DNA of 64,000 nucleotides from Paracyclopina nana (Eukaryota > Arthropoda > Copepoda > Cyclopoida > Cyclopettidae): the NCBI GenBank assembly GCA_019096065.1, contig JAGUCH010000007.1, positions 1,138,501 through 1,202,500 of the forward strand, written 5' to 3'. Each line of letters opens with the position of its first letter. The stretch's first letter is position 1. Both the position numbers and the translations under genes were made by a program. Under the pieces are notes generated by a model that had not been told where the DNA came from, ran no database searches, and saw nothing but the letters and a program-made list of their open reading frames with translations. Shown in pieces: positions 1 to 64,000 of this stretch.

Positions 1-3000
1 GAAGAAAGCACTCATGAAGCAACTTGAGGCAGAACAGGGTAATATGTCTGAGTACACTGAAAGGCAAGCAAAGGCCTCAGCAATGAAAGCTGATCTTGAG
101 GTTCAATTGGCTGATGCAGGAGTAAGGCTAGCAGAAATGGAGCAAATGAGGCAGCAAGCTACTGCTGATAAAAAGGTTCTAGAGGGAGACAATGTAATCA
201 TCAAGAAAGATATCGAAGACCTAGAGATTGCCATCCAAAAGTTGGAGCAAGAAAAAACCAACAGGGACCATACCATCAGAACTCTGAATGATGAGATTGC
301 TAACCAAGATGAGGTTATCAACAAGCTGAACAAGGAAAAGAAGCACATGAGTGAGAACAGTGCTAAGGCTATGGAAGATCTCCAAGTCGCTGAGGACAAA
401 GTCAACCACTTGGCAAAGATCAAACAAAAGCTGGAATCAACTCTTGATGAATTGAATGATTCTCTTCAAAGGGAAAAGAGAGCTAGGTCAGATGTTGAAA
501 AAACTAGGAGGAAGATTGAGGGAGATCTCAGGGTTACTCAAGAAGTTGTTGCTGAACTTGAAAGGGCCAAGAAAGAAGCTGAAAATACTATTGCAAGAAA
601 AGAAAAAGATTTTCAGCAGCTTGCAAGCAGGCTTGATGATGAGCAATCCATTGTCGGAAAGACCCAGAAGTCTATCAAAGAAATTCAGGGTAGGGTAGAG
701 GAAATGGAGGAGGAACTGGAAGCTGAGAGACAAGCTAGAGCAAAGGCTGAACGTCAGAGATCTGATCTTGCAAGAGAGCTTGAGAGTCTTGGAGAGCGCC
801 TTGGTGAGGCTGGCGGAGCTACTCATGCCCAAGTAGAGCTCAACAAGAAGAGAGAAGCTGAGGTTCAGAAGCTGAGAAAGGACCTTGAAGAGGCACATAT
901 CCAACAAGAAGCTACATTGCTGAATCTTAAGAAAAAGCATCAAGATGCTGTTGCAGAAATGTCTGAGCAAATTGATCAGCTTTCCAAGATGAAGGCTAAG
1001 ATTGAAAAGGACAAAAGCCAAATTCAGCATGAGATCCAGGATGTCAGAGCTGCAACTGATGAAATTGGAAGATCAAAGGCTTCTGCTGAAAAATCAAACA
1101 GGAACTTGATGACTTCTCTCAATGAGCTCAATAAGAAAGTTGAGGAAGCAAACCTCACTTTGGGTGATTTTGAAAATCATAAGCGTAAAATTGCTTCAGA
1201 GAACGCTGACCTTCTTAGACAGCTCCAAGAGTTAGAAAATAATGCAAATATGCTTCAAAAAACAAAAGTTCAGCTCATGTCACAACTTGATGAAACCAAA
1301 AAGGTGGCCGATGATGAAGCCAAAGAGAGACAAGCCCTTTTGGGCAAATTTAAGAACCTAGAGCATGAGTTGGATGGTATGAGAGAGCAACTAGAGGAAG
1401 AATCTGCTGCTAAGGATGACATTCTTAGACAACTTAATAAAGCTATTCAAGAGGCAGATCTTTGGAGGTCTAAGTATGAGCAAGAAGGACTTGCCAAGGC
1501 TGAAGAGCTTGAAATGGCTAAGATGAAGTTGCAAGCCAGACTCAGTGAGGCCCAAGGAACCATTGATCAGCTCAATGCTAAACTTGGTCAACTTGAAAAG
1601 GCAAAGGCAAAACTTCAAGCAGACATTGACCAGATGGCTGCTCAAGCAGATCAAGCTCACATTTTGAACAGCTCCATGGAGAAGAAGGCCAAACAGTTTG
1701 ACAGGATTGTTGGTGAATGGAAACTCAAAGTTGATTCCATGTCTATGGATCTTGATGTTGCTCAAAAGGAGTGCAGAAATGCTTCCTCAGACCTCTTCAG
1801 AGTCAAATCAGCCTATGAAGAGTCTGTCTTGCAGTTGGATGAGGTTCGCAAGGAAAACAAAGTGTTGAGCAATGAGATCAAGGACATCATGGACCAAATC
1901 AGTGAGGGAGGAAGATCCATCCATGAGATTGACAAGATCAGGAAGCGCCTGGAGGCTGAGAAGATGGAGCTTCAAGCTGCCCTTGAGGAGGCTGAGGGAG
2001 CTCTTGAGCAAGAGGAGAACAAGGTTCTCAGAGCCCAACTTGAGCTGACCCAAGTCAGGCAAGAGATTGAAAGAAGGATTGCAGAGAAGGAAGAAGAATT
2101 CTTGAGTACCCGCAAGAACTTCCAAAAGGCCATTGATGGCATGCAGGGAGCTCTTGAGACTGAGAGCAAGGGCAAGGCTGAGGCTTTAAGGATGAAGAAG
2201 AAGCTTGAGTCTGATGTTGGTGAGCTTGAAACTGCTCTTGAGCATGCCAATGCTGCCAACCAAGAGACTCAGAAGACCATCAAGAGGTACCACCAGAGCA
2301 TCCGTGAAGCTCAAACAAAGTTGGAAGATGAGCAAAGAGCCAAGGAGGTTTGCCGTGACCACTTGCTCGCTGCAGAGAGGAAAGCCAATTCCAACCAAAA
2401 TGCTTTGGAGGAGGCTCGTACACTCTTGGAGCAAAGTGACAGGGCTAGGCGTATCACTGAGCAAGAGTTGTCTGACACCAATGAACAATTGTCTGACCAG
2501 ACCTGCCAAAACCAAGCTATTGCTGGAGCCAAGAGGAAGTTGGAGTCTGAAATGCAAACATTGCATGTAAGTAGATGTAGTCATCAAAGGAATGTTGCCG
2601 AAATATATTATGTTTGTTGTATATTTTTAGGGAGACATTGATGAGATGGCAAATGAGGCCCATCTTTCTGAAGAGAAGGCCAAGAAGGCAATGATTGATG
2701 CTGCTCGTCTTGCAGATGAACTGAGGTGTGAACAAGAATTGGCTCAATGTTTTGAGAAGGATCGCAAACTCTTGGAATGTCAAGTCAAGGACATGCAAAC
2801 TAGACTTGATGAGGCTGAAACCAATGCTCTCAAGGGAGGCAAGAAAGCCATGAACAAGATGGATACCAGGATTAGAGAGCTTGAGTCTGAGGTTGATGCT
2901 GAGAGCAGGCGCTTTGCTGATGCTCAGAAGAACTTGCGCAAGTCAGAGAGGCGCATCAAGGAGTTGACCTATGCTTCTGATGAGGACCGCAAGAACCATG

Positions 3001-3270
3001 AGCGCATGCAAGCTTTGGTTGATCAGCTTCAGTCAAAGATCAAATGCTACAAGAAGCAGATTGAGGAAGCTGAGGAAATTGCAGCCCTCAATTTGGCCAA
3101 GTTCCGCCAAGCTCAAGGCCAGCTGGGAACTGCAGAGGAGCATGCTGATTTAAATGAGCAGGCACTTGCCAAGACCAAAGCCAGAGGCCGTTCTGGCTCC
3201 TTGGGACCTATGGTAAGTTTTACAAATTAAAGTTGGTTATTTTTTCATAAGACTATTCTTCTTTCAGTAA
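1..3270 (+). CDS. Mhc: Muscle myosin heavy chain, copy 1 (5' truncated by window edge)
   Basis: This is the rod (S2 plus light meromyosin) part of a sarcomeric myosin II heavy chain, the thick-filament motor of muscle. Visible coding parts are 1-2566 (continuation of the giant exon; the frame reads [18 protein letters not shown] from base 2) and 2631-3212 (582 nt). They are separated by a 64-bp intron (GTAAGT...TTTTAG). A third, 55-bp intron (3213-3267) follows, and the next exon opens with the stop TAA at 3268-3270, so the protein ends GSLGPM. The whole visible part is heptad-repeat coiled coil without prolines, as expected of a myosin rod. The motor domain lies left of the window. The 3' half is almost base-for-base the same as copy 2, including the start of the second intron, which points to recent duplication or gene conversion. 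The identification as muscle myosin is certain; the fibre type served by this copy is unknown. Confidence 0.95.
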
Positions 3271-3419
3271 AAATGGAACTAAACACTAAGAAAAGGGCAA
3301 GCTCAAACAATTATGAAGGTGCACCAAGCCAATCCATCATCAGAGGAAGTGTTTATTCATGGTAAAACATGTTTTTTTCTGTTCTCTGTTCATTATGAAA
3401 CATGTTTTACTTTCGATCA

Positions 3420-3425
3420 AATAAA
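3420..3425 (+). terminator. Poly(A) signal of Mhc copy 1
   Basis: AATAAA lies 150 bp after the stop codon. The other three Mhc copies have AATAAA 122-150 bp after their stops. Confidence 0.65.
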
Positions 3426-4470
3426 TACTCTTCAGCAATCAAAATATGGAAAATGTGTTCATCATTAGCAATAGGATCATAGGAAGTTTTGGCACAAATG
3501 CAAGCTTAGAGCCAAGTTACGTTCATAAAAGAAAGCTTTATTTGTCCTCCTGGGCTAAGCTAGGTACTTAGTAACTTTCACATCTGCAGCCCAAGTTAGC
3601 CTTAGTGACTTGACACAAGTCTCCACATGCAAAAAGCTTTCTCATGCATGATTCTTTTATGAGAAAACTCAGCCCTAAATTTCTGGTTACATTTATGGCC
3701 AATGCAATCACGGTCATAGTAGCTACTCTTAAGTGAATCCATTACTTCCAGTTGATAAATGAGGCCCAAAAATGGGATACTAAGCAGTATTGGAACTTAT
3801 GAAGTCAACCACAATATTGAAATATTATAAGAAGCATCAAAAGCAACAGTTTTTTTTTATGATCCATCATTAAGCATGACCTTTCTTTTATTTTGGAATG
3901 AAAGTTTTACCCTAAGCTTTTTATGAAAGCCATCAAAACTGCATGACAATTATGACGGCTGTTATATTGACAATTGGGTCTCATGTATTATGACACTCAA
4001 ATTCGTTGCAAAATTCCCAGCTAATCCAGGCCTAAAAGTTGCAATCCATGAAGAGAACAGTAGAAGAGAATGCTTAAGGATCAAAAGGAACAGAAGACAG
4101 CAAAAAATTCAGAAAATGCTGTGAATGCCCACTTTTTGTACAAATTTGCCCTCTCGACATGATTTTTTTTCTCAAGTGTTTGACATATTTTTGCTACTCT
4201 TAAGGAAAAGGATAATTCTGACTGGTATGTGAGTACGTTTTTTTGCCTGAGTGCTTTCTTAATTCTAATGACCCAGTCTAGCTACCCACTAAAATTTTAT
4301 TTTTAGCTTGAATTTAGAAGAGGAAAGTTAAGTAGTTTTTCACTTCAGGTTAGGCCAAGTTTGAGCTTTGCAGTTGCTTTCCAATTTTTCCACACCTGAG
4401 TTTCAGCAGACCAGGTGAGCTTGGGCATGCCTTTACCCACTTTACATGCCTTCAAAAAGAATTGCACTTA

Positions 4471-4568
4471 AGCTTTCTTGGTAAGGTAGATTTTACACAA
4501 AATTTCAGTCTCAGCTACAACAGATTTGAGGTAACACAAAACATCTAGAATCTTCAATGCATGATTGT
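4471..4568 (+). promoter_or_regulatory. Conserved block upstream of Mhc copy 2
   Basis: This stretch contains in order AGCTTTCTTGGT, CAGTCTCA, TTGAGGTAACA, AGAATCTTC and ATGCATGATT. The same words recur in the same order at 16291-16395 and 25725-25830, upstream of copies 3 and 4. It is either a duplicated regulatory element or an old repeat carried along with the tandem duplications. Confidence 0.4.
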
Positions 4569-5655
4569 ATCCGAGCTCACTCTAAAAAAAAAGTGAGATG
4601 ACACTGAACATGCGAATATTCTAAATGCTTCCTTTGTAAACCAATAGCTAACATATACTTGCACTGAAATGCTTTCATGTATTTATCTTAGGTCAAACAT
4701 ATGACAAAATTTTCAAATGCACTTTTTCTACTCGAGTGCTATCAGAGCAGACTCACTTTTTAGTCCTCTCACTTTCTCAAGGAAAGGAAAAAGAAGCAAT
4801 CCTCATATTCTCATCAATAGAAGCAAACATCAGGAAATTCATCAAAAACTTTTTTTTGGCCCTAGCTAATGAAACATAGAAGGCAATGATGCTATATTTT
4901 CTGAATTTGGAATAGAGTAAAATCATATGAACATTTTTTTAAGGGCACAGTCCAAGATTTGTTTGGACAATACCGAGTGTAGTGCCCGATAATAGCGCCA
5001 CAGACATTAGATGATCAATCGCGTGTAGTCAGAAATTATCTGATTTCAAGTAAAGGGTTCGAAAAATTAAGACAATTTTGTGAAATTGAAATGTGATGGC
5101 AAATCATAGTTATTCGGCTTCACCTATTTTTTGCTATGAACAAAATACAAAACCATTTCAATAATAATCAAAATAAGCTTATTTTGACGAGAAAAACCAA
5201 AAAAAAAAATATGTTGGAATGGATCTTCCGTTGAAAATTACTAAAAAAATGCCAGAATTCGGTAAATTTTACGTTGAAATATAAAATTGAGTAACTTCAT
5301 TGTGTCAGTGACAATTATAGCCCGATTTCTTGCCTTGATTTTGTGTGCAAAATCATTTAAAGAGACATTTTTTAAACTTTTTCCAACAAAACAGTCTGAT
5401 TTAAGCCGAAAAGATCATTCAATAACTGTAGTTGGATCACAGGCCATGCCAATGTTTTCATATAATTTAGCAGTAAACTCCGATCTACTGTTCTAAAAAT
5501 TCAGCGCCCTCATGCGGCAATTTATAGCTTATAACGAAACTGCACAAGAACTGCACTCAGTATTTGTTTGAAAATTTCTGCATGAACACAATTGTAGTGC
5601 ACTAAAGTTTGAGAGTTATTAGAAGCTGTTTTCAGCTTCAACCCTCTCATTAAAA

Positions 5656-5665
5656 AGATGGCGCT
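5656..5665 (+). promoter_or_regulatory. CTCF-like core AGATGGCGCT
   Basis: The decamer matches the AGRKGGC heart of the animal CTCF motif. One such core lies in each of the three spacers between Mhc copies. Only the sequence match is seen. Confidence 0.3.
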
Positions 5666-6911
5666 TTAAAGAACAACAGCATTAATATCCCGTTCATGTG
5701 CCCCAAAATTCCTTACGATAATGCACACCAAACGCTTTACGGAAGGAGAAAAATTGTCTTATGACAAGCACACAAGTTAACTTCTCCCGATGCTAACACT
5801 TTGGAAAAAACGGGTCAATTTTAAGACTATTGAGAAGTAAACACTCAAAAGTTTATTTCAATTTCAGTGCCAAACTGGTTACTTCTGAATCAAATTGTTT
5901 CACACAAATTCATTTGAACCAGCTAAAAAACTGCAGAGTTATTACAAATAAGATACAGCTGAAATAATCAAAACATTTCGTAGTTTTGCCCTAAATTTGA
6001 TAACTCGATTCCTGGTTCAACTAGTTGAGAAGCCATTTTTGTCAACTTGGCGGTGGGTACACTACATACGGCAGTGAAGCGAAAATCCCCGAATTTTGCT
6101 GAGATTAGGCGTGCGCTTGCATCTACCGTACAATATATCTATTTATATATGTAAACAATTTATAAAACAAGCTAATAAAATAGCTGAGCAAATTTTGTAA
6201 AGTAAAAATCGAGTGGCAACTTTGCAGGCTCGAGCTTGCGAGAGCCAAGTAATGCTATGAGATTTTTATACTTTGTAAAATGAGCTCAGACATTTTGTAA
6301 GCCTATTTTTTGACTCACCCATGCAAAGAGCTATATATTGTAATCTTATTTCGACTATTCCACAGTGGGGTCATTCCGTTGCGAAAAGTGGCGTTTGCCG
6401 AAATGGCTCAAAATTCCTTTAATTAAGGCCTTTTTGATAAACAAACTATAAAGTAGGAGCTTTTGAGCTTAAATTGTAGAATTTCCATAAATCCGCGTTT
6501 CCAAAGGGTTTTCCGAGTTTGTTGTTCTTTTGAATATTTCCGGTTTTTGCTCAGGGCTAATGAAGTCGGCAATAATGGGCTCAATAAAAAGTGCTATGTC
6601 TCTAAATGGCGCAAAAATGCGCTAATGAAACTTTGTCATAATGATTTAAAATATGCAATAGAATGTTCCTATGAGGAAATCAGATTTGAAAATGATTTTA
6701 AAACAGGTAAACTTCAGGGCCCCAGTTTCACTTTTAACTTTAGGCAATATGGTAAATATCTACAAATAGTTGTCCTATTTCTGAAAAATAATTCACAGTT
6801 ATTCACAGTTTTATTTTATGATAGCTAACTGACATATGCATTAAAATGGAATAAAACAAATACTTTATTGTCAAAATGTATGAAAGAGTAGAACTCGAAA
6901 AATAATCATTA

Positions 6912-7056
6912 GCCCGGTTCCAACAAGAAATATCAGCATAGTTTATTATGGTAAACCAGTTAAGTCAGGTCGAGCTGAGCGCGAGAGCTAGCCGACAATG
7001 CTAAAAAATCAAGTTATGTCTCCTGACTATGTTGATTTTCCTTGTTGGAACCAGGC
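6912..7056. mobile_element. MITE family B, copy 1
   Basis: A 145-bp element bounded by inverted repeats GCCCGGTTCCAACA and TGTTGGAACCAGGC, with TA on its left side. A second copy is at 15231-15378. It is too short to code and must be mobilised by another element. TIRs plus a TA target suggest a Tc1/mariner-type system, which is inference. It sits directly before the acceptor of Mhc copy 2. Confidence 0.75.
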
Positions 7057-7147
7057 TTGACAGATTCTTACTTGAATCAGGAACACTTTTCCATGGGCAC
7101 TGAAATTATTATTATACCTTTTCAGGCCAACAACTTAACCTGAAACA

Positions 7148-10100
7148 ATGCCAGGTCACGTCAAACTTGGAAAGGCTGGAGAGCCGGATCCTGATCCATC
7201 TCCATACCTTGTCATTTCCATGGAGATGAAAAGAGAGGACATGATGAAGCCTTATGACCCTAAAAAGTCATATTGGTGCCCTGATGGAAAGCATGGCTAC
7301 ATGGAATGTATGCTTGAATCAGATGATGGCACCAAGGCTGTTGTCATGTGTGGACATGAGGTAAGCTAGAACAATCACTATTATGAATTTAATCTATCAT
7401 TCAATAACATTTTGCAGAAAAAAACCTTCAAGTCCTCTGAGATTGGTCAGGTCAACCCTCCCAAGTTTGAGAAATGTGAGGACATGGCCAACTTGACCTT
7501 CCTCAATGATGCCTCTGTCTTCTGGAACTTGAAAGTTCGTTATGTGGCCAAGCTCATTTACACCTACTCTGGATTGTTCTGTATTGTGGTGAACCCCTAC
7601 AAGAGGTTCCCCATCTACTCTCCAACTGTTGTGAAGATGTACTTGGGCAAGAGGAGGAATGAGGTGCCACCTCACTTGTGGGCCATCACTGAGACTGCCT
7701 ACCGTAACATGTTGACCAATGGTAGAGATCAGTCCATGTTGATCACTGGAGAGTCTGGTGCTGGAAAGACTGAGAACACCAAGAAGGTCATCTCATACTT
7801 GGCTATGGTTGCCTCATCTGGAAAACAAAAGGCATCCAAAAAGGTCTCACTTGAGGATCAGATTGTGGCTACCAACCCCATTTTGGAGTCTTATGGTAAT
7901 GCCAAAACCTCCAGGAATGACAACTCCTCCAGGTTTGGTAAATTCATCCGTATCCACTTCACCAGCTCTGGCAAGCTCTGTGGTTGTGACATTGAGTCTT
8001 ATCTGCTTGAGAAGTCTCGTATCACCCAGCAACAAGAAGTGGAGAGGTCCTACCATATCTTCTACCAATTGTTGCAGCCATGTGTGGCTGACATGAAGGC
8101 AAAGTGCTTGTTGACTGATGACATCTATGACTACTCCTATGTGTCTCAGGGCAAGGTCACTGTTGCCTCCATTGATGACAATGAGGAATTGGAGTACACT
8201 GACTCTGCCTTTGACATCATTGGCTTCTCCAATACTGAGAAGTGGGATTGCTTCAAGATTACCGCCGCAGTCATGGCTTTTGGAGAGGTCAAGTTCAAGC
8301 AAAAGGGCCGTGATGACCAGGCTGAGCCTGATGACATGGGATTCCCCAACAAGATTGCTGAGCTCTTTGGGGTCAATGCTGATGAGCTAATGAAGGCTTT
8401 CTGCAAGCCCAAGATCAAGGTTGGTACTGAGTGGGTCACCAAGGGTATGACTTGTGAGCAAGCTACCAATGGAGCTGGTGGTATTGCCAGGGCCTGCTTT
8501 GACCGTCTCTTCAAATGGCTCATCATCAAGTGTAATGACACTCTAATTGATAAGAGCATGAAGAAGGTCAACTTCACTGCTGTGCTGGATATTGCTGGCT
8601 TTGAGATCTTTGACTACAATGGCTTTGAGCAGATCTCCATCAACTTTGTCAATGAGAAGTTGCAGCAATTCTTCAACCATCACATGTTTGTGGTGGAGCA
8701 AGAGGAATATGTGGCTGAGGGCATTGACTGGGCCATGGTGGATTTTGGCATGGACTTGGCTGCTTGCATCATCATGTTTGAGAAGCCTATGGGAGTCTGG
8801 GCCATTCTTGAGGAGGAGACTCTCTTCCCCAAGTCTACTGACAAGTCCTTTGAGGACAAGCTGAAAGCCCAGCATCTTGGCAAGTCTCCTCCCATGGCCA
8901 AGCCATGCTCCAAGACTGACAAGAATGCTCACTTTGCCATCATCCATTATGCTGGCATTGTGTCCTACAATGTCACTGGATGGCTTGAGAAGAACAAGGA
9001 TCCCGTCAATGACACTGTTGTTGATGTGTTGAAGAGGTCCTCCAATGAGCTCTTGGTCTTCTTGTGGAGAGAGCACCCTGGTCAATCTTCACCTCCAGAT
9101 GAAGGCAAGGATAAGAAGAAAAAGAAGGCTGGTGGCTCCAAAACTGTCACATCAGTCTACTTGGTTCAGTTGGGTGAGCTCATGCACACTCTTCACAACA
9201 CTGAGCCCCACTTCATCCGTTGCATTGTACCCAACACCCATAAGCAGCCTGGAGTAGTTGAGTGTGAGCTTATCATGCATCAATTGACTTGCAATGGTGT
9301 GCTTGAGGGTATCAGGATTTGTATGAGAGGTTTCCCCAACAGGATGCTTTACCCTGACTTTAAGAGCAGGTACCAGATCCTTGGAGCAGCAGAGATTGCC
9401 AGTTCAAGTGATAACAAGACTGGAGTGTATGCTCTTCTTGACAAGATTGAGTTCTCAAGGGACAGGTATAGGCTTGGACACACCAAGGTTTTCTTCAGGG
9501 CTGGTGCTTTGGCAGGACTTGAGGAGGCTAGGGATGGCATTGTGTTGAAGCTTGTAAGATGGTTACAAGCTGAGTGTTATGGTAATATCAGGAGGAAAGC
9601 TTACCAAAAGAAGTTTGACCAAAGGGAGTTGATGAAAGTCGTTCAGAGGAACTTCAGGAAGTATCAAACATTGAGAAACTGGGGCTGGTTTATCATTATC
9701 CAAAAGACAAAGCCTATGATTGGCCAAAGAAATGTTGAAGAAGAGCTGAGGCAATTGGAAGAGCAAGCCAATGCTGCATATGGTGCCTACAAAGAGCAAT
9801 TGGAGACCAAGAAAAGGCTTGAAGAGGAAAATGTGAATATTGAAGAAGAGAAGAAAGCTCTCATGAAGCAACTAGAATCGGAACAAGGTAATATGTCTGA
9901 GTACACTGAAAGGCAAGCAAAGGCTTCAGCTATGAAAGCAGATCTTGAGGTCCAGCTGGCTGATGCAGGAGTAAAGCTTGCAGAAATGGAGCAGGCAAGG
10001 CAACAAGCTACAGCTGACAAGAAGGCCCTTGAGGGAGACAATGTAATTATCAAAAAAGACATTGAAGACCTTGAAATTGGAATTCAGAAACTTGAACAAG

Positions 10101-13100
10101 AAAAAACCAACAGGGACCATACCATCAGAACTTTGAATGATGAAATTGCAAATCAAGATGAAGTTATCAACAAGCTGAACAAGGAAAAGAAGCACATGAG
10201 TGAGAATAGTGCCAAAGCTGCCGAAGATCTCCAAGTTGCTGAGGACAAAGTCAACCACTTGGCAAAGATCAAACAAAAGCTGGAATCAACTCTTGATGAA
10301 TTGAATGATTCTCTGCAGAGAGAAAAGAGGGCAAGAGCAGATGTTGAAAAAACAAGAAGGAAAATTGAGGGTGACCTTAAAATTACTCAAGAAGTTGTTG
10401 CAGAATTGGAAAGATGCAAAAAGGAGGCAGAAAATACTATTGCTAGGAAAGAAAAAGACTATGGTCAGCTTGCTAGTCGTTTAGATGATGAGCAATCCAT
10501 TGTTGGAAAGACCCAGAAGTCAATCAAAGAAATTCAAGGCAGAGTTGAAGAGTTTGAGGAGGAACTTGAGGCTGAAAGGCAAGCTAGAGCAAAGGCTGAA
10601 CGTCAGAGATCTGATCTTGCAAGAGAGTTAGAAAGCCTCGGTGAAAGGCTAACTGAGGCAGGTGGAGCCACTCATGCTCAGGTTGAGCTCAACAAGAAGA
10701 GAGATGCTGAGGTTCAGAAGCTGAGAAAGGACCTTGAAGAGGCACATATCCAACAAGAGTCAACTTTGATCAATCTGAAGAAAAAGCATCAAGATGCTGT
10801 TGCAGAAATGTCTGAGCAAATTGATCAGCTTTCCAAGATGAAGGCTAAGATTGAAAAGGACAAAAGCCAAATTCAGCATGAGATCCAGGATGTCAGAGCT
10901 GCAACTGATGAAATTGGAAGATCAAAGGCTTCTGCTGAAAAATCAAACAGGAACTTAATGGCTTCATTGAATGATGTAAACAAAAAAGTTGAGGAAGCAA
11001 ACCTCACATTGGGAGATTTTGAGAACCATAAAAGAAAGATAGCCTCAGAGAATGCTGACCTTCTAAGGCAATTGCAAGAATTGGAAAACAGCGCTAACAT
11101 GCTAGCAAAGGTCAAAATTCAACTCATGTCACAACTTGATGAAACCAAGAAGACATCTGATGATGAAACTAGAGAGAGGCAGAGTTTGCTTGGAAAATTC
11201 AAAAATCTAGAGCATGAGTTGGATGGTATGAGAGAGCAACTAGAGGAGGAATGTGCTGCTAAGGATGATATATTGAGGCAACTTTCCAAAGCTATGCAGG
11301 AGTCAGATATGTGGAGGTCTAAGTATGAGCAAGAAGGACTTGCCAAGGCTGAAGAGCTTGAAATGGCTAAGATGAAGTTGCAAGCTAGACTTTGTGAGGC
11401 CCAAGGAACCATTGATCAGCTCAATGCTAAACTTGGTCAACTTGAAAAGGCAAAGGCAAAACTTCAAGCAGACATTGACCAGATGGCTGCTCAAGCAGAT
11501 CAAGCTCACATTTTGAACAGCTCCATGGAGAAGAAGGCCAAACAGTTTGACAGGATTGTTGGTGAATGGAAACTCAAAGTTGACTCCATGTCTATGGATC
11601 TTGATGTTGCTCAAAAGGAGTGCAGAAATGCTTCCTCTGACCTCTTCAGAGTCAAATCAGCCTATGAAGAGTCTGTCTTGCAGTTGGATGAGGTTCGTAA
11701 GGAAAACAAAGTGTTGAGCAATGAGATCAAGGACATCATGGACCAAATCAGTGAGGGAGGAAGATCCATCCATGAGATTGACAAGATCAGGAAGCGCCTG
11801 GAGGCTGAGAAGATGGAGCTCCAAGCTGCCCTTGAGGAGGCTGAGGGAGCTCTTGAGCAAGAGGAGAACAAGGTTCTCAGAGCCCAACTTGAGCTGACCC
11901 AAGTCAGGCAAGAGATTGAAAGAAGGATTGCAGAGAAGGAAGAAGAATTCTTGAGCACTCGCAAGAACTTCCAAAAGGCCATTGATGGCATGCAGCTAGC
12001 TCTTGAGACTGAGAGCAAGGGCAAGGCTGAGGCTTTAAGGATGAAGAAGAAGCTTGAGTCTGATGTTGGTGAGCTTGAAACTGCTCTTGAGCATGCCAAT
12101 GCTGCCAACCAAGAGACTCAGAAGACCATCAAGAGGTACCACCAGAATATTCGAGATGCTCAAGCTAAAATGGAGGATGAGCAAAGAGCCAAGGAGGTTT
12201 GCCGTGACCACTTGCTCGCTGCAGAGAGGAAGGCCAATTCCAACCAAAATGCTTTGGAGGAGGCTCGTACACTCTTGGAGCAAAGTGACAGGGCTAGGCG
12301 TATCACTGAGCAAGAGTTGTCTGACACCAATGAACAATTGTCTGACCAGACCTGCCAAAACCAAGCTATTGCTGGAGCCAAGAGGAAGTTGGAGTCTGAA
12401 ATGCAAACATTGCATGTAAGTAGATGTAGTCATCAAAGAAATGTATCCAAAATATAAGATGTTCATTGCATATTTATAGGGAGACATTGATGAGATGGCA
12501 AATGAGGCCCATCTTTCGGAAGAGAAGGCCAAGAAGGCAATGATTGATGCTGCTCGCCTTGCAGATGAATTGAGAGCTGAACAGGAATATGCTCAATGCT
12601 ATGAAAAAGATCGCAAACTCTATGAATGTCAAGTCAAGGACATGCAAACTAGACTTGATGAGGCTGAAACTAATGCTCTCAAGGGGGGCAAGAAAGCCAT
12701 GAACAAGATGGATACTAGGATTAGGGAACTTGAGTCTGAGGTTGATGCTGAGAGCAGGCGCTTTGCTGATGCTCAGAAGAACTTGCGCAAGTCAGAGAGG
12801 CGCATCAAGGAGTTGACCTATGCTTCTGATGAGGACCGCAAGAACCATGAGCGCATGCAAGCTTTGGTAGATCAGCTTCAATCAAAGATCAAATGCTACA
12901 AGAAGCAGATTGAGGAGGCTGAGGAAATAGCTGCCCTCAATTTGGCCAAGTTCCGTCAAGTTCAAGGTCAACTTGGAAATGCTGAGGAGCATGCTGATTT
13001 AAATGAGCAAGCTTTGGCTAAAACTAAGGCAAAGGGACGTGGAGCATCCATGGGACCTATGGTAAACATTTGAGCCTCACTAAGCAAAAATTGCGTAATA

Positions 13101-13127
13101 ATTAGGCTACTTTTTATTTTGCAGTAA
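7148..13127 (+). CDS. Mhc: Muscle myosin heavy chain, copy 2 (complete)
   Basis: Sarcomeric myosin II heavy chain, an actin-activated ATPase that forms thick filaments. The coding exons are 7148-7360, 7418-12415 and 12480-13061; the stop TAA is at 13125-13127, the first bases of exon 4. The protein has 1931 aa. The N-terminal SH3-like region is in exon 1. Motor landmarks are P-loop GESGAGKT (from about residue 182), switch I NDNSSRFGK (about 238), switch II DIAGFE (about 462), lysine-rich loop 2 DKKKKKAGGSK (about 635), and reactive thiols SH2 and SH1 (C696, C706). The light-chain-binding neck (LQAECYGNIRRKAYQ) follows, and the proline region near 837 starts a roughly 1090-residue coiled-coil rod ending GASMGPM. 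Almost the whole motor and rod is one 4998-nt exon without alternative exons. The ATG follows a GCCAACAAC leader just after a splice acceptor. All catalytic motifs are intact. Confidence 0.97.
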
Positions 13128-13276
13128 ATTTGGCTTGACTCCATCACAACTGAAGCATTCTTTACCTAATCACCAGTTCAAACCAAATGTCTATGCCACC
13201 TGTTGACTAACAGCTATTCAATCAAATACTTGTTTTATCTCTTTAAAATTGGTCATAAAACATGTGTTTTCATCTG

Positions 13277-13282
13277 AATAAA
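13277..13282 (+). terminator. Poly(A) signal of Mhc copy 2
   Basis: AATAAA lies 150 bp past the stop codon, matching the spacing in copy 1. Confidence 0.65.
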
Positions 13283-14027
13283 ACCCCTAAGCAAAATTCT
13301 GTTACATTTATTTATGAAATATTTGCTGTAGTCATGTCCATTTCCCCATTAAAATGAGCTGCATGAGTGGCTGAGCTAGCCTGTGCGTCGCAAGGCTATT
13401 TTTATATCAGAGTGAGTTGCTTTTGGCACAAGTCATGTCATGACATATTTTTGATGCTTTGCCAACAAAATCCGGTGTACTTTCAAAGGCCAAAGAAGCA
13501 ATGATTTCCCTTAATTAGCCTGTCAATTTTTTTATCACATCTGTTCCATGGAATGCTTCTTTTTAATGCAATTAAAACCGGATGGTAATTAGGTTTATAT
13601 GAATTTTCAATAAAATCTCTTGTAGCTTAAGAAGACTAGCAGATAATTTTGCTTCTGTACTATTTGATACTTTTTCGTGATGCTCATCAAAATTCTTCTG
13701 GAGAGAAGGATAATTAACCATACAATAATTTGATGGCACCAAATGATAATTTGAACATTTTCCCACTAGTGTTGTGGCAGTTTTTTTTCATGTTTAGTCA
13801 AAGTATAACATCAAAAGCATCTCGCGAACGGTAAGCTGAGAATATGACAACAGCTAAAAAAAGCCTTCAAATAATTCTTTCATTTCGAAAATCAACAGAG
13901 AAATTAAGCTTAACGTTTGTTGCTAACAGATCAAGCTATTAAAAAATTGGTATACAAGAGCACAGGATTTCTTGTGAAAATGGACAAAGCTTGTTGTCAT
14001 GCAAGCCCACTAGGCATATGTAACTTA

Positions 14028-14252
14028 GGGCCTGTTCACCTGCTTATTTTAGCCGTTATTTTGGCAAAATATTAAAGAGAAATTCTAAAAAACGGAGAAT
14101 CTTATTATTGCAGTAGGATGGCTTTTGGTACCAATACATCGATTCCGAAGTCAAAATCTGAAAAAAAAGGATTTTACAAATACCGGATATTTCCATATAT
14201 CAGTATAATATCGCGCGTTATTTTGCTGATAATATTGCAGGTGAACAGGGCC
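14028..14252. mobile_element. MITE family A, copy 1 (Harbinger/Tourist-like)
   Basis: A 225-bp noncoding element. The left end is GGGCCTGTTCACCTGC; the right end is the near inverted repeat GCAGGTGAACAGGGCC. Both flanks carry the 3-bp target duplication TTA (14025-14027 and 14253-14255). TTA duplications and GGGCC-type ends are typical of PIF/Harbinger-derived Tourist MITEs. A second full copy is at 34676-34897. Confidence 0.85.
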
Positions 14253-14405
14253 TTAAAGGGGGGTTAGATTAGAATTACCTAATCTTCCCCGGTATGATTC
14301 GTCTCATATGTTTGTACCCTCAGTTAAAGTTGGGTTTTTTTTTTCAAAAATGGCCCTTGTTTGTTCTAAATTAAAAATTGTCCTCCCACGATTGCTAATG
14401 CTAAA

Positions 14406-14529
14406 AGATTTTGACTTGTGAATCGATATATTGGTACCAAAAGCCATCCTACACCAATAATAAAATTCTCATTTTCTCACTATTTCTCTTCTATATATTT
14501 TGCCAAAATAACGGCTATAATAGGCCCTA
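14406..14529 (-). mobile_element. MITE family A, partial inverted copy
   Basis: The reverse complement matches the left half of the 14028-14252 element, including GGCTTTTGGTACCAATA and CCGTTATTTTGGCAAAATAT. It lacks the TGTTCACCTGC part of the terminal repeat and all of the right half, so it is a broken copy. Confidence 0.75.
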
Positions 14530-15163
14530 TATTATTAAAGGTGTTATTACCAAGTTGAGGTCGTACCTTCAATTACTTTTATTATCAAAATAGCTGAAAA
14601 ATTTCAGCAATCGAAATAAATATGTTGAACACGGTTTTTGCATAAGTGAAAGTTAGAAGGCTTTTGGCAGGCAGTTTCAATACATTTAATAGGGTTTTTT
14701 ACGTAAGTGAAAGTAGAAAATGAAACGTGACTGCTGAGAAAGCACTTGTCTTGGCCACAGAGAGTACATGACCCAAACTTTTCAAAGTGAGTCATCACGG
14801 CAAACACGTGATGAAGAAAACGTGACTCTGCTGACCTGGCACTTTTTGGGCACAAAATTCCTCATGGTGAAATTACGTACTTTCTTTCTTTTGTTCAAGC
14901 ATTCCACGATTATGAGCTCAAAATTGATAATCCCTTGCAAAAATGAGCCTTTGATTGGGACAAGAATTGAAATCCCTGTTAAATATGCCATATTTTACAG
15001 AGCATACTTTTTAATGCAAACGTTGTAGTAGATCCACTAAACATTGAGATTCAGGGAGATTGCAACATCTTCTGTGAGTAATTTTTACTTTTTTGAAAAA
15101 ATACTTCACAGTTAATGCGAAAATGCTGTAGCCATCCGTTGATGTTACCTCACTTTTTGCAAT

Positions 15164-15173
15164 AGGGGGCGCT
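15164..15173 (+). promoter_or_regulatory. CTCF-like core AGGGGGCGCT
   Basis: Matches AGRKGGC followed by GCT. It is the second of the three single cores found between Mhc copies. Sequence match only. Confidence 0.3.
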
Positions 15174-15230
15174 AGTTACCTTCGACTACTGGTATAATTG
15201 AGGATCTGGATGAATCTCGCATTCAAAATA

Positions 15231-15378
15231 GCCCGGTTCCAACCCGTGATATCAGCATAGTAAAGTACGGTAAACCAGTTAAGTCAGGTCGAGCTGAGCT
15301 ATATAGCTGTGACCTGACTATGCTAAAGTCAATTTACGCCTCCTGACTATATGCTGATTTTCCTTGTTGGAACCGGGC
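15231..15378. mobile_element. MITE family B, copy 2
   Basis: A 148-bp element with inverted ends GCCCGGTTCCAAC and GTTGGAACCGGGC, flanked by TA on both sides (15229-15230, 15379-15380). The inner GGTAAACCAGTTAAGTCAGG is shared with copy 1 at 6912. Internal GTGACCTGACTATGC against GCATAG-type words makes it largely self-complementary. Confidence 0.8.
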
Positions 15379-16290
15379 TAATGACTAAAGAGTAACTGAC
15401 TGCCAAATTTAAGGGCCTGCTACTTAAGACTGTTTTTAAGCGAAAATTATAATGATATGCAGCAGCTAAAAAAGGTTAAACATGGAATAGCCTAACCAAG
15501 GCTCGCCAAATAAGGTAGATTATGGCTAAAAAACTGGAAAATAGCGTAAGTTGGCCAATTTTTAGTAATATCTGGCCTTAATATTGCCAATAAGTGTCCA
15601 GTTAAACAAAATTATCCTTAAAATTGAGCAAATTATTGATTTTTAAGGTACTCTGCTAAGTTATAGACTTCAGCTATGATACAGGTCACATGCATTCACT
15701 TTCATGCTGAAAAACCCTATTTTTGAATCAGCAGAAAAGTTGGATGTCGGACCAGATAATTCAGGCATTGAAAACTGAGCAGCACAACGAGTGAAAAATG
15801 AAAATGTCAGTCAGCCTTTAGTTTTTGCATGGCAAATTCAGCAAAATTGCTGCATTTTAGCTGACATTTTGCAAGCTTACTGACTTTTTAGGCAAGCTCA
15901 AGTTTCAGCTTGGTCCATGCTGAATCAATCAGTATTTGGTATCTCAAAGTGTTAAGAGTACAATGGAATATAGTTGAAAGCAACTCAAAGCTTTTAAAGT
16001 CTTAGTATGCTAATATTCACAAGATTGGGAAATCAACATATTTTGGTGCTACTGTATCAGCCTCAGCAAGAAATGCTACTGTAGCTCTACTCTTTGGTGA
16101 TTGGGGCTTCGGGGTGACCTCAGCAGTGAAGAAAGCCAGTTGTCTTCTATGCAGGGGGTTACAAAAGTACGAATTGGTCTGAGGCCACAATGATGTAGTC
16201 GCTTGCAAATCTGGAGTCTTCCTCACTCACGCAGGTCAGTTGGCATCCTATTTTTAAGTACTGACTCGCTACTGTAAGAGGTAAAGAAAA

Positions 16291-16395
16291 AGCTTTCTTG
16301 GTGAGCAAAGTGCCTAGTCAGAATCAGTCTCAAATCACTTTGACTTGAGGTAACACCACCTTAAGTACACGCAGAATATTGTATGCTTGGCTGTG
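16291..16395 (+). promoter_or_regulatory. Conserved block upstream of Mhc copy 3
   Basis: Second occurrence of the block: AGCTTTCTTGGTGAGCAAAG, CAGTCTCAAATC, GACTTGAGGTAACACC, CTTAAGTACA. It lies about 1.5 kb upstream of the copy 3 start codon. Same alternatives as for 4471-4568. Confidence 0.4.
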
Positions 16396-17928
16396 TGAAA
16401 CTTGACAAGTTTGCACAACTGCACATGCTTACGTTCTATCTGTATTTGAAAATACATTTATCATACAGTATTAACACAGTAACCTCATTTTCATATCAGA
16501 AATAACCATAAGACCTCTTAAGTTTTGGTCATCTAATCAATACTGAATTCAATCATTTACAGCCTGGGTTTACAACCCTAATTACTTTACAAAACAGATT
16601 GATAATATCACTTAGATCTAAGGCTAACAAAAGTCTTATGCATGCATATTGTCAAATAATATGACATATTATATTGTAATCTGCATAATGTAGCCCAATT
16701 ACAAGTAGCATGAATAGTTCTTACTAAAGAACTTTTGTACATCAATTATCTTAAAAAGTTGAACTACATATCAAAGAAGTACTTTTGAATGGGCATTGTT
16801 TAGTGGCTTACATTTTAGAAACACTCTGATAAAAGAGCTGAAAAAAAAGCATTAGCATCATAGGAAATTACTGAAACTACCCCGTAACTCAATATAACAA
16901 TTTCTAGCTCACTAAAGGCATGTTAAATCCTTAACCAATATGCTTCAAATGGGGCAATAATACTTCAAAGTTGTACCTTTGTAGCTAAAATTAAAGACTC
17001 CATGCATTGAGTTTCTTTAACTAAAATAATAAATTACTAGAGTCCACATTTTGGCTCAACCGATTTCTGCAAACTTTGGGCAAAATTATGAGTCCTTTCA
17101 ATTTTTTGTTGAAACAGTTTCCTAACACTATAATCTCAATTATTTGCAGTTTTGCACTCATAGTTCTTTTAAAAATGAGTTCGTTTGCGATTCTTCAATT
17201 TCCAATTACAAGAGGATTGACAAAATTCAGTTAAAATAGTTCTGTAAGACTGCATTTTCATGTAAGGGTCTTCGGGACAGTTCGACAAATTATAACGGAA
17301 TCCACCCGCCAAAAAAGTTCGAAAATTCATTGGCCTAAACATAATAAATTGCCTTATGAACCCTATAGCAGTTCCACAAAACTCGAAAAATTGCAGATAC
17401 GTGTAGTTGTTGAAAAACAATTGGCCGTAATATCGCCATTACCTGACCAAGTGAACAAGGCATCAATTCTCGAAATATTCACATATGGTACATAGCAAAA
17501 TATCTCAAAAGGATAAAAGCAATTATTCTGCAGATGTAAGCAAGCAACATTGGCCAAAAAATGACAAACTCAGGAAAAAAGATTAACTTATTAGCAAAAT
17601 TAACCAATTTCATGAGATTTTCTGTTGCAATTACTCAGAGAAACTTTTCTTGCTTCTTGAATCTTCTGAAACTTAGCACAAAATAGCAGATTACCCCTAC
17701 CCGAAAACATCACCATTCTGCTGTTTGCAACTGGACTGGTATGGTTAAAACAAGGCTATGTAGGCAAGAAAAAAAACTGAACTAAGAAAAAAAAAACCAG
17801 AACAATTAATCATGAGCTGCCATCAAAATATAGGCTAGCCAAATCAATTGATGAGAATTTTTTTAGATTAAATTACATGTACAGTAAGTTTTTTTTTCTT
17901 TAGGCCAAAAACAACTTATAGCTGAACA

Positions 17929-20900
17929 ATGCCTGGACACGTCAAGCTAGGAAAGGCTGGAGAGCCGGATCCTGATCCAGCCCCTTATCTTGTCATTTCC
18001 ATGGAGATGAAAAGAGAGGACATGATGAAGCCTTATGACCCTAAAAAGTCATATTGGTGCCCTGATGGAAAGCATGGCTACATGGAATGCTTGCTTGAAT
18101 CAGATGATGGCACCAAGGCTGTTGTCATGTGTGGGCATGAAGTAAGATGGCTATATAAAAATGCTTCATTTCTTCACTCATTCAATTACACTTTTCCAGA
18201 AAAAAACCTTCAAGTCCACTGAGGTTGGCCAGGTCAACCCTCCCAAGTTTGAGAAATGTGAGGACATGGCCAACTTGACCTTCCTCAATGATGCCTCTGT
18301 CTTCTGGAACTTGAAAGTTCGTTATGCAGCCAAGCTCATCTACACCTACTCTGGATTGTTCTGTATTGTGGTGAACCCCTACAAGAGGTTTCCCATCTAC
18401 TCTCCCACTGTTGTGAAGATGTACTTGGGCAAGAGGAGGAATGAGGTGCCACCTCACTTGTGGGCTATCACTGAGACTGCCTACCGTAACATGTTGACCA
18501 ATAGCAAGGATCAATCCATGTTGATCACTGGAGAGTCTGGTGCTGGAAAGACTGAGAACACCAAGAAGGTCATCTCATACTTGGCTATGGTTGCCTCATC
18601 TGGAAAACAAAAGGCATCCAAAAAGGTCTCACTTGAGGACCAGATTGTGGCTACCAACCCCATTTTGGAGTCTTATGGTAATGCCAAAACCTCCAGGAAT
18701 GACAATTCCTCCAGGTTTGGTAAATTCATCCGTATCCACTTCACCAATTCTGGCAAGCTCTGTGGTTGTGACATTGAGTCTTATCTGCTTGAGAAGTCTC
18801 GTATCACCCAGCAACAAGAAGTGGAGAGATCCTACCATATCTTCTACCAATTGTTGCAGCCATGTGTGGCTGACATGAAGGCAAAGTGCTTGCTGACTGA
18901 TGACATCTATGACTACTCCTATGTGTCTCAGGGCAAGGTCACTGTTGCCTCCATTGATGACAATGAGGAATTGGAGTACACTGACTCTGCCTTTGACATC
19001 ATTGGCTTTGCAAATACAGAGAAGTGGGATTGCTTCAAGATTACCGCTGCAGTCATGGCTTTTGGAGAGGTCAAGTTCAAGCAAAAGGGTCGTGATGACC
19101 AGGCTGAGCCTGATGACATGGGATTCCCCAACAAGATTGCTGAGCTCTTTGGAGTCAATGGAGATGAGCTCATGAAGGCTTTCTGCAAGCCCAAGATCAA
19201 GGTTGGTACTGAGTGGGTCACCAAGGGTATGACTTGTGAGCAAGCTACCAATGGAGCTGGTGGTATTGCCAGGGCCTGCTTTGACCGTCTCTTCAAGTGG
19301 CTCATTTTGAAGTGTAATGACACTCTAATTGATAAGAGCATGAAGAAGGTCAACTTTACTGCTGTGCTGGATATTGCTGGCTTTGAGATCTTTGACTACA
19401 ATGGCTTTGAGCAGATCTCCATCAACTTTGTCAATGAGAAGTTGCAGCAATTCTTCAACCATCACATGTTTGTGGTGGAGCAAGAGGAATATGTGGCTGA
19501 GGGTATTGACTGGGCCATGGTGGATTTTGGCATGGACTTGGCTGCTTGCATCATCATGTTTGAGAAGCCTATGGGAGTCTGGGCCATTCTTGAGGAGGAG
19601 ACTCTCTTCCCCAAGTCTACTGACAAGTCCTTTGAGGACAAGCTCAAAACCCAGCATCTTGGCAAGTCTCCTCCCATGGCCAAGCCATGCTCCAAGACTG
19701 ACAAGAATGCTCACTTTGCCATCATCCATTATGCTGGCATTGTGTCCTACAATGTCACTGGATGGCTTGAGAAGAACAAGGATCCTGTCAATGACACTGT
19801 TGTTGATGTGTTGAAGAGGGCCTCCAATGAGCTCTTGGTCTTCTTGTGGAGAGAGCACCCTGGTCAATCTGCACCTCCAGATGATGGCAAGGATAAGAAG
19901 AAAAAGAAGGCTGGTGGCTCCAAAACTGTCACTTCAGTTTACTTGGTGCAGTTAGCTGAGCTTATGCACACTCTTCACAACACTGAGCCCCACTTCATTC
20001 GTTGCATTGTGCCCAACACCCATAAGCAGCCAGGAACAGTTGAAACTGAACTTATCATGCATCAATTGACTTGCAATGGTGTACTTGAGGGTATCAGGAT
20101 TTGCATGAGAGGATTCCCCAACAGGATGGTTTACACTGACTTTAAGAGCAGGTACCAGATCCTTGGAGCTGCAGAGATTGCTAGTTCAAGTGACAACAAG
20201 ACTGGAGTGTATGCTCTTCTTGACAAAATTGAGTTCTCAAGGGACAGGTATAGGCTTGGACACACCAAGGTTTTCTTCAGGGCTGGTGCTTTGGCAGGTC
20301 TTGAGGAGGCTAGGGATGGCATTGTGTTGAAGCTTGTAAGATGGATGCAAGGAGAAGTTTTTGGCTATGTCAAAAGACAAGTTTTCCAAAAGAAGTTTGA
20401 CCAGAGGGAGCTGATGAAAGTTGTTCAGCGTAACTTCAGGAAGTTTCAACTGCTCAGGAACTGGGGTTGGTTTATTTTGCTTCAAAAGACCAAACCAATG
20501 ATTGGACAGAGAAATGTTGAGGAAGAATTGAGGCTTTTGGAAGAGCAAGCCAATGCAGCTTATGGAGCATACCAACAACAAGTTGAAGAAAAGAAGCGCC
20601 TTGAACAAGAAAATGTCAATATTGAGCTTGAAAGAAAAGCCCTTATGAAACAACTTGAATCTGAGCAAGGAAACATGTCTGAGTACACTGAAAGGCAAGC
20701 AAAGGCTTCTGCAATGAAGGCGGATCTTGAAGTTCAATTAGCTGACGCTGGTCATAAACTAGCTGAAATGGAACAAGCAAGGCAACATGCTACAGCAGAC
20801 AAGAAAGCTCTTGAGGGAGATAATACTGTCATCAAAAAAGACATGGAAGATCTGGAAATTTCAATCCAAAAGCTTGAGCAAGAAAAGACAAACAGGGATC

Positions 20901-23900
20901 ACACCATCAGAACTTTGAATGATGAGATTTCAAATCAGGATGAAGTTATCAACAAGCTCAACAAGGAGAAGAAACACATGAGTGAGAATAGTGCAAAGGC
21001 TTCTGAAGATTTGCAGATTTCTGGTGAAAAAGTTGACCACCTAAACAAAATCAAATCCAAATTGGAAGGCACTCTTGATGAGCTTAATGATTCACTACAA
21101 AGGGAAAAGAGGGCAAGAGCTGATGTTGAAAAAACTAGGAGGAAAATTGAAGGTGATCTTAAAGTTACACAGGAAACTGTTGCTGAGCTTGAAAGGGCAA
21201 AGAAAGAGGCTGAGAACACCATTGCAAGGAAAGAAAAAGACTATGGTCAGCTTGCAAGCCGATTGGATGATGAACAATCCATTGTTGGAAAAACTCAGAA
21301 ATCTATCAAGGAAATCCAAGGACGAGTTGAGGAGATGGAAGAGGAGCTTGAAGCTGAAAGGCAAGCAAGAGCAAAGGCTGAACGTCAGAGGTCTGACCTT
21401 GCAAGAGAGCTTGAGAGCCTTGGAGAGCGCCTTGGAGAGGCTGGAGGTGCTACTCATGCTCAAATGGAACTAAATAAGAAGAGAGATGCTGAGGTCCAGA
21501 AGCTCAGGAAAGATTTGGAAGAAGCTCACATTCAACAAGAATCTACTTTGATCAACCTCAAGAGAAAGCATCAAGATGCAGTTGCTGAGATGTCTGAACA
21601 GATTGACCAGCTTTCTAAGATGAAGGGTAAAATTGAGAAGGACAAAAGCCAAATTCTCCATGAAATCCAAGATGTTAGGGCTGCAGCTGATGAAATCACC
21701 AGGTCAAAAGCATCTGCTGAGAAGTCCAACAAGAATTTGATGACTACTTTGAATGAGGTTAACAAAAAGGTTGAGGAGGCTAATCTGACTCTTGGAGATT
21801 TTGATGGCCACAAGAGGAAAATTTCAGCTGAGAACTCTGATGTTCTCAGGCAGCTTCAAGAGCTTGAGAATAACTTAAATATGCTTCAAAAAACCAAAAT
21901 CCAGCTGCTATCTCAACTTGATGAAACCAAAAAGGTTTCAGATGATGAAACTAGGGAAAGGCAAGCATTGCTAGGCAAGTTTAAGAACTTGGAGCATGAA
22001 TTGGATGGTATGAGGGAGCAGCTTGAAGAGGAAAGTGGTGCTAAGGAAGACATCCTTAGACAACTCAACAAAGCAATTCAGGAAGCTGACATGTGGCGCT
22101 CTAAGTATGAGCAAGAAGGACTTGCCAAGGCTGAAGAGCTTGAAATGGCTAAGATGAAGTTGCAAGCTAGACTTTGTGAGGCCCAAGGAACCATTGATCA
22201 GCTCAATGCTAAACTTGGACAACTTGAAAAGGCCAAAGCCAAGCTTCAAGCTGATATTGAGCAAATGGCTGCTCAAGCAGATCAAGCTCACATTTTGAAC
22301 AGCTCCATGGAGAAGAAGGCCAAGCAGTTTGACAGGATTGTTGGTGAATGGAAGATGAAGGTTGACTCCATGTCAATGGATCTTGATGTTGCTCAAAAGG
22401 AGTGCAGAAATGCTTCCTCTGACCTCTTCAGAGTCAAATCTGCTTATGAAGAAGCCATCCTCCAATTGGATGAAGTACGAAAGGAGAACAAAGTCTTGAG
22501 TACTGAGATCAAGGACATCATGGACCAAATCAGTGAGGGAGGAAGATCCATCCATGAGATTGACAAGATCAGGAAGCGCCTGGAGGCTGAGAAGATGGAG
22601 CTCCAAGCTGCCCTTGAGGAGGCTGAGGGAGCTCTTGAGCAAGAGGAGAACAAGGTTCTTAGAGCCCAACTTGAGCTGACCCAAGTCAGGCAAGAGATTG
22701 AAAGAAGGATTGCAGAGAAGGAGGAAGAATTCTTGAGCACTCGCAAGAACTTCCAAAAGGCCATTGATGGTATGCAGGGAGCTCTTGAGACTGAGAGCAA
22801 GGGTAAGGCTGAGGCTTTGAGGATGAAGAAGAAGCTTGAGTCTGATGTGAGTGAGCTTGAAACTGCCCTTGAGCATGCCAATGCTGCCAACCAAGAGACT
22901 CAGAAGACCATCAAGAGGTACCACCAAAACATCCGTGAGGCTCAAACCAAGATGGAAGATGAGCAGAGATTGAAAGAAGTATGCAGAGACCACCTGCTTG
23001 CTGCAGAGAGAAAGTCCAATGCCAATCAGAATGCATTGGAGGAGGCTCGCACTCTTTTGGAGCAAAGTGACAGGTCAAGGCGTATCACTGAGCAAGAGTT
23101 GTCTGACACCAATGAACAATTGTCTGACCAGACCTGCCAAAACCAGGCCATTGCTGGAGCCAAGAGGAAGCTGGAGTCAGAGATGCAAACATTGCATGTA
23201 AGGCATTATACTATGTTTAAATGTTACAAGCATTATTCAATTATATTATTCATCCTATAATTAGGGAGATGTTGATGAGATGGCAAGTGAGGCTCATTTG
23301 TCTGATGAAAAGGCTCAAAAGGCAATGATTGATGCAGCTCGCCTGGCTGATGAGTTGAGATCTGAACAAGATTATGCTCAATGCTTTGAGAGAGAGCGCA
23401 AACTTCTTGAATGCCAGCTTAAGGACATGCAAACCAGGCTTGATGAGGCAGAGACCAATGCTCTTAAGGGAGGCAAAAAGGCCATGAACAAGATGGACAC
23501 CAGGATTAGAGAGCTTGAGTCTGAGGTTGATGCTGAAAATAGGCGTTTCAGTGATTCTCAGAAGAATTTGCGCAAATCTGAGAGGCGCATCAAGGAGATG
23601 ACTTATTCTTCTGATGAAGATCGCAAGAACCATGAGCGTATGCAAGCCTTGGTTGATCAATTGCAAGCCAAGATTCGCTCTTACAAAAAGCAGATTGAGG
23701 AGGCTGAAGAAATTGCTGCTTTGAACCTTGCCAAATTCAGGCAGGCTCAAGGTCACTTGGGAGATGCTGAGGAAAGGGCTGACTTGAATGAAGTTGCCCT
23801 TGGAAAAACCAAGGCTAAAGGCCGTGGAAGCTCTCTTGGACCTTTGGTATGAAACAGTTGCAAATTTCAGTTATGGCAATATTTCAACAATATTCCTATT

Positions 23901-23908
23901 TTTAGTAA
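17929..23908 (+). CDS. Mhc: Muscle myosin heavy chain, copy 3 (complete)
   Basis: Sarcomeric myosin II heavy chain with exons 17929-18141, 18200-23197 and 23265-23846 (213, 4998 and 582 nt, identical to copy 2) and the stop TAA at 23906-23908 in a fourth exon. The protein has 1931 aa and ends SSLGPL, with L where the other copies have M. P-loop, switches, loop 2 and both reactive thiols are intact at the same positions as in copy 2. It differs from copy 2 most in the neck (MQGEVFGYVKRQVFQ; FRKFQLLRNWGWFILLQ) and the first rod heptads (QQQVEEKKRLEQEN), parts that set lever-arm stiffness and light-chain fit. A stretch of about 385 bp in the rod (21170-21556) is identical to copy 4 although its flanks are not. 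Probably a distinct fibre-type isoform; that is inference. Confidence 0.97.
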
Positions 23909-24036
23909 TCAAGAAGCAGGATAGTCCTACAAGGTGAAAGAAGCCTCCATTGAAGAATGGTGAAGATTCATGGTAATTCATGTTTAAAATTTCTTCTGTA
24001 ATAAGTCAAAATTGAACATGAGCAATCGTATGAATT

Positions 24037-24042
24037 AATAAA
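24037..24042 (+). terminator. Poly(A) signal of Mhc copy 3
   Basis: AATAAA (in GAATTAATAAAG) about 130 bp after the stop codon. Confidence 0.65.
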
Positions 24043-24950
24043 GTACCCTCAGCAAATTATTCAGCCTTGATTTATTTTTTCAGCATAGATTTTAACTAAA
24101 TTTAGTAAATTGCAATAGTCCAAGAAATATTTCAGTTAAGTTTTAAAATGGAACTTCAGTGCTGCTACATTCTTTTGCTCAGTTAGCATAGGATGCATAC
24201 GTTTGTGTGCTAGGCAAATATGCACCCTAAGCTGAGCCAAAAGCGCACTGCAAAGCAGTATCTACAAAGAAGCAAGAATGAAAGCTGTCTATAACTGTCC
24301 GTTAAATTTTCCAAAAATAACAATATCTGCCCTTCATTGGCCTTTGTGGCCTTTATAACTACATTGATCAATAAAAGGTCCCAACTTTGCCTTAAAATTG
24401 CTCATAACATATTTTTTTGAAAATTAAAATGTATGAAGGAGTGGAGAAAATGATTGGTAGTTTGAGCTTGGGAGCAGATAATTTCAAAATCTATTTTGGC
24501 CTTACAAAATGTTTTTGGCCAATGAATATCAAACAAAGGCTGGCTGTGAAGAGCCTACATTTGCTGCAGCACCCTGCAGAGCTGGGTCAATTCTCAAAAA
24601 TGTGCATTTATGCCTTATTCATGTATAACGAATGCCATAGTATGGAAATAATTGTCTAAGGAAAAATGAATCTGCTGCTAACTGTCTCTTTACGAGTTCA
24701 GCTTGTGACCAAACAGCGCTTTCATTGGCAATTTTCACTTAAGTTCAGCTTCTTATCCAATGCAGAGCTTTTGTTATTATTTTATGAAGTTTTTAACAAT
24801 TCGTCTCAGTTTGTTCTCCTACAAACATATATTAAAGCTCTGACGTCATACTTTATCAAGTGACATGCATAATAAAGTACTTTATTAGGTGCCCCACTTT
24901 ATAAAGTATTTCATTTTCTATTTCAATTTAACAGTTTCTAGAATTGTCCA

Positions 24951-25074
24951 GTTTCACAGAGCTCATGATGCCATTGAGGCTACTATTGAGGTTACCAATG
25001 ATGCTTTGGTTGGTGTTGCTATTGACTCTTTAAAGCAAGAATCTCAATACACATTGATAGAAATAGCTAAATGA
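24951..25074 (+). pseudogene. Possible exon fragment of an unknown gene
   Basis: After an acceptor-like TTGTCCAG, about 40 codons stay open to a stop and read HRAHDAIEATIEVTNDALVG and onward to LKQESQYTLIEIAK. Codon use (GCC ATT GAG GCT ACT ATT GAG GTT ACC) resembles the coding exons here and not the AT-rich spacer. I do not recognise the family and found no partner exon. It may be a gene remnant or a chance ORF. Confidence 0.25.
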
Positions 25075-25365
25075 TTGTGTGAAAAGCTGGTAAGCTTCAA
25101 AGAAACCAATAATGCTGAGCCAGAACTTGAAATGTTCATAAAAAGCTTCAGTAATAGATGAGAAAGAATTATGAATTCCTAAGCAACCAAGAAACTAAAA
25201 AAAATTATGAAATTTAAAATCCCTTTTCCATAATTTTTATCAAAATATTTATTTTATTATCAACAAAATTTACTTAATGACAAAATGTTTTATACTACTA
25301 TTATAAGGATCGTCAGCCAATTATTCAGCTTTAAGGCAAGTTTTTTCTAAGCACTCCTAACAGCT

Positions 25366-25375
25366 AGCGCCATCT
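25366..25375 (-). promoter_or_regulatory. CTCF-like core AGATGGCGCT (minus strand)
   Basis: The minus strand reads CCACAGATGGCGCTAGC, close to the animal CTCF consensus and the best match of the three spacer cores. Its orientation is opposite to the other two. Confidence 0.35.
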
Positions 25376-25724
25376 GTGGTGGCTTCGCCTACTAAACCTA
25401 CCGAGGGCGAGTAATATAGTATTGTATACGGTCAAACTTCGGCATTCTTACATCAATAGTCACAAATTCCCAACCAGCAATAAAATTCAACGTAAAAATA
25501 AGTCAAAAGTTGATGAGGTATCCTATTGATTTTTTTCAAACCTATGCATAATGTTTTCATAGTTTTATTTAAGTATACTTTGTATTTTCTGAAATGAGTT
25601 GCAATACATGTGAGTCTAGTGGGGAGGAGTTATAACTGCTTTCCTATTTGGAGTCTTCACCCACGCACACAACATAGGTCAGCAGCTACAGGCGTTAAGC
25701 AGGCCCAAATTTGACTGACCCAAA

Positions 25725-25830
25725 GTTTACTTGGTAAGCAAAGTTCTCGGAGAAAATTAGTCTCAAATCTACCAGACTTGAGGTAACTGCCTTAAGTACA
25801 TTCAGAATCTTCTATGCATGATTCAAGCTG
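25725..25830 (+). promoter_or_regulatory. Conserved block upstream of Mhc copy 4
   Basis: Third occurrence: ACTTGGTAAGCAAAGTT, TTAGTCTCAAATC, GACTTGAGGTAAC, CTTAAGTACATTCAG, ATCTTCTATGCATGATTC. The last part is repeated locally near 25975 (AGTATCTTCTCTGCATGATTC) followed in both cases by a CACTT...GTGAG hairpin. Confidence 0.4.
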
Positions 25831-27138
25831 TTAGAGGAAAAAATCACTTTAGAGTGAGTTTTTCTGGCAGCTATAACATGAGAAAATTCTATATGTATTT
25901 CATATTGTGATAAGTATATATTAACACAAATCAAAGTAATGAAAAGGCAACAAAAGCTGACTTCACATAATGTTCAGTATCTTCTCTGCATGATTCAAGT
26001 TTTCTGAAAGGAACTCACTTCACGGTGAGCCTTTCAAGCGACTTGAGCATGAGAAAAACTATGTATTCCAAATAGTAATAATTTGAAAAACAAAAATTAT
26101 CTTAATACGTAGAAAGAAAAGCTCACTTCAGGCTCTAAATTGCCAAAAGCAGTTTTCTTAAAGTATTTTTGTTTGTGTTACCTGGAAAGCCATTGCATTG
26201 TAGACTTTTTATGATTTTTTGTTCTTAAAAAAACTTTTTTTGCAAATACAATTATCAGCGCAATATTACAGCATAGCAAAGCAATCTGAGAATCAAAGAT
26301 TGAAACATTATTTAGCTTGACAATGCAATGTAACGATGTTCAAAAAGAGCAAATAAAAAGTTTAGGGGCAGTTGCAACCGAAACCAAATTAAAGAAACTC
26401 CCTGATCATCTCGTAATTCAGCTTCAATTATGAGCGCCGTTACATCGAATCGCAATAACAAGCATAACATGTGTCACCTGGTAATTTTACTGCGCTTTTT
26501 GTTGGTTTAATATTGAGCTTTTTTGCTAAAATTCTTTCTTGCAAATTAGGCAGCATTGTATGCGCAATTATAATTATGGAAAAAACCATCTTTTCTTTCT
26601 TAAAATGTCATCAAAATAACTAAAATCAGCTTTAGAGGTTTGGTGAATTGCAATTTAAAAGTTGCTATGCTGATAATTCACCTTGTATTATGGTCAGCAG
26701 ATGATCAACTATAAGTCACCCCTTAATAACAAATTGAAGCTGACGTAACGCTGATAATATCGCTTGAATTACGGGCAGATGATCCAAGCCTTTATGTTAG
26801 AACAAAGCATTTAAGGAAAACATTTTAGCCATGAGTCATGATTTATCATGATTTCTCTAAAATGTTAATTTAAAAGGCTTGATTTATGTAATCTAGTGTA
26901 AGTGTGCTTTTTTAACACGTAATAACTAATTGCAATTTTTGTTCTTTCAAAATACCGTACCCGCGCTAATTTAGGTCTGTTCGGGAATAAGTACGCTCGA
27001 AATTAACAGCCCCTTGCATCCGGATTGCCTGTGGGCTAGAGTCAGAAGCTGTTTAAAAGTCTCCCATTTTTTAAGCTTCAACAAAAAAATTTGTGTCCGA
27101 ATTAAGCAAGGACCATCGAAATTGAGGCCTGGTCAGCC

Positions 27139-27146
27139 TATAAAAG
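27139..27146 (+). promoter_or_regulatory. Candidate TATA box for Mhc copy 4
   Basis: TATAAAAG about 455 bp before the copy 4 start codon, in the right place for a promoter of a short noncoding first exon. No equivalent perfect box was found at the same distance before copies 2 and 3, so confidence is low. Confidence 0.25.
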
Positions 27147-27600
27147 TATGGCATAACCTTCAACTGAATAGAGTAAACTGCAGGGATTTTTTGCTCATGT
27201 TTCGAATTAAGCTGCATTCAATAGTGAAATTTCAAAGAAAAAATGTGGAAAAGGTGTGTCTGAAATGAGCAAATAATTGCGATGCAATTGTCAGCATAAC
27301 AGCGATCAGCTGGAAATTGTTTTCCAATTTTTGCTCTGTGCACAAATTACTTCTTTAGCGGGTTTAAAGTAAAGCTTTTAGACCAAAATTCAAGAATGGG
27401 ATCATTAGAGCTTAAATTATTGAAAACATTTCCTATTTTTGGACATTAGACAGCTAAGAACTACTATGGACCGGCTCGCTACAGACACACTAATCACTGT
27501 AATTCTCATTAATTCAAATTTCAACATTGGCCCGCAGTGAAGAATATAAACCAAAAAGCCTTTTTCCTCTTTCAGGCCAAAATAATAACAAACCTCTATC

Positions 27601-30600
27601 ATGCCTGGACACGTCAAGCTAGGAAAGGCTGGAGAGCCGGATCCTGATCCATCTCCATACCTCTGTGTCTCTATGGAGATGAAGAGGGAGGACATGATGA
27701 AGCCTTATGACCCTAAAAAGTCATACTGGTGTCCTGATGGAAAGCATGGATTTATGGAGTGCTTGCTTGAATCAGATGATGGTACCAAGGCTGTTGTCAT
27801 GTGTGGACATGAGGTACAAAAATACATACCACTAAAAAAACTACATGAAAATCACACAATATGATATACTATTGCAGAAAAAAACTTTCAAGTCCTCTGA
27901 GATTGGTCAGGTCAACCCTCCCAAGTTTGAGAAATGCGAGGACATGGCCAACTTGACCTTCCTCAATGATGCCTCTGTCTTCTGGAACTTGAAAGTTCGT
28001 TATGTGGCCAAGCTCATCTACACCTACTCTGGATTGTTCTGTATTGTGGTGAACCCCTACAAGAGGTTCCCCATCTACTCTCCCACTGTTGTGAAGATGT
28101 ACTTGGGAAAGAGGAGGAATGAGGTGCCACCTCACTTGTGGGCCATCACTGAGACTGCCTACCGTAACATGTTGACCAATGGTAGAGATCAGTCCATGTT
28201 GATCACTGGAGAGTCTGGTGCTGGAAAGACTGAGAACACCAAGAAGGTCATCTCATACTTGGCAATGGTTGCCTCATCTGGAAAACAAAAGGCATCCAAA
28301 AAGGTCTCACTTGAGGATCAGATTGTGGCTACCAACCCCATTTTGGAGTCTTATGGTAATGCCAAAACCTCCAGGAATGACAACTCCTCCAGGTTTGGTA
28401 AATTCATCCGTATCCACTTCACCAGCTCTGGCAAGCTCTGTGGTTGTGACATTGAGTCTTATCTGCTTGAGAAGTCTCGTATCACCCAGCAACAAGAAGT
28501 GGAGAGGTCCTACCATATCTTCTACCAATTGTTGCAGCCATGTGTGGCTGACATGAAGGCAAAGTGCTTGCTGACTGATGACATCTATGACTACTCCTAT
28601 GTGTCTCAGGGCAAGGTCACTGTTGCCTCCATTGATGACAATGAGGAATTGGAGTACACTGACTCTGCCTTTGACATCATTGGCTTCTCCAATACTGAGA
28701 AGTGGGATTGCTTCAAGATTACCGCCGCAGTCATGGCTTTTGGAGAGGTCAAGTTCAAGCAAAAGGGTCGTGATGACCAGGCTGAGCCTGATGACATGGG
28801 ATTCCCCAACAAGATTGCTGAGCTCTTTGGAGTCAATGGAGATGAGCTCATGAAGGCTTTCTGCAAGCCCAAGATCAAGGTTGGTACTGAGTGGGTCACC
28901 AAGGGTATGACTTGTGAGCAAGCTACCAATGGAGCTGGTGGTATTGCCAGGGCCTGCTTTGATCGCCTCTTCAAATGGCTCATCATCAAGTGTAATGACA
29001 CTCTAATTGATAAGACCATGAAGAAGGTCAACTTCACTGCTGTGCTGGATATTGCTGGCTTTGAGATCTTTGACTACAATGGCTTTGAGCAGATCTCCAT
29101 CAACTTTGTCAATGAGAAGTTGCAGCAATTCTTCAACCATCACATGTTTGTGGTGGAGCAAGAGGAATATGTGGCTGAGGGCATTGACTGGGCCATGGTG
29201 GACTTTGGCATGGACTTGGCTGCTTGCATCATCATGTTTGAGAAGCCTATGGGAGTCTGGGCCATTCTTGAGGAGGAGACTCTCTTCCCCAAGTCTACTG
29301 ACAAGTCCTTTGAAGACAAGCTGAAAGCCCAGCATCTTGGCAAGTCTCCTCCCATGGCCAAGCCATGCTCCAAGACTGACAAGAATGCTCACTTTGCCAT
29401 CATCCATTATGCTGGTATTGTGTCCTACAATGTCACTGGATGGCTTGAGAAGAACAAGGATCCTGTCAATGACACTGTTGTTGATGTGTTGAAGAGGGCC
29501 TCCAATGAGCTCTTGGTCTTCTTGTGGAGAGAGCACCCTGGTCAATCTGCACCTCCAGATGATGGCAAGGATAAGAAGAAAAAGAAGGCTGGTGGCTCCA
29601 AAACTGTCACATCAGTCTACTTGGTGCAATTAGCTGAGCTTATGCACACTCTTCACAACACTGAGCCCCACTTCATCCGTTGCATTGTGCCCAACACCCA
29701 TAAGCAGCCTGGAGCAGTTGAGTGTGAGCTTATCATGCATCAATTGACTTGCAATGGTGTGCTTGAGGGTATCAGGATTTGTATGAGAGGTTTCCCCAAC
29801 AGGATGCTTTACCCTGACTTTAAGAGCAGGTACCAGATCCTTGGAGCAGCAGAGATTGCCAGTTCAAGTGATAACAAGACTGGAGTGTATGCTCTTCTTG
29901 ACAAGATTGAGTTCTCAAGGGAAAGGTATAGGCTTGGTCACACCAAGGTTTTCTTCAGGGCTGGTGCTTTGGCAGGTCTTGAGGAGGCTAGGGATGGCAT
30001 TGTGTTGAAGCTTGTAAGATGGATGCAGGGAGAATGCTATGGCTATATCAAGAGACAAGTTTTCCAAAAGAAGTATGACCAAAGGGAGTTGATGAAAGTC
30101 ATTCAGAGGAACTTCAGGAAGTACCAAACATTGAGAAACTGGGGCTGGTTCATCATTATCCAGAAAACAAAGCCTATGATTGGCCAAAGAAATGTTGAAG
30201 AGGAGCTTAGGCTTTTGGAAGAGCAAGCCAATGCTGCATATGGTGCTTATCAAGCTCAGCTTGAAGAAAAGGCAAGACTTGAACAGGAAAATGTATCAAT
30301 GGCTGAGGAAAAGAAAGCTCTCATGAAGCAACTTGAATCTGAACAAGGCAACATGTCTGAGTACACTGAAAGACAAGCAAAGGCTTCTGCCATGAAAGCA
30401 GACTTGGAGGTGCAGTTAGTTGATGCTGGTCATAAGTTGGCTGACATGGAGCAAGCTAGGCAAGCCGCAACTGCTGATAAAAAAGTTCTTGAGGGAGATA
30501 ATATCATTATCAAGAAAGATATTGAAGATCTTGAAATTGCTATCCAAAAGCTTGAGCAAGAAAAGACAAACAGGGATCACACCATCAGAACCTTGAATGA

Positions 30601-33579
30601 TGAAATTGCTAATCAAGATGAAGTTATCAATAAGCTCAACAAGGAGAAGAAGCACATGAGTGAAAACAGTGCTAAAGCTTCTGAGGATCTCCAAGTTGCA
30701 GAGGATAAGGTCAACCATTTGAGTAAAATCAAGCAAAAATTGGAGGGTACTCTTGATGAGCTTAATGATTCCCTCCAAAGGGAAAAGAGGGCAAGAGCTG
30801 ATGTTGAAAAAACTAGGAGGAAAATTGAAGGTGATCTAAAAGTTACCCAGGAAACTGTTGCTGAGCTTGAAAGGGCAAAGAAAGAGGCTGAGAACACCAT
30901 TGCAAGGAAAGAAAAAGACTATGGTCAGCTTGCAAGCCGATTGGATGATGAACAATCCATTGTTGGAAAAACTCAGAAATCTATCAAGGAAATCCAAGGA
31001 CGAGTTGAGGAGATGGAAGAGGAGCTTGAAGCTGAAAGGCAAGCAAGAGCAAAGGCTGAACGTCAGAGGTCTGACCTTGCAAGAGAGCTTGAGAGCCTTG
31101 GAGAGCGCCTTGGAGAGGCTGGAGGTGCTACTCATGCTCAAATGGAACTAAATAAGAAGAGAGATGCTGAGGTCCAGAAGCTCAGGAAAGATTTGGAAGA
31201 AGCTCACATTCAACAAGAATCTACTTTGATCAACTTGAAAAAGAAGCATCAAGATGCAGTTGCTGAGATGTCTGAACAGATTGATCAGCTTTCCAAGATG
31301 AAGGCAAAAATTGAAAAAGATAAGGGTCAAATCCTTCATGAGATTCAAGATGTTAGGGCAGCTGCTGATGAAATCACCAGGTCAAAGGCATCTGCTGAAA
31401 AGTCTAACAAGAACTTGATGGCAACTCTGAATGAGGTGAACAAGAAGGTTGAGGAGGCTAATCTGACCCTTGGTGACTTTGACAACAATAAGAGGAAGAT
31501 TGCAGCTGAAAATGCTGACATCTTGAGGCAACTCCAAGAGTTGGAAAATAATGCCAATATGCTGCAGAAGACTAAAGTTCAGCTGCTATCTCAGCTAGAT
31601 GAAACCAAAAAGGTTGCTGATGATGAATCTAGAGAGAGGCAAAGCTTGCTTGGCAAGTTTAAGAACTTGGAGCATGAATTGGATGGTATGAGGGAGCAGC
31701 TTGAAGAGGAGAGTGGTGCTAAGGAAGACATCCTTAGACAACTCAACAAAGCAATTCAGGAAGCTGACATGTGGCGCTCTAAGTATGAGCAAGAAGGACT
31801 TGCCAAGGCTGAAGAGCTTGAAATGGCTAAGATGAAGTTGCAAGCAAGACTCAGTGAGGCCCAAGGAACCATTGATCAACTCAATGCTAAACTTGGACAA
31901 CTTGAAAAAGCCAAAGCCAAGCTTCAAGCTGATATTGAGCAAATGGCTGCTCAAGCAGATCAAGCTCACATTTTGAACAGCTCCATGGAGAAGAAGGCCA
32001 AACAGTTTGACAGGATTGTTGGTGAATGGAAGATGAAGGTTGACTCAATGTCAATGGATCTTGATGTTGCCCAAAAGGAGTGCAGAAATGCTTCATCTGA
32101 TCTCTTCAGAGTCAAATCAGCCTATGAAGAGTCTGTCTTGCAGCTAGATGAGGTTCGCAAGGAAAACAAAGTGTTGAGCAATGAGATCAAGGACATCATG
32201 GACCAAATTAGCGAGGGAGGAAGATCCATCCATGAGATTGACAAGATCAGGAAGCGCCTGGAGGCAGAGAAGATGGAGCTTCAAGCTGCCCTTGAGGAGG
32301 CTGAGGGAGCTCTTGAGCAAGAGGAGAACAAGGTTCTCAGAGCCCAACTTGAGCTCACCCAAGTCAGGCAAGAGATTGAAAGAAGGATTGCAGAGAAGGA
32401 GGAAGAATTCTTGAGCACTCGAAAGAACTTCCAAAAGGCCATTGATGGCATGCAGGGAGCTCTTGAGACTGAGAGCAAGGGCAAGGCTGAGGCTTTGAGG
32501 ATGAAGAAGAAGCTTGAGTCTGATGTGAGTGAACTTGAAACTGCTCTTGAGCATGCCAATGCTGCCAACCAAGAGACTCAGAAGACCATCAAGAGGTACC
32601 ACCAGAATATCCGTGAGGCTCAAACCAAGTTGGAAGATGAACAAAGAAATAAGGAGGTTTGCAGAGACCACCTGCTTGCTGCTGAGAGGAAAGCCAACTC
32701 CAACCAGAATGCTTTGGAGGAGGCTCGCACTCTTTTGGAGCAAAGTGACAGATCTAGAAGGATTACTGAGCAAGAGTTGTCTGATACCAATGAGCAACTC
32801 TCTGATCAGACCTGCCAAAACCAGGCCATTGCTGGAGCCAAGAGGAAGTTGGAGTCTGAAATGCAAACCTTGCATGTGAGTACCTCTGTGATTTCAATGT
32901 TTCATTCTTTGATTAACTAATGTAACACCTTCAGGGAGATGTTGATGAGATGGCAAATGAGGCTCATCTCTCCAATGAAAAGGCTCAAAAGGCAATGATT
33001 GATGCTGCCCGCCTGGCTGATGAGTTGAGAAGTGAACAGGAATTTGCTCAATGCTTTGAGAGGGACCGCAAACTCCTTGAGTGTCAACTTAAGGACATGC
33101 AAACAAGACTTGATGAGGCTGAGACCAATGCTCTCAAGGGAGGCAAGAAGGCCATGAACAAGATGGACACAAGGATCAGGGAGCTTGAGTCTGAGGTTGA
33201 TGCTGAAAATAGGCGTTTTGCTGATGCTCAGAAGAACTTACGCAAATCTGAGAGGCGCATCAAGGAGATGACTTATGCTTCTGATGAAGATCGCAAGAAC
33301 CATGAGCGCATGCAAGCCTTGGTTGATCAATTGCAATCCAAGATTAAGTCATACAAGAAGCAGATTGAGGAGGCAGAGGAGATCGCTGCTCTTAACTTGG
33401 CTAAGTTTAGGCAAGCTCAAGGTCAACTTGGAACTGCAGAGGAGCATGCTGACTTGAATGAACAAGCCCTTGCCAAAACTAAGGCAAAGGGACGTGCTGG
33501 CTCTATGGGACCTATGGTGAGATGACAGCTGATTAAATAAATGTTGCATTGATAATCATTTTGGCTTATTTTTCAGTAA
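27601..33579 (+). CDS. Mhc: Muscle myosin heavy chain, copy 4 (complete)
   Basis: Sarcomeric myosin II heavy chain with exons 27601-27813, 27878-32875 and 32935-33516 and stop TAA at 33577-33579 in the next exon. The exon lengths are the same as in copies 2 and 3 and give 1931 aa ending GSMGPM. All motor motifs (GESGAGKT, NDNSSRFGK, DIAGFE, CNGVLEGIRIC) are present. The neck is a mosaic: MQGECYGYIKRQVFQ is close to copy 3, while YQTLRNWGWFIIIQ matches copy 2. The proximal rod has its own sequence (QAQLEEKARLEQENVSMAEE). The N-terminal segment carries PYLCVSMEMK where the others have PYLVISMEMK. The ATG follows a CTCTTTCAG acceptor and a GCCAAAATAATAAC leader. It is the last myosin in the array; unrelated DNA follows. 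Confidence 0.97.
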
Positions 33580-33698
33580 ATGAGCAACTTAAGATGCTGA
33601 GATATGGCATGAGGACTCTCTACCAAAACCAATTTAATCTTTATTGTTACTCATGTTTGGTGTGACTTTTTCAAGGTCTTAGTAAACATGTTTAGCTG

Positions 33699-33704
33699 AA
33701 TAAA
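33699..33704 (+). terminator. Poly(A) signal of Mhc copy 4
   Basis: AATAAA (GCTGAATAAATG) about 120 bp after the stop codon. Confidence 0.65.
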
Positions 33705-35183
33705 TGACAATAATGCATCAACAATGTTTGATTTGTCAAACTCTGCTTTAGAAAAGGGTACTTCAAAAACTTTAAGATAATAAGTGATAACAAGTTTGCT
33801 ATTGGTTCTTCTGTGACAGACCGCATCTAGTTCTACGAGACAGAACAGCAACTTTGCACAATTTGAGCAAAAATTGAATCTCCCATAACTTTTGATTTCA
33901 AACGGCTCCAATTGAGTGACCAAGTCAGGGAAGTCACGCTTATAGCATAAATTGATAATCCACCAGAATTGGCTGCTCTTACTTGCTCTCCCGGGTGCCA
34001 GGATGCAATACTTTCAGCTTACCGCTAATAAGTAAAAGGTGCTACGTTGATTTCGCGACTATTTTCCGTACGCGTGAAATCGGCAAATAAACCCACTATG
34101 CACAGTAAGTGCTAATGATTACCCAAGGCAGGGGCATATCTATTGAGCAATCCTGACGGAATAATTCTACTTTTGAATCACGCAACTATAGTAGTTATTT
34201 CGTCCTCCGCTAGGGAGCACTCCAGTAGCGCTAGTACTTAAAAATAGCGCGAAATTCAAATTCAAGAACTGGATAAACCAGTGTGAGAGTGAGCGCTCAC
34301 ACTCGCTCGCATCACATGCCTGAAAGTGTTTCCAGCCTTTTTCCAACTTTAGCTCGTCATAAAATAAAATCAGGCTGTTTTTATGGCTTCTTGGGGATAA
34401 TTTTGAATCCACATATTCTAACATCAAGAAAATTCCACAGATTTGAATAGAAATTTCGTCCTGCTCCCTACCATAGTATAGTCCGATGACGTGCTATAGT
34501 AAAGCTGCGCATAGAGCTCACCTTATACTATAGATCATCTTGACCCAAGGGACTTTTTTCTTAATGAATGGTGCAGGATAAAAGATAAAATGAAAACTTT
34601 TTTTGACTTTGCTGCCACAAAAATTGAAATTATTTTTAAATGGAACCCGTCATTTCTATCCAAGAACAAAACTTAGGGCCAGTTCACCTGCTTATTATGG
34701 CCCTTATTTTGGCAAAATATTGTAGAGAAATATTGAGAAACTGAGAATTTTTATATAGGTGTAGAATGGCTTTTGGTACCAATAGACGGATTCCGAAGTC
34801 AAAATCTGAAAAATGATTTTACAAATTCCAGATATTTGCAAATTTCAGCATAATATCGCGCGTTATTTAGCTCATAATAATGCAGGTGAACAGGGCCTTC
34901 GCAACATTTCAAGTTAATGACTTTTTAAAAGTTGAAAGAATCTCAGAGTATGATCTCACAGATTTAATCATTAATTATGTGTGAAAATAATAGGGTCAAC
35001 ATTTAAATTTTTTGAGACATTGACCCAAAATAACAGTCTTTACAGCTTGAATTAATTTTAATAATTGTCACAAAATAAAGTAGCAAAATGTGGAGCCTAA
35101 GTCTTTAACAGGTTTCATCCATTACAAGTAATCTTAAAAGATGAGGCTGGAAATTTTAATCAGTCAAAAAGAAGTAAAAATAT
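33705..35183. other. Spacer after the myosin array
   Basis: Noncoding. It contains one full MITE of family A (34676-34897). Nothing else recognisable was found; the ORF near 34.2-34.4 kb lacks protein-like features. Confidence 0.6.
34676..34897. mobile_element. MITE family A, copy 2 (Harbinger/Tourist-like)
   Basis: A 222-bp element with ends GGGCCAGTTCACCTGC and GCAGGTGAACAGGGCC, preceded by TTA and followed by TTC (one base off a perfect target duplication). Its inner GATTCCGAAGTCAAAATCTG and AATATCGCGCGTTATTT are shared with 14028-14252. Confidence 0.85.
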
Positions 35184-35254
35184 TGCATCGTCCGGGAATC
35201 GAACCCGGGCCGCCCGCGTGGCAGGCGAGCATTCTACCACTGAACCAACGATGC
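35184..35254 (-). tRNA. tRNA-Gly (anticodon GCC)
   Basis: The minus strand reads a 71-nt cloverleaf. The acceptor stem GCATCGT pairs with ACGATGC, the D arm is GGTTCAGTGGTAGAAT, the anticodon loop is CTGCCAC, and the T arm is CCCGGGTTCGATTCCCGG, with A as discriminator. The D arm and T arm carry the eukaryotic internal A and B boxes. A run of five T follows downstream on the minus strand, suiting RNA polymerase III termination. No intron. It translates GGC/GGT glycine codons. Confidence 0.97.
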
Positions 35255-35298
35255 TATGCTATTTACTAGCTAAATTTATTCCGTAATTACATAGTATT

Positions 35299-36253
35299 TT
35301 ATTGGAACTCATTCATGAATTTCATTCTAATGTCAGGATTTTTCATGTGCACAATAATAGGAATGATACAGCAGGCTTCCAGCATACCAACATAGATACC
35401 CAAGATTTCGAATATCCATGCATGATCACCTTGATCGAAAAACAGAAAAGGGATGATGCTCATGCTGGCCAACACAGCATGCAGAATGGCTACACAAGTG
35501 AAGAAAATAACTTTATTTTTGGCTTGGTTATTCAGTCTTGGTGAATCATCAGGGGGAATTGGTGCCACTTCTTGATGATCCTTGCGGCTCCTCCAATATA
35601 TTTGAATTTCACTCAATACGAATGTAGCAATGACAAGTATTCCTGTCACTTGGTAAAACCTGAAAAGAAAGGCTATTCTTTGCATGATGTGTTTTAAGAT
35701 AAGCATCACACACTCACTTGAATTTTAAGCCAAATGATAGCTTCCGTTCTCCACTGAGCATAAATTCCAGCTCATGAGTATGTGTGTCACCTAGATTTTG
35801 ACAAATACCGAAGAAAATGCTAAGAACAGTGTTCAGACATCCAAAGAACCATCCGAAAAAAAGATCATTAATCGGTGGTGTTCGTTTGCATACGCAAAAG
35901 CTGAAGTATCTGAGGAGCTCATATTCAAGCATAGTGAAGAGAACAAATACAGCGATGCTTGTTTTACCCACTGAATTAGTCAACCAAACATAGCCAAAGT
36001 TCAGTGGGCCAAAAATGGCTCTTGCAAGCCAAGGAAATCCTAGCAGGATGTAAAAGGTGATTCCACCCCAGCACATCAGTGATATTAGCTGGTTGAGTAG
36101 AGTCCTTTTCATGGGATCCCCTCCAAATCTTTCATACCAAATTATGGGTGGATACATGATTGCAGCCCCAATCAAGCAAATCAGCGATGTGATTGATACA
36201 CCTAAGCAAAACTTGGATACATTTTCACTCAAAGGGTATATTGCAAATAGCAT
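35299..36253 (-). CDS. Seven-transmembrane receptor-like protein, lineage-specific
   Basis: Two exons, 36253-35718 and 35659-35299, joined across a GTGAGT...TTTCAG intron in phase 2, giving 298 aa. Seven hydrophobic helices are visible: FCLGVSITSLICLIG, LISLMCWGGITFYILL, TSIAVFVLFTMLEYELL, FFGWFFGCLNTVLSIFFG, VTGILVIATFVLSEIQIYW, VIFFTCVAILHAVLASMS and ILGIYVGMLEACCIIPIIV. The short outer N-terminus has an NVS glycosylation site. The first inner loop YERFGGDPMKR and the short tail ending MNEFQ fit a divergent G-protein-coupled receptor. The usual DRY and NPxxY signatures are missing, so ligand and coupling are unknown. The start ATG has an in-frame TGA a few codons upstream. AATAAA on the minus strand (35275-35280) ends the transcript close to the tRNA gene. 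Confidence 0.75.
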
Positions 36254-36904
36254 TTTTAAGGGGAAAAAGTTTACATAGTGTCAAGTGTGAGGATAGCTAC
36301 TTATACTGAAAGACAAAGGTACTTACATGCCAAAGTCAATTGTTTTCCTTCAAAGAAATCCTGATTAGTGCTTTGGATTGTAGCATTAGCTACAAAAATA
36401 AGAAGTTTCATTTTTCTTTTATTTGTCAAGTGAACGCTCTAAGGAGTTGGTAGCTTGAAACTGATACTTAGCTTTGGTATAGTAGTTGCAGAGAGGAGAG
36501 ACTGACATAACCAAAACCATTTAGTTGATTTGCTAAGAGCTTTCAGGAAAATATTTTGAAATGAAAAATTGAGTATTTGGTTAATTTGGGAAATTGAGAG
36601 AAAATGTCTGGTTTTTCCTTAATGACCATACCTTTGAAATATAGAGGCATTAGGATCAAATCATTCTTTTAGTTACTAAAATTGAGTAAATTGATCCATT
36701 TTACTGGTTTAGATCTTCCACAAGCCAAGAGAATCAGTAAATTGCCATGACATCATCACATCAAGGTTGGTTCACTAATCCACAAGTGCTCTCATAATTT
36801 CTATTTAGGCTATTTTCATGTCCATTATATCAGCTCAATTGAGTATAAAATTGATAATACTAGGGAGAAATTCATGATTGTGATTGTCCTCAGTTGAGCT
36901 CAAG
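36254..36904. other. Shared upstream region of two divergent receptor genes
   Basis: About 650 bp between the two start codons, so both promoters lie here. A minus-strand ATG ORF (MKLLIFVANATIQS) ends at a GTAAGT near 36327, but no acceptor joins it in frame to the receptor, so I treat it as leader or upstream ORF. No TATA box stands out. Confidence 0.45.
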
Positions 36905-37896
36905 ATGGTGGCAAACTTGGACATGATGTTGAGGCTAAGATTTGTTGTTCTTTTGTTCAGCCCTATGGCCATAGTATCCAGCATTGGCTGCTTCATGTAC
37001 ATCCAAAAGTACCTCAATGTCTCACCACACATCAAAAGAATCATTCGCATGGAAAGTGTGGGAGTTTTGCTATGGGGGATAGCAAACATATCAGGTTTCA
37101 CCATGAGAAATCTGGAGGTTACATCAGATGGAATCACCTGTGGACTCCTCATAGATTCATTGCTGATAGCTAGTAGCAACACAATACTAATGAACATGCT
37201 TTTGGCTATCACTAGATTCTACATGGCAAGACAGACAGGAAACCAAAGAGTTGTAAGGCATGACCTCATAGAAAGGCTGACAGGTAAAAAAGCTACTTTT
37301 AAGTAGTCATTGTCATTTAATGATAAATACCAATCAAAGGCATGGCATTGTGGACTAGTGGATTGCTACAAGGAATCCTCTTGTATTTGAGCACAATGCA
37401 TGGCTTTCACTTGTCAACACTTGCTTTCGATTGTGCTGGAGCCCCAAGAGAAGCAAGGCCACATCTCATCTATTGGACTATTTGGATACTTTGTATGGTC
37501 ATTTCAGTTTCATTTGATCTAGCTTTGGCTAAATTCATCACAAGTTACAACCGAACAAGACCAGTTGAGATGGTGGCTTGGTCCACTTCTTCCAGGCCCA
37601 TCAGAAGAAATGTGGAAGATGAGCTAAGCAACAGCATTCCTTTGATGTCTTCAGTCATTTCTGTTCTTGTAATCATTGTGTGTTTGACCATTGTCATCTC
37701 ACTGAGATTTCTCTTTGCTGAGCACATTGTCAAAGTGGTCTCAGCAGTAGTCACCTATATGCTTACAATCATCCACCAACCTCTAAGACTGATTTTCACA
37801 ATCAACTCACAGGAAAAGAAGAAGAAAAGGCAAGTGAGGCCACATCCTCCCAAAACACTTCAATTTCATGAGCCTGACCAATTACATGATGTGTAA
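36905..37896 (+). CDS. Seven-transmembrane receptor-like protein, second copy, divergent
   Basis: Exons 36905-37283 and 37340-37896 join through a GTAAAA...CAAAG intron in phase 1 (codon G|GC), giving 311 aa. Hydrophobic helices include FVVLLFSPMAIVSSIGCFMY, MESVGVLLWGIANISGF, LLIASSNTILMNMLLAI, LLQGILLYLSTMHGF, YWTIWILCMVISVSFDLAL, VISVLVIIVCLTIVISLRF and VVSAVVTYMLTIIHQ. ITRFYMAR after helix 3 sits where class A receptors have DRY. The inner tail is basic (KKKKRQVRPHPP). The first ATG of the open frame (MVANLDMM) was chosen as start; an acceptor-like TTGTCCTCAG just before it suggests a noncoding exon upstream. It has the same architecture as the minus-strand neighbour but little visible identity. 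Function unknown. Confidence 0.7.
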
Positions 37897-38064
37897 AGGC
37901 ACAGGAAATTACTTCTACAGCATGAGGCTCCGAAACTGCACACAGTGGGCTGCTCTGAAGTAGTAAATAAACCGGCCGAATTGGCTGTAGCACGGTTGCA
38001 TTTTCGGCGCTGCACCCTGTACATTTACACAGCAGCTTTTGGCTCTAGAACCTAAAAAATGTCA

Positions 38065-38235
38065 TAACAGTCACCTATATACACTCAGAATCATCCACCA
38101 ACTTCGTAGACTGATTTTCACAATCAAGTCACAGGAAAAGAGGAAGAAAGGCAAGTGAGGCCACATCCTCCCAAAACACTTCAATTTCATGAGCCTGACC
38201 AATGCATTATGTGAGATAGCATAGGAAATTACTTT
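38065..38235 (+). pseudogene. Duplicated 3' fragment of the receptor gene
   Basis: The stretch repeats the last about 150 bp of the receptor's final exon (GTCACCTATAT, AATCATCCACCAAC, CAAGTGAGGCCACATCCTCC, TTCATGAGCCTGACCAAT) with scattered changes and a one-base loss in the lysine-coding run, so it no longer encodes the tail in frame. The sequence after both copies is also related (AGGAAATTACTT; CAGCTTTT and AGAACC), so the duplicated unit covers about 300 bp. Confidence 0.75.
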
Positions 38236-38692
38236 ATAGTTGGACACCAGCTTTTAGCAATAGAACCAAAAAATTAAAATTACAGGGTTTACAATCTGAC
38301 ATTGAGGAATAGAAAATATGATAAATATTTGTTATTCAATCCAATGTAAACGCCATATGAGTCATACCATAATTGCATTCACCCCAACCCCCTCACTTTT
38401 ATTGCCTTCCATGTTATAAGGCTTGGCATGCATGCTGTTTGATCAATCAACACAATGAACTCCCTTTTCCACAAAATGTCTGTTTGAATAAAGTCATTAT
38501 TTTTTAATGTTGATTATTAAAAAAAGCTTGATTATACTTATTGAAACTTGATAATTAGCAAAACAACCACAAAAAGGGTTGAAATACTAATGAAAGTCAA
38601 ATGATGAGGGCACTTTGTGCATTCAGTTGCTATTGTTTTTTTCCAAAAAAATTGTATTGATCAATCATCTAGTGGAGTGCAAAACCTCAAAG
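38236..38692. other. Promoter-proximal region of the dynein chain gene
   Basis: AT-rich noncoding DNA between the receptor fragment and the dynein chain start. It contains the end of the duplicated receptor 3' unit and an AATAAAG at about 38489. No further gene seen. Confidence 0.4.
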
Positions 38693-41117
38693 ATGGCAGT
38701 GAAAGAAAGGTCTGGTAGTGTAGCAACTGAACAAGATCCCCCTGTACAAGATGTCATTGAGTCCAGGAATGAAAGCCCCAACAAGCAAGAGCTGTCAATA
38801 TCAGAGACTGTCACTGATGATGACCTCTCTAGCATTGATCCTGAAGAAATGGGCCCCGAAGGAGTCTTGTACAAAAGCTTGACACAACGCAAGCAGAAAC
38901 TCTTGCAAACGGAAAAAATCCTTGCAGTTCATGATGTAGTGGTGCAGAAGCTCATTAACAAAGCAAGAGATGACTTGGTTTGGGAGCAATACATGAAGTG
39001 TGATGGTCATCCAGATCCTGTCTGTGTTAAGGAACTCAACACCTACTTCTCACTTTGGAAGGAAGACAAAAGAGAAAACATTGATGCTGTCTTAGACCGC
39101 ACTCTAGAAGTACTACCAATCATGTCAACACTGGAGGCTCTTATTGAAAACCCAGATGAGTGGGAGATCCCCTTAGAATCAGAGAGGAGTAGCAGGAGTT
39201 ACAAATCCAAGGTACAAGAGCGAATAAAAATCTTCAACGACATGAAGAGTTTACAACTTAAAAAACTGAACAGGGCAACCTATGATTTGCTCCTGGATGT
39301 GTCACCAATGGTGGATCAGGAGAGCAATGTGCTTCAGCACTTCCTGTCCTCAGATCTGGTGAGCCTGGGTCTTTGGGGAAATGTGATGGCTAAGAACATG
39401 CGAGTCAAAGGCACAAACTTTGAGTCCTTGGGATTTGGCTTTGAATTGCCTCAATCCCTAATGGGAACAGTTGGAGCTGTGAGGGTCATGAGAGTGGAAT
39501 ATGACCACTACTCTAAGATGTGCAAATCCAACAAGATCCCTCCAATTGCTTCCAAAGATGTTCCATCTTACATTGATTTGCTGGAGATACAGATCAAGGA
39601 CATTGAGCAGAAGATGCACCAGAAGAAGGCTAACATCAAGAGGCAGCAAATGGAACTTGAGGCAATTCAAAAAGCCAAGGAAGAAGAGGAGAAGGAAAGG
39701 ATGAGATTGCAGAAGATGGACAGGAAAGGAAAGGCAAAAGCTGGAATTGCAGCTGCTATGGCAGTTGGCAAACTATCAAAGACAACTGACTCTGAGGAAC
39801 AACCAGACACCAAAGACATTATTCCTGCATCCCAAAAAGAGCCATCAGATGAAGACTTGCTGGCAATTGGAGCCCCCACATCATCCAAAGAGAGAGATGC
39901 TCAAGCCCAAGTAAAGGAGATCCTTCAAGAGAGAATTGACTTGTACAAAGTGGACATTGAAGAGACTGAACTGAACCTCAGAAGAAACATCATTTTAGGA
40001 GGAGTGTTTTATTTTGATATGCTCAGGATTCCTCCTCAGCCAAAGAAAATTGGGAATTGGGTCATTTGCCAGCTGGAAACCCCTCAGTCTTTAAAGACCA
40101 TTCCTTGGAAAGCAGATTACAAGCCACCTGCTCCCCCAGATGAAAACACTGTGACCAAGAAAACTCCAGAGGAGATTGAGAGGGAAATCAAGTTGCAAGA
40201 GATGGAGTTGCAAAAGCTGGTTCTGGTTCATTTGAAACTGCCAAGTTCAACATTGTGGTTTGAGCCTCCCACCATTGTTCGCTGGGAGCCAGTAAGGCAA
40301 CATTGGAGCACTGAGGGATTCTTTGACGTGAAGTTTGATGAAGGCAGACAGATGCTGTCATTTCGAACAATCAATTTTGGAATCTTTGCCTTATCTGCTT
40401 TTCGCTTCTCAAACTTGCCATTACAAAGCTGGGAGCTGAGACCTGAAGGTGAAAACAAGGTTGTCATCAGCCTCTCTGCAGCTGCAGTTCAAGCAGAGTT
40501 TGAAGTTGGTGAGGGCACAGTCACTCTAGTTAAGTTCTCTAGTGGGAACAAGCCACCGGTACAAGGGATCCAAGACAAGCCGATGAGACTCAAGGATCTC
40601 ATCAAGGAAATGAGGCGTCAAGGAGTGGACATATTTCCAGATTATGATTCGCATTGCTACATTGAAGGTCTTCCACTCAAGGACATTCAGACTGAAAGAC
40701 ACTTGTACAACTGCATGGCTTTGACAGCCAACTCTCTGAACTTCACTTGGAGCAGATGGAATTTACTGTCAGGTTATGACAAGCTGATCATGCAGTATCG
40801 GGAAAAGCTACCTGGGGCTCCAGATGTCAGTCACCAGGTAACCCTTCCTTCAAGCTTTCTCAATTACTCTTAAGTGATTTTTTTGCTAGGTAATGCTGAT
40901 TACACCTGAAAGTACATCAGTGCTTGAATGCACTGAGGCATCACAGACCTTCAGTGACAAGCCTCTGGATGGATCAGTCCCATACTCAGACTTGTACACC
41001 TTGGCCTTGGATATCTGCAAGCCAGAAGTGCATGAACAGATGGCAAAGGCCAAAGCAGTGTTTGTCAACTCTGTGTATGAGTTTCTGTCATGCACCAAAG
41101 TTCTTTCCTATGCCTGA
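38693..41117 (+). CDS. DNAI7: Dynein axonemal intermediate chain 7 (CASC1/IC97 family)
   Basis: The product is a component of the inner dynein arm I1 complex of motile axonemes (IC97 in Chlamydomonas, CASC1/DNAI7 in animals). Exon 1 is 38693-40837 (715 codons), exon 2 is 40890-41117, joined at CAG|GTAACC...TTGCTAG in phase 0; total 790 aa. The start MAVKERSG follows stop-bearing leader sequence. Residues about 290-345 form a charged coiled coil (QMELEAIQKAKEEEEKERMR). The family's conserved C-terminal part includes WEPVRQHWSTEGFFD (about 530-545) and FRTINFGIFALSAFR. It faces the glucuronyltransferase gene tail to tail: its poly(A) signal (41297-41302) lies inside that gene's last coding exon. 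Family assignment is from recognised conserved segments. Confidence 0.88.
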
Positions 41118-41285
41118 TTATTTTACTCCAATGATGTAACAATAACAGCAACAATTTTTGTGAATTCTTTCATGTCAGTTTGTAGCCATCCATCTCTGAC
41201 TTTTTCTTGAAGTGCAGCTCAGACTTGTCTCCATTGTTTCTACACTTGTAAGGACCCATGAACAAGCACCTTTATAAGACATATT

Positions 41286-42603
41286 TTAAAAGTGACAATA
41301 AAAGTCAACAAATTTTCCATACCAGTATTCACTCAATGGACCTAGGTTTGTGTTCAAATAGTCACTTTTGGAGATCCTCTTGAAAGGCTTGAACAATGTT
41401 TTAGTAGTTCTGGTGTGCCACACTAGAATCTAGGGCAAAAGCATGTTGATGCTCTTTTATGGAAATTTAGATTATCTCCTACCTTGTCTGGAGATAGAAT
41501 TTCAAGGGTCTGCCTGGTAATTTGCAGCTGCTTCAGAAAGCCATCTTCTTCATAGCCTCTAATGTATGGCATGCTCACAGGTTTTTGAGCTGAAAGCTGC
41601 CAAAAGTCAAACCTAATGGAGATCTCCACAAAAGATGCTTAAACAGTGCTTACTTCTCTGAAATACTTGACACTGAAGGCAAATCCAGCCATATCCAGAG
41701 GGAATTTCCTATTTCCATCCCAGCCAACATAGAAACCAGAATATTGGCCATCTTGCACAATAGGTGTTGAGACTGGAGATCCAGAAACCAAGCCCACAGG
41801 CAGCATAGATACTTTTTTAGTTTTCCTTAGCTGGAAGGAAATTCTCTTAAGATGAAATGCCAAGGTACTAAAGTGTACTTGCCTCATGAAACAGCCTCAA
41901 GTCATAAGTGTTGTCATCATCAGCAAAGTAGACCACAGCATTGTCCACTCCATAATTGAGAATCCATTCCAGTCCTTTATTGCGATTGGATACACCTTTG
42001 GGCAAATGGTATTCATCCTTGGTCTGCCTATAAATCTCTGGCATTGGTGCTGACAAGTACACATTGGGCAAAACTGGCTCTAGTCTCTTCAGAAGCTCCA
42101 GAACTGAAATGGGAAAAATCATAATTATATCTTAGTTAATTAGTTACCATGTGCCAACCTTTATAAGTGGGAGTGCTTGAGTCTTCAGCCACAATCCAGA
42201 GCATATTTTTGACATGCTGAATGAGAAAAGTCAGTGATTGTTTATGAAATTTGCAGAAGGACCTAACCATCAGTGTTTGAGAGAGTCTTGTCAGCTCTGG
42301 CAATTGTTCTGGCCTTGGGTAAGTTGGAGTGATGATGTAGAGGCCAATTTGGTCCTCAAGGTAGCTCTCATCTTGCTCCCAATCCTGGTGGAGAAATAAG
42401 GAGGAAGCTTTGGCATGAAAAGTGTCCAAAAGTGATTTGTCCTCTCTTGTGTTGGCACTGATAGCTTTTCTTCTTCTTGACAGGGTCAAACTCTGCTGAT
42501 GTTGCACTCTTTTGAAGAGCAGAAATGAGTAAATGGCCAGCACAGAGAGCAAGAATGCCATCAATGGAGACACTTTTCGTCCACTGGCACATTTGCCGAG
42601 CAT
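41286..42603 (-). CDS. B3GAT: Beta-1,3-glucuronyltransferase (GT43)
   Basis: Golgi enzyme that transfers glucuronic acid from UDP-GlcA onto galactose, as in the proteoglycan linker or HNK-1-type glycans. Six exons: 42603-42268, 42216-42159, 42103-41883, 41830-41654, 41596-41483, 41429-41286; phases agree at every junction and give 349 aa. It is a type II membrane protein: short inner N-terminus, anchor MAFLLSVLAIYSFLLF (about 15-30), then a stem. Family landmarks are IITPTYPRPEQLPELTRL, HVKNMLWIVAEDS, the metal-binding DDD at 193-195 (YFADDDNTYDLRLF), FPLDMAGFAFSV, RGYEEDGFLKQL and, in the last exon, LVWHTRT. The third intron has a GC donor (GAG|GCAAGT). The sequence does not settle whether it is GlcAT-I or a GlcAT-S/P type. 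Confidence 0.93.
41297..41302 (+). terminator. Poly(A) signal of the dynein chain gene
   Basis: AATAAA in GACAATAAAAG, 180 bp after the stop, overlapping the opposite-strand terminal coding exon 41286-41429. Confidence 0.6.
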
Positions 42604-44756
42604 GTTTGTGAAAAAGACTACTGTGCCTTTGATTTGACACAAATGTTCACAGGACTACAATATTCTGTAGGCAACCATCAGTTTCAGTACACAGCTGTTT
42701 TGTGCTCCTGCTTGTTGACCTTAATACTGAATTTGAATGCATATCTCATTGTTAAAATGGAAAAAACATAAAAAATAGCGAGATTAAACCTGAATAATGC
42801 CAATTTGAAGAATTAACTTTCTTGTGAGCATTTTTAGATAAACTGCAATCTTGTTCACAAGAACATTTTGAAATTAAAAGCATACTTTTTAGTGTGGAAA
42901 GGTAATTTTTTTTGCCCAATTTAGATTAGATTTTTGAAACATTGGTCAGTTTTTTCTCCAAATTAGATGACATTTCGAAAAAGCACTTCTTCTGCTGCTT
43001 CTTTTTGTTGAAAAGTTCAAAATCTGGATTTGTATTTTAATTAGAGAAGTTCTTGAAGAAGCGAAGAGTTTCTACATAAAGTTAGAATCACCAACAAATC
43101 CGGATTTCGACGAGAAGCGCCACTCCACAGCTGAAATTGCATTTTTTGACCACACCAACTTTTCAAGATCTGAAATAGTGTTTTTATTTCTAATATAGCA
43201 TGTGTTTGAAAAGGAAAACATGTTAAATCTCATGTATCATCAGCATACATTCTTCGATGGTATATTTATAGAAGTACTTTTATCGACCACTGTAGTCGTA
43301 ATAATAATAATCTTAGCAGCGGAATTGTTAAGAGAACGGGGGGAGAAAAAGCAGCAAATGTTTGAAAAAAGTGCGCGAAGAGAAGCATATTGGCAAGATT
43401 TCAGGGTATCTTTTTTTCAAAACAATTGAGCAGCAAAAACGTCTGGATTTTTTGCCAATCATTTTTCCGATTACTTTTCGAGAGCTTATCACAATAATCA
43501 CGTACGTATATCTAACTGGGGGCAAATACGACACATCATCATGCTCATAATTTCTTTGGCAAAAAAGACAGATATTATTATTACTGTTGTTGTATGTATG
43601 CAAAAATGCAGCAATTTTTCACCAATTACAAAAAGGGGCGGGTGGGGGCGTGTTTCTTTTTACATTTTGAGTAGAGTGCTTCAGTGCTTCTATCACTGGA
43701 CGCCATCTTGGAAAGTCTCTTTAGTATTCTCATCTTTTCCACTTTTTGAAAGCACGCGAGATTTTCTAAATGAGGATTTAACCTTTGCTGAGAGACTTTT
43801 CGATGACTATTACTGCAGCACCATGCATCCATAATATTTGATGTCAGCTGTTGCGAGAGCGCTCGAGTCAGCTGTCGCGCGCGCGCGCTCCCGCTGCTGC
43901 TAAATACTTGAGTAGTTACGGAGGGCGGGGCTTAAGAGGGATGATGATGATGATGATTTTCTTCTATGAGGGCGGGAAGATTATCCAAAAAATAACATTC
44001 ACACAGAAAATTGTTTGCTTTTTTGCAACCTTTGGAGGTTTTTCGTTTTGCTGTTAATTTAAAGTGTGACATTTTCATTCAGATCATGGTGTGATGCCAA
44101 TTGCCACGAAAAGAGGCCTCTTTTTTGAGTGGCTGATTTTAGTAGTTGTAAGAATGGTTAGAGAGAATTGTTATTAGTTAGTTTTCTTGTGGAGGAGGAA
44201 AGGGCAAAGGGAAATTAGTATTTACACACTTGTTTGTACTTGTATAGCAGAAGTAGTATAATAATAATAATAGCTGATTTCATCATCATTTTCTTCAATG
44301 TGTATACATTGTTGTTGTTATTATTATTATGTTGTTGTTGTTTTTAAATGACATTTATCTATATATCATGTGTGGGTAAAGCAACGCAAAATGTCTTCTT
44401 GAAATATCATCAGTCTTGTCTAAAAATGGTAGTAGAAGTATAGTGCAAAAAATGTATGTTCCTTTTTTACCATGTCTAACTTTTTAGGTGGTTTGCCAAA
44501 AAGAAATTGAGTACTTAGCTACAGTCACACTTTTTTCCTGCTTTTCAAGCTTTTTAATTGTGTAGTAAAGAGTAAAATGTTTCTTCTTCTTTTTGATTTG
44601 ATCAAGCCTAGGGCTAAAACTTTGTTTTACATCCAACTTTTTCTTGTTTCTTCTTCTTCTTTTTTTTGTAAAAGCTCAAAAATATGAAAATCCTGCTGTT
44701 GCTGCTGTTTTGGTTGGCAAAAAGTCGTCACCATTTTTCCTTCTTTTCTTGCTGCT
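42604..44756. other. Intergenic region and 3' UTR of the zinc-finger gene
   Basis: No coding exon is supported. It should hold the glucuronyltransferase promoter (right of 42603) and the long 3' UTR of the minus-strand zinc-finger gene. A minus-strand AATAAA is at 43183-43188. Simple repeats include GC dinucleotides near 43876, GATGAT near 43942, ATA/ATT triplets near 44258 and 44325 and GTT triplets near 44310. Confidence 0.5.
43183..43188 (-). terminator. Candidate poly(A) signal of the zinc-finger gene
   Basis: The minus strand reads AAATAAAAAC here, about 1.57 kb past the stop codon at 44757. It would imply a long 3' UTR; nearer signals may exist that are not canonical. Confidence 0.3.
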
Positions 44757-44891
44757 TTACTGGGTCACCTTTTCCTTTAAGGAGTGCAAAAGGTCAGACG
44801 AGGGCTGGTGGGCATAATTTCTGATTTGCGACAATGAAATCAACTGGTTTGGGAAGCAATTTGTGCCACCAGGTTTGGTATCGAAGCCAAC
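44757..44891 (-). CDS. rn: Zinc-finger gene, terminal coding exon
   Basis: Begins after TTTTTTGCAG with VGFDTKPGG and ends KEKVTQ and TAA at 44757-44759. It joins CAG|GTT in phase 0 to the finger exon. The NQLISLSQIRNYAHQP segment, strongly kept in this family as I recall it, supports the exon. Confidence 0.85.
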   Translation of the reverse strand, partial: VGFDTKPGGTNCFPNQLISLSQIRNYAHQPSSDLLHSLKEKVTQ

Positions 44892-47800
44892 CTGCAAAAA
44901 AAAGAGGAAAATTAATTTTTGAACCATTTTTCCCCACTCCATTTCAAATGTTGCAACGTGGAGTGCGTGCTTGATTCTTATTCCAGATAACAATCAATGA
45001 AAATCTAGACATAGCCCTTTCAATTCTTGGCCATGAATTTCAGTATCGAAAACTGAAAGGGAAATCTTTCTCGAGTTGTTGAGTCTCATTAATGATTATC
45101 TTGGGAAAAACCTATAAACTCGTCAACAAATTACAACTCCATGCTTGACATAAGCAATTAATTTGGTGCTAATCTAAAAAATGCCAATTTTTTATCTTAG
45201 CTTTGACCAGTATTGAGAATTGAGAACTGCAAGTGAGCAAAACTCGTGAGTAAATCCGGATTATTGCTCAACTTCCATTGCTTATTTCAGTATCGAGAAC
45301 TGACATAACAAGAGAACTGAGAATTGACGCATAAAGAAATTGCAAATTCTCCAACAAAACTCAATGCGTCAACATGAGTAAATCCGGATGAAGCCAGCTA
45401 ATCAACAAACTTCCCCCAATTTGTTCAGTATCGAGGACTGAACAATGAATCTCAGTAACATAACTTTGTCTCATTTGTGATTATCTTGAGCAAAACATGA
45501 AGACTCGTCAATAAATTACAATTCCATGCTTGACATAAACAATTAATTTGTCACTAATCTAAAAAATGCCAATTTTTTGCATTACCTTTGACCGGTGTCG
45601 AGAATCGACACCTTTTGAATCCGGATTATTGCTAAACTACCATTTCTTATTTCAGTATCAAGAACTGACATAAATAAGAACTGAGAGTTGTCACATGAAG
45701 AAATTGCAAATTCTTCAACTAAATCCCATGTGCCAACGTGAGTAAATCAGATGATGCATATGGAATATCGTCTACATACCTGACTGTGGTGCTTGGGGAA
45801 ACCGATGGGGTCATAGAAGGAATATCCTCTGGAGCCGCCCATGAATCCGGACGAGGCCTGGAGCATGGAGCCCTGGATGGGGCTGAAGGCCGAGGAGGTC
45901 TTGATGTTGCCCCCGTTGCCCGCGCCCGTGTGGTCGTAGCCGCCATTGTTGGCCGCGAACTGGCTGTGGTGGTTCCTCAGGTCCTCCATGTGGTGTCCCA
46001 TGTCGCGGGCGTGCGGGTTAAGCCGCGGGTCCATCAGGCTGCCGTAGTCGCGGTCATGCACAGCTGACGCGTAGGCGGCGGTCGCGGGGTCCATTTTGGG
46101 CCAGTAGGCGGAGGCGTCGAGCTGCGCCTGCCCGCTGCCGCCTCCGCCGCCGCCGCTGACCGGCATACTGGTCAGGCCGGCAGCTGTTGCGGCCGCCGCG
46201 GCCGCCGCCGCCGCCTGGCTGGCCTGCTGGTTGACGGCCTGGCTCGACTGGCTGCTCACTTGACCGGCCTGGTTGAGTACGGCCGGCCGTTTGTCCGGCC
46301 TGTCTGAGTGTTTCTGCATGTGCTTGGCCAAGTAGGTTTCTTGGGTGTAGGATTTGCCGCAGTATTGGCAAATGTGCGTTTTGAGGTGCTTGGACTCCTT
46401 GTGTTTGGGGATGTGCTCTAGGAGCGCGGTCTCGTCGACGAAACACTTGTAGCAGGAGTTACACTTGTAGGGTTTGTCTGTCTGGTGGCATCTCGAGTGG
46501 GACTGGAGGTTGCTCAGCTGACTGAAGGCCTTGGTGCAGCCGGGATGCCGGCACTTGTACGGCTTGTCACCCGTGTGCGTCCGGATGTGCTGTTGCAAAT
46601 GGGACAGCTGTGTGAACTTTCGCTGACAAATCTCACACCTGGAACAAGAGTCGGGATGAGCAGAGAAGCGCCACGCGTCAGCTGACTGCCACTTTTTGGT
46701 GCTAGCAAAATAGCTTCTGTTCTATATGAACTCTCTTTGTTACAGAATACATTTACTTTCGGTTAAAATGCATTTTTCCATACATTTGGATAAAATGCAT
46801 TTCTTGGGGTGAAGTTATTTTTTTTTTTTGGTAAAATCACATTTTTTTGTTGAAATACATTTTTTTGGTTAAAGTACAATTCTTTGGTTAAAATACATTT
46901 TTTTGTTGAAATACATTTTTTTTGTTGAAATACATTTCTTTGGTTGAAATGCATTTCTTTGGCTGAAATCAATTTCTTACAAGAAATATCGAATTTTTGT
47001 GGATTGAAACTTGATGAAAAGAAATTAGCTGATATCAGCAAGTTGGTCTAATTAAACCACTCCCACCACTTGTTACTACCAGAAAAAATGGCGCCACCAG
47101 GAAAAAAGCTGGCAAAAACCTGTTGTCTGGCAGGAATGCATTTTTGCAAAGTAATGCAAAAATCAACCGAGCATAATAAATTACTTTTCTTTTCCACCTT
47201 GCAAAAAAGCAAGCAACCAAGCATGCTTAAATAAAATGGCTACTTACTTGTAGGGCTTGATTCCCAAGTGTATTCTGGTGTGCTGAGAGAGGTAACTAGA
47301 ATTGGCAAAGGCCTTGTTGCATTGGGCACACTTGTAAGGCTTGGCCTCCCTCATGTGAATTTGAGTGTGCAACTGCAAATCTGCCTTGGAGCCAAAAATC
47401 TGCAAGCAAAAAAAACCATCATAGTATTTTGAGCAGTCCGTGATATGGGTTAAAGTAGGTCGCGCGCGCATTTTTTATGGCTCCCAACCCTAGGGCACAT
47501 TTTTGGTCAGTTATCATCTCCGCCTCGACGGTGGGGCCGAAAACACGCAAAGTAATAATAATTATAACCAGGCTGCGGTAAAAAAAGTGGTATATAATCA
47601 TACGGTAACTTTTTCACCCCAGAAAAATCATCATCGACCTAGTTGAAGAGTCAAGCAGCTGGAGCTAAGCGTGGTTTTGTTGTTGTTGTTGTTTTTGTTT
47701 TGATGACCGGTGCGCGCGGGAGTCAGCTGTTTGTTTACCTCTTTGCTAAGCTCCTCCCCCTTGCTGCTGCTATGCAGGCTGCTTCTACTGCTGTTATCTT

Positions 47801-50800
47801 CCTCTTCGTCCGAGTCATCGTCGTGATTTTTAGCACTGTTTTTCTCGTAGAATGGAGGGAGCATTATGCGGGCTGATTCCTCATCTGACGCGCTCTCAGC
47901 ACTGAGCTTGCCAATGACCATACTTTGGGTTTTTCGTGTATATAAAAAAAGAACTACATTCAGCTTGGAGCTAGCTTTGCAGTTTTGCAACAACTTGGCA
48001 CAACAATGGCAAAAAACTACTAACAGGAGTTGCTGCCATGCACTAAAAAAGCTGGCCCTGCTCGCATACGCACACACACACACTTTTATTATACAAGTCT
48101 GCTGCTGCCGCTATAAGGCATGCATGCAAACAACAACAGCTGACTTGGCTCGACGTCTACTACCCTTTTTTTCCGTGCTGTAGTTGTAGAATTCATCACA
48201 AAGACTTTGTGGCTGTAGTATCAAAAAATGTACCTGGACATGCATGCACCGCCTTCGAATAAGCAGCAGCTCCTATACCTCGCATGCCTTATACCTATGC
48301 CATAGCAGTAATAATAATAAGGCTGGATTTGAGGAAAACAGCTTGCAATTTCCATCAAAAATGCACATTTTATACAACATGATCATTTACAACAGTGCAA
48401 AAATGGAAGACAGCCGTGAGCTGGCTGTCAAAATTGCAATATTTGATTATTGAACATTTTTTAAATGAACTCGTCATTTTTCCTCGATTTGAGGCGATTT
48501 TCCCTTGATGCTTTTTTGACCATTTTTTGAACATTTCTCAATGTTTGGTCCCTTTATTTTTCCCCAATAACTTTTTTTGCGCCAATTAAATTCCCACAAA
48601 AAAAAGAAGGAAAAACGCTGTTTTTTTCGAGTACTTTCGCTGAAATCGAGCGGGCGGGTCGTCCACATTGCAATTTATGTGGCCCACTTGAAAAAAAGCT
48701 TGAACTTGCGGCTTGATTTATGTGATATGCACTTTGTCTGCCGCGATTTTTTGCCACCCCACCGCATTTCATGCGAGAGTGAGAGCGAAGTCATCCTCGC
48801 CGCAAATTCGCAACGGCAAAAAAACAACAACAACAAACGCCACGTGGTCAACTATTTTTTACGCGAAATCGAAAGAGGCAAATGATTATTGGGGCAAAGT
48901 TCCATGACCGAGTCCAATGACTTATACGCTATATTGAGCCAGACAGTCTGGAATCCACTTGACTACAGAAAGGCTATTGCCCCACACTCGAGGGGCCGGC
49001 AACAAAGCAGTTATGCCTCGCCAATGGCTTGTTGTTTAGCAGCGACTTCCTCGATCGCGCGTAAAAAGCGCCATAAATCAACGTCTTTAATCTAATTTTA
49101 CAAAAGTCAAAAAATGGAAAAAAAAACAATCTTAAAAAGGGCCGCGGGTGAACATTGGCCGGTTTTGTTGTTTTCCAGCTTTTTTGGGGCCGCTGCTGAT
49201 GCAGTAAAAATAGTTGAAAAAGATCTGGATTGGCCGCGTGTACATTTTACGGCCGCGCTCTTTGTGACGTGATGTCAGAACCCCGACAGTCTGGGGCTGA
49301 TCCGTCTGACAACGAAAATCATCTCTCATCGCGTGAATGCCTCGATCTCCAAAAAATAACCCCCCGTTTCAGCATCAGACACCTCGAGTCAAGGAACGAA
49401 AAATGAAACAAAGCATCAGACGGCAATAATTGTTGCGGCGCGCAGACGCCTCTAATGAATTGTCAAACGGCTTTTTCACCTTAATTTTTTCCGGTATTTT
49501 TTTCATAGTATTTTGTATGCCAATAGGAAAGTCGAATTTTTGGAGATTTTAAAAACCCGGGTGATTGGGGCAAAAAGAGACCAAATTGAATTTTGTGAGC
49601 TGGAAAAAAGGGCTTGAACTATTTATTTCCAAGAAGCTGGAGCGACAACTTTGGTTGGAACGGTCGACTGGATGCTCAGGTCCACCAGGATTTTCTTATC
49701 TTGGCTACTCATCAAGTGAGGGAAAAAACCCTTTTTTACAACCTAGGGGCCCTAACCTGGCATATACGGAGTACCATTGCCTCTCTTTCGGATCATTCAA
49801 ACGGACCAGGTCCAAAATTCCCGAATTTTCAACCTCCTTTTCAAAAAATGCCAATTGCATCGTAGTGCCGCATTCGGCCGCTAGATGGCGCGCGGAGCTC
49901 GAATGGCGACGTTTCGCGGAACGTCAGAAGCGGCGGGCGCTTATAAGTGGAAGGGAGATAATTTCCCTGAGCAAATAAAGGGTTTCACATGCGATGGCGG
50001 GGCCATAAAAAAACTATTACTTTATGGCTGAACTTCCCCTTGCCTCGACTCATCAAAATAATGAACTTTTATGCCATACGTGACATCCTCGAATTTCTGC
50101 ACACATCCAAAAGCTACTTTCATTAATTGTTTCCCTATATGTAAACCACGGATTCTTGCACTTTTCTTTTCTCAGTCATCGTGGCTTTGAAGAATGATCT
50201 GATTTTTTTTTGGCAATGAAACGTTTTCAAATCTCGCTAATGAGTAATGAGACTCGGTTGCTTTGCCCTCTTATTTTTATCAGTTTACAAGACTGAAAAC
50301 AACACGCTTACACCAATAAAATTTAAATCACTTTTATCGTACATTTTGCAGTATGTATGCTTTCTAATTTCAGCTTTGAAACCCAATTAAAACTATGTCG
50401 TAGCAACGCTTTAAAAAAGTCGCTTTCTTTTATCGCACTTTTCAGTTAGCAGCACTGAAAGAGCGCTCCAAAGGCGCAAAGATCTTCCAGACAAGTTTTC
50501 CACTTTGAACATTGCTGAACATTTTTGTGTACCTTTTCTCTGCGATTATCCTCGTTAATGTTATTCTCCTGCCCGGGGCTCTCAGGCACGACAAAAGGCC
50601 TGAAATTCTGCTGATGCTGCTGCTGATGGTGATGTTCCAATTTCAAATTCATGGTCATGACCCCTCCATAATGTCCAGTCGGTCTCACAACTGTGTTCGA
50701 AGAGGGACTACTTTCTGTCGACGAATTTCCTCCGCCATTGCCCACTTCCAGCCTGGTGATGGATGGGTCATTGGTGGGGTCAGCACTGGCCGCGAATCGC

Positions 50801-53800
50801 ATCAAGTGCGAATAGGGCGCGTACATGTTATCCAAAAGTGCCATTTTCCGAGCCTTCTTCACTCACTAATGGTTTGCCATGGAATGAAGCTTTTTTTTCA
50901 CGTGTTGCTCTCCCTCGCATATGCACGTACGCGCTTACTACATTTCACATGTGTGACATGTGGGAAAATTGCCGCCCTTGCTGCTTTTGGGCGCCTTTTC
51001 CACCATGGGCGATGGTACAAGTCCCGTGGGTATGGCAGGTGATAACATCACCACTCTGGGGCATTAGTATGCGAAAACGCGCGCGCGCGTTTCTCCAATT
51101 ACTTAGGTTGAAACGTGATGATATTACTTGAAATCATATGTTGTTAGACCATGGTAACAGGTGTATGTCGGTCTTTTTCCTTATAACAACATTTACCATT
51201 TTTTTAAATCTGATTTTATGAAGTGTGAATTGGGACTTGCAGCATGTAATTTAATGAGGAAATTAATTTAGGGAAGACTAATGTCGAAGATTGATGGGTA
51301 GAAATGTTCAGCAATGTTCATGTTGGAAAACTTCATGCGAAGATAGTTTTGCCTTCAATGCGCTCTTTCATTATTGAGGACTGAAAGTAGCACGCAAAGA
51401 AAGCGATATCTTTTGTCGTCATACATTTTAACTTTAAAAACATATAGAAACGGATATTGAATTGGACATCCTTTTCACTGTGTTGATTGGAAAAAATATG
51501 GTGCAAAAAATCAGCGATAGTTTTATGCGATAAAAAAAGTAGAGCAATTTCAGTTTAGAAAACTGATAGAATACTGAGAGAAAGCAACCAAGTCTCATTA
51601 CTCATTTGTGTCAATTGGAAGCAGTTTCATTGGCATAAAAATTGTAGTACAGTTTGAGATAAATTAGAGCGATTTAAGAGTGTACTAAAGTGTGCTAAAA
51701 CATGGTTAATTTATGCAGTAGTCACAATAGGTTGACCATTCAATTCATAACAAAGGTTTTTGTGCACGCACGAGCGAGTGCAGCGAAATTAAGTGTGGCG
51801 GTGGTCAAAATTGGTGTCACGTAGTGATTTCAATGCTCGTGCTAAATTCCGTGACTGGGGTTGAAAATTCGCCCCTAGGGGGTGAGGCAAAATTGCTCGT
51901 ACGTGATTTTGTCACCCTGCTACTTTTTTCACCTCCAATTTGCCAACATTGAGAAACAAAGGTGGCAGCTTTTTCCCAAAAAAAATAATGATAGCAAATG
52001 TGGTTTAAGGCCACATTTGCTATATTTTTCAAATAACAGATGCCGAAATTGTATCTGCATATAAATATATGTGCTGCTTTCCCTTTTTTGCTATATGGCA
52101 TTTTTTGCCTTTGAAGCCTTTAGAAAATCAATCGAATCGAATATGTGAGAGAAAAAACAGGATCATGTGAAAAAAATGCTGAAATGCAAATTCAGCTGCT
52201 GATTTGCATTGGGGAAAAAAGTGATTTTCAATCAGATCGCTGCGATTAACAATTGAGGGTAAAAATGCTCATTTGAATTTTCCCCCCTTTTTATTCAAAT
52301 GCAATCCACACATTCCATCTGCCTGAATTTTCATGCACGTTTGCATTTTGAGGAACCCTTTTCGGAAATCCTCAAAATGTAGTGGTAGTAGTACTAAGCA
52401 TATGCATGTAGATTTGGAGAGTAGCGTCACCTATTTGCATGATTTTTCCTGGGAAAGAAAAAGGCGCGCGCAAAACATGCATAATAATCATCACATCCAT
52501 GCCGCATGACTTGGCACTTTTTGTGTCAAAACACATCCAAGCTGATTTCAGCTGACCGCCTTTTCTAACTTTTTGCAATGATAAAAATCTTGACGTGAAG
52601 CTACTTAATTGTAGATAATTTCATTTCAGTATTGAGAACTGAAAAGAAGACTTGACGTTGATAATCAATTCTCATCAGATATTTGTTAGGCTGTTTGCAG
52701 TTTATCCGTCAAAAAAATCCCATTGAATTATAAAAACAGCACTGATTTCAGCTGACATAATTGCCGTTTTCTAAGTTATCGACTCTGAAAATCTTGACGT
52801 TAAACAAATAAAAAGATGAAAATTACATTTCAGTATCAATAACTGAAAAGTAGAGTTGAAGTTGGAAATTTCAGTATCAATAACTGAAAAGTAGAGTTGA
52901 AGTTGGAAATCAATTCTCATCAGGGATTTGTATGGCTTTCAGCAGTTTATGGGTCAAAAAAATACTTTTTTTTTGCAATGATGAAAATCTTGATGTGGAG
53001 TAAATCAATAGTTGAAAATTTCATTTCAGTATCGAGAACTGAAAAGTAGAGTGGAAGTTGGAAATCAAGTCTCATTAGGGATTTATTTGGCTTGTCCACG
53101 TTAGTTCATTCAAAAAATCCGGATGAATGACAAAAATATCGCCGGATGGATTCCAATGACATCAGAGTAGTTTTTCCCAGATTTCTACAAATCTCCGTCA
53201 TCAGGCTGCATATGGTGATATGTACAAAAGAATGCCAGAATTCTCACGACCCAAGCTGCAATTGTTGCTGAAAAGCATCATTTGCACAATGGGCTATAAT
53301 AGCTATAGCCACCCTCACAACACATCTGCTCAAAACCATTTAGTAGCATTACAGGGCCAAATACCATCAGTTGTAGCATTGGTCAAAGGCACTGACCACT
53401 CTGTGGTCATTGTCCAGTGGAGCTCGTGCGTGAAATGGTTCGACTTTTTAAGCACTTGAGCAAAACAGGTGCCACTGTTGGATTTCACAAAGGGGTCAAT
53501 TTACAACAACAGAGCATGGACCTCATTGTGTGCTGGAACTGAGGGTGCAACAATTAGCCAAAAAAGTGCAACACACTCGGAGCTGCAGCAAAAAATGCTT
53601 AATGCCCTGAAAAAACCACCACCACCCCATGATCACATGTGTCACAATTCAATTATCGCAATGCAATGTTTAAAGCTAATGCTCTTACTGGTTTTTTTTT
53701 GTAAACTACAGCATTTTCTTGACGAAGAAACTACACAGAGTCAAACTAATCACTAATGAGACTTGATTGAGTAACTTGCACTTTTACTTTCAGTCCATCG

Positions 53801-56800
53801 AACTGAAATGAAATTTAACACAATTCAGTTGCTGCACGTTCATATTTATTTTTCAGATACTACATCGATAATTTCAGAGAATTTTTTTGAACAGAATCAA
53901 AGTAATCACTACTGAGACTTGTATATGAGTAACTTGCATTTTCATTTTCAGTATGTCGCACTGAAATGAAATTTAACACAATTCAGTTGCTGCACATTCA
54001 TATTTATTTTTCGGATACTACATCGATGATTTCAGAGCATTGTTCAAAGTGAATGCTATTAGTTGTTTTCTGTAAACTACATCATTTTTCTGGCGAAGAA
54101 ACTGCACATAGACAAACTAATCACTAATGAGACTTTATGAGCAACTTGCATTTTCAATTTCAGTACACCACACTGAAATGAAATTTAACACATTTAAGTT
54201 GCTGCACGTTCATATTTATTTTTTCAGATACTACATCGATATAGCAGCAGTTTGCACAAAGACTTATACAGTCATAACTAGGTTTTTATGGCTGAAAATC
54301 CTGCTTTAACTCTCACAAAAAAGCAGCAGCTCCCTTCTTTTTTACGTACTACTACTGTACATCATAGCTGCAAAATACAGCTATGACAAATTGATAAAAA
54401 TACTATGGCAAAAACAGGTTATTTTGCTTTTTGCACTTGAAATCGACCTTTGTTTTTTGGTCCCATTTCAAGCTCCAACATCAAATGAAGGGTCTAAACA
54501 AAGCCATGGACGTAATTAGGATTTTCCCAAAGCTTTTGAAGGCAACAATGATGAAAAGGAGCATGAATATGCATCAACTTGATCAGCTGTAACTATGTGT
54601 AGTGAGCCGAACCCCAAAAATACAGAAGAATTAGCATAAAGCCGCGTCACACACACACACAACTGCAGTATATAGCTTTTTTCCCACCAAATTAGAATGT
54701 TTATGACTAACATCATCAGCTGGAGCCGAAGCAGCAGCATTTTTGGCCCCAAAAAACATCTGCTGCTTTCTTCCAATTTTGTTTATCAATGGGCGGGAAT
54801 CAAACTTGAGCATGAAAGCGTGAAAATGATCAATTATAGAATCTGCATGGGAACGCAAAAATTCAGGCTCCCACTAATCCGGATGTCATAATGCACTTTT
54901 AATGAAAAAGTTGAAACAGATGGTAGCTTTAAAAAAATGGTCAATTCTTTAAAATCAGCCCTGTAAATTTTTTTTCAAAATTAGGTGAGAAAATTCAAAA
55001 GATTGTTTACAGTGGGCATAAAGCCATTAAATTGATTGGCAGGTATCAAAACAGAGCTCAGGCCATCCGTTCGATCCATCACCCCTTTGTTTAAAAGCGC
55101 GGGTAATTATAAAAATAATGTACTAGTACGCGTCCCACTTTCTTCTGTTTTCAGCGAAGATAGATGGATAATTCTTCATTATTTTTCCGCCAAAAAAACC
55201 ACGCGGCAATCATTAATCAAAAAAGGCTGCACCATCATCATTATTACTTTCAGTATTGCTATTATTACAGAGAACGAGAAATGCTGTACATTAGCCGCGC
55301 GTCCCAATCGCCAATTCAGACTTGGCGCCCGATCCGTCAGAACCGAGCGGCAAAAAAGTGGGCACCACCTTGGCAACAACAAAGAAATTCATCGGAGGAG
55401 CAAAAAGGGCCAAAAATAAATATGCTGAGTCATCCTTGCGCTGCTGTCTAATTTCGCGGGAAATTGAGACGCATTGGAGCAATTAAAACTCGAGGGGAAA
55501 TCGATCTGTCAGCCGAGCAAAAGGGCTGAAAATGTCGGGGAAATTGGCTTTTGAATATGTGTGTGTGTGATATGGAATGAGCAAAAAGTGGCGCTTTTTA
55601 CAAGCCAAGGGTGGTCCATATGCAGTCAAGGACTGGAGAAAAAAGTGCTGGAATTCCACCGAGGAGTAAAAAACTCGTCAAAGCCGGAAAAGAAATCTTG
55701 CGGAGGATGGCCAGCAAAAAACCGTTCAACCCACTGACTGGATAATCATTGCTAAGAAAACCGTTCACCAAATCCGTTAATTTAACGCGCCATTGTTTCC
55801 AGCTCACTTTTTAAAAGAGGTTCTATTTATAATTTGATTTTAATATTGAAAAAATCCTTGTAGTCTTTATTTTTAAAAAAATCTAGTTTCTTGGATGCGC
55901 GCTGAACATTTTGAATAGGCCACTGTGCACAATTTTAAAAGGGGGGAATGCTCTTGATGAAGCTGCTGATGATTGACGACAAACTTGCAGATCAATTTTC
56001 AGTTAACATTTGTCGACGCGAGGAAAAAAGTTGGGCTTGCCCTACTTTCTAAAAATCCGTTTTTAAAGCATATATCTGAATTGTTGAATAAAAACAATAT
56101 TTCCTTGCTGTTTTGTGCCCGGCCAATCGAATCATATTTGCCATGTATGCCAAAAAGTGCGGAATTAGTTGGCCTATTTGCAGCAGCGAACCGCCAATTT
56201 TAAGGCCCCAAGGCAAACTGCATTATTGCATATTTCTGCTTAAGAAAAATCCAAACATTTTTTAAATGGCCTCCCCTGAAAAATATTTTTAGTGAAAATT
56301 GGGCCTTTTTTTAAATGACGCTTCTCTTTCATATTAAGAGCTCTAAATGAACTGTAGAGTAGCAAAAAACAAGTCCACATTAATTTCGCATTAATCAATG
56401 CGACGAGAATGCAAACAGTAATTTGATTGCAGCTGCTATTAAGAAAAATCGTGAAATCTGTACACACAAGTGCAAATTTTCATCGTTGTTGATTAATGGC
56501 CGAATTGGCGATGATCAGAACTGAAGATTTCATTGTTGACTAATCGATGTCTAACTAATAACACTCTCTTTATGTGGAACTCGCAATAGTACGCCCATAT
56601 TGCAAAATCCACATAATTTTTTCGTTCGCGTGATGAGCAAAGATGTTGTGCAGAACCACGTTGCAATTTTTGCAATTTTTGCAATTTTTGCCAGCACAGC
56701 TACTCAAATCATACAGCCATTTTTTTCTGGGAAAAATTGCCTTTCAATGGAGCAACCCTTTTTGGAAATTCAATAAATTCGTGGGAAAAAGCCTTAAAAT

Positions 56801-59800
56801 CGCCGAAATTCGTCGGCGTCGCGTCGGGACGCGCTCAATTTCCGTGATATCAATGAATTTTGAGCATTTCCAAAAAGGGGTGAATTTTTTGTTCCCGTAT
56901 TGTATTTATTCACTTGCATTGGAATTCAATAAAGTCCCAAATCTGCCATGAAACATTTTTTTTGGGGCGGAAAAAGGCAACCATTTTTTAGTAGTTAAAC
57001 TTTGAGCAATAAAATGCTGCGTAAAAAATCAATTTCTCTAACTTTTTCGTTATTTCAAAGTCCTAGACAATTTTAAAAGATCAGCTGATTTTTAGGTGGA
57101 ATTTTTTTAAAAAATGAGGTTTTTCTTAAAGCACTGAAATTATTGAAAATTTGCCTTTATCAGTAATGATAATCAGCAAGATAAGGGAAAAATGTCAACG
57201 GAAGCAAGACGAAATTGGAGAAGCCCTCGGGAGAGATTTCTTTAGAAAGCTCCAAATTGAAGCCGAAAAATCGAGGAAAAGGGGCAACAATTTTTTTCCC
57301 ACATTCCAACTCTCGGCAATTGATTGTTCCCCAAATAGTAGAAAAGCCGTAGTAGGATTTTGATATCAGAATCACATTTTCCCGAACTGTGGAAATTCTT
57401 TTGTTGTACATGTTGCATCTGCAGTTGAGCATCATGGAGTGATCAGCTGCTTTGAGAAAAGCCTGGGAAGAATTTCCAGGCCAAATGTAATAATTGACTT
57501 TTTCGAATGAGTGTGCAAAAATAGTCGTCGTGGACCCAAGAAAGAAAATATTGGAATGTGAGTGAGCAAACAATGATGGATCTTTTTTTGACGTCAGCAG
57601 CAAGCCTTCTACTTCTACTACATTTGTGCAATGCACACACAAAAATACACTGTGTGTGTGTCTTTAAAAAAACCACTTTCATTTTTGTTACTGCTCAAAA
57701 AAGAACTTTGTCAGCTGTTTGTTTACATTTCTGATAGCTTAACCTGTCTCAGGAAACATGCAAGTCAGGTCAGCTGTTTGTTTACTAAAAAATTTGACCT
57801 CAAGTTGTCGCTTTTAAAGCAACCAATTTATATTTAGTTTTTTTCAGGCAAAAGTCAGCTGTTTGTTTACCAACAACAAATCAGCTGAAGGCTTCTGCTG
57901 CAATATTCAAGTGATGACATGAGTTTTGCTTTGACCACATGTTTTTGTCAGCTGTTTGTTTAGTTATGATCAACTGATGACTTCTGCTTTTTGTCAGCTG
58001 TTTGTTTACAAAGTCACATAATCTTCTACCATAGTATGCTCTGTAAGCGAAAATTCCAAGTTGACTTATTTTCATGTCAGCTGTTTGTTTACGCATAAAT
58101 CTGGCCACATTTTGATAAGGGTCAAACTCTTTTTTTATCAATCTTTTTACTGTTAATGATGGCATAAAAAGAGCAACAGCTGCCACCACATTGTTGTCAT
58201 CAAGTTCACATTATTGGAAACACTTTTAATGGACTACACATTATTAGAGCACCTGCAGCTCCAAAGTGGAAAAAAGAGCCGAAAAATCAGATAAGGAGCC
58301 ACATTTTCGCATTATTATTATCATCAAGAATAGAGAAATGACTATCAATGTCCTTACCATAGAATCTGCCATTTGCTGCCTGCTCACCTACAATTATAAC
58401 AAAGCAAACATTTTAGCGAGTGGATCCCCAGTGTGCCACGCTGTGAAAGCCAATAGTGAGAATGCAGCAATTTTTTGGCCTTATGCCATCATCTTCTCTT
58501 TCACATTTTAGATCGATTACTTTCTTTCAGTGCCCAGACTAGGCCTAGGGCGCCGTGGAAATTATCGATACTTAAAAAATTGTTTCTTATTATAATGCGT
58601 GACCTATTTTCGGGGCTGGGCCAAGTTTGACGGGACTCTGGCAATAGATGATGTAGTAAAGGGCTAAGAGAGACCAAAAGTGATGGATGACTTTTCATGG
58701 GCCTGGCAAACTTGAAACTCAAGCATGGTGATCTCTCTACATGAGCAACGCCATTTCATAATCAGCACATGATTCTAATCAGCATTCCCGGCTCTCGGTG
58801 CAGATTTGTAAACAAAAACAAACATTTGACCCGTGCGCGCGCCCGAGAATGTAAATAAAACATTTGACCCGTATGCTCATGAATGTAAACAAAAGTGTTT
58901 TGAAGTTTTTAAAGAGTCTCAAGAATCTCATGAAGGTGAAAAATTAGGCAGGTATTTTTGAAAGAAGACAAATATTTGACCAGTATGCTGATGCTCGAAA
59001 AAGAGTTGCATGCTACCTGCAGCCAATTATTCATTTTTCAAATGGTGCCAAAAAGTGATTTCAGGGTGTGGCTCACTATACTTTTTTTGCTCACTCAATT
59101 ATGGGTGGTAGCTTTGTGATTTTCCAAGGAGATCAAGCCACTTAGAAATGTGTGTATGGAGCTTCGAAAAAAGGCAAGCCATCATTTTTTTTCAATACTC
59201 AGTGCCTTAAAAAAAGTGCCTCGAGTTGATGACAAATGGGGAAAAATGCGACAGTTGTGATACTTCTTCATTAGGGAAGATATATATCACATTAAAGGTC
59301 TTAATTAATGACACTTTTTGACGAATTTGCCTAATCAAAGTGTGTGAAAAACTGATATCGAAATCTGTAATTATGGAGCAGGAAACGCCGCACAACAAAA
59401 CAGCAGCGGTAATATTTTCTCGAGTTATCAAAATATCCGAAATTATTTTACGACTGTTGTTTTTACGCGTAATGGCGAACGTCACGCGATGCTCGCGTCC
59501 AAATTGTTAAAGAAGTCCGAATGAAACGTAGCGGAACTTTCAAACGGTTCCAATCACGCAACCCCAAAAACTCATCAACATTCACCATCCATGAAAATCT
59601 TTCGTAAGCACAACATTTGCATTGCACTTTAAGTTTCAGTCCTGAAAACTGACACAGAATTTGAGCTGAGACAATCAAGTCTCATTAATTATCGAGCATC
59701 ATTTTCCATTAAATCAGTTTTACATCGTTTTTCAGTTGGCAAAGTTCATTAATCTTAGCTAGAAAAACACGACGTTGCGTTGATTTAATTGACATCCATC

Positions 59801-62800
59801 TCCGAATTTGGACATTCAGTTCAAGAAACTGAAAGCAAAATCCGCTTCGAGAAATCTCGTCTCTTCACTCTTTTTGTCGAATTGTAAAAATTGACGTTCC
59901 AAAAAATAGCACAAAACTACAAAGCTCCAATGTCGCTTCTCAATTCCAAAACGCATCAAAAAATGGTTGAAAAAAGTGCGCCCTCTTTCCACGCGACACT
60001 CAGCGCCACCTTTGGGTCATGGTGTGAACTAAAACCTATGACAGCCCTCATTGGTTCGCAGAAGCCATTGAACGACAAAAGCCCCCCGGGACTCGGCTCC
60101 CCAAAAGCGGTTGACATCAAAATGGGCGCCATTATCCAATATGGCAGCCAATGAAAAAGGCCAACAACCTACCTTGCCAACTTGAGGACACATTTTGCAC
60201 TGGTATTTCCGTCCTGAATTCGGGGGGTGTATGTGGCCTTGGGCCTGGCCTTTGGCCGCGTTGATGGGCTGTGGCACCACGAGGCCGGTTTGACCGGCTG
60301 AACCACTCGTGGCTGGTGGCGAGGATGAGGCTGAAGAGTTGCTTCGATGCCCGTAAAGACCACTTGACATTTGCTGACCTTCTAAACCGCGGTCATCAAG
60401 GCCTGAAAAAAGAATGTTTTAAAGACGATTTGGAATTGAAAACGACATTTACGTTTTTGAAACGTGGTGCAATTTTTTGACAGAGCTGTTTGTACAAATC
60501 AATAAAAGAAGTCGAGAGACCAAATTGTTTTTATTCTACTTTGCTTTCAGTTCGCGAAACTGAAATGATTGCAATTTAAAATGTTACTAAGCTATGCAAA
60601 TAGAGGAAGCGAATTTTAGCTGTAAATAAATCCATAGAATTGAAATTTTTCAAAATCAGCTTACAAGAAGTAATGATAGGCGATTGTCACATAGCAGTTT
60701 TGCATTCAGTTTCCAATACTGAATCTCAGCAAAGAATCAAAATGTTTCTTTGCGTCAAAGTTTTCCTCTGACAGAGAAACTGGCACAATTTTTGCAGCAC
60801 AGCATAATATTTGGCACAGTAGCTATTTTTACTAATTGCTCCACTGAAGGAAATTCATGCAAATATTTTTTGCACATGGTTCAATGGCCACAGAAGCAAA
60901 TAGCCACCCTGCTGCCTTGCAATAAAGTTCTCATCAGAAAACTTACTCAATTATGATTGTGAAAAATTGGACATTAATTAGCCTGGTTGTGGGGTTGGCT
61001 ATTTTTTAGCATATTTTGGCCATTTTTTAGCCATGGCCACCGAGCTGCTGCTGCTGCTGCTGCTGCAGTATGTGCTCATAAAAAATTGACCACCTCAAAA
61101 AGGTGGCGTGAAAGAAAAAGCCCTAATTATTTGGCAATTTTGTGAGCTACATGTGTACATATATATCGACTTTTTCCACCTTCATTCGAATTGTGCGTGA
61201 CTCTCTTAGAATTATAAAGTTAGCCAAATTGCTATTACAGGCTCAAAAGGTGCCCGAGTGGTTTTCTCCTTTTTATGGCACTTTTGATTATGAAATGGCT
61301 CTTAATTGTATTGAAGTGATTGAAGTTGGTGTGGACACAATGCAGCTTCAAATTGCCACGGATAAACGAGATGATACTACTTTGTTGTTCATGTAATGTT
61401 ATTGTTATTCCCCCTTCTGTATTTTATGTAGGACACTTTTTGCTCTGTCCAGGAACTGGCTGCTGCTGCTGCTCACCCACAGGTTCACCGTACAACTCAT
61501 TTTTTGCCTCCATTCTAAAGCCATATAGTCAGAAGAGCAAGTGTATAGTGAGGGAAATTTACGATGTGCAGTTTTGAAAATGCCATTACACATGTATCGG
61601 TGTTTGTACCAGAAGGCATATTTTTGTGCGGCAAAGTAATTTTTTGGCAGCACAATTTGAACAAACTGTATAAATGAGTCATGAGACGTGATTTCTTTCT
61701 TCGGCATTTGCTTTCAGTCTGCAATACTGAATTCTCGCCATGAAAACGCTTATAAACGTATATGATCTTTTCAGCTATATTTTACATAACAATAAAAATT
61801 GAATAATTTCGACATCGCTTTCAGTTTGTGCTACTGAAAGTCACATATGATGTAAAACATTTATTTTCTTAATAACTGCTTCGATAGACGTTAAAATAAT
61901 AAAACTGGGCTCTTTAAAAAAATGCCGATCATAAATGATACTAGATTATCTCAGCCCAATTTTGCATTCAGTTTTCAAAACTGAAATTATCATAAGAGGT
62001 GGAAAGTTTTTAAGCATACAGATTCATCAGCACAGTTCATGTTAAAACATAGTTGGTCATTATAATCAATTGAAAGAGCCGGAGCCATTTTTCACAGCTA
62101 AATTTCCCATTGTGTACTCAGTGTATATGTGTGTGGGGAGTGGGGAAGCAAAAAAGTAGAGATGCCATCTTAACCACTCAGTCTTAAAAAGAGATTTTTA
62201 CTTGATGTACACGACTTGACAAACCGCATTATAACAATATCTCTGATGATCACAGTTCGAAAACTAGGTCGAGATTTTGGTCATTCAGACAGCAAGGCAG
62301 CGAGGTGCAATAGCTATTTCGGTGAATTAATGGAATTGATGGCGAGACATGATAATGAGTTATCTGTACAAAACTAACAATGCACTCTGCATACTGCATT
62401 TTATGCCCTAAAAAGTGCGGTCGTGGTGCTGCTGTTGCTACCCCGCTTGGTAATTTTATTGGCCGATTAAAATCACCTTGCTGAAATGTTATGGGCTCGT
62501 AAAAATGGAAATGAAGTAGTTTCATGTCCGATTAAAAGCTCAACAGCAGCAGCAGGGGAGCTCGCGAGCCGCCATGAATAGATAATTGAGCAACAAAAAA
62601 TTGGGCACCCGATTTTTTTTTCAGGCAAAAAAATATTATGAGCATGCACTGGGGAATTTGGGTCAATATTGTTTGCTCACTCTTAGGCTATATGTAGGTT
62701 TTCTGATAAAAAAAATCCTCTTATCAGGCACAGAATATTACGGGAGAAATGTAAAAACTGAGGTGTACTAGATAGGCCAAAATCAGCTGATTTTCAGTGA

Positions 62801-63690
62801 AGGTCTCAAAACTGAATTGTAAGTCAGGGATTTCACTTTGCAGAGCAAAAGGAGCTTTTTATTGCACTCTGATTTGTGCAATGCATGCAGGCTTTAGAAA
62901 AGGCTTTTTTTTATCAGTTGTAGCATTTTCATGTTTAGCTCACTCCTGTTGTCACTTTTAGAGCAAATAAAAGCTTACAGTTTCAGTTGCTAAGCCATTT
63001 TGGGAATTATTTATTTTTCTCCCACAGTGAATTGAAAATTCTGAGCTTTCTACTCTTCACTGGTTTCATAATCATTTACTTCACTCAACCTTTTATATTT
63101 TCCTAGCTGTAGGACTCATTCAAGACAAAGCACATGTTAATGCGACTCTCTAATCATCTTTCAAGTTTGCGTTCATTGCCCAAATCTGGAGCGTAATTGA
63201 AATTCAATCATATTTTCCTCGCTTGACATTTAATATTTTTTACTTTAATATTTTTTTGGCCAAGCAACTCATTCTAGACAAATCACATCCTAATGAGTCT
63301 CTCTATTCATCTTTCAATGTTGCGTTCAGCACTCAAAACTGAATCGTAATTCCAAGAGTACGTCAATTTTAAAATAAAGCTTTACGTTTAAGCTATCCCA
63401 GTACAAATTACGTAAGGCTTACCAAGATGTGAATACTGAACCATAGTGTGGTGAGCTGATGATTGCGGTGGAGCAAATCTGGAGAAAAACCTCTTGGACT
63501 CTTCGAGCTCTCGCTCTAAAATGTCCTGGTCGACTGGACCACCAGGATGACCACCACCGTGGTGACCATCGTTGTTGTTGTCCAAGTCTTCCGGATCCTC
63601 CACGTTGTTCCGGGCACGAGCAAGGCCAAAAGGCCGCAATCCCAGGGTCGCGGCCAGCTTTTCAAGCTTTCGATCACTGCTGCAGTATGT
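44757..63690 (-). CDS. rn: Rotund/squeeze/LIN-29-family C2H2 zinc-finger transcription factor (3' part of gene)
   Basis: DNA-binding regulator of the family that includes Drosophila rotund and squeeze and nematode LIN-29, which act in limb and neuronal patterning and in developmental timing. Joined exons: 63423 to about 63685, 60402-60173, 47399-47248, 46638-45780, 44891-44757. They encode KYQCKMCPQ, then IFGSKADLQLHTQIH, AQCNKAFANSSYLSQHTRIH, CEICQRKFTQLSHLQQHIRT, a CRHPGC finger with KAFSQLSNLQSH, NSCYKCFVDETALLEH and CQYCGKSYTQETYLAKH: six fingers with family-specific linkers. The tail is rich in Q, A and G and ends with NQLISLSQIRNYAHQP. All junction phases agree. The 12.8-kb intron holds two alternative ATG exons. 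Upstream exons lie beyond the window. Rotund and squeeze cannot be separated on this sequence. Confidence 0.9.
45039..45059 (-). repeat. 7-7-7 palindrome copy 1
   Basis: TTTCAGT, ATCGAAA, ACTGAAA; perfect arms. GAGTCTCATTAATG follows about 30 bp to the right. Confidence 0.85.
45285..45305. repeat. 7-7-7 palindrome copy 2
   Basis: TTTCAGT, ATCGAGA, ACTGACA; one arm mismatch. Confidence 0.75.
45423..45443 (-). repeat. 7-7-7 palindrome copy 3
   Basis: GTTCAGT, ATCGAGG, ACTGAAC; both outer bases changed together, keeping perfect pairing. TGTCTCATTTG follows on the right. Confidence 0.85.
45650..45670. repeat. 7-7-7 palindrome copy 4
   Basis: TTTCAGT, ATCAAGA, ACTGACA; one arm mismatch, same as copy 2, of which it is a tandem duplicate. 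Confidence 0.75.
45780..46638 (-). CDS. rn: Zinc-finger gene, main finger exon
   Basis: 859 nt, entered in phase 2 after TTGTTCCAG and left at CAG|GTATGT. It encodes fingers 3-6 and the low-complexity part (a nine-alanine run, GGGGGG, HHMEDLRNHHSQ). It is much more GC-rich than the surrounding introns, with GCC/GGC codons in the alanine and glycine runs. Confidence 0.93.
46750..46985. repeat. Intronic minisatellite, about 18-20-bp unit
   Basis: About ten imperfect copies of TTTGGTTGAAATACATTTC follow each other inside the 609-bp intron 46639-47247. Copies differ in T-run length and A/G at one site (AAATACATT, AAATGCATT). Confidence 0.85.
47248..47399 (-). CDS. rn: Zinc-finger gene, exon with finger 1 (His half) and finger 2
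   Basis: 152 nt, entered in phase 0 after CTTGCAG and left in phase 2 at CAA|GTAAGT. It reads IFGSKADLQLHTQIHMREAK, then finger 2 with KAFANSSYLSQH, then LGIKPYK. The Cys pair of finger 1 is on the preceding exon (60173-60402), so this exon can be used without it. Confidence 0.92.
47722..47738 (-). promoter_or_regulatory. E-box/forkhead-like motif overlapping a 5' splice site
   Basis: The plus strand reads TCAGCTGTTTGTTTAC at 47723-47738, identical to the clustered motif at 57.7-58.1 kb. On the gene strand its end is the GT of the donor of exon 47739-47921. Confidence 0.45.
47739..47921 (-). CDS. rn: Zinc-finger gene, candidate alternative first exon 2
   Basis: 183 nt (61 codons) from ATG (MVIGKLSAESASDEES) to the donor GAG|GTAAAC, phase 0, which fits directly onto the exon starting at 47399, 340 bp downstream. 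The peptide is acidic and serine-rich (HDDDSDEEEDNSSRSS). No acceptor in the right phase precedes it, so it is best read as a first exon. The intron side of the donor, GTAAACAAACAGCTGA, is the repeated motif of the 57.7-58.1 kb cluster. Confidence 0.55.
49879..49892 (+). promoter_or_regulatory. CTCF-like site CCGCTAGATGGCGC
   Basis: A close match to the animal CTCF core CCRSYAGRKGGC, in a CG-rich patch about 1 kb downstream, in the direction of transcription, of the alternative first exon 50533-50844. Confidence 0.4.
50278..50298 (+). repeat. 7-7-7 palindrome copy 5
   Basis: TATCAGT, TTACAAG, ACTGAAA, with TAATGAGACT at 50245-50254 on the left. Confidence 0.75.
50440..50460. repeat. 7-7-7 palindrome copy 6
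   Basis: TTTCAGT, TAGCAGC, ACTGAAA; perfect arms, 73 bp from the donor of alternative exon 50533-50844. Confidence 0.85.
50533..50844 (-). CDS. rn: Zinc-finger gene, candidate alternative first exon 1
   Basis: 312 nt (104 codons) from ATG (MALLDNMYAPYSHLMRFAA) to the donor AAG|GTACAC, phase 0, compatible with the exon at 47399. In-frame TGA and TAG lie just upstream of the ATG, so translation starts here. The peptide is rich in N, S, H and Q (KLEHHHQQQHQQNF), as is common in activation regions. Drosophila rotund also has a second promoter (roughened eye) that yields a different N-terminus on shared fingers; the arrangement here looks similar. Transcript evidence is lacking. Confidence 0.6.
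51366..51386. repeat. 7-7-7 palindrome copy 7
   Basis: TTTCATT, ATTGAGG, ACTGAAA; one mismatch. Confidence 0.65.
51548..51568 (-). repeat. 7-7-7 palindrome copy 8
   Basis: TTTCAGT, TTAGAAA, ACTGATA, with CCAAGTCTCATTA at 51588-51600. Confidence 0.8.
52624..52644 (-). repeat. 7-7-7 palindrome copy 9
   Basis: TTTCAGT, ATTGAGA, ACTGAAA; perfect arms; CAATTCTCATCAG to the right. Confidence 0.85.
52828..52848 (-). repeat. 7-7-7 palindrome copy 10
   Basis: TTTCAGT, ATCAATA, ACTGAAA; perfect arms; first of an exact 41-bp tandem duplication. Confidence 0.85.
52869..52889 (-). repeat. 7-7-7 palindrome copy 11
   Basis: Same sequence as copy 10, 41 bp on; CAATTCTCATCAG to the right. Confidence 0.85.
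53024..53044 (-). repeat. 7-7-7 palindrome copy 12
   Basis: TTTCAGT, ATCGAGA, ACTGAAA; perfect arms; CAAGTCTCATTA at 53066-53077. Confidence 0.9.
53788..53808 (+). repeat. 7-7-7 palindrome copy 13
   Basis: TTTCAGT, CCATCGA, ACTGAAA; TAATGAGACTTG at 53754-53765. Confidence 0.9.
53946..53966 (+). repeat. 7-7-7 palindrome copy 14
   Basis: TTTCAGT, ATGTCGC, ACTGAAA; TACTGAGACTTG at 53911-53922. Confidence 0.9.
54158..54178 (+). repeat. 7-7-7 palindrome copy 15
   Basis: TTTCAGT, ACACCAC, ACTGAAA; TAATGAGACTT at 54125-54135. Confidence 0.9.
57711..58092. promoter_or_regulatory. Cluster of six TCAGCTGTTTGTTTAC motifs
   Basis: Copies at 57711-57726, 57770-57785, 57855-57870, 57948-57963 (last base G), 57994-58009 and 58077-58092, all in the same orientation and spaced 46-93 bp apart. 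CAGCTG is an E-box and TGTTTGTTTAC fits the forkhead consensus. The sequence between copies is not repeated, so this is not a simple tandem array. It is a candidate enhancer of the host gene; factor identities are inference. Confidence 0.6.
58805..58998. repeat. Short repeat TGTAAACAAAA...CATTTGACCCGT
   Basis: AACATTTGACCCGT occurs at about 58821 and 58858 and ATATTTGACCAGT at about 58971. TGTAAACAAAA or TGTAAATAAAA precedes the first two and recurs near 58884. Each contains a forkhead-like GTAAACA or GTAAATA. Confidence 0.55.
59634..59654 (-). repeat. 7-7-7 palindrome copy 16
   Basis: TTTCAGT, CCTGAAA, ACTGACA; CAAGTCTCATTA at 59676-59687. Confidence 0.85.
59814..59834 (-). repeat. 7-7-7 palindrome copy 17
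   Basis: ATTCAGT, TCAAGAA, ACTGAAA; AATCTCGTCTCTTCACT to the right. Confidence 0.8.
60173..60402 (-). CDS. rn: Zinc-finger gene, exon with Cys half of finger 1
   Basis: Entered in phase 1 after TTTTTTCAG (G|GC CTT) from the 63423 exon. It encodes GLDDRGLEGQQMSSGLYGHR, a serine-rich linker, and RKYQCKMCPQ. Two donors are possible: CAA|GTTGGC at 60182 gives a normal C-x12-H finger with the next exon, whereas AAG|GTAGGT at 60173, the better consensus, adds VGK inside the finger. Confidence 0.88.
60545..60565 (+). repeat. 7-7-7 palindrome copy 18
   Basis: TTTCAGT, TCGCGAA, ACTGAAA; perfect arms; GTCGAGAGACC about 35 bp to the left. Confidence 0.85.
60704..60724. repeat. 7-7-7 palindrome copy 19
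   Basis: ATTCAGT, TTCCAAT, ACTGAAT; both outer bases changed together, pairing kept. Confidence 0.85.
61045..61065. repeat. (CTG)7 microsatellite
   Basis: Seven perfect CTG units followed by CAG, in an intron. Confidence 0.9.
61712..61732 (+). repeat. 7-7-7 palindrome copy 20
   Basis: TTTCAGT, CTGCAAT, ACTGAAT; ATGAGACGTGATT at 61681-61693. Confidence 0.8.
61819..61839. repeat. 7-7-7 palindrome copy 21
   Basis: TTTCAGT, TTGTGCT, ACTGAAA; perfect arms. Confidence 0.85.
61966..61986. repeat. 7-7-7 palindrome copy 22
   Basis: ATTCAGT, TTTCAAA, ACTGAAA; outermost pair mismatched. Confidence 0.8.
62792..62817. repeat. Palindrome copy 23, longer spacer
   Basis: TTTCAGT and ACTGAAT separated by 12 bases; the only copy with a spacer other than 7. 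Confidence 0.6.
63324..63344 (+). repeat. 7-7-7 palindrome copy 24
   Basis: GTTCAGC, ACTCAAA, ACTGAAT; TAATGAGTCT at 63291-63300. A decayed tandem copy without intact arms lies near 63168-63188. Confidence 0.7.
63423..63685 (-). CDS. rn: Zinc-finger gene, upstream coding exon (5' edge uncertain)
   Basis: It ends at CTTG|GTAAGC in phase 1 and joins the 60402 exon exactly. It encodes KLEKLAATLGLRPFGLARAR, an acidic DPEDLDNNND stretch, GHHGGGHPGG and SRFAPPQSSAHHTMVQYSHL. The frame continues left without an ATG before a stop. A tandem CAGCAG acceptor at 63677-63682 is the likely start of the exon, although its pyrimidine tract is weak. Upstream exons are outside the window. Confidence 0.75.
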
Positions 63691-64000
63691 TTCGCACTTG
63701 GTGCCAATAAAGTTGGGATATGTTGGTGAGAATTGCGGCCTTTTTCTGCCCCTTTTTGTCTGCGTTGTGTGCTTGAGCTCTTGGAGCCGGAGCACAGTAA
63801 ACTGAGAGACTTGAGCCTACTGCACAAGCGCTATACGTACACACACACACACACACGGGAATCGCCGTTTTTTACATGCTGCAACAACAGCAGCAGACAC
63901 AAGCGAACTTCTTTTAGAGCGCACTCAACTTCTTCTAGCAGAATGCTACACACCCCGACCCCCTAAACGTAGTGGACAACTCGATGCTAGAGCACTCTGG
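63690..64000. other. Window end, noncoding or upstream intron
   Basis: CA dinucleotide repeat at about 63839-63857 and CAG/AAC triplets near 63885. No supported exon. Confidence 0.4.

Follow-up and report, generated by a model that had tools for sequence, protein, structure and literature searches.

A short palindrome of the Paracyclopina nana genome is the core of a dispersed ~150-bp element clustered near contig ends

The inverted 7-bp arms of TTTCAGT-N7-ACTGAAA form the core of an oriented ~150-bp element, which carries further boxes at rigid spacing and is dispersed over all 10 contigs of the genome, with its exact copies clustered near contig ends. The arms are conserved well in excess of the rest of the element, and their changes do not covary. 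Dispersed repeats normally decay evenly, whereas here the 21-bp dyad has kept its letters and its spacing, and the 46-bp distance to a second box has been preserved as well, although the rest of the element shows one-third divergence. It is moderately probable that the element is an old transposon-like repeat, spread near chromosome ends, in which the palindrome is a constrained putative site for a dimeric protein.

Palindromes in the zinc-finger gene of the window

The window, C7:1,138,501-1,202,500, is the whole 64-kb stretch analysed. It holds 11 exact copies of the palindrome, and a further 12 relaxed copies share the N7 spacing, the whole set spanning 45.0-63.4 kb. With a tolerance of 3 mismatches in the 14 arm bases, 28 matches were found in the window versus 8.5 expected, a number that 0 of 100 shuffles reached. 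All 22 of the matches with 0-2 mismatches fall at 45,038-61,986. Two copies have both outer bases changed and still complementary (45,423, GTTCAGT/ACTGAAC; 60,704, ATTCAGT/ACTGAAT) and, with the 11 exact copies, give 13 complementary palindromes. The total at spacer 7 is 23 once the copy at 63,324 (3 mismatches) is included, and a 24th pair, at 62,792, has a spacer of 12. The counts of an earlier note on this DNA (24 copies, 13 complementary, 23 at spacer 7) were reproduced; its coordinates were off by one, the first copy starting at 45,038. Five other three-mismatch matches (17,006; 17,619; 36,541; 52,770; 56,261) look like chance. The element copies and palindromes of the window are as follows.

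44994..45138, plus strand: element copy; exact palindrome 45038-45058; nhmmer score 38 bits
45285..45305, no strand: palindrome with 1 mismatch; only a weak match to the element model
45423..45520, plus strand: element copy; GTTCAGT/ACTGAAC palindrome 45423-45443
45650..45670, no strand: palindrome with 1 mismatch; only a weak match to the element model
50205..50303, minus strand: element copy; palindrome 50278-50298, 1 mismatch
50422..50500, minus strand: weak element copy; exact palindrome 50440-50460, overlapping an open-frame end
51326..51407, plus strand: weak element copy; palindrome 51366-51386, 1 mismatch
51545..51642, plus strand: element copy; palindrome 51548-51568, 1 mismatch
52582..52721, plus strand: element copy; exact palindrome 52624-52644; 66 bits
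52787..52869, plus strand: partial element copy in a 41-bp tandem duplication; exact palindrome 52828-52848
52867..52969, plus strand: second half of the 41-bp tandem duplication; exact palindrome 52869-52889
52981..53120, plus strand: best element copy of the window; exact palindrome 53024-53044; 77 bits
53701..53851, minus strand: element copy in a tandem run of three; exact palindrome 53788-53808
53878..54009, minus strand: element copy; exact palindrome 53946-53966
54082..54222, minus strand: element copy; exact palindrome 54158-54178
59591..59692, plus strand: element copy; palindrome 59634-59654, 1 mismatch
59808..59921, plus strand: element copy; palindrome 59814-59834, 1 mismatch
60462..60567, minus strand: element copy; exact palindrome 60545-60565
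60666..60767, minus strand: element copy; ATTCAGT/ACTGAAT palindrome 60704-60724
61624..61734, minus strand: element copy; palindrome 61712-61732, 1 mismatch
61799..61868, minus strand: weak element copy; exact palindrome 61819-61839
61929..62024, minus strand: element copy; palindrome 61966-61986, 1 mismatch
62792..62817, no strand: arm pair with spacer 12, the odd copy of the earlier note
63103..63188, minus strand: element copy with a decayed palindrome (5 arm mismatches), outside the 24 of the earlier note
63249..63357, minus strand: element copy; palindrome 63324-63344, 3 mismatches

These palindromes sit between exon-like open frames of a minus-strand C2H2 zinc-finger gene, which we take to be a rotund/lin-29 relative. 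The copies at 45.0-45.7 kb are plausibly intronic, because the frame near 45.8 kb runs into CAG/GTATGT, a good donor. One of the 23 spacer-7 palindromes, that at 50,440, extends into the last part of an open frame. A scan of the entire window with the model of the ~150-bp element, with E up to 0.1, gave 47 matches on both strands and none starting below 44,985.

Elsewhere in the window, three muscle myosin heavy chain genes lie in tandem on the plus strand, each with an open frame of ~5 kb (7370-12457, 18146-23260 and 27836-32920); the best PDB matches of the window muscle myosin are presumably insect chains, followed by spider chains. In copepods, as outlined in PMC3912159, muscle myosin genes are numerous and lack mutually exclusive exons, and the tandem genes of the window resemble, on that outline, the use of gene copies rather than of alternative exons. 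A tRNA gene lies at 35184-35254 (minus strand), a Casc1-type axonemal protein frame at 38594-40873 (plus strand), and a tandem array of 19/56-bp units at 46823-46988, beside a zinc-finger exon. A different dispersed repeat of ~230 bp occurs at 14016-14255 and 34670-34899 and in the sampled loci L016, L058 and L060, with 77-94% likeness between loci. The stretches 33842-34101, 34129-34542 and 6127-6309, which are 86-94% alike to L045, L021 and L008, are by their likeness probably other young repeats.

The element and the conservation of its arms

Alignment of 92 exact copies, oriented by expectation-maximisation, reveals a common longer sequence. A AAAATCTTGACG box precedes the palindrome by about 36 bp, at a fixed distance, and CAATCGAGTCTCATTA, ATTTGATTTG and CCAAAAAA boxes follow it at fixed distances. 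Sixty loci were sampled by exact arms, and the other copies in them are therefore linked to selected ones. Loci L012 and L013 (all N), L037 and L038 (inside the window) and the overlapping parts of L023, L051 and L056 were left out before counting. Iterated nhmmer searches, after removal of overlapping weaker matches (281 reduced to 157), yielded 157 non-overlapping element copies in 266,858 bases of sampled loci, window included; 22 of these lie within the window, in both orientations.

Conservation fades just beyond the ~150-bp unit, which extends to about 190-280 bp where flanking boxes are visible. A GTTCATCTAC box is found before the unit in 26 of the 157 copies, or in 23 after three locus-edge artefacts (distances -2822, -1382 and -2611) are discounted, versus 2.8 expected. 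A GTAGATGAAC box, inverted relative to GTTCATCTAC, follows the unit in 30 of 157 (8.6 expected). Both flanking boxes are present on 7 of 157 copies, the box distances are variable, and none of the 22 window copies carries either box. By sequence, these inverted boxes resemble worn terminal repeats on some copies; a search for perfect terminal inverted repeats gave boxes on a minority of copies, variably placed. No target-site duplication was evident when the flanks around the boxes were read by eye, the ends of the element not being fixed.

The rigidity of the module was also seen without reference to the arms. The genome-wide pattern TCTCATT-N8-ATTTGNTTTG occurs at 98 sites versus 0 for its control; 42 of these sites have an exact palindrome at exactly -46, one has it 8 bp off, and 55 have no exact arms within 60 bp, counts in which C9:5,956,626 and C10:150,159 may be misassigned because 14 exact palindromes are unplaced. 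In the window, the TCTCATT box stands at exactly +46 in 12 of the 23 palindromes, and the other 24 registers total 7, with none above 2.

Among 99 copies that were not chosen for exact arms, the 14 arm columns are 94% consensus versus 67% elsewhere (spacer omitted); for the 22 window copies the corresponding values are 95% and 59%. Because the first model included the arms, the search was repeated blind to them. A model of the right half returned 62 non-central copies, 27 with perfect arms and 20 with one mismatch. Of the 57 arm-blind copies with at most 4 mismatches, 54 are exactly in register, whereas the best of 301 shifted control positions had 3 mismatches and most had 6-8. A model of the left half returned 8 copies, 6 of them with perfect arms.

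The element copies themselves are old or fast-evolving. The nearest sampled neighbour is 68% alike at the median (140 copies, mostly from the sample chosen by exact arms), and the closest genome-wide match of one copy, from 36 candidates scored, is 80% alike, most best matches lying in the same C3 domain. In close pairs the arms are 93-97% alike and the freest columns 62-80%. Spacers change no more slowly than the freest columns, with likeness in close pairs of 0.694 versus 0.798, 0.645 versus 0.671 and 0.561 versus 0.623. The tandem pair at 53,788 and 53,946 (53788-53966) differs at 4 of 7 spacer positions, at none in the arms and at 2 in the right 50 bp. This one striking pair suggested a hypervariable spacer, but across close pairs the spacers are only slightly less alike than the freest columns. 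The long branches between copies, though drawn from a sample chosen by exact arms, favour selection on the arms where they now sit over constraint on a spreading lineage alone; alternatively, the arms may owe their conservation to constraint that acted on the element's active ancestors rather than to selection at their present sites.

Distribution over the contigs

The exact palindrome occurs 392 times in the 91.95-Mb genome, versus 2 for a reversed-pattern control; 2 in 92 Mb agrees with the earlier estimate that a chance match is expected far less than once in 64 kb. With 392 exact copies across all 10 contigs, the proposed confinement to one zinc-finger gene is true inside the window only. 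Spacers of 8-20 combined gave 51 matches genome-wide versus 77 for the control, so the geometry is fixed at spacer 7, as in a dimeric site with fixed half-site spacing. Among these 51 long-spacer matches, nine are copies of a single 31-mer, TTTCAGTAGTTTGGTGGCAGAAGTACTGAAA, on one strand or the other, found with the rest of the 51 on C1, C3, C4, C5, C8 and C9, and four more have another core in common; the long-spacer matches with common cores are other repeats carrying the same arms.

Positions were assigned to 378 of the 392 exact sites, the 14 unplaced ones all lying beyond C9:2,873,609 in contig order. C7 has 141 copies, C3 97 (9.44-10.24 Mb), C6 and C8 28 each, C5 15, C4 9, C1 and C2 5 each, C9 at least 49 and C10 at least 1. 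Among the C1-C9 matches listed, 360 of 377 fall within 2.0 Mb of a contig end, versus 39% expected, and at least 91 of the 924 100-kb bins hold exact copies. Exact copies are present at both ends of C6, C7 and C9; none of the matches listed falls within the first 2 Mb from the left end of C1, C3 or C4. The earlier note had held that equal density across the genome would make this an ordinary dispersed repeat; the copies are instead strongly clustered near contig ends. CCTAACC-type (TTAGG-like) arrays stand at the starts of C2, C5, C6 and C7, which therefore look like chromosome ends. The TTAGG-like arrays, the Casc1-type frame and the myosin matches speak against a nematode, an origin considered at first; the arrays and the myosin genes suggest instead a copepod with a small genome. 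The start of C1 (L005) is a CCTGG-type satellite of 79.5% GC, and the starts of C8 and C9 (L012, L013) are N throughout. The loci around the sites, of which a few were inspected by eye, contain unrelated ordinary protein-coding frames. Two of the loci, L064 at C3:10.15 Mb and L070 at C6:0.27 Mb, share a 3-kb duplication that is 96% alike. A search of viral contigs returned zero matches.

Explanations and known systems

In the favoured explanation, the outer parts of chromosomes would have been colonised by a dispersed, oriented, non-coding ~150-bp repeat that is probably an old family of transposon-like kind. The palindrome would be the putative binding site of a homodimeric (or two-headed) DNA-binding protein, made of two inward-facing TTTCAGT half-sites whose centres are 14 bp apart, across an unconstrained 7-bp spacer. 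The fixed distances of the further boxes would suit a single protein assembly that recognises the module in full. Both the dimeric protein and the transposon origin are what we infer from the features of the repeat. A broader proposal, that the copies are genome-wide docking modules for one dimeric complex, marking the outer megabases, spread by transposition and kept by selection in place in a manner akin to pairing-centre or dosage-compensation motifs, is doubtful. If selection in place is true, the genome holds hundreds of putative protein-binding sites whose function near chromosome ends is testable; if only the needs of the element itself are served, a mobile family not described before has its cis-signals in the palindrome and boxes. 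A limited literature search found nothing like this repeat, and papers containing both arm sequences were unrelated by title. Of three readings offered earlier, the site for a dimeric protein fits best and the RNA hairpin is disfavoured, while the core of a mobile repeat is partly supported by the long element and the inverted boxes on a minority of copies, with no target-site duplication evident.

An ordinary miniature transposon, in which the palindrome and boxes would be its own transposition signals in cis (e.g. a transposase site), kept via intact lineages and with no host role, is possible though unlikely. The dispersal of copies in both orientations among unrelated genes and the inverted flanking boxes on a minority of copies accord with it, and repeats commonly cluster near contig ends. 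However, with copies as far apart as noted above (68% at the median, 80% for one query), 44% of the 62 arm-blind copies keep all 14 arm bases, which argues against such an origin because long terminal branches should have eroded the arms; nor was a target duplication evident by eye around the boxes.

It is less likely still that the sites are a host module for chromosome ends, which may bring a protein to the outer megabases and so serve pairing in meiosis, attachment to the nuclear envelope or the state of the chromatin. Recruitment to nematode pairing centres is by zinc-finger proteins. The concentration within 2 Mb of contig ends (360 of 377 exact copies listed), the occupation of at least 91 of 924 bins and the recurrence of the same rigid module on different contigs are consistent with this idea, but the distribution is very uneven, from 5 each on C1 and C2 to 141 on C7, the left 2 Mb of C1, C3 and C4 have no copies listed, and a contig end need not be the end of a chromosome.

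It is very improbable that the palindromes are intronic RNA hairpins (7-bp stem, 7-nt loop) that act in splicing or in small-RNA production. The arms are complementary, their sequence as read may end like a 3' splice site, and the consensus strand from an early model gave a better fold than its 200 shuffled versions (z -2.85). An extended 12+9-bp hairpin in that early consensus was rejected as partly an artefact, because overlapping wrong-strand matches had made the model more symmetric; the cleaned consensus (157 copies) is without the left half of the outer stem. Across the seven arm pairs of the 99 copies, the arms deviate singly, with 62 single changes versus 2 complementary and 2 non-complementary double changes. 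Genome-wide, the outer pair is unchanged in 392 cases, singly changed in 114 and 123 and doubly changed in 24 (controls 2; 7 and 3; 15). Independence would give 36 double changes, and 13 of the 24 are complementary versus 11.5 expected. Joint changes of the outer bases, which the earlier note had read as a possible mark of pairing or dyad symmetry, tend if anything to be avoided, a pattern that a single binding site composed of two half-sites would produce. The compensatory changes of a structured RNA stem were thus not found, in the 99 copies or at the outer pair genome-wide, and the outer arm bases, which do not covary, disfavour a stem. Copies also lie in both orientations within one gene, and the search for Rfam families returned one tRNA in the window and none in 12 loci.

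There is similarly little to recommend the idea that the motif is the promoter for a large set of tiny small-RNA genes, arranged in the manner of the C. elegans piRNA genes with their Ruby motif: a short constrained motif in large domains, in both orientations and among ordinary genes, would suit it, but the motif is different, its core is symmetric, conserved boxes lie on both sides and no variable product window was identified. Least credible is a tyrosine-recombinase crossover site, in which, as in the phage lambda core sites with their inverted arms around a variable overlap, 7-bp inverted arms would enclose a 7-bp variable overlap; the free spacer between fixed arms and the tandem pair at 53,788/53,946, with its changes in the spacer (4 of 7) and right 50 bp (2) and none in the arms, are of this form, but most tandem or duplicated pairs keep their spacer and conserved sequence continues through both sides of the palindrome.

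Among known systems, the proposed transposon-like repeat resembles MITEs and other small non-autonomous DNA transposons in being a short, non-coding unit in hundreds of dispersed copies, intronic and intergenic and in both orientations, and in the inverted flanking boxes of some copies. Unlike in MITEs, no target duplication is evident, the ends are not firm, the copies are very diverged, and conservation is much higher in the internal palindrome than in the remainder of the element. A further general class is that of operator-type dyad sites, which are bound by dimeric proteins. The palindrome shares with them two inverted half-sites at fixed spacing, a free spacer and half-sites that vary independently, but it is embedded in a longer rigid module, and the protein is here putative.

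Ruby-motif piRNA genes have the core motif CTGTTTCA and cluster in large domains. These C. elegans genes, as outlined in PMC4015492, are like the palindromes in that motif clusters lie in large domains among ordinary genes. The consensus here, TTTCAGT-N7-ACTGAAA, is not the Ruby core CTGTTTCA. The ISX element of Drosophila miranda is derived from a Helitron. It carries dosage-compensation sites, as outlined in PMC4384637, and on that outline would likewise disperse a protein-binding site (putative in the present case) over a chromosomal domain; the motif is different, and the repeat described here is on all 10 contigs, concentrated near their ends.

The pairing-centre motifs of C. elegans are bound by HIM-8 and ZIM-1/2/3, in the outline given by PMC8455136, and like the palindromes are many short copies enriched near chromosome ends. 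As outlined there, pairing centres use one end per chromosome, with a chromosome-specific motif, whereas one motif serves all contigs here and lies at both ends of several (C6, C7 and C9); pairing centres are moreover a nematode system, and the present organism is not a nematode. By analogy, the repeat, whose ends are unproven, is perhaps best filed near the small non-autonomous DNA transposons, and would work like a dispersed operator array.
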